A DNA stretch of 60,422 nt from positions 1 to 60,422 of the IMG/VR virus record IMGVR_UViG_3300046517_000933; one strand, given 5' to 3'. Position numbers and translations under genes: made by a program. The number at the start of each line of letters is the position of its first letter. The first letter of the stretch is position 1. The notes beneath the pieces were generated by a model. The model saw only the letters and a program-made list of their open reading frames with translations, did not search any database and was not told where the DNA came from. The DNA is from a virus. Positions 1 to 60,422 of this stretch are shown one piece after another.

Positions 1-267
1 CACGCTGAACAACTGCCCGTAGGGAGTCGCAGTGACTTGGAAGTTCGGCCCCGGAATCGGCAGGTCAGGTACGAACTGCTGGCCTTCCGGCTTGTACGGC
101 TGCTGCCCCATGCCCGAAATCTTCGATGAGATATACGGGTTGGTCTCCATGTCCACGCTCTTGATCCAGCGCGGCCAAAGACGGGGATACTCTTTGCCCA
201 CATTGACCAAATAAGTCTGAAACTTGGTCGAGAGCAGGTCGCTAAAGGCTGAAGTTACGGCCGGCAT
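1..267 (-). CDS. Major capsid protein, N-terminal part (cut by window start)
   Basis: The first 89 codons of the gene that is complete at 48733-49635. The ATG lies at 267-265. The visible part matches the complete copy almost residue for residue, with Ser instead of Gly after the DLL near residue 13. The rest runs off the left edge of the window. If the genome is circular, this is the second allele of the same gene rather than an extra capsid gene. Confidence 0.85.
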   Translation of the reverse strand, partial: MPAVTSAFSDLLSTKFQTYLVNVGKEYPRLWPRWIKSVDMETNPYISSKISGMGQQPYKPEGQQFVPDLPIPGPNFQVTATPYGQLFSV

Positions 268-277
268 CTAGTTCTCC

Positions 278-772
278 TTAACTGTAAATGGTCTGGCTCG
301 TCAGGATGCGAACCTGTACGCGGCCGTTGACTAAGCTCTTTTGATCGGGGTCGTAGCCCATGAGCTGAAAGACCGGATTGCCGGTTCCCGTGCCCATGTA
401 GTAGTTGCCGCTCGTGCTATCGAGCAGAAGCTGATAACTGGTGCCGATGGTGAAATCGGAGGGCTTGCCGGTGCCGAGCGCGGCGGTTCCGGAGGTCGTG
501 GTCGTATCCACGCTCACCTCGAACAGCACTTCCTGAAACGGGAGAACTACCGGAGCATCGGCAGCGGTTACGCCGGTCGCCTTGGCGAGCGCGACACCTG
601 CGATGGTCGGCGCCGTAACCGAGCTAATGATCGCCATTCCGCCAGACGAGAATTTCAATAGCGCCCCGACGACATAAGTCTGGCTTGCCGCCTCGGCATA
701 GTGGTAGGTGAAAGCATCCGACCAGCCACCCGGAGTCGGCCCCTGCGCAATCGGCTGAATGTTCGACGCCAT
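278..772 (-). CDS. Putative head decoration or stabilisation protein
   Basis: A 164-residue protein rich in Ala, Gly, Thr and Val with alternating beta-type hydrophobicity and few charges. It has a central stretch of small residues (SVTAPTIAGVALAKATGV) and ends in a beta-rich LMGYDPDQ...VQVRIL segment. It lies directly upstream of the capsid gene and overlaps the preceding gene by one base. Small beta-rich proteins beside the capsid gene are usually decoration proteins, so the role is inferred from position and composition. The allele at 49646-50140 differs by a few residues (for example A/G and N/K-type changes) while the C terminus is nearly unchanged. Confidence 0.5.
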   Translation of the reverse strand: MASNIQPIAQGPTPGGWSDAFTYHYAEAASQTYVVGALLKFSSGGMAIISSVTAPTIAGVALAKATGVTAADAPVVLPFQEVLFEVSVDTTTTSGTAALGTGKPSDFTIGTSYQLLLDSTSGNYYMGTGTGNPVFQLMGYDPDQKSLVNGRVQVRILTSQTIYS

Positions 773-1503
773 TAGCGAAATCTCCTTGCATCAAATCCCG
801 GTTGAAGCGTCTGCCCGTCTGGCCCACGCATCGAGCCGCGGCGCATATCGCCTTCCGTGAAATTCGTTCGATTAGGTTGATAACTGAATGTTTCGGCTTG
901 AAGGGGTCCGGCGCCACGAGCGACACGAGGGTCCGCGTCGTTCAGGGTGTGCATCGTATTCGCCATGCCCGCGCGGCCAAGGCGCTCACTGGCATAGACG
1001 ACCGATTGTTCCTCGACCGCCATCTGGTTGTTGAGCTTGCGGCGGTCGGCATCTTCCATCGTTCGCCGCGCTTCTTCGGTCTGCTCGAACAGGACGGTAT
1101 CGCCAACACCGCGAAGGCTGGTCGGCCCCGCGCTGTCGTTGCCGATTAGATTCGCCGCGACCGGATTATCTTTGCCCTGCACCGGCTTAAATCCCAGACG
1201 CTTCGCGGTCGCGTGCATCTGGCGGATATTGGCCTTCGCGTTATCGGGATAGCCATCGGCCACCGTCAGGAAGACGTAATTCTTGTCGTCCTCGCGGTTC
1301 TCGATGGGAATGAATCCCGCCGCATCGAGTTGGCCCAAAATCTCATTGTCTCGTCGCGCCATCTTGGCCGCATCGATTGGTTCGATGCCGTCGCGCGCCT
1401 GCCGCGTCTCGATCTCTTCCTGCAATTCGTCTGCGACCCGGCGCTCCGCTTCGTCGCGCTCGTGGCCCGCAGGCAAATCCATTGGCTTTTCGCCTTTCGG
1501 CAT
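772..1503 (-). CDS. Conserved head-module protein, unknown function
   Basis: A 243-residue hydrophilic protein. The start is the ATG in the TAATG overlap with the scaffold-like gene, giving an N terminus MPKGEKPMDLPAG. A TTG nine bases upstream would add three residues but is a CTG in the second copy. Residues 15-55 are charged and helical. The middle contains GFIPIENRE and a NAKANIRQMHATAKRLGFKP segment that resembles a short helical DNA- or protein-binding element. The C terminus is Arg- and Gly-rich and ends DARRFR. It is conserved at 50140-50871. Its place between scaffold and capsid suggests a head assembly role, but no family was recognised. Confidence 0.7.
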   Translation of the reverse strand: MPKGEKPMDLPAGHERDEAERRVADELQEEIETRQARDGIEPIDAAKMARRDNEILGQLDAAGFIPIENREDDKNYVFLTVADGYPDNAKANIRQMHATAKRLGFKPVQGKDNPVAANLIGNDSAGPTSLRGVGDTVLFEQTEEARRTMEDADRRKLNNQMAVEEQSVVYASERLGRAGMANTMHTLNDADPRVARGAGPLQAETFSYQPNRTNFTEGDMRRGSMRGPDGQTLQPGFDARRFR

Positions 1504-2384
1504 TAAACCCAACTCCCCTTGTTTTTATCGGCACGTTGGCCTTGGCGGCCCTGTTCATCAGTCCAGTCGCGGTCGAGGCCGAGGCTTCCGTTGGTCTCGT
1601 CTTCCAGCACTTCCATCTGCTTGCGCACGGCAACGAACTCTTTCAAGCCGCCGTTGAACTGGAGTTTGCGCAATTCTTCATCATCGCTGCGTCCGCCGAC
1701 GGCGCGCTGCTTGACGCGAAATTCCTTCTTCCAGTCGCCGCCGAGCACCTGAGCCAAGTTCTCGGGCTCTTTCTCGGTCTCCTCGATCTCGCTGCGGCCA
1801 CCGCTTGGGATGAGCGCCGGGTCGGGTTCGCGCGACTTCCTAATAGCTTCTTCGCGGTCGGCCGCCTGAATGTCTGAGATGTTCTCGCCGACAACGAGGT
1901 CGTGCGCAGCCTTCCAGTGCTCGGGAGTCAGTATTGCGCTAGGGTTGTTATCCCTGAATGTCGCCATTCTTTCGTCGATGAGCTTTTTATATTTGCCGGA
2001 ATAGTAGGGAAGTCGGTCCGCCGATAATTGCGCGATTGAGCCAATTGCCGCGCCGCCCGCTTGCGTGATACGCGAGATTTCCTGTTCGTTGCGCTGACGG
2101 TCGGCCGCGCGTTGCTGCTTGAGCAGCCGTGTAACTTCTTTCGTGTCGTTCGCCGCCATCGCTTCCGCAATCGATTCCTCGCTGACGTCGGCGATTGCCG
2201 CCGCGCGAGGTGCGGGCGCCTGAACTTCCCGACGAATCGACCCGCCGCTGATTTGGTCAGCGAACGGTTTCATCAATTCGGGTAACGCTGTTTTGAGACC
2301 TGCGGTGACCGATGCGGAGACTAGACCGGCGAGCTTTTCGTCCTGTGCGTTCTGTGCCGTATCGTTAGGCTTTTCGTCGGGCAT
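1503..2384 (-). CDS. Putative scaffold protein
   Basis: A 293-residue, highly charged, mostly helical protein with little predicted hydrophobic core. Residues about 75-115 are rich in Glu, Arg, Lys and Gln (a KQQRAADRQR segment). The tail is acidic then Gly-rich (EDETNGSLGLDRDW). Composition, size and position between portal and capsid are typical of internal scaffolds. The N-terminal 60 and C-terminal 100 residues match the allele at 50871-51752, while residues about 62-160 are clearly more divergent. A promoter ends nine bases before the ATG and no SD is visible, so this mRNA may start almost at the start codon. Confidence 0.6.
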   Translation of the reverse strand: MPDEKPNDTAQNAQDEKLAGLVSASVTAGLKTALPELMKPFADQISGGSIRREVQAPAPRAAAIADVSEESIAEAMAANDTKEVTRLLKQQRAADRQRNEQEISRITQAGGAAIGSIAQLSADRLPYYSGKYKKLIDERMATFRDNNPSAILTPEHWKAAHDLVVGENISDIQAADREEAIRKSREPDPALIPSGGRSEIEETEKEPENLAQVLGGDWKKEFRVKQRAVGGRSDDEELRKLQFNGGLKEFVAVRKQMEVLEDETNGSLGLDRDWTDEQGRQGQRADKNKGSWV

Positions 2385-2393
2385 AGTTAATGC

Positions 2394-2421
2394 CTTATAT
2401 CGAACAGCGTTCTACTGTCAA
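2394..2421 (-). promoter_or_regulatory. Sigma70-like promoter of the scaffold-capsid operon
   Basis: On the minus strand, TTGACA (2416-2421) and TATAAG (2394-2399) are separated by 16 bases. The scaffold ATG (2384-2382) begins nine bases past the -10 box. The -35 to -10 sequence closely resembles the promoter at 5555-5582, and it is preserved unchanged at 51762-51789 even though the flanking small gene diverges. That conservation supports function. Confidence 0.75.
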
Positions 2422-2427
2422 GCACCG

Positions 2428-2637
2428 TCACTTTGTCTTGACCTGCTGAGCGATGGTATCGGCCAGTTTGCGCAGCACGGCAGCGGCACCCTGGAGCGCC
2501 AAAATCTCGTCGGGGTTCTTCTCTTTGATGGCGCGTTCCTTGATCGTCTCGCGCTCCTCGTTGAGCCACGCGCGGAGCGAAGTCAGGACGGCCGTGTCTT
2601 CTTTACAGGCGAAAATCAGGCGGTCGGCGGATGCCAT
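2428..2637 (-). CDS. Small helical head-module protein (variable allele)
   Basis: A 69-residue protein whose ATG overlaps the portal stop as TAATG-type coupling. Residues 1-22 (MASADRLIFACKEDTAVL...) are identical to the allele at 51796-52005, but residues 23-60 differ strongly while keeping charged heptad-like spacing (LQGAA in both). The pattern suggests a short coiled coil with a variable face. Function unknown. Its location between portal and scaffold argues for an assembly cofactor. Confidence 0.7.
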   Translation of the reverse strand: MASADRLIFACKEDTAVLTSLRAWLNEERETIKERAIKEKNPDEILALQGAAAVLRKLADTIAQQVKTK

Positions 2638-4502
2638 CAGTGAATCGGCGGCTGGCCTTGCGGCGGGCCACCGGGACCAGCGCCGTTAGGCTGCTGCATC
2701 TGGCTAATCATGCCGTTTAACTGGCCCGGCACCTGCTCCATGCCGAGTTGCTGCATCATCGGCTGAATGTCGTCGAGGTCCACCTGCAGACTTCTTACGT
2801 CGCTAATCTGGTCGAACGTCTTGAGAATCTTGCCGAAGAACTTGTTGATGGCCTTCTCAGCTTGTTTCGCCACCTTGTCGGCGCCCGGGAACGGCGGCTG
2901 CGCGATGAATTGCGCGAGCTGCGTCATCGCCTGGAAGTAAACCGGCCAAATCTGCGTCGCCAGCATGACCATGTTCTGCCGGTCGGACTCGCGATTGACG
3001 CTGACGCTGGAGGCGGTTAGCTGAATATCGAGCGCATCGGTCAATTCGACCTTGCTGTGCTTGAACAGGTCGATTACCAGCCCCGCCTTGTCGTCGCCGA
3101 GGATCTCCTTGAGCTTCTTGACGACATCCTTGTTCCCGGCGCGGACCTGCTCCTGTAGCCGGAAGAGACAGTGCATCACGACCTGCGAACCGAAGTTCCG
3201 CATGTTGTTGAACGGGTGCGTGAAGCGCCGGTTGGCCTGCTGCATCATCGAGAGCATCGAGATGCCTGGCGTGCGGCTCGATGAACGAATCGGGGCGCTG
3301 ATTTGCGTGGTCCCGACACGCTCGCGACCCATCGCCGTGACGACGGACTCGGCCTGAATCGCCGTGCCGTTCACTTCGCCCATGTCCAGAACCTTGATTT
3401 CGCCCTGCGGACCCTCATCGTTGATGAGGTACTTGCCCGGATACGCCGCGGTGGTCTCCTGCATCCCCGTGGACGGACCCTGGTACATCTTCGTGTTGGC
3501 GAGCATCATGTTCCAGATGTGGTTATTGTGAATCTCGGTCACTTCGCGCTCGAACGGGATCATCATTTCGAGTACGCCGAGGCCGAATGCCGTGTGGGCG
3601 CGGTCTTGGTAGCATTCGAGCACGAATGGCCGCGAATCATAGCGGTTATACATGACCTTCAGGATGTTCCCCGAAGTCATGTTCCAGATAACCTCTAAAT
3701 CCTCGTTAATGCCGTCGTCGTCGATGTCGAAAAGGATGAAAGTGTCGCCGATCGTGACTGGCGGCTTGGTATCGAGCTGTCCGCCGCTCACGCCGGCCGT
3801 GCGAAGGCGGTCTGCGCGAATCACGCTCGACGTATCGGGCGCCGCGGCATCATCGACCGTCCAGTTATTGAGGCGAGCGCGCAGATTCAGCTCTTCCCGA
3901 TTCATCCACATCCGCATCGTGGCAAATTCGCAGTCTTGGATGTTCTTGGTCGCGTTGGCCGGGATGATGAAATCCTCGGGCGCAAGACAATGAATCTTCG
4001 GGCCGAATGTCACGACCTCGCGCACGTCGGTCTTACGCACAGTCTTGGTATAGGGGATATAGCCGACCACTATGCCGAGTTGAACTTGGTCGATAAGGCC
4101 TTCCTTGACGCCGGGCTCGAAGTTCCAGAAGCCCGACTCAACGCCATGATTGACCAAATCTTGCACGGCATCGGCGGTATCATCGAACTCGCCCTTACGC
4201 GAACGGATCGTGAGGGGCGGCTTGACCTGAAAGATAAGGTCTTCGGCCTGTGAGATGACCGTATCGCAGGCCATCGCGCCGATTGTGACCTCGATTACCG
4301 GCGCATTCTCGAATGGTAGCCAGCGGGCGTGGTCGGGCGGCGTCCCCTGATACATACGGATCGCCGTGCGGCACATATTCTCCCAGCCGGCGCGGGCTTG
4401 CAGGGCGCTCTTATGCTTGTTCTGGAGGCGTTCCTTGAGGCGGGCACGCTGCTCCATGTTGATTTTGAGCGGCTTGCCTTCTCCTATGCTTATTGTGCGC
4501 AT
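2637..4502 (-). CDS. Portal protein (P22-like)
   Basis: A 621-residue portal that would form the dodecameric DNA gate at one capsid vertex and dock the terminase. The N terminus has a charged helix (residues 14-40) followed by wing-type sequence (GTPPDHARWLPFENAPVIEVTIGAMACDTVI). A central acidic strand pair (DTFILFDIDDDGINEDLEVIWN) precedes the stem and tunnel region (GVLEMMIPFEREVTEIHNN). A long C-terminal helix rich in Gln (MMQQLGMEQVPGQLNGM) forms a barrel-like tail, ending in a Pro-, Gly- and Gln-rich tail. The length and order of elements fit podoviral portals. The second allele at 52005-53870 has the same length with only scattered substitutions. Confidence 0.88.
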   Translation of the reverse strand: MRTISIGEGKPLKINMEQRARLKERLQNKHKSALQARAGWENMCRTAIRMYQGTPPDHARWLPFENAPVIEVTIGAMACDTVISQAEDLIFQVKPPLTIRSRKGEFDDTADAVQDLVNHGVESGFWNFEPGVKEGLIDQVQLGIVVGYIPYTKTVRKTDVREVVTFGPKIHCLAPEDFIIPANATKNIQDCEFATMRMWMNREELNLRARLNNWTVDDAAAPDTSSVIRADRLRTAGVSGGQLDTKPPVTIGDTFILFDIDDDGINEDLEVIWNMTSGNILKVMYNRYDSRPFVLECYQDRAHTAFGLGVLEMMIPFEREVTEIHNNHIWNMMLANTKMYQGPSTGMQETTAAYPGKYLINDEGPQGEIKVLDMGEVNGTAIQAESVVTAMGRERVGTTQISAPIRSSSRTPGISMLSMMQQANRRFTHPFNNMRNFGSQVVMHCLFRLQEQVRAGNKDVVKKLKEILGDDKAGLVIDLFKHSKVELTDALDIQLTASSVSVNRESDRQNMVMLATQIWPVYFQAMTQLAQFIAQPPFPGADKVAKQAEKAINKFFGKILKTFDQISDVRSLQVDLDDIQPMMQQLGMEQVPGQLNGMISQMQQPNGAGPGGPPQGQPPIH

Positions 4503-4504
4503 TT

Positions 4505-4602
4505 TGGCTCGCCCCCGAGGAATCGAACCTCGGCTAGCATCCGGCGACTAACCCGGACCGACAGGAGGGTCACTCCCCGCTCTACCACTGAGCTAGGGAC
4601 GA
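4505..4602 (-). tRNA. tRNA-like gene, isotype uncertain (present only in copy 1)
   Basis: On the minus strand a 7-bp acceptor stem (TCGTCCC with GGGGCGA, one G-T pair) leads into TA, a D arm GCTC-AGTGGTA-GAGC, a T arm CGAGG-TTCGATT-CCTCG, discriminator G and an encoded CCA, 98 nt in all. The middle is unusual: 46 bases separate the D and T stems. One fold gives an imperfect anticodon stem with loop GTGACCC (GAC, valine) and a long variable arm (TCCGG-GTTAGTCG-CCGGA). The same arm could instead be the anticodon arm with an eight-base loop. A functional isotype cannot be assigned, and a decayed or inserted-into tRNA is possible. Confidence 0.6.
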
Positions 4603-4608
4603 GCACTT

Positions 4609-4986
4609 TTAAGTACCCCCGAGAACAGGGATACCTAGCGTGACGTTCGTATCGACGGATGGATTATTGTACGTGACGTTGAGATTTGGCGTGCCCTGCG
4701 CGAGGTTGGCGCCCATGATGAGCACGAAGCCACCCGCATTCATCGGCAGCGGCGTATTTTGGTTGATCGTGAGATTGGCCGGCTGGTCGTTGGTGACGCA
4801 GATGGTCCCCAGCGCCGGCATAATCGCGGCCTGAATCGGATGAAACGTAACCGCATCGCTATCAGGCGTTGCGATGATGGTCGAATTGGTCAGCGCTTCA
4901 CCGACGATGTAGCGCCGCACAATCGGCATATCCGGCAGTGGGATGCCGTCTAGCTCGAAACTGACGGTCATACGTAGTTCGGGCAT
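4609..4986 (-). CDS. Small beta-rich structural protein
   Basis: A 125-residue, mostly beta protein with Asn-rich strands (QPANLTINQNTPLP) and a Gly-rich hydrophobic strand (GGFVLIMGANLAQG). No Cys pairs stand out, and there is no signal peptide. It sits upstream of the portal in the same operon and follows the 109-residue gene with no gap. In copy 2 its stop lies two bases from the portal start; in copy 1 the tRNA-like sequence separates them. Probably a head or neck component. No family recognised. Confidence 0.65.
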   Translation of the reverse strand: MPELRMTVSFELDGIPLPDMPIVRRYIVGEALTNSTIIATPDSDAVTFHPIQAAIMPALGTICVTNDQPANLTINQNTPLPMNAGGFVLIMGANLAQGTPNLNVTYNNPSVDTNVTLGIPVLGGT

Positions 4987-5316
4987 TTAGACCAAATCGA
5001 TGAGCAATTCCGCGCCAATGTCGAATTGGGTAACGACAATCGGGCCTGACCATTGAGTAGTCGGGCGTTGTTCAGTCGGAGCCGAGTCCGCACCTTGCCA
5101 AACCTGTTGGTACACATCGACTGCGGTGCCGCCGACGGGCTGACTCTGGATGATGACCTTGCCGTCGCCAATGCCAGTGCTGTCTGTAACGACTACGATG
5201 CGCTTCGGGATGAGGTCGTAGGTGCAGAGCGTATACGGCAGGGTATTCAGCGAAGACGCCGCATAGGTCAGCGTCCACGTCCGCCCGTTCGTGACGACGG
5301 TAACTCCAGCGGCCAT
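4987..5316 (-). CDS. Small beta-rich structural protein
   Basis: A 109-residue protein with Thr- and Val-rich strands (VTVVTNGRTWTLTYAASS) and a hydrophobic IVVTQFDIGAELLIDLV C terminus. It directly follows the 65-residue gene upstream and abuts the next gene without spacing. The divergence between alleles is concentrated at residues 40-60 (RIVVVTDSTG here, RIVLVVGAGG in the other). Position at the start of the head operon suggests a virion or assembly component; no family recognised. Confidence 0.65.
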   Translation of the reverse strand: MAAGVTVVTNGRTWTLTYAASSLNTLPYTLCTYDLIPKRIVVVTDSTGIGDGKVIIQSQPVGGTAVDVYQQVWQGADSAPTEQRPTTQWSGPIVVTQFDIGAELLIDLV

Positions 5317-5514
5317 TTAGAAACTCGGCTTGGGCATCCGCGAGGGGTTCTTCTGCATCGAACCGGAGCCAAACCCCTTTTTATTGCCGGGGCCGAAGCC
5401 GTCGATGCCGACGCCGGAGCCTTTCTTGCCGCTGGCGCGGTCGCCGTCGCGTAGATTCTGCTCACCCGACCGAATACGTGCGATTTCTTCTGGACCGTTT
5501 GAACCGCGAGGCAT
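5317..5514 (-). CDS. Small Gly/Lys-rich head-operon protein
   Basis: A 65-residue basic, Gly-rich, probably disordered protein (MPRGSNGPEEIARIRSG..., then GKKGSGVGIDGFGPGNKKG). A longer reading frame starts at 5568, but that ATG lies between the -35 and -10 boxes of the promoter. The ATG at 5514 has GGAG ten bases upstream and follows the expected transcription start by about 34 bases, so it is preferred. First gene of the portal operon. Function unknown. Confidence 0.6.
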   Translation of the reverse strand: MPRGSNGPEEIARIRSGEQNLRDGDRASGKKGSGVGIDGFGPGNKKGFGSGSMQKNPSRMPKPSF

Positions 5515-5526
5515 AATCGTTACTCC

Positions 5527-5576
5527 GTAGCACTCGAACAGCGTTTGATTTAGCCATATATCAAACATCGTGCTAC
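5527..5576. promoter_or_regulatory. Interrupted inverted repeat around the head-operon promoter
   Basis: GTAGCAC (5527-5533) pairs with GTGCTAC (5570-5576), and inside it GTTTGAT pairs with ATCAAAC. The two nested arms flank the -10 box and probable start of the minus-strand promoter and lie just before the plus-strand ATP-grasp gene. A dyad of this size in a divergent promoter region is a plausible operator. Seen identically in copy 2. Confidence 0.55.
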
Positions 5577-5582
5577 TGTCAA
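5555..5582 (-). promoter_or_regulatory. Sigma70-like promoter of the portal operon
   Basis: TTGACA (5577-5582) and TATATG (5555-5560) on the minus strand, 16 bases apart. It shares most of its spacer with the scaffold promoter at 2394-2421 (both read CTACTGTCAA next to the -35 on the plus strand). Transcription would start near 5548. The duplicate is at 54817-54844. Confidence 0.75.
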
Positions 5583-5586
5583 ATTC

Positions 5587-6816
5587 ATGCCATCAGCCCT
5601 GGTAATTGATTCCGGCCTGTTTCCGGATGTGGCGCGCCATCTGAGCAAGGCCTACGACGTGCGCTACTTCTCCAGTTGGACGAATGCCTTCCCGCGCTCA
5701 CAGGAGCAGGCGGTCGGCGTCGGGATACCCGGCATCGAGCGGGTCAACGAGCCGCTTCGCGAGATGATCACCAAGCCGCCCGACCTCGTGGTGGTGCCGG
5801 ACCTCTACCTGAACGATTATGAGATGGCCGCGCGCAATCTAGGCATCCCAATCATCGGCGCGAGCGATGCTAACCAGCTCGAAACTGACCGCTGGAAGCT
5901 CAAGGAATTTCTCGTTGAACACGACCTGGATGTCATCAGAACGGTCGAAATCCAAGGCATCGATCACGTCAAGGATTACGTCGAAGAACACCCTGAAACC
6001 TACGTCAAGGTGAGCGTGTTCCGCGGCGATATGGAAACCCGCAAGGCGCAGGACTGGCTCACCGAATACAACCATCTCAAGAATCGCCTCGGGCCGTTGG
6101 GCGACAAGGTTCGCTTCGTGGTCGAGGATGCCATTCCAGACGCCCTCGAAATCGGTATCGATTGCTGGTGGTGCGATGATCGGATGGTCGAGCCGTTCGT
6201 GGTCGGTGCCGAGACTAAAGACGCCCGCTACTGGGGCTATGTTTGCGACAGCGTAAAGAAGCTGCCGAAGGAAACCCAACGCATTATTAAGGCCTTGGGC
6301 GAGTATTTCAGCGAGCACGACTATCGCGGGTTTTTCTCCAACGAGATGCGAATCCTGCCGAACGGGCAGACGTTCTTTACCGATGCGACCTGCCGCGTGC
6401 CGTCGCCCCCGGGGGGCGTGATGATGGCGGCGTGTAAAAATTACCCGACGTTAATGTCCGAACTTTCCAAGGGGGTTTCCGTCGCCCCCGAGTTCGCCGG
6501 CGAATGGCTATTCGAGTCGGTATTCAAGTCCGAGTGGGTGCTGAAGCATTATTTGCAGGTCGATGTACCCAATCTAGACGGCTACACCTTCCACAATTAC
6601 TGCATGATCGACGGCAAGGTCTGGATTATCCCACACGAATCAGAGATGGCCGAATTTGGCTCGGCGCTCGGCTGGGGTGGACTAAAAGAAGGGTTCGATA
6701 TGGCGACTGAGAATTGCGAGGCCGCTCACGCGAATCGGTTGGACTGCGATAAGGGGACGCTCGAAGATATTGAGGACGAAATCAAGGAAGCGGCGAAGCT
6801 GGGGTTTGTGCCCTAG
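5587..6816 (+). CDS. ATP-grasp ligase-like protein (PurD-type fold)
   Basis: A 409-residue protein with ATP-grasp features and the only plus-strand gene inside the late region. Residues 91-110 (GASDANQLETDRWKLKEFLV) resemble the start of the ATP-grasp domain in PurD and D-Ala-D-Ala ligases. K141 in YVKVSVFRGD may contact ATP. E180 and the DALEIGID segment, then FFSNEMRILPNG (249-260) and DATCRVPSPPGG (266-277), match the metal- and phosphate-binding end of the fold. Such enzymes join a carboxylate to an amine via an acyl phosphate; the substrates here are unknown. There is no SD before the ATG. The sequence is identical in both copies. Probably an accessory gene (moron). Confidence 0.72.
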   Translation: MPSALVIDSGLFPDVARHLSKAYDVRYFSSWTNAFPRSQEQAVGVGIPGIERVNEPLREMITKPPDLVVVPDLYLNDYEMAARNLGIPIIGASDANQLETDRWKLKEFLVEHDLDVIRTVEIQGIDHVKDYVEEHPETYVKVSVFRGDMETRKAQDWLTEYNHLKNRLGPLGDKVRFVVEDAIPDALEIGIDCWWCDDRMVEPFVVGAETKDARYWGYVCDSVKKLPKETQRIIKALGEYFSEHDYRGFFSNEMRILPNGQTFFTDATCRVPSPPGGVMMAACKNYPTLMSELSKGVSVAPEFAGEWLFESVFKSEWVLKHYLQVDVPNLDGYTFHNYCMIDGKVWIIPHESEMAEFGSALGWGGLKEGFDMATENCEAAHANRLDCDKGTLEDIEDEIKEAAKLGFVP

Positions 6817-6843
6817 CCGATGTCGTCACTCCCGAAATCTTCT

Positions 6844-7056
6844 TCACCCCACAGAACCTTTAACATAATGAGAATGGTCACGTCGTGGTCTCTTGCATCG
6901 GTAATAGATAAGTCTTTCGCTCTCGGGCGTCAGTGCGATATTCAGGATAGTCTCCAGGCGGTTAATAGCAAGGTGCTGCTCGCCACGATTCAGGCAGATG
7001 ATGCCCGGCTCGATGGAGATGGCTAGCGCCAGAATTTCAGGGGTTAGCTGGAGCAT
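6844..7056 (-). CDS. Small protein after the ejection-protein operon, unknown
   Basis: A 70-residue frame that overlaps the end of the 759-residue ejection protein gene by 20 bases, with AGGG upstream of the ATG. It has a hydrophobic N-terminal half (LTPEILALAISIEPGIICL) and a basic C terminus with Cys and His (YYRCKRPRRDHSHY). It is the last gene of the minus-strand tail and ejection block and converges on the ATP-grasp gene. It could be a chance frame; no family recognised. Confidence 0.45.
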   Translation of the reverse strand: MLQLTPEILALAISIEPGIICLNRGEQHLAINRLETILNIALTPESERLIYYRCKRPRRDHSHYVKGSVG

Positions 7057-9316
7057 CTTGACCCTGCATGGCGGTGCCCATCTTCCGCTGTAGGCCAGCC
7101 GCCACTTCCGCCATCAATGCGTCCGAGGTCATGCTGCCAATCTTTTTCGCCGCTCCGTAAGCGTTCGGATTCGTCGTCGCTTCCCAGAACGCTTTGGCCG
7201 TCTGGGGATTCTTGAGTGCGCCCTTTAGCGCCGTTTGCATCTGAATATGCGCCCACGCGATACCAGCGGCCCCCAGGCCTGCCGCGGCAAACATCGATGG
7301 ATGCCCCATCATAAACGTGGCGGCGAGAATTTCGGGATACCAGGCCAGCCCGCGCTTGGCCCGTTGCACAAACATCCCCGGCTTGCCTTCGGTCGTACCC
7401 GTAACGAGTGCATCGATCGGCGCATTCTCGGGATGGCGCTTCATAAAATCCATCACGACTTGCGCGCCTTCCTGCGGCGTCTTGGCGAGTCGGGCCTGCT
7501 TCGCCATCGTTTCGCCGTAAGGACCGAGATTCTTAGCTTCCTTTTGCGCCCATTGTACCGCTTCGCGCGAACTTTCATCACGGATGTCGGACAATCGGCT
7601 GGTCATCGCCTGCCGATACTGGTCGCGCATCTCGGGCGAAGTGTTGATGATGTTTTCGGCCTTCACCAGCTTATCGTCGAGGTGAATCCAGTTCTTCGGG
7701 TCGGCCAGCGGCGTGCCCGGATATAGTTGATTGAGGACGGCTTTCTGGTCCTCCTGCTTGAGGACGCCAGGGGCCCTCTCAACGCCGTTCTTCAGCACCC
7801 AATCGGCATAATTGGTGCGGAGTGTCCCTTTTTCTTCATCGGTCGCACCATGCCAAATCTGCTGGAATCGCTGGGGCGAGCCAAAGACTTCGCCGGCCGC
7901 ATCGGTCGGCTCGAACTCGCCCGCAATCTTGCGACGGAACTGGGCGTCGAAGGTACGTTTGTACGACCCGTAGCGCTGATTCAGTGCCTTCAACTTATCG
8001 GTATCGACCAGACCTGAGCCTTCCAAAGAACTGTCGATGCCGTCGATCACTTGGAATGCGGCGGCCTTATCACGAGAGCTGGCGGAACCACGAGTTAGCG
8101 CGAGTGCTTCGCTGCGAAGTGTCAGGTATCGTTCGACGGTTGGATTGGTCCCTTCTTTCGGTGGTTTAATCCCCAGCTTCAGCAGGCTGTTCTCGGCAGA
8201 TTTTCGCATCTCCGGTGTTTTGATGTCGCCCAGCACTCCATGCATGTAGCTGGTATCATCAGGGAATTGGTTCTCCGTTTTAGACGAAAGCCCTTTCGCC
8301 TTGGTCATGAGCGATTGCAATTCACGGCCGGGATTATGCCCGGTCTCCTGACCGAACTTCGCGACTGACTCTACGGAATTAGCCAGATTCTTAGTCGCGT
8401 CCGGCTCCAGAACCTCTTTTTTGACGGGGCCATATAGATTCTCGTATTGCTTACCGAGTTCGTTGCTCGCCCGATGAATCGGGTTGAAAACGGCATTGCC
8501 CCAATCCTGTTGACGCTCCACGGTCGATGCGCTGGGGATAGCCGCATCGGCCGCTTCTGTAGCGAAATGCTGTTCGGGAGGCATCGCGCGAGCCTGCGCG
8601 CCCTGCTCGACTGAACGCCCAAGCATCCCCTGAATGCCTTGCGCGCGAGCCTCAGGCGCGAGTTGGGTCGCGACCTGCTGACGTGCCTTAGCGGTACTAG
8701 TCTTGGCGGCCGCTTGTGAGGCGGCCTGCTGTTCGGCGAATTTACCCGCCTGCTCGGTAGCCTGCGTTTTGGCGGCTTGCGCGCCCTCGATTAGAGGCGT
8801 CGCGCCGACCGCCCCCTTTAGGATTTTGCCGACCGGCAAGGCCTCGAAGAGCGCACCCGTGACGGCATTTACCGCCTCCTCGGATGCGATATGCCGCGCG
8901 GAGAGGTCAGGATTGCGACCGAAGAATTTCTTGTTGATATAGGCCGAACCGACATCCGCCGCCGCTTGACCAACGCCAGAACCAACCGCAGCGCCCACAG
9001 GTCCGCCAACGGCACCGCCAGCAGCGGCGCCGGCTATAGCACCGGCTGCGGGGGCGATATATTGCTCTCCAAGTTCGACGGCGCGCGGCAGTGGCTTCTG
9101 GAGTTCAGCACCACCGCCGTGCATCGGCTGAGGATGCAGCTTGCCCGCCCGATTCAGAATCTCGCCAGCGACGCCCATCTTGAACTTCGGGTCGCGCTTG
9201 AGGAATCCGGGATCGCTGCGTTCGAGACCCGCGATTACGTTGTCGTACTTCTGCGGCTCGGGCAGCTTGTCGAAGCCGGGATCGGCAAGCATCTGCTGCA
9301 TCGAGTCGTTAGGCAT
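7037..9316 (-). CDS. Large DNA ejection (internal virion) protein
   Basis: A 759-residue protein with a striking glycine zipper at residues 89-118 (repeated GAxAGAAAGGAVGG units), a hallmark of membrane-inserting ejection proteins. It is followed by an Ala- and Gln-rich helical stretch (residues 170-235) and a long charged helical body. A second Ala- and Gly-rich segment (FAAAGLGAAGIAWA) is near the C terminus. It follows two other Gln- and Ala-rich proteins, as the ejection genes do in P22- and T7-like phages. These proteins leave the head first and form a conduit across the host envelope. Start ATG is one base past the previous stop. Confidence 0.75.
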   Translation of the reverse strand: MPNDSMQQMLADPGFDKLPEPQKYDNVIAGLERSDPGFLKRDPKFKMGVAGEILNRAGKLHPQPMHGGGAELQKPLPRAVELGEQYIAPAAGAIAGAAAGGAVGGPVGAAVGSGVGQAAADVGSAYINKKFFGRNPDLSARHIASEEAVNAVTGALFEALPVGKILKGAVGATPLIEGAQAAKTQATEQAGKFAEQQAASQAAAKTSTAKARQQVATQLAPEARAQGIQGMLGRSVEQGAQARAMPPEQHFATEAADAAIPSASTVERQQDWGNAVFNPIHRASNELGKQYENLYGPVKKEVLEPDATKNLANSVESVAKFGQETGHNPGRELQSLMTKAKGLSSKTENQFPDDTSYMHGVLGDIKTPEMRKSAENSLLKLGIKPPKEGTNPTVERYLTLRSEALALTRGSASSRDKAAAFQVIDGIDSSLEGSGLVDTDKLKALNQRYGSYKRTFDAQFRRKIAGEFEPTDAAGEVFGSPQRFQQIWHGATDEEKGTLRTNYADWVLKNGVERAPGVLKQEDQKAVLNQLYPGTPLADPKNWIHLDDKLVKAENIINTSPEMRDQYRQAMTSRLSDIRDESSREAVQWAQKEAKNLGPYGETMAKQARLAKTPQEGAQVVMDFMKRHPENAPIDALVTGTTEGKPGMFVQRAKRGLAWYPEILAATFMMGHPSMFAAAGLGAAGIAWAHIQMQTALKGALKNPQTAKAFWEATTNPNAYGAAKKIGSMTSDALMAEVAAGLQRKMGTAMQGQDAPANP

Positions 9317-10258
9317 TTACTTCTTCGGGAAATACTTGTCGGCGTAGTTACTCACATCTGACGGCACGGCGGCTGCTGCACTCGCACTCGCGTTCACATA
9401 ATCGGTCGGGGAGACGCCGCCGAGGCGTTGCTTCACGAACTCGTCGCGCTTCGTCTCGTAATCGCCTCCGAAGGGGTTTTTGCTTGCATAGGGGTGAAGC
9501 GAATCGAACTCCTTATTGAGCCGGTCGACCGTCAGTGTGCGTCGGCCGCGCTCCACCGATTCGGGAATCGGCTTGGCGGGCCTATCCGCCGCGCCTGTCA
9601 GTCCTAGCTCTTTCTTCTTACGCGCTTCGTCGATGTTGGCACCTTCGCGCAGGCCGATCATTTCTTTTTCTTTGCCTGTTTCGGCGCCGATACGTTCGTG
9701 GAGTAACTTCTCGGCGTCGCCAGTGCGCTCCTTGCGCAAGGTCTCCTGTTGCTGAAAGCCGGCCAACTGACGGTCGGATTGCGCCTTCTGACCCGTTAGC
9801 TTCTCGTATTCCTGAACGTGCCGATTATAGAGCATCGTGCCAAGTTTCTGGTCTTCAGGTGACAGTTGACTCCACTGGTCCGACGCCATGTACTGTTCCA
9901 TCGCGCCAATTCGCTGTTTCATCTCAGTGGCGGGGTCTTGAGGGGATGCTCCCGGCTGCGGTTGCCCCTGCCCTTGTGACATTGGGCCGCTACTTGGCTG
10001 ACCGCCAAATGCCTGCCCGAATCCTTGATGCGCCTGATGCGCTAATGTTCCGATTTGCATGAAGCCTTCGGCGACCTCCTTGCCGCCGTGCTTCGTCAGC
10101 CACTCCTGCCCTCCCTTTGTTATGGCGGCCTGCGGGTGCGACTGGTACATCTGAAATACCATCTGGTCGTGCGCCATTTCCATCTGACGCTTTTCCTGCG
10201 CGTGCTCGCCCAGCGCCCGAGCGCCCATACCTAGAATCATGCCAAGCGCTGCGGCCAT
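9317..10258 (-). CDS. Putative ejection (internal virion) protein
   Basis: A 313-residue protein beginning with a small-residue helix (MAAALGMILGMGARALGEHA), then Gln-, Met- and His-rich helices, a Gly/Gln-rich low-complexity linker (residues 85-110) and a strongly charged helical region (ERTGDAEKLLHERIGAETGKEKEM). The C terminus is Ala-rich. It overlaps the previous gene by TAATG and lies directly upstream of the large ejection protein. Composition and order support an internal virion protein. No enzymatic motif seen. Confidence 0.65.
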   Translation of the reverse strand: MAAALGMILGMGARALGEHAQEKRQMEMAHDQMVFQMYQSHPQAAITKGGQEWLTKHGGKEVAEGFMQIGTLAHQAHQGFGQAFGGQPSSGPMSQGQGQPQPGASPQDPATEMKQRIGAMEQYMASDQWSQLSPEDQKLGTMLYNRHVQEYEKLTGQKAQSDRQLAGFQQQETLRKERTGDAEKLLHERIGAETGKEKEMIGLREGANIDEARKKKELGLTGAADRPAKPIPESVERGRRTLTVDRLNKEFDSLHPYASKNPFGGDYETKRDEFVKQRLGGVSPTDYVNASASAAAAVPSDVSNYADKYFPKK

Positions 10259-10818
10259 TACGGCACTCCTGCCGACATCGGGAGCATACTACCAAAGCCT
10301 TGGCCGGCTTGACCGCCAGCAAACAATCCTTGGTTGAAGAAGTCCCAAAAGCTCGGCGTCTGGGTGCCAGTCTGGGTGTTTTGCAGACCGCCCGCTCCGC
10401 TAATTGCTCCTGTGGCACGTCCCGCCTGACCCTCCAGTTGCGGAATGGCATTACCGATAAAGGCCTGCGTTGCCTCGGCGGGAATCGCCCCCGTGCGCGC
10501 GGAATCGGCACCTTGCTGCTGCGACAGAATGGTCTGAGCGAACGGCGTACCAGCGAGTCCGCTACGCGCCAACTGTTCGCGCATCTGGGTTTCGCTTTGG
10601 CTTGAGCTTTGGCGGCTTGCGTCCACGGCGGCGTTTATCGACGGGATGTTCGCGTTCACTCCCCCCGTCCTCAACGCTTCCGCTGTCTGGCCCGAGTACG
10701 CCGACAGGGCCGGCTTCGCCATCCTCCATTGCTGCTGGCCAATCTTCCCCAAAACGTCGGCCCACGGACTGTTCGTGCTCTGGCTGCTCGTCGATGATTT
10801 TCCGCCGCCTGCGCCCAT
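10258..10818 (-). CDS. Putative ejection (internal virion) protein
   Basis: A 186-residue protein rich in Gly, Ser, Gln, Ala and Thr. The frame is open to 10863, but the ATG at 10818 (MGAGGGKSSTSSQ) has AGAGG eight bases upstream and is preferred. Residues 50-110 are helical (VDASRQSSSQSETQMREQLARSGL) and the tail is Gly- and Phe-rich. First of three consecutive proteins with ejection-type composition. The upstream GNAT-like frame continues 257 bases into this gene. Confidence 0.65.
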   Translation of the reverse strand: MGAGGGKSSTSSQSTNSPWADVLGKIGQQQWRMAKPALSAYSGQTAEALRTGGVNANIPSINAAVDASRQSSSQSETQMREQLARSGLAGTPFAQTILSQQQGADSARTGAIPAEATQAFIGNAIPQLEGQAGRATGAISGAGGLQNTQTGTQTPSFWDFFNQGLFAGGQAGQGFGSMLPMSAGVP

Positions 10819-11269
10819 CTCTGGAACCTCTATCCATCCAATATATGCTACTTGCATCGCCATCGAACAAGTGGGGCACTTCGCCCTGATGGACCCAGCC
10901 CAATCTTTCCATCTCCGGTCTGAGCCGCGGCTGCTTGGTATTCGCCATTAGCACGGGGAAATGGGCCAGCCCTAATTCGAGCGATTCATTGACGTGGGCG
11001 AGCATCGCCTTGGACTTGCGTTTATCCTCGCGTACCCAGATACCCCAGAACGCCCCCGACAGGTCGGGGACGAACCAGGTCGCTATCCAGATGCCCGACA
11101 CGTCAATCTCGAAGTAGAGCTTCACCGTGCGCGCCGACCAGAACAGAATTTCGGTCAGGTTGCGCAGCGGCTTGGCAAAGAGATTGGAGAACTCAAGCGG
11201 CTTGGAGTTGAGGTCCAAGTACCACTTGAGAATCAGCATCTCGTGGCGGTCGCGGTCGTACTCGATCAT
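10562..11269 (-). CDS. GNAT-fold-like protein (T7 gp13 type position), with overlapping C-terminal extension
   Basis: The first ~148 residues look like a compact GNAT-type fold: strand-rich VKLYFEIDVSGIWIATWFV, helix and strand pairs, and a terminal RLGWVHQGEVPHLFDGDASSIYWM. Phages often place a small GNAT-like protein (T7 gp13 class) before the ejection proteins, as here. The frame stays open for another ~85 residues inside the next gene. That part is very basic and repetitive (DGRRRRKII, KRRRGRKPPKLKPK) and looks like a shadow of the downstream coding frame, although no earlier stop exists. The acetyl-CoA P-loop is not clear, so enzymatic activity is doubtful. Confidence 0.65.
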   Translation of the reverse strand: MIEYDRDRHEMLILKWYLDLNSKPLEFSNLFAKPLRNLTEILFWSARTVKLYFEIDVSGIWIATWFVPDLSGAFWGIWVREDKRKSKAMLAHVNESLELGLAHFPVLMANTKQPRLRPEMERLGWVHQGEVPHLFDGDASSIYWMDRGSRDGRRRRKIIDEQPEHEQSVGRRFGEDWPAAMEDGEAGPVGVLGPDSGSVEDGGSEREHPVDKRRRGRKPPKLKPKRNPDARTVGA

Positions 11270-11460
11270 TCTACTGATTCAAGGCGCCGAAATTTATCAC
11301 AATCGCAGCGCAAGGTAGTGTAGTTTGTTTCAGACCATCGCCGGTTGCCCTGTATGCCATATTCGGTCTTTTGTCTTTGTCCGACAATACACAGACATTC
11401 ACCGACCCTATCGCTATGGCTAAAATCTACATGCCCGCATCGACACTTGGGATGTTTCAT
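11266..11460 (-). CDS. Small Cys-rich protein, probable zinc binder
   Basis: A 64-residue protein with CRCGHVDFSH, then GECLC, and LRCDCDKF, giving six Cys and two His in three pairs. It is likely to bind one or two metal ions. ATGA overlaps link it to the genes on both sides. Function unknown; its place upstream of the GNAT-like and ejection genes is part of the late operon. Confidence 0.65.
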   Translation of the reverse strand: MKHPKCRCGHVDFSHSDRVGECLCIVGQRQKTEYGIQGNRRWSETNYTTLRCDCDKFRRLESVE

Positions 11461-11663
11461 GGTCTACAGAATCCGCAATAACAGAAATCTCCATGTGGCA
11501 AGGGAGCTAAATCAGCGACTTTCCCGCTCAGACTATCAATCCGCTGTTGCCGGTCGCGGGTTAGCTGGAAGGTGTAATACATCACTTTCCATCGTGAATG
11601 AGCGTCCGTCATTGCCTTCGCACGCAGGCGGCGTTGCTCTGCTAGTTCCTCCGCACTGATCAC
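11457..11663 (-). CDS. Small helical protein with C-terminal CxxC
   Basis: A 68-residue protein that starts with GTG in a GTGA overlap with the stop of the beta-propeller gene. Residues 3-55 are helical and charged (EELAEQRRLRAKAMTDAHSRW) and the end is FCYCGFCRP, a CxCxxC cluster that may bind metal. Coupled by ATGA to the next Cys-rich gene. Function unknown. Confidence 0.6.
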   Translation of the reverse strand: MISAEELAEQRRLRAKAMTDAHSRWKVMYYTFQLTRDRQQRIDSLSGKVADLAPLPHGDFCYCGFCRP

Positions 11664-13219
11664 GACTGTTCACTCTGCTCCCCGAGCCAGACATCCGCCC
11701 AGATGCCGTATATTTCGACACGACTCGTAAGTAAACACCCATCAAGCCGGACGCCATCGAAGAATCTGCCATGGTGCTGACTAATTGGTAATTCGATGGT
11801 ACTCCGCTCGGTATTCGTGATTTGCGGCAGTATAGTCTCAACGCCATCCACGATTATGGTTGGGGTTAGTTTCTCGGGCGACCCCAATGGACGACTTTTC
11901 CAGCAATCAACCGCAATGTAGAGCCGCTGGCCGGTGAACTGGGCGCCGCTATCGGGCATATCGCCGGGAGATTGAATCTCGAAATCGACGCAATGCGTGG
12001 GCGGCGGTGGCGGCGGCGGGGTGAGCCCGATGATTTGGGTAAAGTGCCCGCCGAGATATTCGTTCGTGAGCGTGGCCCCGCCATCATTCGAGAAGGTATT
12101 GGTGAACTCATCCAGCGCGTTTTCATTCTTAAGGCTGAGGCCAAGCGCGGTGTTATCCTGCGCACCGATGATTCCGTCGATTCGGGAAAAGGCAAATGAC
12201 GGCACCTCGGGAAGCGTCGGGATGGTCAGCGCCCATGAGGACGTGCCGAATACGGAGGCTGCCACGATGGCTTCGGTGGATAGCGGGCTATTTACGGTGG
12301 TACGAGCGCCGACCGCATAGAGAATGTCGCCGACTTCGCTCAATACAAAAAAATGGTCAGCGGGAACCGATGGCGGATTGGCCGGGGATATGTATGCGTA
12401 TTGCCACGGCTGGTCTGGCGTGGTTGCGTACACGATGCCGTAATTCGGATCGACCGAGGAGCCGCCCGTAGAGGCCATCCCGAGCCAGAGATTCAGCCTC
12501 GACGAGTACCAGAGCGGCGAGCGCTGATTGGTCGAAAACCACGGATAGTTGGCGCCCTGAATCGTGCCGGTCCAGGTCGTGCCGTTCGTCGATTTCCAAA
12601 CCTTCGTCGCGCCAATCGCCCAGAGCGTCGTGCCGTCATCGTAAATCTGCTGATAGAAATGGTCGCTGCTCTCGCGTACCGTCCACGCTGCCGCACCGCT
12701 GGGGGCGCTCCAAATATCGTCACCAACCGCGATCCAGAGATTCAGCCGCGCAATCCATTTGAGTCCGCGGACGTTCACAAAGGTCTGGTCGTTATTGAAC
12801 TCAACCAGCGTCCATGAGGTCTTGGGTGAAGTCGAGGTATAGACGCAGGCGTTGCCGTTCGTGCTCAGGCCCCCGACGGCGTATGTCGTGCCGTCGAAGT
12901 CGATGGCCTGCGGCCCCATCTGCGGCTGGCGGTTTCCACCAGGACCGCCCGCGATGGCCGTTCCGCCGTCGTTGATAATCTCTGGCATAGCCCAGGAGCC
13001 ATCCCACGCCGCAATCGTCATCGGGGCGATAAAGTTGGTCGAGATGGCGGTGGTGCCGTCGTAGTAGAGGTCGCCGCCATAGCTGGCGATCCCGGCCGCT
13101 TGCGCGAGCGCACCGAGCCCCGTCAGTGCCGTATATGTCTTGAGGTCGTCCGTCCCTACAATCGGCTCTGCCGGTGGGGCTGTCGGGATGTTATTGGCGA
13201 CGTAGAGCGGATTAGCCAT
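11660..13219 (-). CDS. Beta-propeller-type tail or receptor protein
   Basis: A 519-residue protein with repeated W-x-x-x and SxNGTTW-like blades (KVWKSTNGTTWTG, DDIWSAPSGAAAW, GIVYATTPDQPW) typical of sialidase or BNR-type propellers, roughly residues 80-370. A seven-proline linker near residue 400 leads to a compact beta-rich C-terminal domain (CVDFEIQSPGDMPDSG...). The ATG at 13219 has GGGGAG upstream and overlaps the previous stop by eight bases. The frame is open upstream, and an ATG at 13297 would add a sequence that reads like a signal peptide. Likely a tail-associated adhesin; no catalytic Asp box was established. Confidence 0.62.
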   Translation of the reverse strand: MANPLYVANNIPTAPPAEPIVGTDDLKTYTALTGLGALAQAAGIASYGGDLYYDGTTAISTNFIAPMTIAAWDGSWAMPEIINDGGTAIAGGPGGNRQPQMGPQAIDFDGTTYAVGGLSTNGNACVYTSTSPKTSWTLVEFNNDQTFVNVRGLKWIARLNLWIAVGDDIWSAPSGAAAWTVRESSDHFYQQIYDDGTTLWAIGATKVWKSTNGTTWTGTIQGANYPWFSTNQRSPLWYSSRLNLWLGMASTGGSSVDPNYGIVYATTPDQPWQYAYISPANPPSVPADHFFVLSEVGDILYAVGARTTVNSPLSTEAIVAASVFGTSSWALTIPTLPEVPSFAFSRIDGIIGAQDNTALGLSLKNENALDEFTNTFSNDGGATLTNEYLGGHFTQIIGLTPPPPPPPTHCVDFEIQSPGDMPDSGAQFTGQRLYIAVDCWKSRPLGSPEKLTPTIIVDGVETILPQITNTERSTIELPISQHHGRFFDGVRLDGCLLTSRVEIYGIWADVWLGEQSEQS

Positions 13220-15665
13220 CGCTGAGGCTCCCCGGATGCTCGAACAGATAAACAGTACCGCCAAAAGCAACCGCAAACTCGCCCGTCTGATGCTCATAAT
13301 AACCTGCGGTGAGAATGCGCCCCGGCTGCCGCCAGACCGGCCCCGCCGTCCCGTCATAGGTGAGGCCCAACGTCAGGTCGGTGCCATCGCTAAATATCAC
13401 TTCGTTGCGCGACTCCTCGGCCCATACCGGGCCAGTCGTTTCATTCCATGCGATGAGGACGTTTTCCTCGGGCTGGCCGCGAAAGATTGGCGCCAGCTCA
13501 CGGAAGCCGATGAGCACCGAGCCTGAGTAGTTCATTATGCGGATGCCGTCGGGTGCCCACGACATGATGCCGATGAGCTTGACCGGCACCACGGTGTAAG
13601 GTTTGAGGGTGCCGAGCGAGTCATCGATGGCGGGGAAGGAAATCTGTGGATAAGTACCGAAGCCGCGATAGCAGCGCGCCGTCGAATAGACCCAAATCTG
13701 CCCGTCCCACTCCGTCACCTTCTGAATCGGGTCGTTCGAGGAGGATACCGGATAGGCCTGACCCACGCTCTCGGGACGCCCTGGTGGCGATGAATAGACA
13801 TAACCAGTCGCCGCGCTGTCGCGAGCGAACAGCATCGTATTGTCGGGGGATGGCCCGTAGGCGTCGTCATAGGTCGACTGCGGGTTGAGGTTGTCGAACA
13901 GCAGGCCTTGGTCGGTGAGCGTCTGCGTCGAGTTGATACCCTGAAAGGTCCAGACCGCCGAGTTGTCCGCAGTGGTCTGCAAACCCTGATTGGTCCAGAC
14001 CACGGTGCCGTCGAGGATAGTGCTGCCGATACCCGGGCTGGCCGCCCAATTCGGTTGAGTGGTGGCCGAGGTGCCGCGCGTCGTCACGATCCAGAACTGG
14101 CCGTTCGCCTTGCGCGGCGCGATGGTCTCATTGAGTAGAAAGATGGAAACCGGCGACCAGTCCGTCGTCGGGATTTTCCACGGCGGCGGCTGGGCTCCGG
14201 TCGTCCCAGAGGTCGTTAGCCTGAAGTAATAGCCGTTGCCCGCGTCGATGTAGTAGGGGCCGGGGCTGGGATGTGTCGGCGGCGTCACCGGCGGCACCAT
14301 GATATTCGCGGTCCACGGCGTCTGTGCCAGCGGAATCGTGAAGTCGGTCACGCTATCGAGATAGGTCGTGGTCGTGTTGTCCCAGATGGTATCGAGCAGG
14401 AATGCCGGGAAGGTCGGACCGGGAATGGTCTGCGCGACCGAGCGGTAGATATTGCGCGCGCCCACCTGCAAGTCGGTCGAGACGGGGATATTCGTCAGTT
14501 GGACCTTGTTGTCCGCCACGTCAGAGATGCGCGTCGGGGTGGCCTGCGGGTTGGATTCCGAGCCGGTGACGAGGTTTTGGAAGGTCGTATAGTAGATGTA
14601 CTCTGAGCCGCCATTGCCGACCGCAGGCCCGGCGCCAAGGCCAGCCCCACCCGAGAGCGTGAAGTTGTCGAGGTAGTATTTCGCGGTGGCGACGAACAGG
14701 ATGCCCGCCTGAATCCGGTAGCCCTGCACCATGCTCCAGTCGAGTTCGGTGTTGTCGCCATGACGCATGAACTGGGACTTGGGCAAGGTCAACTGCTGCC
14801 ACTGGCCTGGCTGGAAGGTGATTTCAAGCTGGATGCTGCGGCGAAAATCCGGCCCACGCTGGACGCGGGAGCCCGGATTCAGCAAACCCACGCCGAAGCT
14901 ATACCAATCCTTCTTGAAGCTGCCGTCGTTTATATCAACGTCGATTTCGATCCACGTCGCGGGCTGGGTCGCACCGAAGTTATCGATATAGAGCCAAATC
15001 TGGAACACATCCGTATTAAGCGAGAAGTCCCCGCTGGAATACTGCGCCCAGTTCTGCGCGGCGAAATATTGACGCGTGATTTTGACCGGCTCGAAGACCG
15101 TCGAGGGCGTGCCGGTCGGATTCATAAAGAGCGAACCATCGCCAATCTGGACGATGGTGCTCTCGTTGCCCTTGGTGCCGCCTGTGATGCTATAAAGGCC
15201 CGACGAGTTCTCGAAATCGTCGATAACGAGTTGGTCCCACGGCACATTGGCCGCGACCATCGAGTTCTCGGGCTGGACGATGCCCCAGTTGGTGATGGTG
15301 CCGTCGGGTGCAATCTTGAAGGGCGTTTTGCCTCCGCCGAGGATAAAGAGGTAGTCCTGCAAGCCGGGCTGCGGCGGCATCGAATTGAACGTGATGCGAT
15401 TGCCGTTGAAGCCCGAGACGACGCTCACGCCGTCCCTGTAGAGGACGCTGCCGTCGTACTGATAGCGATGGTTGTTCCAGTAATAGAGCTGGATGGCGGC
15501 GATGTCGTAGAGCGAAACCGAGCCCCAGCGCGAGAGCACCGAGGTCGTCAGTTCGGGGGCAACGCCGGAGGCGCGGCGGAGAGCCGCCTCACCGGCCTGT
15601 TCACGTCCGCCAGCCAGTACGAGACGGCGGTTAAAATTCGTAAAGGATATGCGTTTCTGGGGCAT
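13212..15665 (-). CDS. Large tail protein (nozzle or tubular protein B-like)
   Basis: An 817-residue, nearly all-beta protein without a signal peptide. Its size is close to T7 gp12 (about 800 residues), and it follows two small adaptor-like genes. Many aromatic strands are present, with propeller-like blades near the C terminus (GYVYSSPPGRPES, KVTEWDGQIWVYSTARC, GIMSWAPDGIRIMNYSG, NEVIFSDGTDLTLGLTYDGTAG). Coupled to the coiled-coil gene by TAATG. Best read as the tail nozzle or a hub protein, by size, fold class and place; no sequence family was proven. Confidence 0.55.
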   Translation of the reverse strand: MPQKRISFTNFNRRLVLAGGREQAGEAALRRASGVAPELTTSVLSRWGSVSLYDIAAIQLYYWNNHRYQYDGSVLYRDGVSVVSGFNGNRITFNSMPPQPGLQDYLFILGGGKTPFKIAPDGTITNWGIVQPENSMVAANVPWDQLVIDDFENSSGLYSITGGTKGNESTIVQIGDGSLFMNPTGTPSTVFEPVKITRQYFAAQNWAQYSSGDFSLNTDVFQIWLYIDNFGATQPATWIEIDVDINDGSFKKDWYSFGVGLLNPGSRVQRGPDFRRSIQLEITFQPGQWQQLTLPKSQFMRHGDNTELDWSMVQGYRIQAGILFVATAKYYLDNFTLSGGAGLGAGPAVGNGGSEYIYYTTFQNLVTGSESNPQATPTRISDVADNKVQLTNIPVSTDLQVGARNIYRSVAQTIPGPTFPAFLLDTIWDNTTTTYLDSVTDFTIPLAQTPWTANIMVPPVTPPTHPSPGPYYIDAGNGYYFRLTTSGTTGAQPPPWKIPTTDWSPVSIFLLNETIAPRKANGQFWIVTTRGTSATTQPNWAASPGIGSTILDGTVVWTNQGLQTTADNSAVWTFQGINSTQTLTDQGLLFDNLNPQSTYDDAYGPSPDNTMLFARDSAATGYVYSSPPGRPESVGQAYPVSSSNDPIQKVTEWDGQIWVYSTARCYRGFGTYPQISFPAIDDSLGTLKPYTVVPVKLIGIMSWAPDGIRIMNYSGSVLIGFRELAPIFRGQPEENVLIAWNETTGPVWAEESRNEVIFSDGTDLTLGLTYDGTAGPVWRQPGRILTAGYYEHQTGEFAVAFGGTVYLFEHPGSLSDG

Positions 15666-15877
15666 TATGCGTCGGCGGCTTCCAGCGCGGAGATGCGCGC
15701 CAGCAGGCTGGCGATGGTGTCAGTATGGGTCGCGATAGTCTTGGCCTGCGCGTCGATGAGGCCCTGATGCGTGGTCAGGTTGTCGTTGGTCTCGGTCACG
15801 AGCTTGTTCAGGTCGTTATGCAGACGCGGCCCCTGATAATTGTGATGGTCGATCTGGATGCGCGAGACTGGTTTCAT
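15665..15877 (-). CDS. Small coiled-coil protein
   Basis: A 70-residue protein with continuous heptad spacing from about residue 20 (LHNDLNKLVTETNDNL...IASLLARISALEAADA) and an N-terminal HHNYQG motif like those of short fibre or tail accessory proteins. ATGA overlap with the upstream gene and TAATG with the downstream one. Probably oligomeric; function unknown. Confidence 0.65.
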   Translation of the reverse strand: MKPVSRIQIDHHNYQGPRLHNDLNKLVTETNDNLTTHQGLIDAQAKTIATHTDTIASLLARISALEAADA

Positions 15878-16458
15878 TTGAGCATCCCGTAGAGCGTGTC
15901 GCTGAGTTGCTTGCAGGCCGCCGCGAAGGCGAAGTCCTGATGGTCGGATTCCCTCACATACTCGCGCCAGAGAATCGCCAACGCGAAGGGCAGCGTCAGG
16001 TAATCCAGTGGATCGTCACGCGACTCTGAGTGAATAGAGATACCGTTGCCGGGCTGGTAGTCGCGGCCCGTAGGTAATCCATGCACCGGGATGATAAGCG
16101 GAGAGGTCTGGGAGGGAATGGGGGCCACCGCGATGCTTTTCGAGGTTTCGGTCTCGGTGGTGTACGCAATGGGGAATCCGGGCCAGTTACGCCAGCCGGT
16201 TGTCAGCGCTTCGAGTTCGCGCAGGGTCAGTTCCGAGAGCACGGTCTTGTCGTAGATGACGGTAATGAGGTTAAGCAGCGTCGTCGGAAGCTGGACCTCG
16301 GGCTGCCCCGCAGTGAAGGTGATAGGAACAGCGGTCGTATGCCAGTCGGCCGCACCGATACGGGTCATCTCCGAATTGAAGAAGCCCTGAAAGAGTGTCG
16401 GGTCGTATTGCCCATTGGAGATGAGCGCGACGAGACTCTGAACGTCAGCGACGCTCAC
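15874..16458 (-). CDS. Putative head-tail adaptor or tubular protein A-like
   Basis: A 194-residue protein starting at GTG, overlapping the upstream gene by 14 bases. A helical N terminus is followed by a beta segment (AVPITFTAGQPEVQLPTTLLNLITVIYD) and a helical C terminus (DYLTLPFALAILWREYVRESD...AACKQLSDTLYGML). This helix-beta-helix pattern recalls tail tubular protein A and gp4-type adaptors of podoviruses. Its place just before the large tail protein supports that role. Family assignment is an inference. Confidence 0.5.
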   Translation of the reverse strand: MSVADVQSLVALISNGQYDPTLFQGFFNSEMTRIGAADWHTTAVPITFTAGQPEVQLPTTLLNLITVIYDKTVLSELTLRELEALTTGWRNWPGFPIAYTTETETSKSIAVAPIPSQTSPLIIPVHGLPTGRDYQPGNGISIHSESRDDPLDYLTLPFALAILWREYVRESDHQDFAFAAACKQLSDTLYGMLK

Positions 16459-17035
16459 TCTTAAGCTCCTTCATGCGGGCAATGAGCCGGTCATGCGCTT
16501 CCTTGAACGCAGTCAGGTCGCGATGCTGGAGCACCAGCAGGCATTCTGCGAGGTCCAGCACGGCGCTATCGGCCTCGGGCTGGACGACGGTGGTGTCGGA
16601 GGTGCCGGCGAGTACCGGCGTCAACAGCGTATAGATGACGGTCAGGGTCGTGGGGTTCGTCTCAATGCCTGGATGCACGATGAGGAGGTCACGCCCGCAC
16701 TGACAGAATGAACGGGGGCTATCTGCAATGGCGAAGGGCCAGTTGAGGTCGATTTGCTGGAGATTCTCGTAGGAAATGGAATCAAGGTCGCGCCCAGAGG
16801 CGTCACGAATACCTTGGATCCGCACCGCAGCAGAAAGAAATCCCGACATCGAGTAAATAACCGTGCGAGGCTGGAGAACGAGCGATGCGGTTCCGGTTTC
16901 TTCATCGAGCGAACCATTGACCACCTGCTGCGAATAAGAGAGTAGATTAATGACCTGCGGCTGCGTGGTAGCGCCGAAGTTGGGGTCGCGGGCGCGACTC
17001 GCCGCCTGCGCCGACATGACGCCCAAGTTAGTCAT
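16445..17035 (-). CDS. Tail-module structural protein, unknown
   Basis: A 196-residue protein starting at the ATG overlapping the terminase nuclease stop (ATGA). It has an Ala- and Asn-rich N terminus, a beta-rich centre (TASLVLQPRTVIYSMSGFLSAAVRI) and a Cys-containing loop (SFCQCGRDLLIVHPGIE), ending in a charged helix (HDRLIARMKELKSERR). Lies between packaging and tail genes. Likely a connector component; no family recognised. Confidence 0.6.
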   Translation of the reverse strand: MTNLGVMSAQAASRARDPNFGATTQPQVINLLSYSQQVVNGSLDEETGTASLVLQPRTVIYSMSGFLSAAVRIQGIRDASGRDLDSISYENLQQIDLNWPFAIADSPRSFCQCGRDLLIVHPGIETNPTTLTVIYTLLTPVLAGTSDTTVVQPEADSAVLDLAECLLVLQHRDLTAFKEAHDRLIARMKELKSERR

Positions 17036-17676
17036 CTTAGCCCCGTCAATTCCGCGTGTTGCGCCAACCTTAAATCCACCTGCGACGGGTCCATGCCCGT
17101 CCTTTCCAAATACCGTTTTAATTGCGCCCTGTCCATGAGACGCAGATGCTGGGGCAGCGAGGAGGGCAATAACCATACCGCCCGGGCGAGCGCGTCCATG
17201 ATGTCGCGGTAGTTGCCACCGGGGAACGCCTGCCACTCGTTCTTCAGGTCGGCGGTCTCGTGCTCGACGCTGGAGCGCAGCAGCCGCCCCTGGGCGACGA
17301 TGGGCTGCAGCACGGTCTCGATGAAGGTAATCTTGTCCGTCCGCTCGGCCACGCCCCTGAGATTCCAGTGGACGTTGCGGTCGCGGGCTTCCTTCTTGAC
17401 GATCTGGTGGAACTGGAGCTGGGGACCGCTAGCGTCCATCCCGAAAATGGCGGGTTTCCATTTGAAATGCGTCTCGAACATCTTCGCCATCAACTGATCG
17501 GGCGGCAGCCGCTTGGCCCACGCCTCAAGGATGAAGATACGTTCGAGGTCGTCCTGCCCGACCACACAAATCGAGGCGCGCGAGCGCGTGCCCGCATGGG
17601 TGAGCAGCGTGTTGATGCCGCCGGCCGGGTCGCAGAACGCGGTCTTGTAGAGCTTATTCGCCGCTACCGTCGGCAT
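17032..17676 (-). CDS. Terminase large subunit, nuclease half (separate gene)
   Basis: A 214-residue protein matching the C-terminal RNase H-like nuclease domain of large terminases. Candidate metal ligands are D16 in CDPAGG, D81 in FGMDASG and D158/D161 in RDIMDALA, in the right order and spacing for a terminase nuclease. It would cut the concatemer before and after packaging. The ATPase half is a different gene (17827-19113), with a 58-residue frame between them. The ATG at 17676 lies 23 bases inside that small frame. Confidence 0.8.
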   Translation of the reverse strand: MPTVAANKLYKTAFCDPAGGINTLLTHAGTRSRASICVVGQDDLERIFILEAWAKRLPPDQLMAKMFETHFKWKPAIFGMDASGPQLQFHQIVKKEARDRNVHWNLRGVAERTDKITFIETVLQPIVAQGRLLRSSVEHETADLKNEWQAFPGGNYRDIMDALARAVWLLPSSLPQHLRLMDRAQLKRYLERTGMDPSQVDLRLAQHAELTGLR

Positions 17677-17830
17677 TTAACGCTCGCTGAATCTCACGCA
17701 CTCGCTGATCGCAGAAGTTTTGCAGGGCGATTGTGCTATGTGGTGGGAGCATAGCCAGAAACTCGAAATCGCGCCCCGCTTGCCCGAGCGCTTCCCTTAG
17801 TCGCTTAATGCGTTCCACGTCAGATGTCAT
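17654..17830 (-). CDS. Small ORF between the two terminase halves
   Basis: A 58-residue frame starting at ATG in an ATGA overlap with the ATPase stop and overlapping the nuclease gene by 23 bases. It is charged and helical (SDVERIKRLREALGQAG, FCDQRVREIQRAL), with no similarity to homing endonucleases. It could be a bridging peptide, a small-terminase-like factor or the relic of a linker. Tight overlap on both sides argues that it is translated. Confidence 0.65.
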   Translation of the reverse strand: MTSDVERIKRLREALGQAGRDFEFLAMLPPHSTIALQNFCDQRVREIQRALNADGSGE

Positions 17831-19113
17831 TGTTCCCCCTCCTGCTTCGGCACCTTCTCGGGATACTTCTCGTGCATGAAGTCGTAGAACTCCTGGCTCA
17901 TCCCCGTCGGCGGCTTGCTCCTGACCTTCGCGTTATCCCGCGTATAGGCCATGCCGCCCATCACGAACCCCAGGTTGCGCGCAATCTGTTCCTGCCGGAT
18001 GGCGATACGCTCGTCCATCCTTGAGTCCTCGAACATCAGCACGTCGTGGTCCTCGATGCGCACCACATTATATGAGCGGAGGTCGTCCCAATTCAGGGCC
18101 GTATAGCCGCGGTTGGACGGCTTGTTCATGTACCAGCAGGTCCATTCCTGCGGGTCCGTGGAGAGGCGCAGCTTCTCGATATTCTCCATCGAGTTCTGCT
18201 CGGGCCACAGCGGGCGCTCCCGCTTGGTCACCTCGTCCATCTCGATGATGGACCGGATCATGACCTCGACGGTCGGCTCGGACTTCCACTCCACGTAAAT
18301 ATCGTTGTCGGATGGCCAGTGCGTGCCGATACCGATAAAGATGCCGGTGCCCTTGCTCTTGTCGTAGAAGCGCGTTCTGGCGGCCCTGCGCCACTTGCGG
18401 GCGCGTTCCATCGTCGGCGGACTCAGCGATGCTTCCTGAGCAGCAATATCGTCGGCGATGATGAGATCGAAATACTTTCCGATGAATCCAGACTTGATAC
18501 CCACCGCGCCAACAGTCGCTTCAGCCCAGATGGCGTTCCTTGGTACCTCAATCTGGGCGTCGGACCAGCGCTTGGCGTCCTTGGGATTCTCCCAGACGAC
18601 TTGCGGCCAGCACCACCAGAGCAATTCGTTGCTTTCGAGATGAGCACGCACATAGGACAGATTCTCTTTGCTCTTGAGTTCGTTCTCGCTCGCCAGCAGC
18701 GTCCTTGAATTGACCCCATGCATCCCGGGGAAATAGATATTGCTCGCGGCCGGCTGGACAATTAAGTGAAGCGGTATCGACCGGCTCGCCACGGTCGTCT
18801 TGAGATGCGTCATGGGGAGCATCAGCAACTTGCTACGGCCGTTGCTGAAATTGGTCAGGAAAGGGCAGACCTCATCCCGATGGAATCGGCCCTTGCCGAG
18901 CAGGTCGTTGCCGAGAATCCACCGGCTGAAGAACCAGAGTTCCTTCTCGCTCTTCTTCTTGAGCCAGAGCCGGAACTCCTCATCATCTAACGGGAACTCC
19001 TCTCCGGCCTCAGAGAGCCCGTCTCTAAGCTCCTGGAGGGTGATCTCGCGCGGTGGGTGCCTTTCGACCGCCCGGCCCTTGCGCGGCCTACCTCTGCGTC
19101 GGGATTCGGGCAT
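17827..19113 (-). CDS. Terminase large subunit, ATPase half (separate gene)
   Basis: A 428-residue packaging ATPase. A Walker A-like LPMTHLKTT lies at residues 99-107, Walker B LIIADD at 217-222, and a coupling-type GIFIGIGTHW segment about 30 residues after that. An Arg-rich N terminus (SRRRGRPRKGR) precedes helices. The frame is open to 19170, but that start would overlap the upstream gene by 83 bases; the ATG at 19113 overlaps by 26. The nuclease domain is encoded separately downstream, so the holoenzyme must be made from two chains or by an unseen joining event. Confidence 0.82.
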   Translation of the reverse strand: MPESRRRGRPRKGRAVERHPPREITLQELRDGLSEAGEEFPLDDEEFRLWLKKKSEKELWFFSRWILGNDLLGKGRFHRDEVCPFLTNFSNGRSKLLMLPMTHLKTTVASRSIPLHLIVQPAASNIYFPGMHGVNSRTLLASENELKSKENLSYVRAHLESNELLWWCWPQVVWENPKDAKRWSDAQIEVPRNAIWAEATVGAVGIKSGFIGKYFDLIIADDIAAQEASLSPPTMERARKWRRAARTRFYDKSKGTGIFIGIGTHWPSDNDIYVEWKSEPTVEVMIRSIIEMDEVTKRERPLWPEQNSMENIEKLRLSTDPQEWTCWYMNKPSNRGYTALNWDDLRSYNVVRIEDHDVLMFEDSRMDERIAIRQEQIARNLGFVMGGMAYTRDNAKVRSKPPTGMSQEFYDFMHEKYPEKVPKQEGEQ

Positions 19114-19318
19114 CTGTGCGGTGAGTCTCCATCTTCGCGGGGCACCAGTGATGTCCACAGGGTTCGGCATCGCAAATACAGGTATATTCGCTCCGCTCCT
19201 GCCCGCGCGGCCGATGCGGATAGCAGCACCAGTCGCAACGCCCCGAGCATAAATCGAGAATTTTGAAGGATTTCATTATATTCTGCAAACGCGCCAGCGC
19301 TTCGAGGCCATTCATCAC
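19088..19318 (-). CDS. Small Cys-rich protein, probable zinc binder
   Basis: A 76-residue protein with CSGRCDWCC, then CICDAEPCGHHWC, giving about nine Cys and two adjacent His. This is a dense metal-binding pattern, while the first 18 residues are a plain helix. ATGA overlap with the upstream gene; 26-base overlap with the terminase ATPase gene. Unknown function, packaging neighbourhood. Confidence 0.65.
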   Translation of the reverse strand: MMNGLEALARLQNIMKSFKILDLCSGRCDWCCYPHRPRGQERSEYTCICDAEPCGHHWCPAKMETHRTDARIPTQR

Positions 19319-19548
19319 TGATAGACCTTCACCGCCGGCTCCGCATTCTCCGCCTCGTCCTGCAACTTGAGCGCGGCCAGCTCGCTATTCGCCATATCGA
19401 CCATCGCCTGCCCCAGCCATCCCATCACCCGTAGCTGGTCGACCACGTTGCCGAAGCCCCTCAGATGACCGTCCAGGAACCTCACCATCGGCTGCTTCAT
19501 CTTCCCCGCCTGCAACCGCACCTCATTTATCGTCTTGGTGGAATCCAT
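19315..19548 (-). CDS. Small helical protein upstream of terminase
   Basis: A 77-residue protein starting at the ATG six bases after GGAGG (another ATG six bases upstream lacks such spacing). Helical and amphipathic throughout (VRFLDGHLRGFGNVVDQLRVMGWLGQAMVDMANSELAALK), acidic at the C terminus. Its size and place before the terminase make it one of the few small-terminase candidates, but no DNA-binding motif is clear. Confidence 0.6.
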   Translation of the reverse strand: MDSTKTINEVRLQAGKMKQPMVRFLDGHLRGFGNVVDQLRVMGWLGQAMVDMANSELAALKLQDEAENAEPAVKVYQ

Positions 19549-19633
19549 CGGCAACCTCCGTCAGCACCCAAACCATCATCACCGTGCAATACACCGCCCA
19601 CCCAAACCCGATCGCAATTATAAGGTCCATCAT
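19523..19633 (-). CDS. 36-residue membrane peptide
   Basis: A tiny frame (MMDLIIAIGFGWAVYC...) preceded by GGAGGG and coupled by ATGA to the upstream HTH gene. One membrane-spanning segment covers most of residues 3-25, with a charged tail (FHQDDK). It overlaps the next gene by 26 bases. Function unknown. Confidence 0.5.
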   Translation of the reverse strand: MMDLIIAIGFGWAVYCTVMMVWVLTEVADGFHQDDK

Positions 19634-19791
19634 TTGCCCTCCATCCACCTGCGCAGTTCCTCGGCCTGGAAACGAAAGTTGTTGCCCACCCGAAATCCCG
19701 GTATCTCCCGCGCCTTCACCAGCCGGTTAACCGTCTGCCTGCTCATCTGCAACCACTCCGCCACGTCCTGCGTCTTCATCAGTTCAGTCAT
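19630..19791 (-). CDS. Excisionase/MerR-type helix-turn-helix protein
   Basis: A 53-residue winged-helix protein of the HTH_17 kind: KTQDVAEWLQMSRQTVNRLVK forms the HTH and IPGFRVGNNFRFQAEELRRWM the wing and last helix. These proteins bind DNA as recombination directionality factors or regulators. No integrase was found, so excision is unlikely. Its place five genes before the terminase ATPase and next to the repeat-rich control region suggests a late-gene regulator or a DNA-recognition subunit for packaging. ATGA overlaps on both sides. Confidence 0.78.
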   Translation of the reverse strand: MTELMKTQDVAEWLQMSRQTVNRLVKAREIPGFRVGNNFRFQAEELRRWMEGK

Positions 19792-19919
19792 GGCAATTTA
19801 TCCAGATAGTCGAATACCGTCGGCCCATCAGGATTCAGCCCCCACCAGCCGCACGCATAGCACACCGCCACCAGAAAGATGACCCCAAGCACCAACTCCC
19901 GAAACGAAAGCCTAGTCAT
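19788..19919 (-). CDS. 43-residue membrane protein
   Basis: A small frame with one strong membrane helix (residues 8-27, LVLGVIFLVAVCYACGWWGL) and a short acidic C terminus (TVFDYLDKLP). ATGA overlap with the HTH gene. No SD is obvious. Function unknown. Confidence 0.5.
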   Translation of the reverse strand: MTRLSFRELVLGVIFLVAVCYACGWWGLNPDGPTVFDYLDKLP

Positions 19920-20148
19920 GGTCCCCATCCCCATCGTCATACCTCGGCGGCTTCAGTTCGGGATGCGCCCGCTCGTAAGCCTCCGGCCCGAATTGCCGAT
20001 TAGTATCCAGCGAAGGCCGCCCTTGCGGGCCATCTAGCAGGTCCGTGCGCGACCCACGGGCCTTCGCCGAAAGCTTACCGTTCTCCCGCGGGTCCAGCCG
20101 CGAACACTCGTGCTCGTCCCCGCATTTGCATTTCCTTATCGGATACAT
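19912..20148 (-). CDS. Small hydrophilic protein, first gene of the packaging operon
   Basis: A 78-residue protein with a short Cys pair (KCKCGDEHEC), a disordered charged centre and an acidic end (RYDDGDGDHD). AGGTGG precedes the ATG. It opens the minus-strand late block next to the control region. It could bind metal; function unknown. Confidence 0.55.
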   Translation of the reverse strand: MYPIRKCKCGDEHECSRLDPRENGKLSAKARGSRTDLLDGPQGRPSLDTNRQFGPEAYERAHPELKPPRYDDGDGDHD

Positions 20149-20330
20149 GAGACCACCTAGACTCTCAGACTCTAGGGGGTCTAGTCAAGCGGGCTTCTTT
20201 CTTCTAGCGGATTTTATTTTTTCTTTTAGGGGAAGGCATCATCAACTTCCGCACACACGCGCGGGGGGCTACCCCGCCCTGGCGTCGAGCAGCGCCGGGC
20301 TAGCACGAGCTCGGACTAGCTAGCCCTAGC

Positions 20331-20352
20331 TGCTAGCTAAGTGCTAGCTAAG
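20331..20352. repeat. Tandem 11-bp repeat with GCTAGC palindromes
   Basis: TGCTAGCTAAG occurs twice in direct tandem. Two further GCTAGC palindromes lie at 20299-20304 and 20319-20324, with ACTAGC and CCTAGC beside them. Six CTAG tetramers fall within about 50 bases, although CTAG is rare in many bacterial and phage genomes. The pattern is iteron-like. Confidence 0.8.
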
Positions 20353-20420
20353 CGATGTCGAGGGGCGAGATTGTGTGGTGATTGTGCGGGTTATTAGCTG
20401 GCGGTCGCACTGACTATATA

Positions 20421-20672
20421 TCAGGGAGTGCGATAGCGGCAGCATGCGCAATGGGAGCTAGACGCTAACAGCTCTGCCTCAAGCCGTAGGCGTTCGCGCT
20501 TGGCAGCTAGTACGGCACGAGCTCGAACCAAGTTTGGATAGCCGCGGCTCTGGTGCTTCTTGATGTAACCGAGGCCGCCTCGGCGGCAGAGCGCCCAGCG
20601 ACCCGATTCAGACGTGAAGGCCAATGTTCTTAACCGACTTGGAGAACAAGCTATATCATGGTCCTCGGTCAA
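20421..20672 (-). CDS. Doubtful 83-residue frame in the control region
   Basis: An open frame with no ATG near its beginning (TTG at 20672) and no SD. Its middle reads like a protein (RRGGLGYIKKHQSRGYPNLVRARAVLAAKRERLRLEAELL) with a CACC cluster near the end. It might be a basic helical DNA-binding protein or a remnant, but it could also be chance. Confidence 0.28.
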   Translation of the reverse strand: MTEDHDIACSPSRLRTLAFTSESGRWALCRRGGLGYIKKHQSRGYPNLVRARAVLAAKRERLRLEAELLASSSHCACCRYRTP

Positions 20673-20704
20673 TAGGCAATAGATGCCTTCGCAGGTTACC
20701 TACA

Positions 20705-20738
20705 CTATTTGCGTCATTCAACCTATTTGCGTCATTCA
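20705..20738. repeat. 16-bp direct repeat upstream of the early operon
   Basis: CTATTTGCGTCATTCA is present at 20705-20720 and 20723-20738, an 18-base period. It lies about 90 bases before the first early gene, where an operator or iteron pair would be expected. Confidence 0.85.
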
Positions 20739-20825
20739 CTACATACGCAGCTCGTGAGGTGGATGCGCTATCATTGGCAATGGCGAGCAATCAGGCTTGG
20801 CACAATTAACGCATATGTGTGAGGT

Positions 20826-20960
20826 ATGACGTATCGAGAAAAAATGCACAAGCGAGAAGTAGAGCAGATTGCGAAGGCTCACGCGAAGACCCGCGATGAT
20901 TGCCCTTGCAAATACTGCCAAGAGGCATCAACGAACGCTAACCCAAGTGAGACGAGGTAA
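20826..20960 (+). CDS. Small protein with CxCxxC
   Basis: A 44-residue basic frame with a single DCPCKYCQ cluster (residues 26-32). GAGG lies too close to the first ATG, so the ATG at codon 7 may be used instead. It is the first frame of the plus-strand early operon. A zinc-knuckle-like peptide is possible; the call rests on position and the Cys motif. Confidence 0.42.
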   Translation: MTYREKMHKREVEQIAKAHAKTRDDCPCKYCQEASTNANPSETR

Positions 20961-20967
20961 TATCGAG

Positions 20968-21057
20968 ATGAAACAGTTAGAAGTCACGAATCATCTGTGG
21001 GAATCGCATGAGGACTTGATGTCCCTATGGACCATCGCGACCCTGGGCGTCAACTAA
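20968..21057 (+). CDS. 29-residue peptide, early operon
   Basis: A short frame (MKQLEVTNHLWESHEDLMSL...) starting eight bases after the previous stop, with GAGG about ten bases upstream. No motif. It may be translated as part of the early operon; evidence is limited to spacing. Confidence 0.38.
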   Translation: MKQLEVTNHLWESHEDLMSLWTIATLGVN

Positions 21058-21085
21058 ACCAAGTCAAGCTGTGAGGAGCAAGACA

Positions 21086-21409
21086 ATGACGACACGTACC
21101 GACGAACAAGTAACCGAGTTTGCAGCGCAGATTGCCAAAGAGTCTTGGAAGGATATGAACCAGGTCTATCGTGACTATCTGGCCGAGCAGCCCGAAGATG
21201 ACGATAGCGCAATGGATGATTGCGAAGTCAATCTCTACATCTACGCGAACGGCTCTTGGACAATCGATAGCGCCCAGTACCTCCAAGACCATCGCGACAT
21301 CGTGGCCGTCATCGGATTGCAGCAAGTCAATGGCCCGATGGAGCTGGCTGAGCAAATCGAGCAGGAATACGACGACGATTGTGTCGCGCAGGAATCCATC
21401 GAGGCCTAG
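21086..21409 (+). CDS. Acidic small early protein
   Basis: A 107-residue, very acidic protein (PEDDDSAMDDCEVN, EQIEQEYDDDC). The ATG is chosen because GAGGAG lies eight bases upstream in a leader that resembles the three hairpin leaders further down. Overall charge suggests DNA mimicry or binding to a basic host protein, but that is speculative. No family recognised. Confidence 0.65.
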   Translation: MTTRTDEQVTEFAAQIAKESWKDMNQVYRDYLAEQPEDDDSAMDDCEVNLYIYANGSWTIDSAQYLQDHRDIVAVIGLQQVNGPMELAEQIEQEYDDDCVAQESIEA

Positions 21410-21479
21410 CAGGTCGAAACGGCCGCAAGGCCGTCTGGGCGTAATGCGCTCACTGACGAGACCAAGAGGAGAAAAGACG

Positions 21480-21779
21480 ATGAAGGCCAACGATAACGGT
21501 TCATTCTTTACGGTTAGCTATAGCAAGACCGATTGCGATGATTTCAGTCGCACTTGGCCTTGCTCCACTGTGCGCGGCCGAGGAGCGTTTGTATTCGACA
21601 AGCGCAATGGAGACCTGGTGGACGTTGAGGGCAGTGCATTGAAGGGCGATGGGCCGGACTGGTTGGCATTCTCTCACGATTGCCAAGTTTACGGGCAAGC
21701 GCGATTGATTCCGGGCTCGACTATCAATGACGCGATGAAGGCAGTCTATGCAAGCCGCCACGGGCAGGAAGCAGTCTAA
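21480..21779 (+). CDS. Early protein, unknown
   Basis: A 99-residue soluble protein with mixed strands and helices (GSFFTVSYSKTDCDDF, GAFVFDKRNGDLVDVEG, FSHDCQVYGQARLI). GAGGAG lies eight bases before the ATG. Linked by TAATG to the ribbon-helix-helix gene. The longer frame beginning at 21171 is a shadow of the previous gene. Confidence 0.65.
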   Translation: MKANDNGSFFTVSYSKTDCDDFSRTWPCSTVRGRGAFVFDKRNGDLVDVEGSALKGDGPDWLAFSHDCQVYGQARLIPGSTINDAMKAVYASRHGQEAV

Positions 21780-21946
21780 TGCCAAACGAACGAAACGAGA
21801 TTGACATAAGCATCCGGCCCGTGCGCCTGACGCTCGAAGAATATGCGCAAATCAAGCGCCTGGCGATGCTCGCCAAGCGGTCCGTGGCGCAATATACGGC
21901 CGAACTGATGCGCGATGCGCTCACGCGAAACGGGCTGAATAGCTAA
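21779..21946 (+). CDS. Ribbon-helix-helix (CopG/Arc-type) regulator
   Basis: A 55-residue protein with a short beta strand (ISIRPVRLTLEEY) followed by two helices (AQIKRLAMLAKRSVAQYTAELMRDAL), the pattern of MetJ/Arc/CopG repressors, which bind DNA as dimers through the strand. TAATG overlap with the gene before it. It probably controls an early or late phage promoter; the direct repeats at 20705-20738 are an obvious candidate site. Confidence 0.7.
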   Translation: MPNERNEIDISIRPVRLTLEEYAQIKRLAMLAKRSVAQYTAELMRDALTRNGLNS

Positions 21947-21956
21947 GGAGGTAACG

Positions 21957-22118
21957 ATGATGTTCAATTTCGGTCTGTACGCGATTCACCAATGGGAACC
22001 AACTAGCAATAACGCAACCATTGATTTCGAGAACTTCGAGAGCGCGCGGGCGCATCGCGATTATCGTGAAGGCTTCTGGCGTATCGAGCAATTCACCCCG
22101 ACCTTCATCAAGGATTAA
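21957..22118 (+). CDS. Small early protein, unknown
   Basis: A 53-residue aromatic-rich protein (MMFNFGLYAIHQWEPTSNN...) with a strong AGGAGG SD. The core FENFESARAHRDYREGFWRIEQF suggests a small alpha/beta fold. No family recognised. Confidence 0.6.
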   Translation: MMFNFGLYAIHQWEPTSNNATIDFENFESARAHRDYREGFWRIEQFTPTFIKD

Positions 22119-22127
22119 CTCCGTAAC

Positions 22128-22143
22128 CGTCTGTGAGGAGACG
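22128..22143 (+). promoter_or_regulatory. RBS hairpin, copy 1 of 3
   Basis: CGTCT-GTGAGG-AGACG forms a 5-bp perfect stem. The SD core GAGGAG straddles the loop and 3' arm, four bases before the ATG of the next gene. The same 16 bases recur before the genes at 22749 and 23003. Confidence 0.8.
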
Positions 22144-22146
22144 ACC

Positions 22147-22386
22147 ATGCAAGCAATCATCACCAAGTATCACGGCCCGGGCAATGTTAAAGGTTCGCGC
22201 TTCATCGCGACAAGCGGAAGCGGTCTGCGCGTTGTCGTTTCCTACGACTACGCCCTCGACGTCGAGGAGAATCATCGCGCGGCAGCCCAGGCGCTCTGCG
22301 ACAAGCTGAGCTGGAAAGGTAAATTCGTCAGCGGTGGAACCAAGGACGGTTACGCTCACGTCTTTATCGAGGAGCAATCACGATGA
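22147..22386 (+). CDS. Small early protein, unknown
   Basis: A 79-residue alpha/beta protein (MQAIITKYHGPGNVKGSRFI, LRVVVSYDYALDVEENHRAAAQALCDKLSW). It ends in EEQSR like the gene at 23003, and the DNA for this end also forms the RBS of the next gene (GAGGAGCAATCACG-ATG). Starts just after an RBS hairpin. No family recognised. Confidence 0.65.
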   Translation: MQAIITKYHGPGNVKGSRFIATSGSGLRVVVSYDYALDVEENHRAAAQALCDKLSWKGKFVSGGTKDGYAHVFIEEQSR

Positions 22387-22565
22387 ACACGACGCGCGCC
22401 GCCATGCTCGAAAAACTAGAGCGCGCAACTGCTAAAAGAATCAAGGCGATGGATCGTGCTAGTGCGGCCATGAATGCTCTTAGCGACGCCGAGGAGGCCG
22501 AACAGCGGGCTAAAACCGCCCTGGCGCAAAATAAAGGAGATTGCGATGAATACGAACCGCACTAA
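22383..22565 (+). CDS. Small helical early protein
   Basis: A 60-residue helical protein rich in Ala, Lys and Glu (LEKLERATAKRIKAMDRASAAMNALSDAEEAEQRA), probably a coiled coil. ATGA overlap with the previous gene; the last 20 bases overlap the next. Function unknown. Confidence 0.6.
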   Translation: MNTTRAAMLEKLERATAKRIKAMDRASAAMNALSDAEEAEQRAKTALAQNKGDCDEYEPH

Positions 22566-22719
22566 CGCCCAGGCTTACGAGCAGGATAACCGCGCATACT
22601 GGCGCGAGCACGTCTATGACTATGGCGATTTCTACCGCCCCCAGCACGAGGTGAGCTATTGGCGAGCCGCCCTCGTGCTAACGATACTCGCCCTCGCCGC
22701 CTTCTATTGGCTCCCTTAA
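22546..22719 (+). CDS. Small C-terminally anchored membrane protein
   Basis: A 57-residue protein with a hydrophilic, Tyr-rich N-terminal two thirds (YWREHVYDYGDFYRPQHEV) and one membrane helix at the end (WRAALVLTILALAAFYWLP). AAAGGAG lies seven bases before the ATG. The topology suggests a tail-anchored early protein, perhaps acting on the host envelope. Confidence 0.6.
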   Translation: MNTNRTNAQAYEQDNRAYWREHVYDYGDFYRPQHEVSYWRAALVLTILALAAFYWLP

Positions 22720-22729
22720 CTCCGCAACC

Positions 22730-22745
22730 CGTCTGTGAGGAGACG
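22730..22745 (+). promoter_or_regulatory. RBS hairpin, copy 2 of 3
   Basis: Same 16-base CGTCT-GTGAGG-AGACG element, four bases before the ATG at 22749. The flank upstream (CTCCG, AACC) also matches copy 1. Confidence 0.8.
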
Positions 22746-22748
22746 ACA

Positions 22749-22982
22749 ATGACTGCAAAAGTAATCCACATTCACGACGCCGCAACAATGAAAGAAGCAA
22801 AAGCGCAATGGCGCTACACGCGCGGAGTGCTCACCGATGACGCGCTATATGAAGCGCGAATCAAGACCGATTGGCAAATTGACGCACTCGGGCGAGTGCT
22901 CGTTTACCTGGGCGCCGATCGGGCGTTCTGCTTGATTTTCTTCAAGAATAGCCAAGGGCACGTTTACGCGGCGCAAGCCTAA
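22749..22982 (+). CDS. Small early protein, unknown
   Basis: A 77-residue protein with a hydrophobic second half (LGRVLVYLGADRAFCLIFFKNSQGHVYAAQ). Start set by the RBS hairpin. The mixed charge of the first half and the beta-like second half suggest a small globular fold; no family recognised. Confidence 0.6.
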   Translation: MTAKVIHIHDAATMKEAKAQWRYTRGVLTDDALYEARIKTDWQIDALGRVLVYLGADRAFCLIFFKNSQGHVYAAQA

Positions 22983-22983
22983 C

Positions 22984-22999
22984 CGTCTGTGAGGAGACG
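22984..22999 (+). promoter_or_regulatory. RBS hairpin, copy 3 of 3
   Basis: Third identical CGTCT-GTGAGG-AGACG element, four bases before the ATG at 23003. It lies only two bases after the stop of the previous gene. Confidence 0.8.
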
Positions 23000-23002
23000 A
23001 CA

Positions 23003-23272
23003 ATGAAAATTGAGCTAACGACAATCAACGGCCATCCATTCCCCATATATGAGGGCGAAGTGCTCTCATGGAGCATCGGCCTATACCATACGCAGAGCGA
23101 GCAAGAGGCGGGATTCCCGCGCGCACGCGTCATAATCGAGGCGATGCGGCAATACCGCCCTAAACAATTGACGAGCGAACATCGCCATTATCTACGCAGT
23201 TCTTTCGATAAGATGTTCGGCCATAATGCGCGCGTCATGTTAGCAATCATCGAGGAGGAGCAATCACGATAA
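23003..23272 (+). CDS. Small early protein, unknown
   Basis: An 89-residue protein, strand-rich at first (MKIELTTINGHPFPIYEGEVLSWSIGLYH) then helical (VIIEAMRQYRPKQL, HRHYLRSSFDKMF). It ends EEEQSR, echoing the end of the gene at 22147. The following bases look like a decayed RBS and start (GAGGAGCAATCACG followed by ATA). Last plus-strand gene before a terminator. Confidence 0.62.
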   Translation: MKIELTTINGHPFPIYEGEVLSWSIGLYHTQSEQEAGFPRARVIIEAMRQYRPKQLTSEHRHYLRSSFDKMFGHNARVMLAIIEEEQSR

Positions 23273-23295
23273 ACCAGTAATCGATGAAATCCGTA

Positions 23296-23706
23296 TCAGC
23301 GGGCGTCCAATCGGGCGCCCGTTTTCTTTGGATAGCGCCGCTTGTTATTCGTCCCGCGCTCCCTGCTTATGGTCGGCCGGGCGCCACCTGCCCCATTAAC
23401 CGCAGCGCGCCGAGCCAATCGCGCGCCATCCCAGTCTTTTAATCCCTTGCGCAGATATTCGGGCTCGATACCCAGATAATCGCATACGCCATCAAACGTA
23501 AATGCCCCGTCCTGCGGTTCATGGACCCAAATGCGGGCCTCCCTGCCACCCGCACTATCCGGGCGGCGCTGGAGCCATCTAAGCGCATCTTCCAGCACGG
23601 CAATCATCAGCCGGCCCATCGGCGAACGGCTCGCCTTGTCCTTGTCGTAATACTGCGAGGGAAGGAGCGTATCCGAGCCCGAGCTCAGCGTGTCTAATGG
23701 TTCCAT
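23296..23706 (-). CDS. Conserved phage protein, possible helical DNA-binding type
   Basis: A 136-residue protein started at the ATG in a TAATG overlap with the DnaA-like gene. The core GRLMIAVLEDALRWLQ...ARIWVHEPQDGAFTFDGVCDYLGIEPEYLRKGLKDW resembles small phage proteins in which a helix pair ends in a LG-x-x-P-x-x-h-R helix, suggestive of HTH-like folding. The C terminus is basic (SRERGTNNKRRYPKK). Last gene of the replication operon; its final codons lie inside the terminator hairpin. Exact role unknown. Confidence 0.6.
   Translation of the reverse strand: MEPLDTLSSGSDTLLPSQYYDKDKASRSPMGRLMIAVLEDALRWLQRRPDSAGGREARIWVHEPQDGAFTFDGVCDYLGIEPEYLRKGLKDWDGARLARRAAVNGAGGARPTISRERGTNNKRRYPKKTGARLDAR
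23300..23328 (+). terminator. Rho-independent terminator at operon convergence
   Basis: CGGGCG (23300-23305) pairs with CGCCCG (23316-23321) around a ten-base loop, followed by TTTTCTTT on the plus strand. It ends the early plus-strand operon where it meets the minus-strand replication operon. Confidence 0.78.
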
Positions 23707-24053
23707 TAGGCTGCCCCCGCGATATTGATCAAGCGCTGCCACGCATCGCCACCATGCCCCTTAAGGAGGCCGGCGATTTTACGGACCGCGTGATAAACCG
23801 TTGAATGATCGCGATTAAGGAGCAATCCGATGTCCGTAAACGTCGCGTGTCGAGAGCGCAGCACATATGCGATTATATCGCGCTTCTCAACGATAATTTG
23901 CCCGCGATAATGACTACGAATCGCTTCAGGAGAGATTCGGAGCGCTTTGCAGATAACAAAGAACGTTCGTTGCGCATCTTGCCACGCGAGCATCTTGCGA
24001 TTGCAATAAACTGCCCGGCGTTGCCCGGCATCTTTTCTGACTCGTCTATCCAT
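23706..24053 (-). CDS. Stand-alone DnaA domain IV-like protein
   Basis: A 115-residue protein whose C-terminal half matches the DnaA DNA-binding domain: VEKRDIIAYVLRSRHATFTDIGLLLNRDHSTVYHAVRKI, with the DnaA signature DHSTV at residues 82-86. There is no AAA+ domain. The N-terminal half is basic (MDRRVRKDAGQRR). It may bind DnaA-box-like sites in the phage or host origin and either recruit or block initiation. The ATG at 24053 has GGAGGGG five bases upstream; a GTG six bases earlier overlaps the methylase stop. Confidence 0.82.
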   Translation of the reverse strand: MDRRVRKDAGQRRAVYCNRKMLAWQDAQRTFFVICKALRISPEAIRSHYRGQIIVEKRDIIAYVLRSRHATFTDIGLLLNRDHSTVYHAVRKIAGLLKGHGGDAWQRLINIAGAA

Positions 24054-24055
24054 CG

Positions 24056-24631
24056 TCACCCCTCCACTCTATTTTCGGTCGCATCTTGCTCTGTGCGACT
24101 CTCTACTGCGCGGCAAATTGTTTCGCCGATTTCATAAGGAATCTTCGCTCTCAGCGCCGTCCGATCTGGCGTCGGAGGCCGCCGCCGTTTATGCGCGCGC
24201 GTATCCGGCAACAGGCACGGAAGATCGCCCCAGAAGACATGCCCCGTGACGATTGCCCGCACCGGCCCGAGGATAGGCGAGAGAAATTTACGAGCGCCCA
24301 TCACATTCTCGATTATCCAGCGATTAGGCTTTATGCACCGGATCGCTTCAAGGCACGCAAGCGTTAGCGCAACATCGGGCCGCGCGGGATTCTTCCAAGT
24401 TGAAGCCCACGTCTTCGGGAGAACTGATTTCGTAAACTCCATACAAGGCGGGCTCGCCCACAGCACATCGACGTGGAACGGCTTGAATGACAAGTTTCTT
24501 ACATCCGCCACGATGTCGGGCTTGAATCGCGGGTCGATGTCAACGCGAATTACCTTCCATCCACGGTCGAGCGCCGGCTGGGACGCCCCGCCAAGCCCCG
24601 AGCAGAGGTCGAGCCATACGAGTTGCCTCAT
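24056..24631 (-). CDS. Short DNA cytosine-5 methyltransferase
   Basis: A 191-residue protein with C5-methyltransferase motifs: DLCSGLGGASQPALDRGW (motif I, residues 8-25), VDID at 30-33, ASPPCMEF (motif IV with the catalytic Cys at 63) and IIENV (motif VI, 107-111). It is much shorter than usual (300-400 residues), and a large target-recognition domain is not obvious. The ATG overlaps the nuclease stop as ATGA; the longer upstream frame is a shadow. With no cognate restriction gene it likely protects or marks phage DNA. Confidence 0.78.
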   Translation of the reverse strand: MRQLVWLDLCSGLGGASQPALDRGWKVIRVDIDPRFKPDIVADVRNLSFKPFHVDVLWASPPCMEFTKSVLPKTWASTWKNPARPDVALTLACLEAIRCIKPNRWIIENVMGARKFLSPILGPVRAIVTGHVFWGDLPCLLPDTRAHKRRRPPTPDRTALRAKIPYEIGETICRAVESRTEQDATENRVEG

Positions 24632-25011
24632 CGCCCGAATTTCTCCAGCGCCGCCTCGGTGACCCGGAGCGCTTCGCCGCTCGCCACCATCTCGGCCGTG
24701 AATCTGAATACCCGCCAGCCTTTTAACGTCGCCGCGTTGTATTTCTCCATGTCCTTGGCGATGCCCGAGCCGGTCTGATGCCGCCCCTGAATCCAGATGC
24801 CGCCCTCGATTTCCACGGCCACGCGATAGATGCAGTGAGCGAAATCGAAGCGCCATTTGCGCGGCGGGGCAAATACGACCTCGCGCTCCCAGCCGCGGAG
24901 CTTGGCCGCGCGCAGTTGTATCGCGAATAGCTCTTCGTGCTCGCTACGCACCTTGGGACGGCCGCACCAGGGGGACGTTATTTTGGGGGCCTTCACCTTG
25001 AGCTTGGTCAT
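24628..25011 (-). CDS. PDDEXK-type nuclease (DUF559/Vsr-like fold)
   Basis: A 127-residue protein with the shape of a compact restriction-like nuclease: E (in HEELFAIQL), RKWRFDFAHC with D in the PD position, VAVEIEGGIW supplying the E-x-E/G strand, then GRHQTGSG, DMEKYNAATLKGWRVFRFTAEMV. That order is typical of DUF559-like and VRR-type phage nucleases used in recombination or repair. ATG chosen at the ATGA overlap with the loader gene. Next to a methylase, which could suggest modification-sensitive cleavage, but a recombination role with the ERF protein is equally likely. Confidence 0.75.
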   Translation of the reverse strand: MTKLKVKAPKITSPWCGRPKVRSEHEELFAIQLRAAKLRGWEREVVFAPPRKWRFDFAHCIYRVAVEIEGGIWIQGRHQTGSGIAKDMEKYNAATLKGWRVFRFTAEMVASGEALRVTEAALEKFGR

Positions 25012-25376
25012 CGGTTCTTCATCCTCAGCTTGGCCGTCAGTTCCGCCACGGTCTCGCGCAGCATCGCCCTGCCCTTCTCTACCGCTTCGGGCGATAAACG
25101 CGGCCGTGGGGCATCTAAACGCGGTCGGTGGGCATTCTCTATTCGTATTCGCGCCTCGCGCTCGTGGCCCGCCATTTGAAATATCTGTCCAGCCGTCGGC
25201 GGTTGAGCCTGGTCCTCCGTCTCGCGGATCGCCCACATCACCGCCGCCCACACATCGCGATAATCGGCCTCCTTGAAAATATGCGCCCAGACCTTGATGG
25301 TCAGGTCATCGGTCGGCTGGCGCATCCAATTGCCCTTCACCAAGGTCAACACCTTCACGGTCTCATCGTGGGTCAT
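25008..25376 (-). CDS. Helicase-loader-like protein (G39P type)
   Basis: A 122-residue protein. Residues 1-65 (MTHDETVKVLTLVKGNW..., DDLTIKVWAHIFKEADYRDVWAAVMWAI, then PPTAGQIFQMA) follow the helical pattern of loaders and inhibitors of phage replicative helicases. The rest is a charged tail. Such proteins bring the host DnaB helicase to the phage origin. It lies between a DnaT-like gene and a DnaA-like gene, which supports replication initiation. ATG at 25376; longer frames overlap the upstream gene. Confidence 0.65.
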   Translation of the reverse strand: MTHDETVKVLTLVKGNWMRQPTDDLTIKVWAHIFKEADYRDVWAAVMWAIRETEDQAQPPTAGQIFQMAGHEREARIRIENAHRPRLDAPRPRLSPEAVEKGRAMLRETVAELTAKLRMKNR

Positions 25377-25548
25377 TGCGCTCGACCTCGATCTTCGTGC
25401 CCTTGGGCGATACCCGAATTTCGATTTGCTTACCCGCATCTGTCTCGACCGATAGCACGTAGCCAAACTTCTTCGCGTCGTGGCACACGCGCTGGACCAC
25501 CAGCGGCCCCCAACGAAATCCATAATCGTTTTCCGGTTTGAATATCAT
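25363..25548 (-). CDS. Small replication-operon protein, unknown
   Basis: A 61-residue protein (MIFKPENDYGFRWGPLVV...) that is strand-rich and charged (VLSVETDAGKQIEIRVSPKGTKIEVERND). ATGA overlaps at the upstream end, and a 14-base overlap into the loader gene. It resembles small beta-barrel accessory proteins, without a firm family match. Confidence 0.62.
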   Translation of the reverse strand: MIFKPENDYGFRWGPLVVQRVCHDAKKFGYVLSVETDAGKQIEIRVSPKGTKIEVERNDPR

Positions 25549-25871
25549 TTGCCCCTCCCGAGATGCCGCGCCAAGTTCGCCATCCCCGACGTACCGAAGT
25601 TGTGCGCGAATCCGATAACCTGCGTCGGCTTGAATCCGTAGAGCTTCTGATTGATGCACCACGTCAGCCAGGCCTTGCTCCAGAGCTTGAAGCGCGAGCC
25701 CAGCGCCTCGTGGTGCGCCTCAAACTTCTCCCATTGCAGGCCGATGTCATCGTCGGATGCGCTCGGGTTGTACTTGCGAAAGGTCTCGCGCTCAGGGTCG
25801 CCCAGCGCCCAGCCCTCGGGGAACTCGGTTAGCTGGCGCTTGCGTTTCGTTAGTTCATCTGGCATTATCAT
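25545..25871 (-). CDS. DnaT-like replication/primosome protein
   Basis: A 108-residue protein containing the DnaT/phage replication C-terminal pattern: a helix ending in KYNP, then W-x-x-F-x-x-HH (QWEKFEAHHEALGS) and F-x-x-W-x-x-x-W-x-x-WC (RFKLWSKAWLTWCINQ), residues about 30-75. That domain binds single-stranded DNA in primosome assembly. The ATG at 25871 has AGGAGG six bases upstream, better than the next ATG. With the loader and DnaA-like genes it forms a host-helicase recruitment set. Confidence 0.72.
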   Translation of the reverse strand: MIMPDELTKRKRQLTEFPEGWALGDPERETFRKYNPSASDDDIGLQWEKFEAHHEALGSRFKLWSKAWLTWCINQKLYGFKPTQVIGFAHNFGTSGMANLARHLGRGK

Positions 25872-26200
25872 TTCGTCCTCCTCACGGGACACCCACCGCA
25901 CACAGGGTTATCGACACCGACGCCCGAGTCGTAATTGACTTGGGCGTTTGTGTTTGTTATTTCATTACTCGCCGCGTCGGAGTTGGATTCGATAACCTTG
26001 GCCGCACACGGTGGGCTTACTGCGCTAAGTCCAAATCCATCCTCCCCGGTCTGCGGGCAGGGATGGTTGACCGACCTATAAGACTCTGAACAAGAGCTTG
26101 GTTGCGAGAGAGGCGAAAGGACGCCGATGGGAGTTCCCCCAAACTCTTGATATGGGGCCCCTGCGCCTCTACCAATTCCGTTATCACTTCCCAAGTACAC
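25868..26200 (-). CDS. Small Cys-containing protein, uncertain
   Basis: A 110-residue frame starting at GTG with AGGAG five bases upstream, inside the 3' end of the methylase gene, and ending in an ATGA overlap with the DnaT-like start. Ser-, Asn- and Gly-rich, with CPQTG, PPC and a terminal VCGGCPVRR motif. The good RBS and coupling favour translation, while the odd composition and low regularity leave room for doubt. Confidence 0.42.
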   Translation of the reverse strand: MYLGSDNGIGRGAGAPYQEFGGTPIGVLSPLSQPSSCSESYRSVNHPCPQTGEDGFGLSAVSPPCAAKVIESNSDAASNEITNTNAQVNYDSGVGVDNPVCGGCPVRRTK

Positions 26201-26816
26201 TGGAACTCCTGAAGTCAAAGACAGATTGGGACATACGCTTGGCGGCTATCTCGCAATAGCGTTCCTCAATCTCGATGCCGATGGCTTTGCGCCCCAGGTC
26301 TTTCGCCGCACGCAGCGTCGTTCCGCTGCCCATGAAGGGGTCGATTACATCGCCATTCGGTAATCGCGAGAGAATCCATCGCATCGCCGCAAAAGGCTTC
26401 GGTGACGGATGGTCGGGCATTGCGCCCTGTATCGCTATCTCCGTGGCATCTTGGGCGCATTTATAAACGCTCACGCCTTCCGCTGAATAAAGCACGACGG
26501 GAATCCAATTCCCAAACCCGACAGCCCCGCGAACAATGGCGTTGATGACTCGCACGGAGAGCGTCCAGCGATATGTTTGCGCGAGCATTTTCGGCGGCAT
26601 TGATAGCAGATTAGAGACTCCGGGGGTTATCGCCATGCAACTAGATGCAGCGCTCGCAAACTCCATCCAATCAAGGGAAAACGATTCGTCCCAGCCCGCC
26701 TTCTTTACGCCATATGGCGGATCGGCAAAAAGAACGGGAGCAGAGAGCGTCGGCAATACTTCACAACAATCCCCGTGGTAAATCGTTACCGCCTCGTCCT
26801 CGTAATACGGTTTCAT
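26184..26816 (-). CDS. DNA adenine/N4-cytosine methyltransferase
   Basis: A 210-residue amino-methyltransferase of class beta: the catalytic DPPYG motif (32-36) comes before the AdoMet-binding DPFMGSGTT (159-167). It methylates an exocyclic amino group; adenine is most common with DPPY. HPSPKPF before the FxGxG motif is typical of phage and type II enzymes. There is no restriction partner. First gene of the minus-strand replication operon, transcribed away from the 26.99 kb operon. GAGGGG precedes the ATG. Confidence 0.85.
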   Translation of the reverse strand: MKPYYEDEAVTIYHGDCCEVLPTLSAPVLFADPPYGVKKAGWDESFSLDWMEFASAASSCMAITPGVSNLLSMPPKMLAQTYRWTLSVRVINAIVRGAVGFGNWIPVVLYSAEGVSVYKCAQDATEIAIQGAMPDHPSPKPFAAMRWILSRLPNGDVIDPFMGSGTTLRAAKDLGRKAIGIEIEERYCEIAAKRMSQSVFDFRSSSVLGK

Positions 26817-26947
26817 TCATCACCCCTCACAGAATCCCCGCACTCCGCCTCATTTCACCGCCATCCGCATCACCGCCGCTTTCCATTCGTCGTTTGTCTC
26901 ATAATTCGAGATTCCTTGTCAAGCGAAATCTTTTTATCGTTTCGCTA

Positions 26948-26977
26948 TTGACACGATTGTCGCATCTGCTCTATCAT
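26948..26977 (+). promoter_or_regulatory. Early promoter of the ERF operon
   Basis: TTGACA (26948-26953), 18 bases, then TATCAT (26972-26977). The first ATG of the operon (26986) starts only eight bases later, leaving little or no 5' leader and no SD. It sits in the 170-base divergent region between the methylase and the ERF operon. Confidence 0.65.
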
Positions 26978-26985
26978 TCGGTGTC

Positions 26986-27171
26986 ATGGGGAACCGTTCA
27001 GCGAAAAGGAAACTACCGCCGAGGAGCTTTTATGTGCGCCTCTACCATGAACACGAGCCAGAGCTAATCAAGTATCTGGCCGAAACCGGCGAACGATTGG
27101 AGCGCTCCGATAGCTGGATTGTCAAGAAACTGTTGCGCGCCCAAATCGAACGCGGAGGGGAATTAAAGTAA
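26986..27171 (+). CDS. Small basic protein, possibly ribbon-helix-helix
   Basis: A 61-codon frame: basic N terminus (MGNRSAKRKLPPRSFYVRLY), then EPELIKYLAETGERLERSDSWIVKKLLRAQIERG, a strand plus two helices as in ribbon-helix-helix regulators. First gene of the operon, and nearly leaderless. It may autoregulate. The stop is followed directly by the ATG at 27171. Confidence 0.55.
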   Translation: MGNRSAKRKLPPRSFYVRLYHEHEPELIKYLAETGERLERSDSWIVKKLLRAQIERGGELK

Positions 27172-27551
27172 TGGAAGTACAACTGCTCAAGGACTATCGC
27201 GACGTTAGCGAGAAAATCGGCAAGCTCTATTCCGACCTCGAAACGCTCGAAGCGCGCCGCGCTCAACTCGAACAGCAGATTCATAATGGCTCACGGCCCA
27301 TCGCCGTGGTCAGCGAACCGAGCGGCATAACGGTCGTCAAGACGATCCGTAGTCATGTGGACAAGCTGGCGATACCCAAGATGCGCGAGTTCATAAAACG
27401 CCACTGGATCGCCAATAAGGTCTGCACCCCGCAAATGGTCGTTGCCGAATTTGGCTGCACCCTGGACGCCGCCATGATGCGGATGCGCGTAGTGGCGCGA
27501 GAAGGCCTCGGCCGGCCCGTGCTTGGCCCTTATCGCCTGGAGAAGCCGTAA
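27171..27551 (+). CDS. Coiled-coil protein with C-terminal winged-helix-like domain
   Basis: A 126-residue protein: residues 5-40 form a coiled coil (VSEKIGKLYSDLETLEARRAQLEQQI), followed by a linker and a C-terminal helical domain with HTH-like VCTPQMVVAEFGCTLDAAMMRMR. Probably a dimeric DNA-binding factor. Start overlaps the preceding stop, and its stop overlaps the next start. Confidence 0.6.
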   Translation: MEVQLLKDYRDVSEKIGKLYSDLETLEARRAQLEQQIHNGSRPIAVVSEPSGITVVKTIRSHVDKLAIPKMREFIKRHWIANKVCTPQMVVAEFGCTLDAAMMRMRVVAREGLGRPVLGPYRLEKP

Positions 27552-27733
27552 TGTACGACAAGACCAAAGCCGAGGCGGCGGCCTACGCCGTCGAAATCGA
27601 GCTGCTGACGCGGGCGATGACCCATTGTTTCGAGATTACTGGCGTCGGTGGTGACTGGCCTGAAATCGAGCGCGTCAAGCAATCCCTGCTGATTCGCCTC
27701 AATATCCTGCTGGACTTGGAGGAAATCAAATGA
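27551..27733 (+). CDS. Small helical protein, ERF operon
   Basis: A 60-residue acidic helical protein (KAEAAAYAVEIELLTRAMTH..., WPEIERVKQSLLIRLNILLDL). Coupled by TAATG upstream and ATGA downstream. Function unknown. Confidence 0.6.
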   Translation: MYDKTKAEAAAYAVEIELLTRAMTHCFEITGVGGDWPEIERVKQSLLIRLNILLDLEEIK

Positions 27734-27918
27734 ATTGGCTGGTCTCTGTTTTAAATGCGAATGGGGAACGGACGCAAGGAATTATCGTGCGGGCTGATTC
27801 GCCTGGCGATGCTCGCAAACTTGTCCGTGATGCAACCGGGAGTGAGCATCTTGGTAGCGTTCTTGGGTCGTGGCCAAAGGTGTGGATATTAGCGCAAGGA
27901 GGCGAGTCTGATGAGTGA
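27730..27918 (+). CDS. Small protein, ERF operon
   Basis: A 62-residue protein (MNWLVSVLNANGERTQGIIV, ADSPGDARKLVRDATGSEHL) whose strand-strand-helix beginning suggests a small alpha/beta fold. ATGA start; eight-base overlap with the next gene. No family recognised. Confidence 0.58.
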   Translation: MNWLVSVLNANGERTQGIIVRADSPGDARKLVRDATGSEHLGSVLGSWPKVWILAQGGESDE

Positions 27919-28141
27919 GTCTGTTAGAGCCCTGATGGCCGCGATGGACCTGCTCGGCTATCCGCAATCGCCCTACGACAACTGGAAATCTCGCAGCGAC
28001 CGCGAGGGCGAGCACGAAGAGGACATCCCGATGCGCGCCTGCCCGCCGTGCGAAGATGGCCGGCATCTGGCGTGTTGGGCGCCGCTGAACAAGCCGCACT
28101 GGTACGCCTGCCGGTGCCGACGGAGGGGACACAATGGCTGA
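27911..28141 (+). CDS. Small Cys/His protein, probable zinc binder
   Basis: A 76-residue protein: helical N terminus (MSESVRALMAAMDLLGYP) and a C-terminal CPPCEDGRHLACW...HWYACRCRRRGH cluster with five Cys and three His, likely a zinc site. Directly overlaps the start of the ERF gene by eight bases. Perhaps a partner of the annealing protein, inferred from coupling only. Confidence 0.62.
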   Translation: MSESVRALMAAMDLLGYPQSPYDNWKSRSDREGEHEEDIPMRACPPCEDGRHLACWAPLNKPHWYACRCRRRGHNG

Positions 28142-29111
28142 CAAGTTGAATCTACGCGCGAAGCTCCTGAACATGATGCAGGTCATCGGCGGCGTGCCGA
28201 AGCGGGGCACCGCGCCCGTGACCCAAGGTAGCTATACCTACCAGATGGCCGCCGACATCTTCCCCAAGGTCCAGAAGGCCTGTCGCGACCACGGCGTGAT
28301 GTTCCTCGCCAGCGAAGTCAGCCGCCAGCCTCGCGCCGCGCATCAGAGTAAAGCCGGCGCTGCGGTCTTCGTCGAGGACGTGACCATGCGCTACTCGTTT
28401 CTTGATACCGAGAGTGAAGAGCGGATCGACGGCGATGGCTCGGGCGTGGCTTTCGATAACTCCGACAAGGCGCTGAACAAGGCCAAGACCGCCGCGCTGA
28501 AGTATTTCCTGAAACAGACCTTCCTCATCGGCGAGAAGGAAGACGACCCCGAGGCGCACGACACGACTGGCGGCGAGGGCGTACAGTGGACGACCGATGG
28601 GAACGGGATGGACGCCGAAGAGTTCTATCCCGACCCCAGCACGAGTTTCCAGGCCTCGTCGGACGAGCCCGTCACCGATGCGCAGGCGCTCAGTGTGACG
28701 CAGTGGTGCAAGTCCTTCGGCGTCGATTTCAAGGCGGTGTTCGGCCCCTGGTTCAGCGTCGACAGGCCCGAGAAGATGACCAACCCGCAATACGCGGTTT
28801 TCCTTGAGAAGCGCGATGCGATCGTGCTCGGATACAACCAGCGCGATAATCCGCCCTCGAAGGACATCGCCAAGGCCGAGAAAATCATCAACCAAGCCCA
28901 AGAGCGCGTCCGCCAGCAGACCGCGCCTAGTATCGACACCAACGCGGGCATCACCGAGGGCAAGCAGCGCCGTTTCTACGCCATCGCCAAGAGCAAGGAA
29001 GTCGCGAAGCAGGTTCTCGACCAGTTCGGCTTCGACGACCCAGCTCAGATTCCTTGGAGGGGCGACATCTACGACAAGATGTGCAAGGCGGCCGAGGAGG
29101 CGAACTCGTGA
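28134..29111 (+). CDS. erf: ERF family single-strand DNA annealing protein
   Basis: A 325-residue recombination protein. The ERF domain covers residues about 5-150: MNMMQVIGGVPKRG-type helix, YTYQMAADIFPKVQKACRDHGVMFLAS, then RYSFLDTESEERIDGDGSGVAFDNSDKALNKAKTAALKYFLKQTFLI, with the family's G-x-G and DKA...KA.T.A.KY signature at about 100-125. The C-terminal half is variable and charged. ERF proteins pair complementary single strands and help circularise or recombine phage DNA. The nuclease at 24628-25011 may provide resection. Confidence 0.85.
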   Translation: MADKLNLRAKLLNMMQVIGGVPKRGTAPVTQGSYTYQMAADIFPKVQKACRDHGVMFLASEVSRQPRAAHQSKAGAAVFVEDVTMRYSFLDTESEERIDGDGSGVAFDNSDKALNKAKTAALKYFLKQTFLIGEKEDDPEAHDTTGGEGVQWTTDGNGMDAEEFYPDPSTSFQASSDEPVTDAQALSVTQWCKSFGVDFKAVFGPWFSVDRPEKMTNPQYAVFLEKRDAIVLGYNQRDNPPSKDIAKAEKIINQAQERVRQQTAPSIDTNAGITEGKQRRFYAIAKSKEVAKQVLDQFGFDDPAQIPWRGDIYDKMCKAAEEANS

Positions 29112-29269
29112 CGGACGAAAACAAACAGGCGGAACTTAAGGTTCTATTCGAGGGCCTGAGAATGGTCGGGGCTGGCGACGAAATCAGCAAGCTCGTTATC
29201 GATCAGGCAATTATCAATGAAATTGCGCTCATTATTAGAGACCGATTGGCCGTATTGGTGAAACTGTGA
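29108..29269 (+). CDS. Small helical protein, ERF operon
   Basis: A 53-residue protein starting with GTG in a GTGA overlap with the ERF stop. Amphipathic helices (ENKQAELKVLFEGLRMVGAG, AIINEIALIIRDRLAVLVKL) suggest a small dimer. The longer frame starting at 29054 is not needed. Function unknown. Confidence 0.58.
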   Translation: MTDENKQAELKVLFEGLRMVGAGDEISKLVIDQAIINEIALIIRDRLAVLVKL

Positions 29270-29556
29270 ATACGGAGACTGGCGAAATCGACCTCGACGA
29301 GGCGCTGCCTGAGATGTATCAGGCCAATGGGCGCGCGTGCGAGCTGGGCGGCTGCGAGCACATCGCCTCCCAAATCTATGAGCTGTACGGCAGGGAGCGT
29401 CGCGAGGGCCGCGCCTTTATCTTCCTGTGCGGGTGCTGCGTGGCGCTGAAGCGCGTCGAACGGGCGCAATGGTACGCCAAGCAAATCAAGAAACTCGAGG
29501 CCGAGCACGAAAAGGAGAAGGGATTATGCGCTACGAAGCAAGAAACGCCTACGTGA
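29266..29556 (+). CDS. Cys-containing early protein
   Basis: A 96-residue protein starting with GTG in a GTGA overlap. It has CELGGCEHIAS and FLCGCCVALKRVERAQWYAKQIKKLEAEHEKEKG, that is a CxxxxC and CxCC pair followed by a long charged helix. Metal binding is likely. Function unknown. Confidence 0.6.
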   Translation: MNTETGEIDLDEALPEMYQANGRACELGGCEHIASQIYELYGRERREGRAFIFLCGCCVALKRVERAQWYAKQIKKLEAEHEKEKGLCATKQETPT

Positions 29557-29726
29557 GCCGCCCCGGCGTCTGCCTGAACGAGGAGTGTGAGAAGTGGGGC
29601 GAGGTCGTCGAGGTCAAGGTGAGCAAGTTCGGCCAGCCGGTGTGCTGCGAATGCGAGGGCGCCAACGTTTTCGACGAGGACGGCTTTCCATTCAATGGTG
29701 CCCGCGACTTTAGGTATGCACTATGA
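29526..29726 (+). CDS. Zinc-ribbon-like small protein
   Basis: A 66-residue protein with CLNEECEKWGEVVEVKVSKFG and CCECEG, a two-knuckle pattern like zinc ribbons. GGAGAAGG precedes the ATG; the longer frame from 29427 is a shadow of the preceding gene, with which it overlaps by 31 bases. Possibly nucleic-acid binding. Confidence 0.62.
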   Translation: MRYEARNAYVSRPGVCLNEECEKWGEVVEVKVSKFGQPVCCECEGANVFDEDGFPFNGARDFRYAL

Positions 29727-29893
29727 TGTGGAAGGTCGATTGCTCAGTTAAAAATTGCGCATTCGAATCATACTATGAAGCTCCAACAAAAGACGCTGCG
29801 CGCGCACTCGCCGTCGATAACTATGTTCATTATCCCGTATCGCACAGCAACACTTGGTATTTTATCATTGTCCCGTACCTGGAGGCGAAGTGA
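29723..29893 (+). CDS. Small early protein
   Basis: A 56-residue protein (MMWKVDCSVKNCAFESYYEAP..., TWYFIIVPYLEAK) with a strand-helix-strand pattern, a Cys pair near the N terminus and an aromatic end. ATGA overlap with the zinc-ribbon gene and one-base overlap with the next. Function unknown. Confidence 0.58.
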   Translation: MMWKVDCSVKNCAFESYYEAPTKDAARALAVDNYVHYPVSHSNTWYFIIVPYLEAK

Positions 29894-30075
29894 TGCTGAC
29901 AGACAATGAAGCACGGGCATTAGTAACTGAGCTACAGGCCTACATCCGCGAGCAGGACGCCGAACTCAACGGCCTCCGGGCGACCCTTGCGGCTCTCGAT
30001 GTGGAGATAACCAGCTTGCGCGAGACGGTGCGGTTCTTAAACGACGCCCTGCGCGTGCTGGAGGCGAAGCTGTGA
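29893..30075 (+). CDS. Small coiled-coil protein
   Basis: A 60-residue protein forming one long coiled coil (LVTELQAYIREQDAELNGLRATLAALDVEITSLRETVRFLNDALRVLEAKL). ATG overlaps the previous stop (TGATG), with GGAGGCGAAG as the SD. Function unknown. Confidence 0.62.
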   Translation: MLTDNEARALVTELQAYIREQDAELNGLRATLAALDVEITSLRETVRFLNDALRVLEAKL

Positions 30076-30242
30076 GCGCGCCGACGCAGCCGCTACCGCC
30101 AATCTGGGTGCAAATCCCATTCTGCGCCACGGCCATCGACTACGGCGTGGAAGATACCTGGTATCACGTCCCGTGCGGGCGCTACTTCCAGAGCGCCATG
30201 CACCACGACTGCCAAGCGACTAATCCTCGGGAATCTCGATAA
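30072..30242 (+). CDS. Small Cys/His protein ending the ERF operon
   Basis: A 56-residue protein starting with GTG in a GTGA overlap: FCATAIDYGVEDTWYHVPCGRYF and HHDCQ. Its 3' end overlaps the convergent minus-strand gene by 23 bases. Cys and His spacing could bind one metal. Function unknown. Confidence 0.52.
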   Translation: MSAPTQPLPPIWVQIPFCATAIDYGVEDTWYHVPCGRYFQSAMHHDCQATNPRESR

Positions 30243-30351
30243 CCTCCGACGGCCCGTCTCCGCTAGGCGCGGGGAGACGGTCGTCGAAGTCCTTGCCGCT
30301 GGCCGGCGCGTCGGGCGCTACCGGAATGACCTCGGCTTCGCCGCCGCTCAT
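30220..30351 (-). CDS. Small acidic peptide, end of late operon
   Basis: A 43-residue acidic peptide starting at the ATGA overlap with the protease stop. Pro-, Asp- and Glu-rich (VIPVAPDAPASGKDFDDRLPAP...EVIEIPED), likely disordered. Converges with the ERF operon. It could bind or inhibit the upstream protease, which is inference from coupling only. Confidence 0.55.
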   Translation of the reverse strand: MSGGEAEVIPVAPDAPASGKDFDDRLPAPSGDGPSEVIEIPED

Positions 30352-31166
30352 ATACTGCGGATCATCCAGAAATCGCTCGACAGCCCCGCATCCAGCATGT
30401 ACGCGAACGGGAAGAACCCGTAGCCCTTCTGGCCCCAAAGAATCCCCCAGCTATTGCGAAACACGAAGCTCTTGGCCGGTATCGGCTTCGGCAGCTCCGG
30501 CACGGTTGCCGGCTGGTCGGTGTTGTTATAGCCGACCAAGCTCAATGCATGGCCTCCGAGCAACTTCTCCTTCGCCCCCGGCATCGGAATGTTGCCGTCC
30601 CTCGATGCCATGAACGAATCATAGACGCTAACGCCGATGCTTACCGGGAAGCCGCCGTGATGAAGGCAGCCGATTAGATTCTCCAGGAGCTGCGGCACCG
30701 GCGCATAGATGTGGGCGCGGAGGTTCTTCCCCGCATCGTAGGCCGCTTGTGATGGCGGAGTCGTAAAATCGCTCTCATCGTAGGGCATCAGTTTTTCGGG
30801 GCAGATGCCGTACTGGTGCCCCGCGCGGTAGATGTCCGAGATGGAAGCGCCTGCGTCCTGGTCGGTCTGGCCGTTGATCAGCCGTTCGTTGTAGTAGAGG
30901 AATGCCGGCGAGCAGGCCACCGGGAAGCGGCCCGCATTAATCTCCGCGATGTAGTACGGGGCAACCGACGAATGACCCGTACACGAGCCCTGCTGGCCCT
31001 GGTCGGTGATGTGCGGGCACTTGGGGATGACCGTCATAAACGGCGGCGGCCCTGCGACGGCTTTCCAGTCGGCGATGTGGTCGTAGTGGGGAATCCGCGT
31101 CGGGCCGTCCCAGACGTAATTCAGCTTGCGTTCGACGCCAGTGTGGTCAGTGGCTTTGCCGATCAT
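30348..31166 (-). CDS. Papain-like (C1A) cysteine peptidase
   Basis: A 272-residue protease with the papain triad in order: Q56 and C62 in DQGQQGSCTG, H206 in GGHALSLVGYNN, and N238 in FRNSWGILWGQKGYG. There is no signal peptide and no obvious long pro-region; residues 1-50 may act as a short propeptide. Papain-type proteases cut peptides via a Cys-His pair. In a late operon with lysis genes, it could process virion proteins, degrade a host surface protein or act after lysis. The position before a tiny acidic gene is notable. Confidence 0.85.
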   Translation of the reverse strand: MIGKATDHTGVERKLNYVWDGPTRIPHYDHIADWKAVAGPPPFMTVIPKCPHITDQGQQGSCTGHSSVAPYYIAEINAGRFPVACSPAFLYYNERLINGQTDQDAGASISDIYRAGHQYGICPEKLMPYDESDFTTPPSQAAYDAGKNLRAHIYAPVPQLLENLIGCLHHGGFPVSIGVSVYDSFMASRDGNIPMPGAKEKLLGGHALSLVGYNNTDQPATVPELPKPIPAKSFVFRNSWGILWGQKGYGFFPFAYMLDAGLSSDFWMIRSI

Positions 31167-31175
31167 GCAATCCCC

Positions 31176-31319
31176 CTATTTGATGCGTCGCGACATATAA
31201 TCGGCGATTTGTTCTTCGGTGTGGCCGGTCTGCCGTAGCATAGCTTTGCAATATTCTTCGGCCTCGGCGTTGTCCTTCGGCACGTAGATTAATTTCTCAA
31301 GGTCGATTCCGTTGTTCAT
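31176..31319 (-). CDS. Small helical peptide
   Basis: A 47-residue peptide starting at an ATGA overlap with the upstream lipoprotein. Acidic first half (IDLEKLIYVPKDNAEAEEY), then MLRQTGHTEEQIADYMSRRIK. It resembles small regulatory or assembly peptides without a recognised family. Confidence 0.55.
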   Translation of the reverse strand: MNNGIDLEKLIYVPKDNAEAEEYCKAMLRQTGHTEEQIADYMSRRIK

Positions 31320-31792
31320 TTCTTCACCATTATGGACGGTTGAGGTCCGGCCAGCAGCAGCGGTTTCAGGGGCTGACCAAGTGGGGCAGGACCGATTTTT
31401 GAGGCAGGCTGAAGGCACGCCGCGGCGGGGCCGGGGACGACTCCTTGCGAGAACGCCGGCAATAGCTGGTTGCTCCCGTTGGTGTATCCGAGAATCTGGC
31501 AGCCATCGTTAATCGCCGTCACCAGGTTCGCCGGGATGATAGCGCCACCGGCCAGCGCCGCGAGTTGCCCCTCGCAGGCCATGACGGTGAGGCGGAACTC
31601 CTGCGCCGCAGCGACGTTACAGTTGGTCGTCGCGTAGAGCATCAGGACCGTCCCGTCGTCCATCAGCACGTTCTGGCCGATGAGCGTACTCAGGCGTCCA
31701 CCGGCTTCGGTGCCGGGGATGACCGGCCCTGAGGTTTGCGTAGCGCATCCAGCCAGCGCCAGCGCGATTAGTGCGATTGCGATCCGTTTCAT
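31316..31792 (-). CDS. Phage lipoprotein
   Basis: A 158-residue protein with a lipoprotein signal: MKRIAIALIALALAGCATQ, lipobox LAGC with the acceptor Cys at residue 16. The mature part is Ala-, Gly- and Pro-rich with several Cys (TTNCNVAA, MACEGQ, NDGCQ, AACLQ), so disulfides in the periplasm are possible. It may be an outer-membrane spanin-like or superinfection-exclusion lipoprotein; it is longer than usual o-spanins. Confidence 0.7.
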   Translation of the reverse strand: MKRIAIALIALALAGCATQTSGPVIPGTEAGGRLSTLIGQNVLMDDGTVLMLYATTNCNVAAAQEFRLTVMACEGQLAALAGGAIIPANLVTAINDGCQILGYTNGSNQLLPAFSQGVVPGPAAACLQPASKIGPAPLGQPLKPLLLAGPQPSIMVKK

Positions 31793-31805
31793 AGTATCCT
31801 CCCTT

Positions 31806-31955
31806 TCAGGGCTTTAGCGCCCCGTGCGTCATCGGATAGATGTACAGAAAATAGAAATCCGCACAGCCGGTCAGGGCAAACACAGCCGCGATGACGATTG
31901 CCAGCGGAATCAGGAACGTCCACGCGGGCGGATATGGCGACGGGTCTGCTTTCAT
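31806..31955 (-). CDS. Short lipoprotein or membrane peptide (o-spanin candidate)
   Basis: A 49-residue frame with N-terminal Pro-rich start, one hydrophobic segment (FLIPLAIVIAAVFALTGC) ending in an LTGC lipobox at residue 31, and an aromatic tail (ADFYFLYIYPMTHGALKP). The start is coupled by ATGA to the hydrolase. It is too short for most spanins after processing but sits exactly where an o-spanin would be. Confidence 0.5.
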   Translation of the reverse strand: MKADPSPYPPAWTFLIPLAIVIAAVFALTGCADFYFLYIYPMTHGALKP

Positions 31956-32341
31956 TTGTAGAACCGATGCTTCCCGATTTGAGCCGTAAATGTCATCCGC
32001 TTCGCCCAGTCCGGCGGCGTCCGCATTGACGTGGAGTAGTAGTTGACCGCTCCATGCGTCGGGTCGGGCTTCGTACCGTTGATGGCCATCGTAACGGCGT
32101 GTTCCGCCTCGGCCAGCGTCGGGTCTTCGTCCTTCAGTTGCGCCATGCGAATGCGATTGGGGTCGCTCGTGTTCCAGCAGCTAAACTGGAAGGGTTCGAG
32201 GCAAACCGCCGCCAAAGTTTCCACATAGGCCCGGCCTCGCCGGTTTACCAGCACGTAGGCGACCGCGAGCATCCCCGCCGGCCCTTCGCCGCTGGCCTCC
32301 ATATAAACCGTCATCGTCGCGAGTTCTTGATCGTAGGCCAT
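31952..32341 (-). CDS. Cell-wall hydrolase of SleB type (endolysin)
   Basis: A 129-residue hydrolase_2/SleB domain: MAYDQELATMTVYMEASGEGPAGMLAVAYVLVNR carries the catalytic Glu (E17 in MEASGEG), and FQFSCWN, AEHAVTMAI and GAVNYYS match later conserved segments. SleB-type enzymes are lytic transglycosylases acting on peptidoglycan. There is no signal peptide, so release would need a holin, and two holin-like genes lie directly upstream. The ATG at 32341 forms a TAATG overlap with the first of them. Confidence 0.85.
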   Translation of the reverse strand: MAYDQELATMTVYMEASGEGPAGMLAVAYVLVNRRGRAYVETLAAVCLEPFQFSCWNTSDPNRIRMAQLKDEDPTLAEAEHAVTMAINGTKPDPTHGAVNYYSTSMRTPPDWAKRMTFTAQIGKHRFYK

Positions 32342-32664
32342 TACATTTTCCCCGCGATAACCTTGTCTTTCTGCTGGCTGCTGTGGCTCGACCCTAACCA
32401 GAATCCCCATCCCGCGGAGAAGGCGACGACGTAGGCTTGCAGAACTATTTGCTTGGCCTCATTAGCCATCTGCGAAGGCTCCGCGCTGAAGTAGATGACC
32501 AGAAAGAAGAACTGAAACATGACGACCAATGTGATGAGGAAGGGCTTGTCGGTCATCACATTGCGGAAAGTCTCAGGCTCCGCCGTGGGGTCGCCCTTGG
32601 TAACGACCGTCTCATGCTTCTCGGTCTTGGTCTCGGTGGTCGGTGGTATGGTTTCGTCGGGCAT
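32341..32664 (-). CDS. Holin-like two-helix membrane protein
   Basis: A 107-residue protein with a charged N-terminal arm (residues 1-38) and two membrane helices (about 42-62, LITLVVMFQFFFLVIYF, and 73-95, IVLQAYVVAFSAGWGFWLG), ending in a short basic tail. Size, topology and the place directly before the endolysin fit a class II holin that times lysis. Confidence 0.72.
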   Translation of the reverse strand: MPDETIPPTTETKTEKHETVVTKGDPTAEPETFRNVMTDKPFLITLVVMFQFFFLVIYFSAEPSQMANEAKQIVLQAYVVAFSAGWGFWLGSSHSSQQKDKVIAGKM

Positions 32665-32883
32665 TTAGCGCCTGCCAAAATCGAGGCCGTAGTGGCCCAT
32701 CCCGCCCACAAAACCAATACAGTTCAAAAAAGCGATAAGCACCAGCAGGCCGATGAGCAACCGGATCAGCATATAAACCGGCGCGGGCAGGGAAATGAAC
32801 GGAGCCAACACGCTCTCAAGAATGTAGAGCACGATGACCGCGACGATCACCCACACGATTAGATAAATGAGACATTCAAGCAT
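32665..32883 (-). CDS. Second holin/antiholin-like membrane protein
   Basis: A 72-residue hydrophobic protein with two membrane helices (LIYLIVWVIVAVIVLYIL and MLIRLLIGLLVLIAFLNCIGF) joined by a Pro-rich turn. It directly precedes the other holin-like gene. AAGGAG is seven bases before the ATG, and a folded RNA leader lies just upstream, so this gene is the likely point of lysis control. Confidence 0.7.
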   Translation of the reverse strand: MLECLIYLIVWVIVAVIVLYILESVLAPFISLPAPVYMLIRLLIGLLVLIAFLNCIGFVGGMGHYGLDFGRR

Positions 32884-32900
32884 CGGAATCTCCTTGGGTA

Positions 32901-32965
32901 GCCCGCGCTCGGCCTCGGCCAGTGGGGGAGTACCGGCCTCAAATGGGTATTGCTACCGCGCGGGC
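32901..32965 (-). ncRNA. Structured RNA leader of the holin gene (three-way junction)
   Basis: On the minus strand the RNA can fold as P1 GCCCGCGC/GCGCGGGC (8 bp), P2 GGTA-GCAA-TACC (a GNRA tetraloop hairpin) and P3 GGCCGGT-ACTCCCCC-ACTGGCC (7 bp, one G-T pair). The P3 loop CUCC can pair with the GGAG of the SD at 32890-32895. The GGTAGC that makes P2 can alternatively pair with GCTACC just after P1. That gives two exclusive states, one of which hides the SD. No known riboswitch class was recognised. Confidence 0.62.
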
Positions 32966-32971
32966 ATAACC

Positions 32972-33568
32972 TTACTGCTTGACAACGCTATCCAACGTCG
33001 GGCCAAAGCTCACCACGTCCTGCTCCGCAGGGTCGATGGTCGTGGTGATGACGATCGAGCCGGTCGCCGCGGTGCCGTCGGCATTGGTGCCCGAGACGGT
33101 AACCGTGGTCACGCCCGCCTGACCCTTCACGGAGGTCCAGCCGCAGGTCGCGCCGGTCGGGTCAACGGTCGGGTCGAGCACGCCGAAGGTCGCCACGTCC
33201 GCCGCGTAGGTCGGAACCATTGCGCCGAGAGGAGCCGGGGTAACGCCATCCGCCTCTAGCGGGTTGGCGTGGATGACGGCCTTGTCGTCGTCCATGAGGG
33301 TGCCCGCGCCGCTTTTGAAACTGTGTACTGCCATTGTCGTATCTCCTTGTTGCGGAGTTATTGAATCCAATGTGGGTTGAAAACTGGCTACATCCGTATC
33401 CGTATTGCCGTCGATGATCTGCTGGACTTCGGCTTCTAATTGGCCGAGTTCCAGCACTTCGATGCTGGTTCCCCTGACCAGCGCCCTAAGCAGGCGGGTG
33501 TGCGCTTGAAGCTGTGCGAGAATTTGCCGCAGCACGCCAAGTTCAAATTGGGGTATTGATTCCGCCAT
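32972..33568 (-). CDS. Ig-like surface protein with a second in-frame start
   Basis: A 198-residue protein: helical N-terminal 70 residues (LGVLRQILAQLQAHTRLLRALVRGT) then a beta-rich, Thr/Ala/Gly-rich domain with Ig-like strands (GQAGVTTVTVSGTNADGTAATGSIVITTTID). An AAGGAG lies seven bases before an in-frame ATG at 33334 (MAVHSFKSGAGT), so a 120-residue short form is likely too. Both parts end with the same motif, SFQPTLDSI and SFGPTLDSV. Possibly a virion decoration protein; no exact family assigned. Confidence 0.6.
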   Translation of the reverse strand: MAESIPQFELGVLRQILAQLQAHTRLLRALVRGTSIEVLELGQLEAEVQQIIDGNTDTDVASFQPTLDSITPQQGDTTMAVHSFKSGAGTLMDDDKAVIHANPLEADGVTPAPLGAMVPTYAADVATFGVLDPTVDPTGATCGWTSVKGQAGVTTVTVSGTNADGTAATGSIVITTTIDPAEQDVVSFGPTLDSVVKQ

Positions 33569-33572
33569 AATC

Positions 33573-33740
33573 CTACACCGTTACCGCTTCTTCTGCCGCT
33601 TCGAAGCCCTCGCAGCGATGGCATCCCGCCATCACGCAGAGCGGCCGTCGCCCCTCATGGAGCCACGCTCGATGCCCGCAAGTAGCACAAACGGCTAACT
33701 CGGCGACACTCTTTATGCTCTCGTGCGTCACTTCGTCCAT
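33573..33740 (-). CDS. Small zinc-binding protein
   Basis: A 55-residue protein with CATCGHRAWLHEGRRPLCVMAGCHRCEGF, a CxxC-H...C...CxxC layout typical of a zinc finger. ATG chosen over a TTG 39 bases upstream because GGAGG lies before it. Function unknown. Confidence 0.6.
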   Translation of the reverse strand: MDEVTHESIKSVAELAVCATCGHRAWLHEGRRPLCVMAGCHRCEGFEAAEEAVTV

Positions 33741-33804
33741 CGCAACCCGCCTCCGTACCGCCACTTCCACATGAGCCAACTCGCCGTGCTTGCCTGCTGT
33801 GCTG

Positions 33805-33912
33805 TCATCCGTTCGCGATGCCCCAGAGAATCAGCCCCCACAAGATGACGAAGACCACCGCCCATGTTAGCAGGTCGGATCGTCGTCGAATGTTGTATTG
33901 GCCGGGTGTCAT
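33805..33912 (-). CDS. 35-residue membrane peptide
   Basis: A tiny frame with a basic N terminus (MTPGQYNIRRRSDLL) and one membrane helix (WAVVFVILWGLILWGIANG), coupled by ATGA to the spanin-like gene. It is typical of small lysis-cassette peptides. It may modulate the holin; inference. Confidence 0.55.
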   Translation of the reverse strand: MTPGQYNIRRRSDLLTWAVVFVILWGLILWGIANG

Positions 33913-34382
33913 TTGCCGCCGTTCCGCCTATCTAATAGAACGTCCACGATCTCCCGGCGCATCGCAATCATCTGCGCCATTAATTGTTCGTTACCCCTGC
34001 TGACCTCTGCCCGACTCGCCTCGCGCGCCGCTATGTTCTCTGCGTGCCTCCGCTCGATTAAGGCCTCCTGCAAGTTGAATTGAGCCTCAATCTCGCGTTG
34101 GCGGTCGTCGAAGCGTTTGAGCGTGTTCGCCTCGCGCAGGTCGTCCTCCGATAAATGCCGCCGGAATACCCACCAGAGCAGCCCCACGAACCCCGTGCTG
34201 ATGGTCATTAAGACGGATAATACCCATTGGAACCAACTCGCCGGCATCCAGAATGACGTGTCTACCTGTGGCGATGGAATCATTGTTGCTAACTCGTTGT
34301 CAACCTTTTGCTCACTTCTTGTCAACTCTCGCTTCGTCATTTGCCGCCCCTTGTGAGTCCCGACGGGCGGCGCTACGCTCAT
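33909..34382 (-). CDS. i-spanin-like inner-membrane coiled-coil protein
   Basis: A 157-residue protein: hydrophilic N terminus, one membrane helix (FQWVLSVLMTISTGFVGLLWWVF, residues about 48-70) and a long charged coiled coil (LREANTLKRFDDRQREIEAQFNLQEALIERRHAENIAAREASRAEV). This is the i-spanin layout, though the N-terminal arm before the helix is longer than usual. GGGGAAACT precedes the ATG. A partner o-spanin could be one of the two lipoproteins downstream. Confidence 0.6.
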   Translation of the reverse strand: MSVAPPVGTHKGRQMTKRELTRSEQKVDNELATMIPSPQVDTSFWMPASWFQWVLSVLMTISTGFVGLLWWVFRRHLSEDDLREANTLKRFDDRQREIEAQFNLQEALIERRHAENIAAREASRAEVSRGNEQLMAQMIAMRREIVDVLLDRRNGGK

Positions 34383-34392
34383 AGTTTCCCCT

Positions 34393-36435
34393 TTAAAAGA
34401 ACCAGCTCCCGACGGACGCGGGCGGGCTGGGCGCCGGCGCGAGGCTGAATATCTCCTCGATCTGCTGCTGTAATCGTATTGACGAACTGGTCTGCGCTGG
34501 GGCGCTGGCAGCCTTGAGCGCCAGCGTCGCCGACACTTCCGGCCCTCCGCAGTTATCGGGAATCGCGAGAGAACTGGCCGCCACGTCAATCGGCATATAG
34601 TGGGCGGCCAACTTGGTCCCGAACGCCACTACTTGCGGAAGGAGTGTCCCCGTAATGATGGCGCTGGGCGCGCATCCCGAATACCCCGTGAAATTGAGCG
34701 CCAAATCGTCGTTGGCCGTGCCCACCACCGGAGCGTCCATATCGACCGCCATGCCCTCGTTCTTGAGACTTCCATTGGCATCGCTGGGCGTCGTGGTGTT
34801 CAGGTTGCCCACATCCACGATGAAGGCGTCGCCCGATTCCGACGATGCCCAAGTGAACGTCTCGACGCAGCCCGCACACAACGGCTTGCCGGTCCATACG
34901 TCGAGCTGAACCGTGCTGCTTTCGTTCGTCACCGCCGACACCGTGTGCGCCCAGGGCGATGCCGCCGCCGTGTTGGACTTGATCGCCATGTGGCAGTACA
35001 AGAACGTCTGCGTTGAACTTCCAGAGGAATAGACCTGCGTCCCGGAAGAGCCCGAAGCAGCCTGCGTATACATCGACGCGCCCGCCGCGGTGCCGTTATC
35101 GGACCACAGCGGGACGTTACCGCTAGGCCCGACCAGCGTGACTACGGCCGCTTGGCCGAACATTTCAGTGAAATTCGTCGTGTTATTCGTCCCGGTCGTG
35201 ATTGCGGGAACGGTCGGCGGCGTGGCCGTGGTGCTCAGAGACCCGCACGTACTCCCCGAATCGACGGAGAGAGTTGCGCCACTGTTTGAAGCAAAAACCG
35301 CGATACCGCGATTCACGCCGCCGCTTGCGCCGGTGAACGCATATGAGTGCCCGAGGTCGCAGGAATCGAGAATCTTGTAGAAGACGCCGTTAAAACTGCC
35401 CGTCGTTTTGGAAGCCCACGCGCTCGCGCCGCACGCCGCTGGAGCCGACATCACCGCGCCATTGCCGAACGTAACGGTGAATAGCTGCCCCACCGTCAGA
35501 GTCGAATCAATCGTAAACGTGTCTCGTCCGGTTCCATGATCGTAGGTTGGCAATTCGGCCAGTACGATGTCGGGCGGCGCGGTTTCGGCCACGGCCGGCG
35601 TAGTCTCGACGATCCCCGCGAAATGCACGTCGCTAGAATGGACATTGGCCGCGAGCACGGTCGGCTGGATTAGCTGTACCGACGAGACCGTGCCCGTATC
35701 CGGCCCAGCGCCCACCAGCACCGACCCGGCCCCTGACGCCTCCAGGTCGCCGGCGAAGCACGCCACGTCATAGACCGCGCCGCCGCTGTGCTGCGAAGCC
35801 TGAGACATCACGGCCGCACCGCTTGAACCGCTCCAGCCCAGCCATCCGGTTACAGTAGAATTGGAAGAAATCTGCGGAAACGGAGAATTATCGAACGTCG
35901 GCGATGCGCCGTTGCCGAATGCGCACGCCTCGAACACGAGGTCGCCATTTTGTGCGGGCGTCACGGCCCCCGGCGTGCAAGCCGCCACGTTCGGGCCACA
36001 GACGCCAGTTACGCTGGTCGTCCCGAAGGTCGGGGCGACATTATCCGAGGTCGAGACGATCCAGGCGGCTACTATGGAAATGTTCGCGTTCGTCCATGAG
36101 CAGGTTATCGCGGCCCCGGCGTCGCCCGCTTGGACGACCTTTTCAAAGACGGCGAGTACGCTCTTGGTCTTCGTGACCGTGGTCCCCCACTGCGTCATCG
36201 AAACGCCCTGAATCGTACAGCCGAGACCAGTAGCGGCCGATGAACCACTATTCGTGCTGAGGGCGACGACCTCGAATTGCCCCGCTCCCACCTGAGCGCT
36301 TAGGGGAACCGTTGGGGTCGTGCAGGTCGTTGCGCTGCTACAGCCGCCCAATGATGGCGTGTAAGTTGCGATCGATGCCGCACGCGCCATCGAGGGCAGA
36401 CAGAGCACGATAAGCAATGGTAGCCAGCGTTTCAT
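34393..36435 (-). CDS. Large secreted-type beta-rich protein
   Basis: A 680-residue protein with a Sec signal peptide (MKRWLPLLIVLCLPSMARA, cut near residue 19). The rest is almost all beta, rich in Thr, Ser, Gly and Ala with many Cys spaced through the chain (GGCSSATTCTTP, LGCTIQG, PACGAS, DSCDLGH), suggesting repeated Ig-like or jelly-roll domains with disulfides. No enzyme motif seen. It overlaps the preceding gene by ATGA. A virion fibre or an exported surface protein are both possible. Confidence 0.62.
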   Translation of the reverse strand: MKRWLPLLIVLCLPSMARAASIATYTPSLGGCSSATTCTTPTVPLSAQVGAGQFEVVALSTNSGSSAATGLGCTIQGVSMTQWGTTVTKTKSVLAVFEKVVQAGDAGAAITCSWTNANISIVAAWIVSTSDNVAPTFGTTSVTGVCGPNVAACTPGAVTPAQNGDLVFEACAFGNGASPTFDNSPFPQISSNSTVTGWLGWSGSSGAAVMSQASQHSGGAVYDVACFAGDLEASGAGSVLVGAGPDTGTVSSVQLIQPTVLAANVHSSDVHFAGIVETTPAVAETAPPDIVLAELPTYDHGTGRDTFTIDSTLTVGQLFTVTFGNGAVMSAPAACGASAWASKTTGSFNGVFYKILDSCDLGHSYAFTGASGGVNRGIAVFASNSGATLSVDSGSTCGSLSTTATPPTVPAITTGTNNTTNFTEMFGQAAVVTLVGPSGNVPLWSDNGTAAGASMYTQAASGSSGTQVYSSGSSTQTFLYCHMAIKSNTAAASPWAHTVSAVTNESSTVQLDVWTGKPLCAGCVETFTWASSESGDAFIVDVGNLNTTTPSDANGSLKNEGMAVDMDAPVVGTANDDLALNFTGYSGCAPSAIITGTLLPQVVAFGTKLAAHYMPIDVAASSLAIPDNCGGPEVSATLALKAASAPAQTSSSIRLQQQIEEIFSLAPAPSPPASVGSWFF

Positions 36436-37664
36436 CGAATCAACGTCGCCGTAATCTTTCCGGCATTGGTCGCGCCCGACCACGCGCTGCTGGTGGATGG
36501 GTCGTTAGCCGAGATGCACCCGATTTGCTGATACGTTCCCGATTGCAACGCCGAGGCCATGTACAGCCCTAGCGAGTCGCCGCCGAACGAAAATCCGTTG
36601 CTGAATGGGCATTGATAAGTCGTCGACGAGATGTTCCAGCCGAGTTGCCCGATGCGCGTGCCCGGTGCGGTCTTCTCGACACTCGCCCGCTGCGTCACGA
36701 ACAGGATATTCGAGTGCGTGCCCAGCGTCATGTTGTACATGTCGAGCTGGCCCGCCGTTGCATCGGCGTTGTAGCTGGCCGAGCCTGGGGTTGCCGCCGC
36801 CGCGTTCTGGAAGTTGGTGTTGGCGTTCGGCGTGAACTGCACGGCGCCATTCGCAGTTGGCTGATAAGGCACCTCGTAGAACGTCGCAAGGGCGCTTGCG
36901 GGGCAGGCCGTGCCTGAGTCATAGACGGCCCACGGGCCAAAATCCATCGTGCCGCCCGAGCCTAATTCGTAATCGAGAGTAACGCCGCTGCCGCCGCCGA
37001 GATTAGGCGTCGTGGTAGCCGCCGTCGCGTTACTGATAAAACTCGTCCCGTTGAGCCATGCCGCCTCTTTGGCGGGAACCGTGCCGCTCCCGTTGGTCCC
37101 GGCGATGTAGCACCACTCAACTTGAGCCCACGACCCGAGACTTAAAGCTGCACTTATCGACCCGGCGCCAGTCACCCCCTGGAGTTTGTTCGCTGTGGTA
37201 AGTGCCAAAGTGGCGTAGTCGAGACAACCATTAAAGACCCCCGTATTCGGCGCCTGCGTGCAATCGTTGAATCGATTGATAAACGTGAATGTCGTGATAT
37301 TGCCGTTGAGGCGGACCCATTCGACGATGCCGAGCGCGCGATGCGGAGCATTCAAGATAGGATAAATGCCCTGCCCCGGATTCGGGCCGCCGCCGCCCGC
37401 GCACCCTGAGCCGTTGGTCGCCGTCACTATATAGTCAGTACCCGCGGCGTTCGGATCCCACGGCGGAGCCGCGATGGTGCTGATGACGAAGCAGTTCGGA
37501 AAGTTGACCGCGTAAGGATAGAGATACTGGGTGGCTGACACGCCAATCGGATTGAGCGCGCCGTAGCCGTTCCACGTCCCCGCGGCGATCCACGTCCGCG
37601 TCTGCGCGTGCGCGGGCACCACCCAGAGGCAAATCGCTATCAGAATTGTCGCTATGCGTCGCAT
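36432..37664 (-). CDS. Secreted-type beta-rich protein with lectin-like features
   Basis: A 410-residue protein with a signal peptide (MRRIATILIAICLWVVPAHA). It has aromatic- and Asn-rich strands (RTWIAAGTWNGYGALNP, FTFINRFND, GTMDFGPWAVYDSG) resembling concanavalin-like jelly rolls, and few charges. Coupled to neighbours at both ends. It may bind glycans, but this is fold-level inference. Confidence 0.58.
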   Translation of the reverse strand: MRRIATILIAICLWVVPAHAQTRTWIAAGTWNGYGALNPIGVSATQYLYPYAVNFPNCFVISTIAAPPWDPNAAGTDYIVTATNGSGCAGGGGPNPGQGIYPILNAPHRALGIVEWVRLNGNITTFTFINRFNDCTQAPNTGVFNGCLDYATLALTTANKLQGVTGAGSISAALSLGSWAQVEWCYIAGTNGSGTVPAKEAAWLNGTSFISNATAATTTPNLGGGSGVTLDYELGSGGTMDFGPWAVYDSGTACPASALATFYEVPYQPTANGAVQFTPNANTNFQNAAAATPGSASYNADATAGQLDMYNMTLGTHSNILFVTQRASVEKTAPGTRIGQLGWNISSTTYQCPFSNGFSFGGDSLGLYMASALQSGTYQQIGCISANDPSTSSAWSGATNAGKITATLIR

Positions 37665-39458
37665 TTAAGATGTCGGGCAGCTAAGCACGTCGATTTCAGG
37701 GCTCGACGGATTCGTGTTGTAGATGATGTCGATCGCCAATGAGTGGCCCGTGCTGGTCGGCATCGTCGGCAGCGCCGTCGGGCATCCGGTCGTATAGACA
37801 ATCGCCTCACCCGAGCCCGCAGTGAACGTCACCGTATCGCTGTGGCCGCCGCTACGCTGGGTGAAAATAATGTGCGCCGTCCACATATGAACCGGAGCCG
37901 CACCCGAAGCGAATGTCGTCAACGTGATGCTACCGGGCGTGACTTCAGTGAAGCATTCTTTCACCGGCGCCGAAGTATTTGTCGGCGTCAAGGTCGGCGT
38001 CGTGCCGGTCAGCGTCGTGCAAGCCGGCGTTCCGCTCGGGCCAGTTGACCCGGTGGGTCCAGTCGGGCCAGTTGCCCCGGTCACGCCCGCGCCGGTAGGG
38101 CCAGCGGGTCCGGTCGGGCCAGTAGGCCCGGTTGGTCCAGTTCCACCGCCACCACCGGACGGTCCCGTTGCTCCGGTCGCCCCAGCAGGCCCCGTTGCCC
38201 CCGCAGGTCCAACCGCGCCACCGCCAAACCAAGTGAACAGCGCCGAGCCGTTGGAGCCCGCCGCGCCATTGCTGGTCCCGCCCGTGCCTCCAGCGCCACC
38301 AGCCCCAATCGTTACAGTGAACGTGCTCCCCGGCGTCGTGTTCACGGTATTGAAGCAATAGCCACCGCCACCGCCTCCGCCCGCTCCAGTTGTGGAGCCC
38401 ACGTTACCGCCAGCGCCGCCGCTACCGGGCGCATTGGCCGTCGATCCGCCGCGTGGAGCATCGCCGCCGAATCCGCCGACGCCGGAACTGCCGGTTCCGC
38501 CAGTAATCTTCAACGCGCCAATCGTCGCAGTGCCGCCGGGGCCACCGAGGCCAATTCCCGAAACCGCCCCAACGCCACCCTCACCGGGGTTGGCGGTGCA
38601 ACTAGTCCCGACCGTTGTGGCCGCGCTGCCATTAGAGCCGTTGGTCGCAGCCGACCCCCAGCCGCCGCCGCCACCACCCGGGCCCCATCCCTCGACGTAG
38701 AACGAGAAGACGCCAGAGGGAACCGTGAATGTTCCGCTCGAAGTAAATAGCGAACTGCCGGATGAATTAGGCGACCCCGCAACCCCAGTCGGGCCGGTCG
38801 CTCCTGCTGGTCCAGTCGGCCCCATAACGCCCGATGGGCCGGTCGGGCCCATAGGCCCCGTCCCGCCGCCGCCAGTCCCTGTTACCGCCTTCGTGGTGCG
38901 CAGGTCGGTGACTGCCGTAATCGCCCCACCGCTCGCGACCACCTTCATCAGGATTTGCGAGTCAGGGGCCATCCCGGGTTGCGTCGCATCGATGCAATCT
39001 ATGAGGTAATGAGTGCTCGGCACCCGCGTAAAGTTAGGCAGATTGGCGTTGCTGCCGGTGGTATTTTCGTCCATCGCCACCCAGCAAGTGCGATTGTCGC
39101 CAAAGGTGATAGGGCCGGTCTCAGTGCCACGATAACCCGCGTTGTAGGCGATGCACGACGAAGGTGTCATGGTGAGGCCGGGTGAGGTCGTTCCGAGGCA
39201 GGAATTGGCGTTTGCGACGATGGAAACCCAATTCTGGAAGGGCGCCCCCTGCTCCGACCAACGGTTCGCGTCCTCCTTCGAGAGCGAAGCATAAAGCTGC
39301 CCGGGATATGCCGAGCCACCGTAAGTGCCTAGCGCCGGGTTGAGATTCGAGAGCGAATTGACGGTATTGGAATCGTCGTGTCCGGTGCCGTAAGCGGTAG
39401 GTCTATTGACCTTCGTGCAGCCCGCTATCAGCAGGGCGATAAAGAGCCATCGTCTCAT
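37665..39458 (-). CDS. Collagen-like lipoprotein fibre
   Basis: A 597-residue protein with a lipoprotein signal ([17 protein letters not shown], lipobox IAGC). After a globular N-terminal part (residues 20-190) comes a first Gly-X-Y block ([25 protein letters not shown]). Then a glycine-rich region ([22 protein letters not shown]...), a second Gly-X-Y block and a C-terminal beta domain. Collagen triple helices are common in phage fibres, but a lipoprotein signal on one is unusual. The start at 39458 is fixed by the lipobox; earlier starts overlap the next gene. Confidence 0.72.
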
Positions 39459-39459
39459 A

Positions 39460-42219
39460 TTAATATCCGACCTGTTTCCAATTGGTGCCATCGCAGGCCA
39501 CGGTGGCGTGAGTCGATCCGGCCCCGCTGCAGGTCGTCCCCAACGTAACGCTCCCACAATTAGTAGCGCGCGCCATTGCTCCTTCCGCCGCAGCATTGCA
39601 GGTGTATGTCGCCAGTGGATGTGGCGCCACGCCGGAAGCCCCGGTGGTCGTTGTGAACTGGCTTAAGACGCCAGCATTGTTGTAATAGTCCACCGCATCC
39701 AAAGTTTCGGTGTCGGACGTATTGCCCGAGACCAGCAGATTTTGAACTGATGCTGGAACAATCCCCTTGCCGGCGGCACACCCCTTGAAATAATTGCCAT
39801 CGATTACGCCGCCGACCTGAGCATCTGAAGCGTCGTTGCCCAGATATATTGCGTAGTTGCTGCCGAGAATGCAGTAGAAAATGTTGCTATAGAGACTCGG
39901 ACTTACCTTGTTGCCGGTAGTCGAGAAGCCAACGACAATCTTTTCGTTGCTAAAGTCGGCTTCAAGATAGTTCTGACTCAGCGTGCAGCCGAAACAACTG
40001 GCGGTCATATTGAAATCGGCGAAACTGGCGCTGTTAACCGAGTCGTTGCGCTGAATGGTCGAGTTGGTCATAACCAGGTCGTGCCAGTCCGACGCCAAGG
40101 TTACACCGTCGTTCAGGTTGTTCTCGATGTCGGTGCCGTTGAGGTAGGTATTTTGATAAAACGATGAACCGGCGTTGCCGGAACGTCCAAGCGACATTCC
40201 GTAGCCGTTTTCCGACAGAGTGGTGGTATAGAGATCAATCTGCCCGACGTAATCATTCTGTGAGGTTCCAAGTACGTCGAGCAACACACCAGCGCCCTTA
40301 AACCCCGTGACCGTGACGCCGTGGATTTCCAAGGTCCACCAATCGAGGGCGGCGATCCCGTCGCCTCCCCCGCCATCGTACCCCGTCCCGGCCCCCGCCA
40401 TCAGAGTCAGGTTGCTGATAACTGGATTTAGCCACCAGACCGTTTTGTTGGCGCCGAGGGCGCTGTACTTTATGCCGGGAGCGCTCGATGACATGCTGGT
40501 GGTGAGCCAGGCGAGGTTGCTTCCAAAGGTGGGCAGCGTTAACGGCACCGCATCGCCATTCATGTCTGAAAAAAGAGCGAGCCACGAGTCGCGCTGCGTG
40601 TTGCCAAACCCGGTCAGATTGACCGTGGCGGTCGTCGGCATCGTCAGCGTGGTGTTCAAGCCATAGGTCGCAGGAGGGAAAAATACCGTGCCGCCGCTCG
40701 TTGCGAGAGAGGTGATGGCGGCCTGAATGGCCGTCGTATCGTTGGTCGCGACGCGCACCTCCTTGAAGGTAATCGAACCACCCGAGGCGTTCGTGAAACT
40801 CAAAGTGCCGCTGCCGGAAGCCCCCGTGGTGACTGTACCGCATCGCTCGACATGTCGGGTGCTGGTGATGTCCGTGACGGTGGTTGCGGACGTACCGTCC
40901 ACGCAGATCAGCTTGCCGTTGTCCCCAGTCCCCGTTAAACAAGTCGAGGTCAGCGTGCTGCTGCCCGAAGTCATTGCCCCGTCGTAGCAAATCTTGCCGT
41001 CGCCCTTGGCGCCGAACTGCTGCGGGGTAACTGATAATCCAGTGACGCCGGTACCTGTATTCAGGCTCGGGTCGATGGTAATTCCGCCACCCCCGCCAAC
41101 CGTAATGGCGCCGGTGTGATCCACCGTGAACTTGCTGACGCTATTCACCTTCAAATCGAGCAAGTTAGCAGTTTGCCCCGAGGGTCCGTTTGCTTGAAAT
41201 TCGGCTGTCCCGGTATCGGTTGGCTGACTGAAAAATTGCCCCTTGGCGCTAATCGCGGAGACCGGAATTCCATTGGAATAATTGACAATAGGATTGCCCG
41301 TCGAACCGCTCAGCATGAAGTTGTTGATAGCGTCCTGGTTCGAGAGCGCGGGCGAGAAGATTCCGCTACCCGCCACGATGTAATTCGTTCCATTGCCCTG
41401 CGTGCCTTGAACGAAGAAGCTGGTCGGCGAATTAGCTGCGTCGGAGAGATTGCATCCGACGCCGCTCGTGGTCGTGCAGACTGCGACTTGGACGCTCTGC
41501 GCTCCGTTGGTAAGGGTCGGCGTTGCAGCCCGCAATAGGTAGAGCTTCAGCGCTCCGGTTACGCCGGGGCAGGACATCGTTCCCGTCGTCGCAGTCGTGC
41601 CCGTAGAGGTCGATTGCGGGGTAAGACCGAGGCCATTAGAGGTATTCGCGTTCCTGTCGCCCGCCACGCAATAGTAATAATCGGTCGTTCCGGCTGTGAA
41701 TCCGCTGACGATGCTCGGCGCGGCGGGAACCGTAACCGGAGCAACCGCAATCGAGCCGATGCTGGAAATGCCCCCCAGCGGTGCTGCCGATCCAGCCACT
41801 CCCGTCGCCCCGGCCGGTCCCGTGGCTCCAGCAGGGCCAGTTGCCCCAGCCGCTCCAGCCGCTCCAGTACCTCCAGTCGGGCCGGTCGCCCCCGCAGGGC
41901 CAGTCGCGCCCGCCGGTCCCGTGGGTCCGCCTCCCGGCCCTGTCGGCCCAGTCGGGCCAGCCGGACCAGTGGCGCCGCCGAAGCCATCGAGAACGTTCCC
42001 ATTGGAATCGACCACTTGAACGGTCTGGCTGGCGACTCCAGTTACCGCACTGGCGACGCCGCCGATGATGTTCCCCATGCTATCCACGATTTGAATTGTC
42101 TTGTTGTAGGGCACCGCGACCGCCTCTAGGATAGGCAATCGGAAGATGCCAACGCCGGTTACAATGACCAGAGTGATTATCGCGAAGCGTAGTCGTTTCA
42201 TAAATTTGTCAGGATTCAT
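39460..42219 (-). CDS. Collagen-like tailspike with pectate-lyase fold
   Basis: A 919-residue protein: N-terminal hydrophobic anchor ([18 protein letters not shown]), then residues about 85-145 Gly-X-Y repeats ([17 protein letters not shown] type). A beta domain follows, then a right-handed beta-helix entering with the pectate lyase_3 pattern (GAKGDGK, later [27 protein letters not shown]). The C-terminal half has many short Asn/Gly repeats of beta-helix coils. Likely a trimeric depolymerase or binding spike for a host polysaccharide. Confidence 0.78.
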
Positions 42220-42511
42220 TGTTCACTCTCAGCCATCTGCAAGTCGGAATTTTCTCAATCTCATACCAGCCCCATTGCTCATGGTGTCCGCCGCTCGTCA
42301 GGTCTCCCGAGGCATTCGGCACGTTCAGCGGCACCCAAATCCACGTCAACTGGGGCTTCTCCATGTCGGCAGTCAGCTTCGCCCACTGGTCCAGCGTGTG
42401 CTCCCAGGTATAGTCGCCACAGCGATGGTCCGCTCCTTCATACGATTCAATCCCTCTCTGCCACGCAGCTATGCAAAGCGCCACGACCATCAATATGATC
42501 CATAGCCTCAC
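42209..42511 (-). CDS. Small secreted or anchored protein between spikes
   Basis: A 100-residue protein with an N-terminal hydrophobic helix ([17 protein letters not shown]) and a Trp-rich soluble part (TWEHTLDQWAKLTADMEKPQLTWIWVPL, EQWGWYEIEKIPTCRWLRV). Eleven-base overlap with the spike gene and ATGA with the preceding one. It may be a chaperone or a small surface protein. Confidence 0.6.
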   Translation of the reverse strand: MRLWIILMVVALCIAAWQRGIESYEGADHRCGDYTWEHTLDQWAKLTADMEKPQLTWIWVPLNVPNASGDLTSGGHHEQWGWYEIEKIPTCRWLRVNNES

Positions 42512-45206
42512 GGCCCAAACTCGACAATGAATGCATGGTCGGTCAGCGTCAGCGGCACAAATGCGGCATTACTGATCGTCGAGATGGGCGATGTCCCGAC
42601 CGTTATATCGTAGACTTTCACCGTGGAGTACGTGGCGCCCAGGTTCACCGTCACAGGAGTGGAGGCGGTCAACGCATCGCCCCAGACCGCCAGCTCGAAC
42701 GTCCCGTTGCTCTTCTGCATCAGCAGGTCGTGTCCGGTGTCGGGCTCGCCGACGACGGTGTAATTCGCCGAGCCTGTAGTAAAAGCTGATGAAGTGTCGG
42801 CCAGAATGGTCGTCAGATTGTGGATGTACGTGGCCGAGAGCTTGTTGGTGTAGTCGGTATGCAAGAGCCCGTAGCCGTGCCCATCGTCGTGCAGCAGATA
42901 AAGGAAGGTGTAGCGCCAACCCAATTTGACCGCCGACAGATAGACGTTCGTGAGCAGTTTGCCTTGCTTGTCCTCGGTGATGGCGGCCGTTCCGGTAGTC
43001 GGCCAGCCGGTCTCGGTCGTGATTTTGGGCAACGTCGTAAGCTGAGGTATCGTGTAGCCGGTGTACCCGTTGCGCCACGTAACCCCGTAATTCCCGTATG
43101 GCCCATCTCCGCCAGCGGGCGCACCGGGCCATTCTGCCCACCAGGCTTGATTATCTTCTGGCGTCGTCTCGCCGTTGAAGATCACGTAATTGTGCAAATT
43201 CGCCCAGTCGGCATAGACGGTGCCGGTTGGCGCCAGAGTGCCGGAACCGGCCGGCACGACGATGAATTGCAAGCCTACGTTGCTGGTCTCCGAGCCGGTT
43301 GCGGTGGTGTCGAACACCGGGAGCCCCGCGAGATTACTGTCGGCCTTGACCGCGGCGTATAAATCTTTCTGGAAGTTCGAGACCGCCGCATAATTGGACG
43401 CGCTGTTTATTCCCTGATACGTGAACGGGAAATTGTTCGGCTCGTTCGGACCCTCCGTTGCGAACAACGCGCCGCCCGCTTTCATAAAGTCGTACTGGGC
43501 CAACGTATCCGCGATATTGTTCGGATCGCTATCGACGATCGGCAGTTGGTCGAAGGTGACGCCAGTTGTGTTATGCACGCCAATCAGGCTCGTGAGGATT
43601 GAGTTATCGTGCGTGGCGTCCTCGCGCTCATGCCGCACCCCGAGATAGGTTATGGCGGTCGCGTCGGAGCTGGCGATGTCCCCACCTATGACGATATGGG
43701 TGGCGACGCCCAAGGTGTCGAGAAAATCGTTAGCTTTGACTACGTTCGTTGAACCGGGGGCATTGACGTACCCCATCGCCGTCAGCGAATCCACCAGAAA
43801 GGGCTGCCCTGCGGTTGCAACGGGGCTGGTGGGCAACGCGAGATGATAATTGTTCCCCGCAAAGCTCACATAGCCGGGGTCGATGTTGACCAGATCGTGA
43901 GCGCCCGTTGAGATGCCGCTGTAGGACGATGATTTGCCCTGATGGCCGCCGTCATCGTTGTAGTCCCAGGTCAAGTTGACGCCCGCCGCGGCCGAGGCCG
44001 TGCCCCCTTCGCAGATATTGTTCTTTGCGATAAAGGTCTGGTCAGCGTTATTCCCCGAGCCGCCCACTCCGAAGCATTTCTGAAAGGTCAACCCGTTAGT
44101 GACCTTAAGCGTGTTGTTATAGAGCGTGATGTTCTGGGTGCAGTTCGCGTGCGTGCAGCTTCCGTCGTTCGCTTCCTGATAGCCGTAATTGCCCAAAGTG
44201 CCCGCCGCCGTATAGCAGACGTTCCTTGTCCAGAGCACGTTCGAGGCTGCATTAAACGTGTTCTCGTTGTACATGCACGCGCTGGCATTGGCGGCGGTGA
44301 ACGCCGAATTGGTCCCTGTTGTGATGATGTTTGAATCACCCTGCGCCAGATGTGATGGAAACGTGCCAACCCCCTTGAGGTCGATCGCGTTGTGGTTGCA
44401 GCCCGGGCCGACCGTGTTCCCCTGCACCAGAGAGTCGCCGCCGTCGTAATGCACTTGCAGGCAATTATGGCCGCCGACGTTCTGCACGGTGTTGCCGATC
44501 ATGTGGACGCTATCGATGCCAAGCCCCGAGCCGAAGTCGTCAAAATCAAGCGCGTTGGTGTAGCCGCAATCGTCGCACGCGCCGGCCGTGAACGTCCCCG
44601 AATAGGAATTGCCGTTGCAGTCGGTCCCCGAGTGCGTGCCGACGGCGACACAGTAGCCGTGAGAGTCCGGGCCTACGGTCGCGCCTGAGAACTTCCCCGG
44701 ACCCCCATCGTGAACGTAATTGTTGAGATAGGTAATTCCGGGGGCGTATCCGCCCGCGCCGCCGGTCCCTTGAAAGGTGATGCCCTGCAAGGTGAACTGC
44801 GTGCATTCGATACCCGAGATGGTCAAGTCGTGCCGTGTCCCCGATAGCGAATCGACGCAATAGCTGCGAACGCCTTGACCGTTAATGATGGCCCGCCCGG
44901 TGCCGTAAGCTCCTATCACTACTGGGTGCCCGGGGGTGCCGTGCATATTGGTAATGTCGAGTTGCTCGTTCCAGGTATCGCCGCCTCTCAGGTTAATTTG
45001 GCTGTCCGCCACAAACGCCGATTGCACAGACGCAACGTGGCCGAGCGTACACCACGGCGCGCCGCTGTTAGTGCCCGGATTGCCGTCGTTGCACGGCGGC
45101 GACCCCGAGTTATCGACGAAGAACTGATTCCCCGTTGTCGCGCTGCGCACGTAGAAATAGCTGGTGGCCGACGCCACGGAGGCGCACAAGAGCACCGCTA
45201 TGACGA

Positions 45207-45225
<19 letters not shown>
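42508..45225 (-). CDS. Beta-helix protein fused to a clan GH-A-like glycoside hydrolase
   Basis: A 905-residue protein with a signal peptide ([20 protein letters not shown]). Residues about 25-480 form a right-handed beta-helix (many IxxNx[14 protein letters not shown]-type coils and Cys ladders). Residues about 495-810 look like a (beta/alpha)8 barrel with an NEP motif (E595, acid/base) and TTETGWP (E738, nucleophile), about 143 residues apart as in clan GH-A. A C-terminal beta domain (815-905) completes it. Probably a host-polysaccharide depolymerase; the exact GH family is unknown. Confidence 0.75.
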
Positions 45226-46556
<1,331 letters not shown>

Positions 46557-46558
46557 TT

Positions 46559-47584
46559 TTAGTATCCACGCGCAAGGAAATTTTCGTAAGCCCCTTGGAC
46601 TGGATCCCAATCGAGCGGCGGCTTCCAGCCGTTACGCCGCAGCTCAAACGCTAAGTCCTCTGCCCCCATGTCGTTTTTGATGGCGCGGAGGATCTTCTTC
46701 TCGAACTCGGTGCGGTTCTGATTCCCCAGGTTGGTGTAGAATGCCGCTGCATTCAGGTCGCCAGCGCGCACGGCCTTCCCAGCGCGATTCATGCACGCAT
46801 CTATCATCGCGCCCGTCCGCACGATGTCGGGGTCGATGGTCGGCGGGATGTAATCGCTGATGTCGAGCAGTCGCGGCGTCGCCCAATAGGTGTAGTGCAT
46901 CGTGACCGATTGCGTCGGCCACGGATAAATCTCGACCTGCTTCGGCGCCCCCGTCACGTTGAGGTTGCTGTTGAGTTCGGCTACGAACTGCGGATACGCC
47001 CACACCAGAAAGCGGTTAGGCGCAATCCGGCGATTCAGCGTATCCTCACTGACCATCTCCAGCGCGCGATACATGAAGTCGCAGATGAACTCGCCCAACT
47101 GCCGCGCTTCGGGCGCGAGTTGGACATACCGCGGGAGGATGTAGAACGGAATCCCGCTCTGCACTAGCGGCGGCGGGTTGCTCTGGTTGAAGAGGAAGCC
47201 GTTATCCTGCGCAAATGGCGTCTCAAGGGTAACGGTGCCGTCCTGCTCCGCGTAGGCGATGCGATACCAGGTGAGTGCGACCTGCGGGCGAAAGAAAAGG
47301 CCGGTGAAACCGTCCGGCCAATGATAGAACTGATTTGCTTGGCAGGTAGCTAGGGCTTGAGAGTCCAGTAGTACGGTCGGATTGTCGAGATTGACAGTAC
47401 AGGTTCCGGTGTTAATGGGAGCGGGGAGGTAAATCTGACCGTACTGGCGCAAGTGGCGAAACTTCGCACGGGCGGCCAGTTCAGCGTATCGCTGCCCGAC
47501 CCATTGGGCGGCAAGCTCGTATCCCGAGTCAAGCCCGAGATTCGCGACAACCTGCCGCGCAACTTCTCTGACAGCGATCGCCAC
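46559..47584 (-). CDS. Putative head-tail adaptor (gp4/tail tubular A-like)
   Basis: A 341-residue protein starting at GTG, with GAGGAG ten bases upstream. An N-terminal helix ([38 protein letters not shown]) is followed by a beta-rich centre ([20 protein letters not shown]) and helices ([45 protein letters not shown]). The pattern fits podoviral connector proteins that sit under the portal. A second possible adaptor is at 15874-16458. Confidence 0.55.
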
Positions 47585-47599
47585 ACCGAGTAAACTCCT

Positions 47600-47713
47600 C
47601 TACTTCTTTTTGCTGCCCTTTTTGGGCATCGCTTTCTTCTTCATCTTCCCTCCCATAATGGGCGGCGTCGGCTTGAAAGCCTGATCGGTCCCCATTGGTC
47701 CTTTACGATTCAT
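47600..47713 (-). CDS. 37-residue Lys-rich peptide
   Basis: A tiny basic peptide ending in KKKAMPKKGSKKK, preceded by the gene at 47710-47871 (ATGA overlap). It may bind DNA or RNA in the virion. Too short to assign. Confidence 0.5.
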   Translation of the reverse strand: MNRKGPMGTDQAFKPTPPIMGGKMKKKAMPKKGSKKK

Positions 47714-47871
47714 TTGCCTTGCCAGTGTTTCCCTATCGGTCCATGCGCGACGGGGCGATTATTTATCTGCATCGGCTTACTGGACTTATCTATGGCCGCA
47801 TTGCCCCGGTTGCCTTCGGCTTTTAGGTCTTTCAGCCCCTTTTTGACATCGGGCCGCTTGTAATAATCCAT
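47710..47871 (-). CDS. 53-residue basic protein
   Basis: A small Lys-, Gly- and Asn-rich protein (MDYYKRPDVKKGLKDLKAEG...) coupled by ATGA to its neighbours. Part of a run of four basic genes after the capsid. Function unknown. Confidence 0.52.
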   Translation of the reverse strand: MDYYKRPDVKKGLKDLKAEGNRGNAAIDKSSKPMQINNRPVAHGPIGKHWQGK

Positions 47872-48056
47872 TAGCTCAATGCCTTCCCGACTTTGCTGAC
47901 AATTCCGCCTTTTCTCTTCTTCTCGGCCAGCGCAATCGCGATAGCCTGCGAGCGGTTTTTGACCTTCGGGCCTTCCTTCGAGCCGGAATGAAGCGTCCCT
48001 TTCTTGAACTCCTTCATCGTCTTCTCGACTTTGCCCTTAGCGGCTTTCTTAGACAT
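47871..48056 (-). CDS. Small basic protein of DUF6496 type
   Basis: A 61-residue protein with the pattern EKTMKEFKKGTLHSGSKEGPKVKNRSQAIAIALAEKKRKG, matching the DUF6496 pattern (KxMxEF..G.L.SGS..KVK.R.QAIAIAL). The family is common in phages and bacteria and of unknown role; its small basic nature suggests nucleic-acid or assembly contacts. One-base overlap with the next gene. Confidence 0.7.
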   Translation of the reverse strand: MSKKAAKGKVEKTMKEFKKGTLHSGSKEGPKVKNRSQAIAIALAEKKRKGGIVSKVGKALS

Positions 48057-48201
48057 TATCCTTGCCCGGTTTCTGCGTGCTCATCGTGCCGTAGCCCTTC
48101 TTCGCCACGCCCGTCCCCGCAATCGGCCCCGACTTCTCGCCGATACGTTGGACGATGTTCTTCGCCGGGATGACGGTTTTGCCCTGCTTGTTATCGGCCA
48201 T
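48049..48201 (-). CDS. 50-residue basic protein
   Basis: A small Lys- and Gly-rich protein (MADNKQGKTVIPAKNIVQRIGEKSG...) that starts in a TGATG overlap with the preceding gene. Fourth of the small basic genes after the capsid. Function unknown. Confidence 0.52.
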   Translation of the reverse strand: MADNKQGKTVIPAKNIVQRIGEKSGPIAGTGVAKKGYGTMSTQKPGKDNV

Positions 48202-48731
48202 CACACTTGCGCCGCAGTCACCGACAGGCCCACGCCCGGAATGCTTTTCGCCGTCTCCGAACTGACCGGCACATAAACCATGTGCCAGGCGATAAGTCCG
48301 ACCGAACCATCGGAGCCCGCGCAGTTAATCCGAATGACGCCCGGCTTCATAATGAACCCGGTGAACAAGGTCGCCGCTGCAATCGGGCCAACGCCACTAG
48401 TCACGGTAATGGAGGCTGCCGTTGCGAACGAGGTAATCGGGATATAGAGCGTGCCCGCTGCGAGCGCATTCACGTCCGCCGTCGCGCAAATATCGACCGC
48501 GGTAACCGGCTCAAGGCCAGCCGCAGTCGGAACGACCTGTAATTTAGTCGCATTCGCGACCGCGCCGACCGCTACCGTGCAATGACCGTAAATCATCGAC
48601 ACGTACACGGAGCCGCCAGCCACCGTGAAAATCGTCTTGTTGGCGGTCTGCGGCAGGAGAATGGCCGGGGTCTGAATGGCCGCGCCAACGCCCGGAGCGG
48701 TGATACCGTTAGGGAAATTGGTTGTCGGCAT
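48201..48731 (-). CDS. Second capsid-adjacent beta-rich protein
   Basis: A 176-residue protein rich in Ala, Thr, Val and Gly (KTIFTVAGGSVYVSMIYGHCTVAVG, GTLYIPITSFATAASITVTSGVGPIAAATL), directly after the capsid gene. Its strongly beta, low-charge composition suggests a decoration or cement protein, or a minor capsid protein. Inference from place. Confidence 0.55.
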   Translation of the reverse strand: MPTTNFPNGITAPGVGAAIQTPAILLPQTANKTIFTVAGGSVYVSMIYGHCTVAVGAVANATKLQVVPTAAGLEPVTAVDICATADVNALAAGTLYIPITSFATAASITVTSGVGPIAAATLFTGFIMKPGVIRINCAGSDGSVGLIAWHMVYVPVSSETAKSIPGVGLSVTAAQV

Positions 48732-48732
48732 T

Positions 48733-49635
48733 TTAGAATCCTACGCTCGAACCGTAAGTCCAGCGCCAGTCACCGATTCGCATCGCAAACCGCTGATAGA
48801 CGGTATGGTCCGACGCCTCGATAAAGGGGTCGTCAAAGGTGCGCGCGCGCGGGCGGTCACGCCACATGAACTCAACGTCCGACTCCATCATCGGTGCGGA
48901 GAGAGTCCAGTCCTGGGTGCGGGTCATGTAGCGCACCACGCCCCAAGTCAGGTCGTCCTCGATGATCGAGTTGGTATCGTTGTTGGCGCTTCCGCTCTGA
49001 CCTGACGAACCAAACAGCACTCGCGCAACGTACCGATTCGCTGGATGAATCATCACGCGAGCCGCCGCCATGTTCTGCGGGCGGCTGCGCTCGTCGTTCA
49101 GCAGATCGAAGTTAACCTGACCCGCCTGTACCGCGGTCTGCGACAGGGTGACATCAGGCGAAGGCCGGTTAGACTGTGTGGTGCCGTCCAAATCGACGTG
49201 CGCGGTATTATAGAGAGTCGCATTGTCGTAGCCGGTCGCCACCGAGAACGAGTTATTCGGCCAAGTCGCGAAGGCCTGCACTTCCTGACGGAAACGATTG
49301 CTGCGGCCCATGTCGGTCCACATCTCGCCCATCACGCCGTACTTGTCGTCGCGCCACATTTCCCAGGTCACGCTGAACAACTGCCCGTAGGGAGTCGCAG
49401 TGACTTGGAAGTTCGGCCCCGGAATCGGCAGGTCGGGTACGAACTGCTGGCCTTCCGGCTTGTACGGCTGCTGCCCCATGCCCGAAATCTTCGATGAGAT
49501 ATACGGGTTGGTTTCCATGTCCACGCTCTTGATCCAGCGTGGCCAAAGACGGGGATATTCTTTCCCCACATTGACCAAATAAGTTTGAAACTTTGTGCCT
49601 AGCAGGTCGCTAAAGGCTGAGGTTACGGCCGGCAT
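48733..49635 (-). CDS. Major capsid protein (Mu gpT / HK97-fold type)
   Basis: A 300-residue protein of the gpT-like HK97-fold class. The N-terminal arm (FSDLLGTKFQTYLVNVGKEYPRLW) is followed by an E-loop-like region, TWEMWRDDKYGVMGEMWTDMGRSN, then the YNTAHVDLDGTTQSNRP signature typical of gpT-like capsids. The P-domain helix contains VNFDLLNDERSRPQNMAAARVMIHPANRYVARVL. The C terminus is WRWTYGSSVGF. It would build the icosahedral shell. The allele in copy 1 is cut by the window start. Confidence 0.85.
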   Translation of the reverse strand: MPAVTSAFSDLLGTKFQTYLVNVGKEYPRLWPRWIKSVDMETNPYISSKISGMGQQPYKPEGQQFVPDLPIPGPNFQVTATPYGQLFSVTWEMWRDDKYGVMGEMWTDMGRSNRFRQEVQAFATWPNNSFSVATGYDNATLYNTAHVDLDGTTQSNRPSPDVTLSQTAVQAGQVNFDLLNDERSRPQNMAAARVMIHPANRYVARVLFGSSGQSGSANNDTNSIIEDDLTWGVVRYMTRTQDWTLSAPMMESDVEFMWRDRPRARTFDDPFIEASDHTVYQRFAMRIGDWRWTYGSSVGF

Positions 49636-49645
49636 CTAGTTCTCC

Positions 49646-50140
49646 TTAACTGTAAATCGTCTGGCTCGTCAGGATGCGAACCTGTACGCGGCCGTTGATT
49701 AGGCTCTTTTGATCGGGGTCGTAGCCCATGAGCTGGAACACCGCGTTGCTGGTGCCCGTGCCCATGTAGTAATTGCCGCTCGTGCTATCGAGCAGGAGCT
49801 GGTAGCTGGTGCCGATGGTGAAATCGGAGGGCTTGCCGGTGCCGAGCGCCGCCGTGCCGGAGGTCGTAGTCGTATCGACGCTGACTTCAAACAGCACGTT
49901 CTGGTACGGCAGCACCACCGGAGCATCGGCAGCGGTCACGCCAGTCGCTTTCGCTAGCGCGATGCCGGCGATGGTCGGCGCGGTAACGGAGCTAATGATC
50001 GCCATTCCGCCCGAGGAAAATTTCAACGGCGCCCCGACGATGTAACTCTGGGATGCCGCCTCGGCATAGTGGTAGGTGTAAGCATCCGACCAGCCACCCG
50101 GAGTCGGTCCCTGCGCAATCGGCTGAATGTTCGACGCCAT
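49646..50140 (-). CDS. Putative head decoration protein, allele 2
   Basis: Counterpart of 278-772, also 164 residues. A handful of conservative changes (for example AFTYHY to AYTYHY and PFQEVLFEV to PYQNVLFEV); the C terminus is almost the same. Overlaps the gene before it by one base. Confidence 0.5.
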   Translation of the reverse strand: MASNIQPIAQGPTPGGWSDAYTYHYAEAASQSYIVGAPLKFSSGGMAIISSVTAPTIAGIALAKATGVTAADAPVVLPYQNVLFEVSVDTTTTSGTAALGTGKPSDFTIGTSYQLLLDSTSGNYYMGTGTSNAVFQLMGYDPDQKSLINGRVQVRILTSQTIYS

Positions 50141-50871
50141 TAGCGAAATCTCCTTGCATCAAATCCCGGTTGAAGCGTCCGTCCATCCGGCCCAGGCATC
50201 GAGCCGCGGCGCAAATCGCCTTCCGTGAAATTCGTTCGATTAGGTTGATAACTGAATGTTTCGGACTGAAGAGGGCCGGCGCCACGAGCGACACGAGGGT
50301 CCGCGTCGTTCAGGGTGTGCATCGTATTCGCCATGCCCGCGCGTCCAAGGCGCTCACTGGCATAGACGACCGATTGTTCCTCGATAGCCATCTGATTGTT
50401 GAGTTTGCGACGGTCGGCATCTTCCATCGCTAGCTGCGCTTCTTCGGTCTGCTCGAACAGGACGGTATCCCCCACACCGCGAAGGCTGGTCGGCCCCGCG
50501 CTGTCGTTGCCGATTAGATTCGCCGCGACCGGATTATCTTTGCCCTGCACCGGCTTGAATCCTAGACGCTTCGCGGTCGCGTGCATCTGGCGGATATTGG
50601 CCTTCGCGTTATCGGGATAGCCATCGGCCACCGTCAGGAAGACGTAATTCTTGTCTTCCTCGCGGTTCTCGATCGGGATGAATCCCGCCGCATCGAGTTG
50701 GCCCAAAATCTCATTGTCTCGTCGCGCCATCTTGGCCGCATCGATTGGTTCGATGCCGTCGCGCGCCTGACGTGTCTCAATTTCTTCCTGCAATTCGTCG
50801 GCGACCTTGCGCTCGGCTTCGTCGCGCTCGTGGCCCGCAGGCAAATCCATCGGCTTTTCGCCTTTCGGCAT
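50140..50871 (-). CDS. Conserved head-module protein, allele 2
   Basis: Counterpart of 772-1503 with the same 243-residue length and start in the TAATG overlap. Substitutions are few, mainly Arg/Lys swaps and EEARRTMED to EEAQLAMED. Confirms the start choice, because the upstream TTG of copy 1 is CTG here. Confidence 0.7.
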   Translation of the reverse strand: MPKGEKPMDLPAGHERDEAERKVADELQEEIETRQARDGIEPIDAAKMARRDNEILGQLDAAGFIPIENREEDKNYVFLTVADGYPDNAKANIRQMHATAKRLGFKPVQGKDNPVAANLIGNDSAGPTSLRGVGDTVLFEQTEEAQLAMEDADRRKLNNQMAIEEQSVVYASERLGRAGMANTMHTLNDADPRVARGAGPLQSETFSYQPNRTNFTEGDLRRGSMPGPDGRTLQPGFDARRFR

Positions 50872-51752
50872 TAAACCCAGCTCCCCTTGTTTTTATCTGC
50901 ACGCTGGCCTTGGCGACCCTGTTCATCAGTCCAGTCGCGGTCGAGGCCGAGGCTTCCGTTGGTCTCGTCTTCCAGTACTTCCATCTGCTTGCGCACGGCA
51001 ACGAACTCTTTCAAACCGCCGTTGAACTGGAGTTTGCGCAATTCTTCATCATCGCTGCGGCCGCCGACGGCGCGCTGCTTGACGCGAAACTCCTTCTTCC
51101 AATCGCCACCGAGCACCTGAGCCAGATTCTCCGGTTCGCGCTCCTCGGGCTCGATGTCTACGCGACCGCCGCTAGGCAGCAATGCCGGGTCAGGCTCGCG
51201 AGACTTCCTAATAGCTTCTTCGCGGTCTGCCGCCTGAATGTCTGAGATATTCTCGCCGACTACGATGTCGTGAGCGGCCTTGTAGTGCTCGGGCGTGACC
51301 ATCACGCCGGGATTGTTCGCCTGAAACTGTTCGACCTTTTCGTCGATGAGCTTTTTATATTTGCCGGAGTAGTAGGGGAGTTTGTCCGCCGCCATGCGCG
51401 AGACGGACCCGAAGGCCGCGCCACCCGCTGAAGTAATGCGCTGGATTTCCTGATCGGCCCGTTGCCGGTCGGCCGCGCGTTGCTGCTTGAGCAACTTCGA
51501 GACTAGAGCCTTGTCACCCGCCTCGATGGCATTGGCGATGTCGTCCTCGTTCACCTCGGCAATCTGCGCGGCGCGAGGTGCGGGCGCCTGAACTTCACGA
51601 CGAATCGATCCGCCGCTGATTTGGTCAGCGAACGGCTTCATCAATTCGGGTAACGCCGTTTTAAGGCCTGCGGTGACTGATGCGGAGACTAGACCGGCGA
51701 GCTTTTCGTCCTGCGTACTCTGTGCCGTATCGTTAGGCTTTTCGTCGGGCAT
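50871..51752 (-). CDS. Putative scaffold protein, allele 2
   Basis: Counterpart of 1503-2384, also 293 residues. Ends match closely, but residues about 62-160 and 205-215 diverge (for example IAEVNEDDIANAIEAGDKAL against IADVSEESIAEAMAANDTKE) while length is exactly kept. This looks like strain-level diversification under constraint. Confidence 0.6.
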   Translation of the reverse strand: MPDEKPNDTAQSTQDEKLAGLVSASVTAGLKTALPELMKPFADQISGGSIRREVQAPAPRAAQIAEVNEDDIANAIEAGDKALVSKLLKQQRAADRQRADQEIQRITSAGGAAFGSVSRMAADKLPYYSGKYKKLIDEKVEQFQANNPGVMVTPEHYKAAHDIVVGENISDIQAADREEAIRKSREPDPALLPSGGRVDIEPEEREPENLAQVLGGDWKKEFRVKQRAVGGRSDDEELRKLQFNGGLKEFVAVRKQMEVLEDETNGSLGLDRDWTDEQGRQGQRADKNKGSWV

Positions 51753-51761
51753 AGTTAATGC

Positions 51762-51789
51762 CTTATATCGAACAGCGTTCTACTGTCAA
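51762..51789 (-). promoter_or_regulatory. Scaffold promoter, copy 2
   Basis: TTGACA (51784-51789) and TATAAG (51762-51767), unchanged from copy 1, although the neighbouring small gene differs. Same short distance to the scaffold ATG. Confidence 0.75.
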
Positions 51790-51795
51790 GCACCG

Positions 51796-52005
51796 TCATT
51801 TTACCCTGACCTGCTGCCCGAACCAATCGCGCATTCTGCGGAGGGCGGTGGCGGCTCCTTGAAGTTTCAAAACTTCTTCATAATTCGGCGCTTTGATACA
51901 CAGTTCTTGAATATGAGTGATTTCATCTTCAAGCCACCCGCGGAGCGAAGTCAGAACGGCGGTATCTTCTTTACAGGCGAAAATCAGACGGTCGGCGGAG
52001 GCCAT
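51796..52005 (-). CDS. Small helical head-module protein, allele 2
   Basis: Counterpart of 2428-2637, 69 residues. Residues 1-22 are the same, residues 23-60 are largely different (GWLEDEITHIQELCIKAPNY), and the LQGAA core and QQV end are kept. Conserved length and ends favour a structural role with a variable face. Confidence 0.7.
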   Translation of the reverse strand: MASADRLIFACKEDTAVLTSLRGWLEDEITHIQELCIKAPNYEEVLKLQGAATALRRMRDWFGQQVRVK

Positions 52006-53870
52006 CAGTGAATCGGCGGTTGGCCTTGCGGCGGGCCACCGGGACCAGCGCCGTTAGGCTGCTGCATCTGACTCATCATGCCGTTTAGCTGGCCGGGCAC
52101 CTGCTCCATGCCAAGCTGCTGCATCATCGGCTGGATGTCGTCGAGGTCCACTTGCAGGCTGCGAACGTCGCTAATCTGGTCGAAGGTCTTGAGAATCTTG
52201 CCGAAGAACTTGTTGATGGCCTTCTCGGCCTGCTTCGCCACCTTGTCGGCGCCGGGGAACGGCGGCTGGGCGATGAATTGCGCGAGCTGGGTCATGGCCT
52301 GGAAGTAAACCGGCCAAATCTGCGTCGCCAGCATGACCATGTTCTGCCGGTCGGACTCACGGTTGACGCTGACGCTGGAGGCGGTGAGTTGAATATCGAG
52401 CGCATCGGTCAATTCGACCTTGCTGTGCTTGAACAGGTCGACCACCAGCCCCGCCTTATCGTCACCGAGGATTTCCTTGAGCTTCTTGACGACATCCTTG
52501 TTGCCGGCGCGGACCTGCTCCTGTAGCCGGAATAGACAGTGCATCACGACCTGCGAACCGAAGTTCCGCATATTGTTGAACGGATGCGTGAAGCGCCGAT
52601 TGGCCTGCTGCATCATCGAGAGCATCGAAATGCCAGGGGTGCGGCTCGACGAACGAATCGGGGCGCTGATTTGCGTTGTCCCTACGCGCTCGCGACCCAT
52701 CGCCGTGACCACGGACTCGGCCTGAATCGCCGTTCCGTTCACTTCGCCCATGTCCAGAACCTTGATTTCGCCCTGCGGACCCTCATCGTTGATGAGGTAC
52801 TTGCCCGGATACGCCGCGGTGGTCTCCTGCATCCCCGTGCTCGGCCCTTGGTACATCTTCGTGTTGGCGAGCATCATGTTCCAGATGTGGTTGTTGTGAA
52901 TTTCGGTCACTTCGCGCTCGAACGGGATCATCATTTCGAGCACGCCGAGGCCGAACGCCGTGTGGGCGCGGTCCTGATAGCACTCCAGCACGAACGGCCG
53001 CGAATCGTAGCGGTTATACATGACCTTCAGGATGTTCCCCGAAGTCATGTTCCAGATAACCTCTAAATCCTCCTCGATGCCGTCGTCGTCGATGTCGAAA
53101 TAGATGAAAGTGTCGCCGATTGTGACTGGGGGCTTGGTATCAAGCTGCCCGCCGCTGACACCAGCGGTGCGAAGGCGATCGGCGCGAATGACGCTCGACG
53201 TATCGGGCGCTGCGGCATCGTCAACCGTCCAATTATTGAGGCGGGCGCGGAGATTCAGCTCATCCTTGCCCATCCACATCCGCATCGTGGCAAATTCACA
53301 GGTCTGGATGTTCTTGGTGGCGTTGGCCGGGATGATGAAGTCCTCGGGCGCGAGGCAATGAATCTTTGGCCCAAACGTCACGACCTCGCGCACGTCGGTT
53401 TTGCGCACCGTCTTGGTGTAGGGGATGTAGCCGACGACCATGCCAAGCTGAACTTGGTCGATAAGGCCTTCTTTTACCCCAGGCTCGAAGTTCCAAAAGC
53501 CACTCTCGACGCCATGATTGACCAAATCCTGTACGGCATCGGCGGCGTCGTCGAAATCGCCCTTCCGCGAGCGGATGGTGAGGGGCGGCTTGACCTGAAA
53601 TATGAGGTCTTCGGCCTGAGAGATGACCGTATCGCAGGCCATCGCGCCGATTGTGACCTCGATTACAGGCGCATTCTCGAATGGTAGCCAGCGGGCGTGG
53701 TCGGGCGGCGTCCCCTGATACATACGGATCGCCGTGCGGCACATATTCTCCCAGCCGGCGCGGGCCTGAAGGGCGCTTTTGTGCTTGTTCTGGAGGCGTT
53801 CCTTGAGGCGGGCACGCTGCTCCATGTTGATTTTGAGCGGCTTGCCCTCCCCGATGGATATGGTGCGCAT
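52005..53870 (-). CDS. Portal protein (P22-like), allele 2
   Basis: Counterpart of 2637-4502, 621 residues, with only scattered changes (NREELNLR to GKDELNLR, DDDGINED to DDDGIEED). The start is two bases from the upstream gene's stop, because the tRNA-like insert is missing here. Confidence 0.88.
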   Translation of the reverse strand: MRTISIGEGKPLKINMEQRARLKERLQNKHKSALQARAGWENMCRTAIRMYQGTPPDHARWLPFENAPVIEVTIGAMACDTVISQAEDLIFQVKPPLTIRSRKGDFDDAADAVQDLVNHGVESGFWNFEPGVKEGLIDQVQLGMVVGYIPYTKTVRKTDVREVVTFGPKIHCLAPEDFIIPANATKNIQTCEFATMRMWMGKDELNLRARLNNWTVDDAAAPDTSSVIRADRLRTAGVSGGQLDTKPPVTIGDTFIYFDIDDDGIEEDLEVIWNMTSGNILKVMYNRYDSRPFVLECYQDRAHTAFGLGVLEMMIPFEREVTEIHNNHIWNMMLANTKMYQGPSTGMQETTAAYPGKYLINDEGPQGEIKVLDMGEVNGTAIQAESVVTAMGRERVGTTQISAPIRSSSRTPGISMLSMMQQANRRFTHPFNNMRNFGSQVVMHCLFRLQEQVRAGNKDVVKKLKEILGDDKAGLVVDLFKHSKVELTDALDIQLTASSVSVNRESDRQNMVMLATQIWPVYFQAMTQLAQFIAQPPFPGADKVAKQAEKAINKFFGKILKTFDQISDVRSLQVDLDDIQPMMQQLGMEQVPGQLNGMMSQMQQPNGAGPGGPPQGQPPIH

Positions 53871-54248
53871 TTAAGTACCCCCGAGGACAGGGATACCCAG
53901 AGTCACATTGTCGGTGGACGACGGATTATTGTACGTGACGTTAAGGTTCGGCGTGCCCTGCGCGAGGTTCGCGCCCATGATGAGCACGAAGCCGCCCGCA
54001 TTCATCGGCAGCGGCGTATTCTGGTTGATTGTAAGATTGGCCGGCTGGTCGTTGGTGACGCAGATGGTCCCCAGCGTCGGCATAATCGCCGCCTGAATCG
54101 GATGATACGTCACGGTGCCGCTGTCAGGCGTGGCAATTATCGTCATTCCCGTGGATGCTTCGCCGACGATATAGCGGCGGACGATAGGCATATCTGCGAG
54201 CGGGATGCCGTCCAACTCGAAACTGACGGTCATGCGAAGTTCGGGCAT
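53871..54248 (-). CDS. Small beta-rich structural protein, allele 2
   Basis: Counterpart of 4609-4986, 125 residues. Differences cluster around residues 30-45 (EASTGMTIIATPDSG) and near the C terminus; the Asn-rich core is the same. Confidence 0.65.
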   Translation of the reverse strand: MPELRMTVSFELDGIPLADMPIVRRYIVGEASTGMTIIATPDSGTVTYHPIQAAIMPTLGTICVTNDQPANLTINQNTPLPMNAGGFVLIMGANLAQGTPNLNVTYNNPSSTDNVTLGIPVLGGT

Positions 54249-54578
54249 TTAGACCAAATCGATGAGCAATTCCGAGCCAATATCGAATTGGGTAACGACA
54301 ACCGGCCCTGACCATTGAGTATCCGGACGCTGTTCAGTTGGAGCCGCGTCCGCGCCCTGCCAAACTTGGTTGTACACGTCAACCGCAGTGCCGCCGACGG
54401 GTTGACTCTGAATGACCACCCGTCCATTCGCCACGCCGCCAGCGCCCACTACGAGCACAATCCGCCTCGGGATGAGGTCATAGGTGCAAAGCGTATAGGG
54501 CAGAGTATTCGCTGAGGACGCAGCATAGACCAGCGTCCACGTCCGCCCGTTCGTAACGACGGTGACTCCAGCGGCCAT
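54249..54578 (-). CDS. Small beta-rich structural protein, allele 2
   Basis: Counterpart of 4987-5316, 109 residues. Residues 36-55 differ most (RRIVLVVGAGGVANGRVV), the rest is conserved. Confidence 0.65.
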   Translation of the reverse strand: MAAGVTVVTNGRTWTLVYAASSANTLPYTLCTYDLIPRRIVLVVGAGGVANGRVVIQSQPVGGTAVDVYNQVWQGADAAPTEQRPDTQWSGPVVVTQFDIGSELLIDLV

Positions 54579-54776
54579 TTAGAAACTCGGCTTGGGCATC
54601 CGCGACGGGTTCTTCTGCATCGAGCCGGAGCCAAACCCCTTTTTATTGCCGGGGCCGAAGCCGTCGATGCCGACGCCGGAGCCTTTCTTGCCGCTGGCGC
54701 GGTCGCCGTCGCGTAGATTCTGCTCACCCGACCGAATACGTGCGATTTCTTCTGGACCGTTTGAACCGCGAGGCAT
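54579..54776 (-). CDS. Small Gly/Lys-rich head-operon protein, copy 2
   Basis: Same 65-residue protein as 5317-5514, with identical residues; only two silent base changes are seen near its 3' end. The transition from divergent to identical sequence happens inside this gene. Confidence 0.6.
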   Translation of the reverse strand: MPRGSNGPEEIARIRSGEQNLRDGDRASGKKGSGVGIDGFGPGNKKGFGSGSMQKNPSRMPKPSF

Positions 54777-54816
54777 AATCGTTACTCCGTAGCACTCGAA
54801 CAGCGTTTGATTTAGC

Positions 54817-54844
54817 CATATATCAAACATCGTGCTACTGTCAA
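54817..54844 (-). promoter_or_regulatory. Portal-operon promoter, copy 2
   Basis: Identical to 5555-5582, TTGACA-N16-TATATG on the minus strand, with the same flanking inverted repeat. Confidence 0.75.
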
Positions 54845-54848
54845 ATTC

Positions 54849-56078
54849 ATGCCATCAGCCCTGGTAATTGATTCCGGCCTGTTTCCGGATGTGGCGCGCC
54901 ATCTGAGCAAGGCCTACGACGTGCGCTACTTCTCCAGTTGGACGAATGCCTTCCCGCGCTCACAGGAGCAGGCGGTCGGCGTCGGGATACCCGGCATCGA
55001 GCGGGTCAACGAGCCGCTTCGCGAGATGATCACCAAGCCGCCCGACCTCGTGGTGGTGCCGGACCTCTACCTGAACGATTATGAGATGGCCGCGCGCAAT
55101 CTAGGCATCCCAATCATCGGCGCGAGCGATGCTAACCAGCTCGAAACTGACCGCTGGAAGCTCAAGGAATTTCTCGTTGAACACGACCTGGATGTCATCA
55201 GAACGGTCGAAATCCAAGGCATCGATCACGTCAAGGATTACGTCGAAGAACACCCTGAAACCTACGTCAAGGTGAGCGTGTTCCGCGGCGATATGGAAAC
55301 CCGCAAGGCGCAGGACTGGCTCACCGAATACAACCATCTCAAGAATCGCCTCGGGCCGTTGGGCGACAAGGTTCGCTTCGTGGTCGAGGATGCCATTCCA
55401 GACGCCCTCGAAATCGGTATCGATTGCTGGTGGTGCGATGATCGGATGGTCGAGCCGTTCGTGGTCGGTGCCGAGACTAAAGACGCCCGCTACTGGGGCT
55501 ATGTTTGCGACAGCGTAAAGAAGCTGCCGAAGGAAACCCAACGCATTATTAAGGCCTTGGGCGAGTATTTCAGCGAGCACGACTATCGCGGGTTTTTCTC
55601 CAACGAGATGCGAATCCTGCCGAACGGGCAGACGTTCTTTACCGATGCGACCTGCCGCGTGCCGTCGCCCCCGGGGGGCGTGATGATGGCGGCGTGTAAA
55701 AATTACCCGACGTTAATGTCCGAACTTTCCAAGGGGGTTTCCGTCGCCCCCGAGTTCGCCGGCGAATGGCTATTCGAGTCGGTATTCAAGTCCGAGTGGG
55801 TGCTGAAGCATTATTTGCAGGTCGATGTACCCAATCTAGACGGCTACACCTTCCACAATTACTGCATGATCGACGGCAAGGTCTGGATTATCCCACACGA
55901 ATCAGAGATGGCCGAATTTGGCTCGGCGCTCGGCTGGGGTGGACTAAAAGAAGGGTTCGATATGGCGACTGAGAATTGCGAGGCCGCTCACGCGAATCGG
56001 TTGGACTGCGATAAGGGGACGCTCGAAGATATTGAGGACGAAATCAAGGAAGCGGCGAAGCTGGGGTTTGTGCCCTAG
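54849..56078 (+). CDS. ATP-grasp ligase-like protein, copy 2
   Basis: Identical in translation to 5587-6816 over all 409 residues. See that entry for motifs. Again the only plus-strand gene in the late block. Confidence 0.72.
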   Translation: MPSALVIDSGLFPDVARHLSKAYDVRYFSSWTNAFPRSQEQAVGVGIPGIERVNEPLREMITKPPDLVVVPDLYLNDYEMAARNLGIPIIGASDANQLETDRWKLKEFLVEHDLDVIRTVEIQGIDHVKDYVEEHPETYVKVSVFRGDMETRKAQDWLTEYNHLKNRLGPLGDKVRFVVEDAIPDALEIGIDCWWCDDRMVEPFVVGAETKDARYWGYVCDSVKKLPKETQRIIKALGEYFSEHDYRGFFSNEMRILPNGQTFFTDATCRVPSPPGGVMMAACKNYPTLMSELSKGVSVAPEFAGEWLFESVFKSEWVLKHYLQVDVPNLDGYTFHNYCMIDGKVWIIPHESEMAEFGSALGWGGLKEGFDMATENCEAAHANRLDCDKGTLEDIEDEIKEAAKLGFVP

Positions 56079-56105
56079 CCGATGTCGTCACTCCCGAAAT
56101 CTTCT

Positions 56106-56318
56106 TCACCCCACAGAACCTTTAACATAATGAGAATGGTCACGTCGTGGTCTCTTGCATCGGTAATAGATAAGTCTTTCGCTCTCGGGCGTCAGTGCGA
56201 TATTCAGGATAGTCTCCAGGCGGTTAATAGCAAGGTGCTGCTCGCCACGATTCAGGCAGATGATGCCCGGCTCGATGGAGATGGCTAGCGCCAGAATTTC
56301 AGGGGTTAGCTGGAGCAT
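56106..56318 (-). CDS. Small protein after ejection operon, copy 2
   Basis: Identical to 6844-7056. Because the two copies are the same, conservation gives no help in deciding whether it is a real gene. Confidence 0.45.
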   Translation of the reverse strand: MLQLTPEILALAISIEPGIICLNRGEQHLAINRLETILNIALTPESERLIYYRCKRPRRDHSHYVKGSVG

Positions 56319-58578
56319 CTTGACCCTGCATGGCGGTGCCCATCTTCCGCTGTAGGCCAGCCGCCACTTCCGCCATCAATGCGTCCGAGGTCATGCTGCC
56401 AATCTTTTTCGCCGCTCCGTAAGCGTTCGGATTCGTCGTCGCTTCCCAGAACGCTTTGGCCGTCTGGGGATTCTTGAGTGCGCCCTTTAGCGCCGTTTGC
56501 ATCTGAATATGCGCCCACGCGATACCAGCGGCCCCCAGGCCTGCCGCGGCAAACATCGATGGATGCCCCATCATAAACGTGGCGGCGAGAATTTCGGGAT
56601 ACCAGGCCAGCCCGCGCTTGGCCCGTTGCACAAACATCCCCGGCTTGCCTTCGGTCGTACCCGTAACGAGTGCATCGATCGGCGCATTCTCGGGATGGCG
56701 CTTCATAAAATCCATCACGACTTGCGCGCCTTCCTGCGGCGTCTTGGCGAGTCGGGCCTGCTTCGCCATCGTTTCGCCGTAAGGACCGAGATTCTTAGCT
56801 TCCTTTTGCGCCCATTGTACCGCTTCGCGCGAACTTTCATCACGGATGTCGGACAATCGGCTGGTCATCGCCTGCCGATACTGGTCGCGCATCTCGGGCG
56901 AAGTGTTGATGATGTTTTCGGCCTTCACCAGCTTATCGTCGAGGTGAATCCAGTTCTTCGGGTCGGCCAGCGGCGTGCCCGGATATAGTTGATTGAGGAC
57001 GGCTTTCTGGTCCTCCTGCTTGAGGACGCCAGGGGCCCTCTCAACGCCGTTCTTCAGCACCCAATCGGCATAATTGGTGCGGAGTGTCCCTTTTTCTTCA
57101 TCGGTCGCACCATGCCAAATCTGCTGGAATCGCTGGGGCGAGCCAAAGACTTCGCCGGCCGCATCGGTCGGCTCGAACTCGCCCGCAATCTTGCGACGGA
57201 ACTGGGCGTCGAAGGTACGTTTGTACGACCCGTAGCGCTGATTCAGTGCCTTCAACTTATCGGTATCGACCAGACCTGAGCCTTCCAAAGAACTGTCGAT
57301 GCCGTCGATCACTTGGAATGCGGCGGCCTTATCACGAGAGCTGGCGGAACCACGAGTTAGCGCGAGTGCTTCGCTGCGAAGTGTCAGGTATCGTTCGACG
57401 GTTGGATTGGTCCCTTCTTTCGGTGGTTTAATCCCCAGCTTCAGCAGGCTGTTCTCGGCAGATTTTCGCATCTCCGGTGTTTTGATGTCGCCCAGCACTC
57501 CATGCATGTAGCTGGTATCATCAGGGAATTGGTTCTCCGTTTTAGACGAAAGCCCTTTCGCCTTGGTCATGAGCGATTGCAATTCACGGCCGGGATTATG
57601 CCCGGTCTCCTGACCGAACTTCGCGACTGACTCTACGGAATTAGCCAGATTCTTAGTCGCGTCCGGCTCCAGAACCTCTTTTTTGACGGGGCCATATAGA
57701 TTCTCGTATTGCTTACCGAGTTCGTTGCTCGCCCGATGAATCGGGTTGAAAACGGCATTGCCCCAATCCTGTTGACGCTCCACGGTCGATGCGCTGGGGA
57801 TAGCCGCATCGGCCGCTTCTGTAGCGAAATGCTGTTCGGGAGGCATCGCGCGAGCCTGCGCGCCCTGCTCGACTGAACGCCCAAGCATCCCCTGAATGCC
57901 TTGCGCGCGAGCCTCAGGCGCGAGTTGGGTCGCGACCTGCTGACGTGCCTTAGCGGTACTAGTCTTGGCGGCCGCTTGTGAGGCGGCCTGCTGTTCGGCG
58001 AATTTACCCGCCTGCTCGGTAGCCTGCGTTTTGGCGGCTTGCGCGCCCTCGATTAGAGGCGTCGCGCCGACCGCCCCCTTTAGGATTTTGCCGACCGGCA
58101 AGGCCTCGAAGAGCGCACCCGTGACGGCATTTACCGCCTCCTCGGATGCGATATGCCGCGCGGAGAGGTCAGGATTGCGACCGAAGAATTTCTTGTTGAT
58201 ATAGGCCGAACCGACATCCGCCGCCGCTTGACCAACGCCAGAACCAACCGCAGCGCCCACAGGTCCGCCAACGGCACCGCCAGCAGCGGCGCCGGCTATA
58301 GCACCGGCTGCGGGGGCGATATATTGCTCTCCAAGTTCGACGGCGCGCGGCAGTGGCTTCTGGAGTTCAGCACCACCGCCGTGCATCGGCTGAGGATGCA
58401 GCTTGCCCGCCCGATTCAGAATCTCGCCAGCGACGCCCATCTTGAACTTCGGGTCGCGCTTGAGGAATCCGGGATCGCTGCGTTCGAGACCCGCGATTAC
58501 GTTGTCGTACTTCTGCGGCTCGGGCAGCTTGTCGAAGCCGGGATCGGCAAGCATCTGCTGCATCGAGTCGTTAGGCAT
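56299..58578 (-). CDS. Large DNA ejection protein, copy 2
   Basis: Identical to 7037-9316, 759 residues with the glycine zipper near the N terminus. Confidence 0.75.
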   Translation of the reverse strand: MPNDSMQQMLADPGFDKLPEPQKYDNVIAGLERSDPGFLKRDPKFKMGVAGEILNRAGKLHPQPMHGGGAELQKPLPRAVELGEQYIAPAAGAIAGAAAGGAVGGPVGAAVGSGVGQAAADVGSAYINKKFFGRNPDLSARHIASEEAVNAVTGALFEALPVGKILKGAVGATPLIEGAQAAKTQATEQAGKFAEQQAASQAAAKTSTAKARQQVATQLAPEARAQGIQGMLGRSVEQGAQARAMPPEQHFATEAADAAIPSASTVERQQDWGNAVFNPIHRASNELGKQYENLYGPVKKEVLEPDATKNLANSVESVAKFGQETGHNPGRELQSLMTKAKGLSSKTENQFPDDTSYMHGVLGDIKTPEMRKSAENSLLKLGIKPPKEGTNPTVERYLTLRSEALALTRGSASSRDKAAAFQVIDGIDSSLEGSGLVDTDKLKALNQRYGSYKRTFDAQFRRKIAGEFEPTDAAGEVFGSPQRFQQIWHGATDEEKGTLRTNYADWVLKNGVERAPGVLKQEDQKAVLNQLYPGTPLADPKNWIHLDDKLVKAENIINTSPEMRDQYRQAMTSRLSDIRDESSREAVQWAQKEAKNLGPYGETMAKQARLAKTPQEGAQVVMDFMKRHPENAPIDALVTGTTEGKPGMFVQRAKRGLAWYPEILAATFMMGHPSMFAAAGLGAAGIAWAHIQMQTALKGALKNPQTAKAFWEATTNPNAYGAAKKIGSMTSDALMAEVAAGLQRKMGTAMQGQDAPANP

Positions 58579-59520
58579 TTACTTCTTCGGGAAATACTTG
58601 TCGGCGTAGTTACTCACATCTGACGGCACGGCGGCTGCTGCACTCGCACTCGCGTTCACATAATCGGTCGGGGAGACGCCGCCGAGGCGTTGCTTCACGA
58701 ACTCGTCGCGCTTCGTCTCGTAATCGCCTCCGAAGGGGTTTTTGCTTGCATAGGGGTGAAGCGAATCGAACTCCTTATTGAGCCGGTCGACCGTCAGTGT
58801 GCGTCGGCCGCGCTCCACCGATTCGGGAATCGGCTTGGCGGGCCTATCCGCCGCGCCTGTCAGTCCTAGCTCTTTCTTCTTACGCGCTTCGTCGATGTTG
58901 GCACCTTCGCGCAGGCCGATCATTTCTTTTTCTTTGCCTGTTTCGGCGCCGATACGTTCGTGGAGTAACTTCTCGGCGTCGCCAGTGCGCTCCTTGCGCA
59001 AGGTCTCCTGTTGCTGAAAGCCGGCCAACTGACGGTCGGATTGCGCCTTCTGACCCGTTAGCTTCTCGTATTCCTGAACGTGCCGATTATAGAGCATCGT
59101 GCCAAGTTTCTGGTCTTCAGGTGACAGTTGACTCCACTGGTCCGACGCCATGTACTGTTCCATCGCGCCAATTCGCTGTTTCATCTCAGTGGCGGGGTCT
59201 TGAGGGGATGCTCCCGGCTGCGGTTGCCCCTGCCCTTGTGACATTGGGCCGCTACTTGGCTGACCGCCAAATGCCTGCCCGAATCCTTGATGCGCCTGAT
59301 GCGCTAATGTTCCGATTTGCATGAAGCCTTCGGCGACCTCCTTGCCGCCGTGCTTCGTCAGCCACTCCTGCCCTCCCTTTGTTATGGCGGCCTGCGGGTG
59401 CGACTGGTACATCTGAAATACCATCTGGTCGTGCGCCATTTCCATCTGACGCTTTTCCTGCGCGTGCTCGCCCAGCGCCCGAGCGCCCATACCTAGAATC
59501 ATGCCAAGCGCTGCGGCCAT
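58579..59520 (-). CDS. Putative ejection protein (313 residues), copy 2
   Basis: Identical to 9317-10258. Confidence 0.65.
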   Translation of the reverse strand: MAAALGMILGMGARALGEHAQEKRQMEMAHDQMVFQMYQSHPQAAITKGGQEWLTKHGGKEVAEGFMQIGTLAHQAHQGFGQAFGGQPSSGPMSQGQGQPQPGASPQDPATEMKQRIGAMEQYMASDQWSQLSPEDQKLGTMLYNRHVQEYEKLTGQKAQSDRQLAGFQQQETLRKERTGDAEKLLHERIGAETGKEKEMIGLREGANIDEARKKKELGLTGAADRPAKPIPESVERGRRTLTVDRLNKEFDSLHPYASKNPFGGDYETKRDEFVKQRLGGVSPTDYVNASASAAAAVPSDVSNYADKYFPKK

Positions 59521-60080
59521 TACGGCACTCCTGCCGACATCGGGAGCATACTACCAAAGCCTTGGCCGGCTTGACCGCCAGCAAACAATCCTTGGTTGAA
59601 GAAGTCCCAAAAGCTCGGCGTCTGGGTGCCAGTCTGGGTGTTTTGCAGACCGCCCGCTCCGCTAATTGCTCCTGTGGCACGTCCCGCCTGACCCTCCAGT
59701 TGCGGAATGGCATTACCGATAAAGGCCTGCGTTGCCTCGGCGGGAATCGCCCCCGTGCGCGCGGAATCGGCACCTTGCTGCTGCGACAGAATGGTCTGAG
59801 CGAACGGCGTACCAGCGAGTCCGCTACGCGCCAACTGTTCGCGCATCTGGGTTTCGCTTTGGCTTGAGCTTTGGCGGCTTGCGTCCACGGCGGCGTTTAT
59901 CGACGGGATGTTCGCGTTCACTCCCCCCGTCCTCAACGCTTCCGCTGTCTGGCCCGAGTACGCCGACAGGGCCGGCTTCGCCATCCTCCATTGCTGCTGG
60001 CCAATCTTCCCCAAAACGTCGGCCCACGGACTGTTCGTGCTCTGGCTGCTCGTCGATGATTTTCCGCCGCCTGCGCCCAT
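59520..60080 (-). CDS. Putative ejection protein (186 residues), copy 2
   Basis: Identical to 10258-10818; start at the ATG with AGAGG upstream. Confidence 0.65.
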   Translation of the reverse strand: MGAGGGKSSTSSQSTNSPWADVLGKIGQQQWRMAKPALSAYSGQTAEALRTGGVNANIPSINAAVDASRQSSSQSETQMREQLARSGLAGTPFAQTILSQQQGADSARTGAIPAEATQAFIGNAIPQLEGQAGRATGAISGAGGLQNTQTGTQTPSFWDFFNQGLFAGGQAGQGFGSMLPMSAGVP

Positions 60081-60422
60081 CTCTGGAACCTCTATCCATC
60101 CAATATATGCTACTTGCATCGCCATCGAACAAGTGGGGCACTTCGCCCTGATGGACCCAGCCCAATCTTTCCATCTCCGGTCTGAGCCGCGGCTGCTTGG
60201 TATTCGCCATTAGCACGGGGAAATGGGCCAGCCCTAATTCGAGCGATTCATTGACGTGGGCGAGCATCGCCTTGGACTTGCGTTTATCCTCGCGTACCCA
60301 GATACCCCAGAACGCCCCCGACAGGTCGGGGACGAACCAGGTCGCTATCCAGATGCCCGACACGTCAATCTCGAAGTAGAGCTTCACCGTGCGCGCCGAC
60401 CAGAACAGAATTTCGGTCAGGT
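59824..60422 (-). CDS. GNAT-fold-like protein, cut by window end, copy 2
   Basis: Counterpart of 10562-11269 lacking its first ~36 codons, which lie beyond the window. The frame again stays open 257 bases into the next gene. The window ends inside it. Confidence 0.6.
   Translation of the reverse strand, partial: LTEILFWSARTVKLYFEIDVSGIWIATWFVPDLSGAFWGIWVREDKRKSKAMLAHVNESLELGLAHFPVLMANTKQPRLRPEMERLGWVHQGEVPHLFDGDASSIYWMDRGSRDGRRRRKIIDEQPEHEQSVGRRFGEDWPAAMEDGEAGPVGVLGPDSGSVEDGGSEREHPVDKRRRGRKPPKLKPKRNPDARTVGA

Follow-up and report, generated by a model that had tools for sequence, protein, structure and literature searches.

Structured RNAs at operon junctions and lysis genes

In the Rhodobacter puf operon and at REP elements, intercistronic stem-loops stabilise the upstream mRNA and lead to unequal expression within an operon. 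The leader of the phage lambda S gene contains an upstream RNA stem-loop, and cidA of Staphylococcus aureus is a holin-like gene. The timing of lysis is usually explained by the behaviour of the holin protein. For the lambda S holin leader, dual translational starts, S107 and S105, are described (Blasi et al. 1989, as cited in PMC12642591). Methylophage Melnitz carries a glutamine riboswitch that was speculated to affect lysis (PMC9004378), and the cidA 5′UTR contains an RNA thermosensor tested with reporters (PMC6443170). Here we describe an RNA fold in front of a candidate holin gene in the window, i.e. the whole stretch of 60,422 nt analysed.

The leader and its neighbouring genes

The preliminary description gave the leader in plus-strand coordinates, but all genes in this region run on the minus strand. 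There the leader (32971-32884) lies between the genes of a 198-aa protein and a 72-aa membrane protein, in a gap of 88 nt between the TAA of the former (32974-32972) and the ATG of the latter (32883-32881). The pieces described earlier, namely the 8-bp closing stem, the GNRA-capped hairpin, the 7-bp hairpin, the Shine-Dalgarno (SD) sequence and the mini-ORF, are all present on this strand. A search with the 72-aa protein recovered one close relative (93 % identical) and two at 78 % (L003, L004). The close relative, locus L002, belongs to the related phage contig IMGVR_UViG_3300047321_000419 (G002, 54,443 b) and is the only other example of the leader found. The features are as follows.

32972..33568, minus: upstream 198-aa gene; its stop codon directly precedes the possible P0 (sequence)
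32897..32971, minus: possible outer helix P0, GGU 32971-32969 with ACC 32899-32897 (predicted fold, weak)
32901..32965, minus: core, 65-nt three-way junction RNA of P1, P2 and P3 (MFE and centroid; covariation with L002; RNA model R1)
32958..32965, minus: P1 5′ strand GCCCGCGC, 8 bp, partner 32901-32908 (8/8 pairs kept in L002)
32953..32967, minus: mini-ORF ATG CCC GCG CGG TAG (sequence; GTG CCC GGC CGG TAG in L002)
32946..32957, minus: P2 hairpin GGUA-GCAA-UACC, 4 bp with a GNRA tetraloop (GGUA-GCAA-UGCC in L002)
32917..32938, minus: P3 hairpin GGCCGGU-ACUCCCCC-ACUGGCC, 7 bp (GGCUCGUA-CUCCCCC-UACGAGCC in L002)
32901..32908, minus: P1 3′ strand GCGCGGGC (8/8 pairs kept in L002)
32890..32895, minus: SD AAGGAG of the 72-aa gene (sequence; invariant in L002)
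32665..32883, minus: 72-aa two-segment membrane protein, candidate holin (two strong hydrophobic segments)

The junction linkers J1/2, J2/3 and J3/1 measure 0, 7 and 8 nt, and the CUCC within the P3 loop ACUCCCCC is complementary to the SD. L002 shows UAGG/CCUA at the position of P0, which lends this helix weak support.

The 72-aa gene had been called a holin gene. Its hydrophobic segments and lysis-like neighbours (downstream lie the genes of a membrane protein of 107 aa and of a SleB-type endolysin, Hydrolase_2) agree with that name, but the protein has no family match in Pfam, PHROGs or NCBIfam, and a holin is at most a plausible identification. As in the lambda S leader, RNA structure stands just before the start of a lysis gene. 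It differs from lambda S in the N-terminus of the 72-aa protein, MLECLIYLIVW, where a second in-frame Met, and with it a dual start, is missing.

In L002 the second half of the upstream 198-aa gene (MAVHSF...) stands as a gene of its own, of 120 aa. The split near 33345 (minus) is due to a single in-frame stop: where the window reads CAA CAA GGA, L002 has CAA TAA GGA. The two halves share a motif at their C-termini (PTLDSITxQ / PTLDSVxKQ). Among other homologues, the gene of L103 is likewise fused in frame and that of L106 is split by TGA.

The two genes that flank the element were followed into other phages. Homologues of the 72-aa gene have their SD straight after the previous gene in L003 and L004, overlap the previous gene in L100, and lack the element in these loci and in L078; L101 has a different small hairpin near the SD. 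As the element is absent at 72-aa homologues in four other contexts, it is not needed by this gene. In L105/L106 a strong stem-loop, there ending in a U-rich tail, likewise comes directly after a distant homologue of the upstream gene, in L103 the homologue is directly followed by the next gene, and in other phages there are other downstream structures or none. Judged from these comparisons, the element is tied to the gene junction directly after the upstream stop and is not required by the 72-aa gene. The hairpin of L101 (1462-1499), in the leader of a homologous 72-aa-type gene, has a loop UACUCC that could pair with GGAGUA of the SD, a complementarity not above chance in a simple test.

Several other features of the two contigs were noticed. 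The ends of the window are long repeats, 1-4521 against 49369-53887 at 90 % identity and 4608-11160 against 53870-60422 at 98 %, the latter without differences beyond about 5500. The ends of G002 overlap in a similar way (1-3884 against 49722-53608, 90.7 %). Either the genome is circular, with variation among strains, and both assemblies wrap around it, or there is a true duplication of the head module. L002 contains a QueC-like (7-deazaguanine) gene and a neighbour (7572-8770), both missing from the window at that place. The terminase large subunit of the window appears as two adjacent frames, 17827-19170 and 17032-17676 (minus), that match successive parts of phrog_38.

Conservation of the fold by compensatory change

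The three-way junction drawn in the preliminary description is both the MFE and the centroid structure of the 65-mer in RNAfold (-31.8 kcal/mol, z -2.46), and 4 of 200 shuffled sequences reached an equally good energy. The corresponding values for the whole 89-mer were -36.5, z -1.98 and 7 of 200. Taken alone, the energy is modest (z about -2 to -2.5) and by itself weak for GC-rich DNA. When flanks were added, the fold held in seven of the eight contexts tested with a P1 probability of 0.80-1.0; in the exception (80 nt downstream, little upstream) the best structure lacks P1 and P2 and lies 5.2 kcal/mol lower. The core of L002, GCCCGGCC-GGUAGCAAUGCC-CAUAAC-GGCUCGUACUCCCCCUACGAGCC-AGCCCGA-GGCCGGGC, adopts the same fold as MFE and centroid, at -33.5 kcal/mol and z -3.99.

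It is mainly the covariation with L002, not the energy, that argues for structure beyond chance. Despite nine substitutions in the helices, all 19 of 19 pairs are kept between the window and L002, four of them changed on both sides and none broken. P1 carries two double-sided swaps (C-G to G-C and G-C to C-G) in a gap-free alignment, P2 one U-A to U-G change, and P3 two double changes (C-G to U-A and G-U to C-G) together with one extra base pair. When nine substitutions were placed randomly in the helices, all pairs stayed intact in 29 of 1,000,000 trials; for P1 alone the pairs stayed intact in 0.8 %. The double changes of P3 require a 1-nt insertion beside the loop, which two structure-blind pairwise alignments placed there. 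In an ungapped alignment (MAFFT, covariance model) covariation is limited to the two P1 pairs, and the RNA model alignment leaves the 1-nt slip of P3 unrepaired, so the covariation of P3 rests on the pairwise alignments. The comparison of homologous leaders proposed earlier thus found compensation and no broken pair in the one homologue, with two P1 pairs covarying independently of the 1-nt gap. Compensatory helix change, the mark of a cis-acting structured RNA and here of an orphan motif, is likewise seen against this one homologue.

As a genome-wide control, the regions of the window and G002 that align at <97 % identity were cut into 3,380 segments of 80 columns each, and an RNAalifold consensus was computed for each. 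The leader ranks first, with four double changes, none broken and a consensus energy of -35.3. Ten other segments (overlapping ones included) have four double changes, none of them below -14.8 kcal/mol. Because the leader tops this control, we take the fold, with high confidence, as real and selected. Its upkeep by matched mutations suggests that it is probably useful to the phage, and this part of the earlier proposal, a three-way-junction RNA ahead of the gene that opens the lysis-like cassette, is supported as an element under selection.

The second-ranked segment against G002 (1469-1545; four double changes, -14.8) lies at the junction of two genes, and its repeat copy at 50845-50916 also has four double changes.

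Searches for known families and further copies

The preliminary description recognised no known riboswitch class, and Rfam 15 agrees, with no gathering-level match in the whole window. Relaxing the E-value up to 10 for the window and L002 gave only sub-threshold, chance-level matches, and the leader had no Rfam match to a self-cleaving ribozyme family. Pattern scans with the core motif found 57 stretches in viral contigs, with the fold only in the known relative L002, which was also the sole result of a tighter scan; among 84,980 genomes the motif pattern occurred at 16 loci, none with the fold. The RNA model R1 detected only the window and L002 among 14 related viral records. It detected nothing in 398 genomes of one phylum, a weak result as the phylum may not be that of the host. 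BLAST of the leader against annotated phages gave chance matches only, and the window holds no second copy. Two sequences carry the element, and from these we infer its function. It would add an orphan motif absent from Rfam.

Alternative explanations

The leader had been proposed to switch between two exclusive states, the second formed by GGUAGC and GCUACC. This claim does not hold: the alternative state lies +9.8 kcal/mol above the main fold with a pair probability of about 0. In L002 GCUACC is replaced by GCUCCU, which interrupts the helix, and the state costs +15.2 (run with the coding sequence of the window downstream). A 6-nt complementarity of this kind is present in 23 % of shuffled leaders. 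A two-state riboswitch with folds of comparable energy was therefore rejected on energy and on the comparison with L002. We found no evidence of ligand or protein sensing by the leader, and we consider it very unlikely that it represents a new small three-way-junction RNA class which senses a metabolite or phage protein, opens the SD of the lysis gene and times lysis. If this were true, the late mRNA of the phage would itself carry the RNA sensor that sets the moment of lysis.

A related reading, on the whole unlikely, is a regulated gate on translation, in which CUCC of the P3 loop and GGAG of the SD would form a pseudoknot; its opening, by a ligand, by a protein or through the way the junction is folded, would time lysis. 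CUCC and GGAG are both unchanged in L002 while the stem of P3 turned over, the pairing is compatible with the fold (freeing both sides costs 0 to 0.3 kcal/mol), and the junction lengths, by analogy with three-way junction families, would let P3 lie alongside P1 near the SD. However, with both sides invariant this 4-bp pairing shows no covariation, complementarity to the SD region is not above that of shuffled sequence in any of six leaders, and there is neither an alternative fold close in energy nor a match to an Rfam class. Translation of the leader itself was another of the earlier suggestions; in such a device, translating the four-codon ORF would open P1 and P2. The ORF does persist in L002, with ATG exchanged for GTG and both versions ending in TAG; yet the whole ORF, from start to stop, falls within P1 and P2 or next to them, and its persistence is expected as a by-product. 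An SD-like AAGG precedes the start by only 2-4 nt, and codon 3 changes from GCG to GGC. The mini-ORF is probably incidental, and we give a leader-peptide device hardly any credence.

The stable, conserved fold at a gene junction, in which P1 and P2 abut with no linker and could stack as a 12-bp helix, would suit a site bound or cut by a host or phage RNA-binding protein or RNase, at which late mRNA is processed. Against this quite unlikely reading, 12 bp are short for RNase III and the window has no second copy; we know of no phage RNA-binding partner for the leader. There is only a small chance that the element attenuates transcription, or weakly terminates it, between the structural and the lysis genes, as suggested by the GC-rich stem at an operon junction and by the terminator-like stem with U-rich tail that L105/L106 have after their homologue of the upstream gene. 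In both phages P1 lacks a following U-run, and a scan for terminators was negative here. An intrinsic terminator was rejected on the same grounds, as the stem is followed by UACCCAAGGAG. Chance structure in GC-rich DNA, or selection on DNA (a cruciform) instead of RNA, could draw on the modest z-scores of the window taken alone and on the opposite strand, which folds about as well. Such an origin is highly improbable given the four double-sided compensations with none broken and the first rank among the 3,380 segments. In addition, both phages have a single G-U pair, located in P3 in the window but in P2 in L002. On the opposite strand either one would become a mismatch, so that only RNA of the coding strand can form them, which favours that RNA over a DNA cruciform.

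Proposed role

The reading that we favour, tentatively and with somewhat less than even confidence, is a constitutive intercistronic RNA structure that sets how strongly the upstream gene is expressed relative to the lysis genes. The selected cis-acting structure would be part of the minus-strand late transcript, located after the stop codon of a late-operon gene and before the lysis cassette begins. It would form during RNA synthesis and stand in the gap as a barrier to ribosomes and to 3′ exonucleases, which would allow the expression levels of the upstream gene and of the lysis genes to differ; the 72-aa gene would have its own, independent translation start just past the closing stem. Such an element would act on the mRNA and set relative dosage with no need for a ligand. 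Within the gap the stem is not followed by a U-tract, and neither a terminator nor a promoter was called.

The structure itself is conserved by compensatory change, and a regulatory role of the leader is likely. Against the constitutive reading, the element is carried by only two sequences, and an ordinary stem would stabilise mRNA with neither a three-way junction nor a GNRA loop, nor a ACUCCCCC loop that stays unchanged. At this divergence, the invariance of these features is a weak hint of a more specific function. With a conserved RNA fold between its late genes and its lysis cassette, a phage would have a compact means to control the dosage of lysis genes at the RNA level.

Among the described systems, the cidA thermosensor is likewise a structure in a 5′UTR, where it controls translation; it has no sequence relation to the leader, for which no temperature logic is suggested. 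With the Melnitz riboswitch the leader shares the nature of a structured phage RNA with a proposed link to lysis timing, but the former belongs to a known riboswitch family while the latter has no Rfam match. Unlike the single stems of puf and REP, the leader is a three-way junction with a GNRA hairpin; like them, it is a stable RNA structure between two genes of an operon, in which the fold rather than the sequence is kept.
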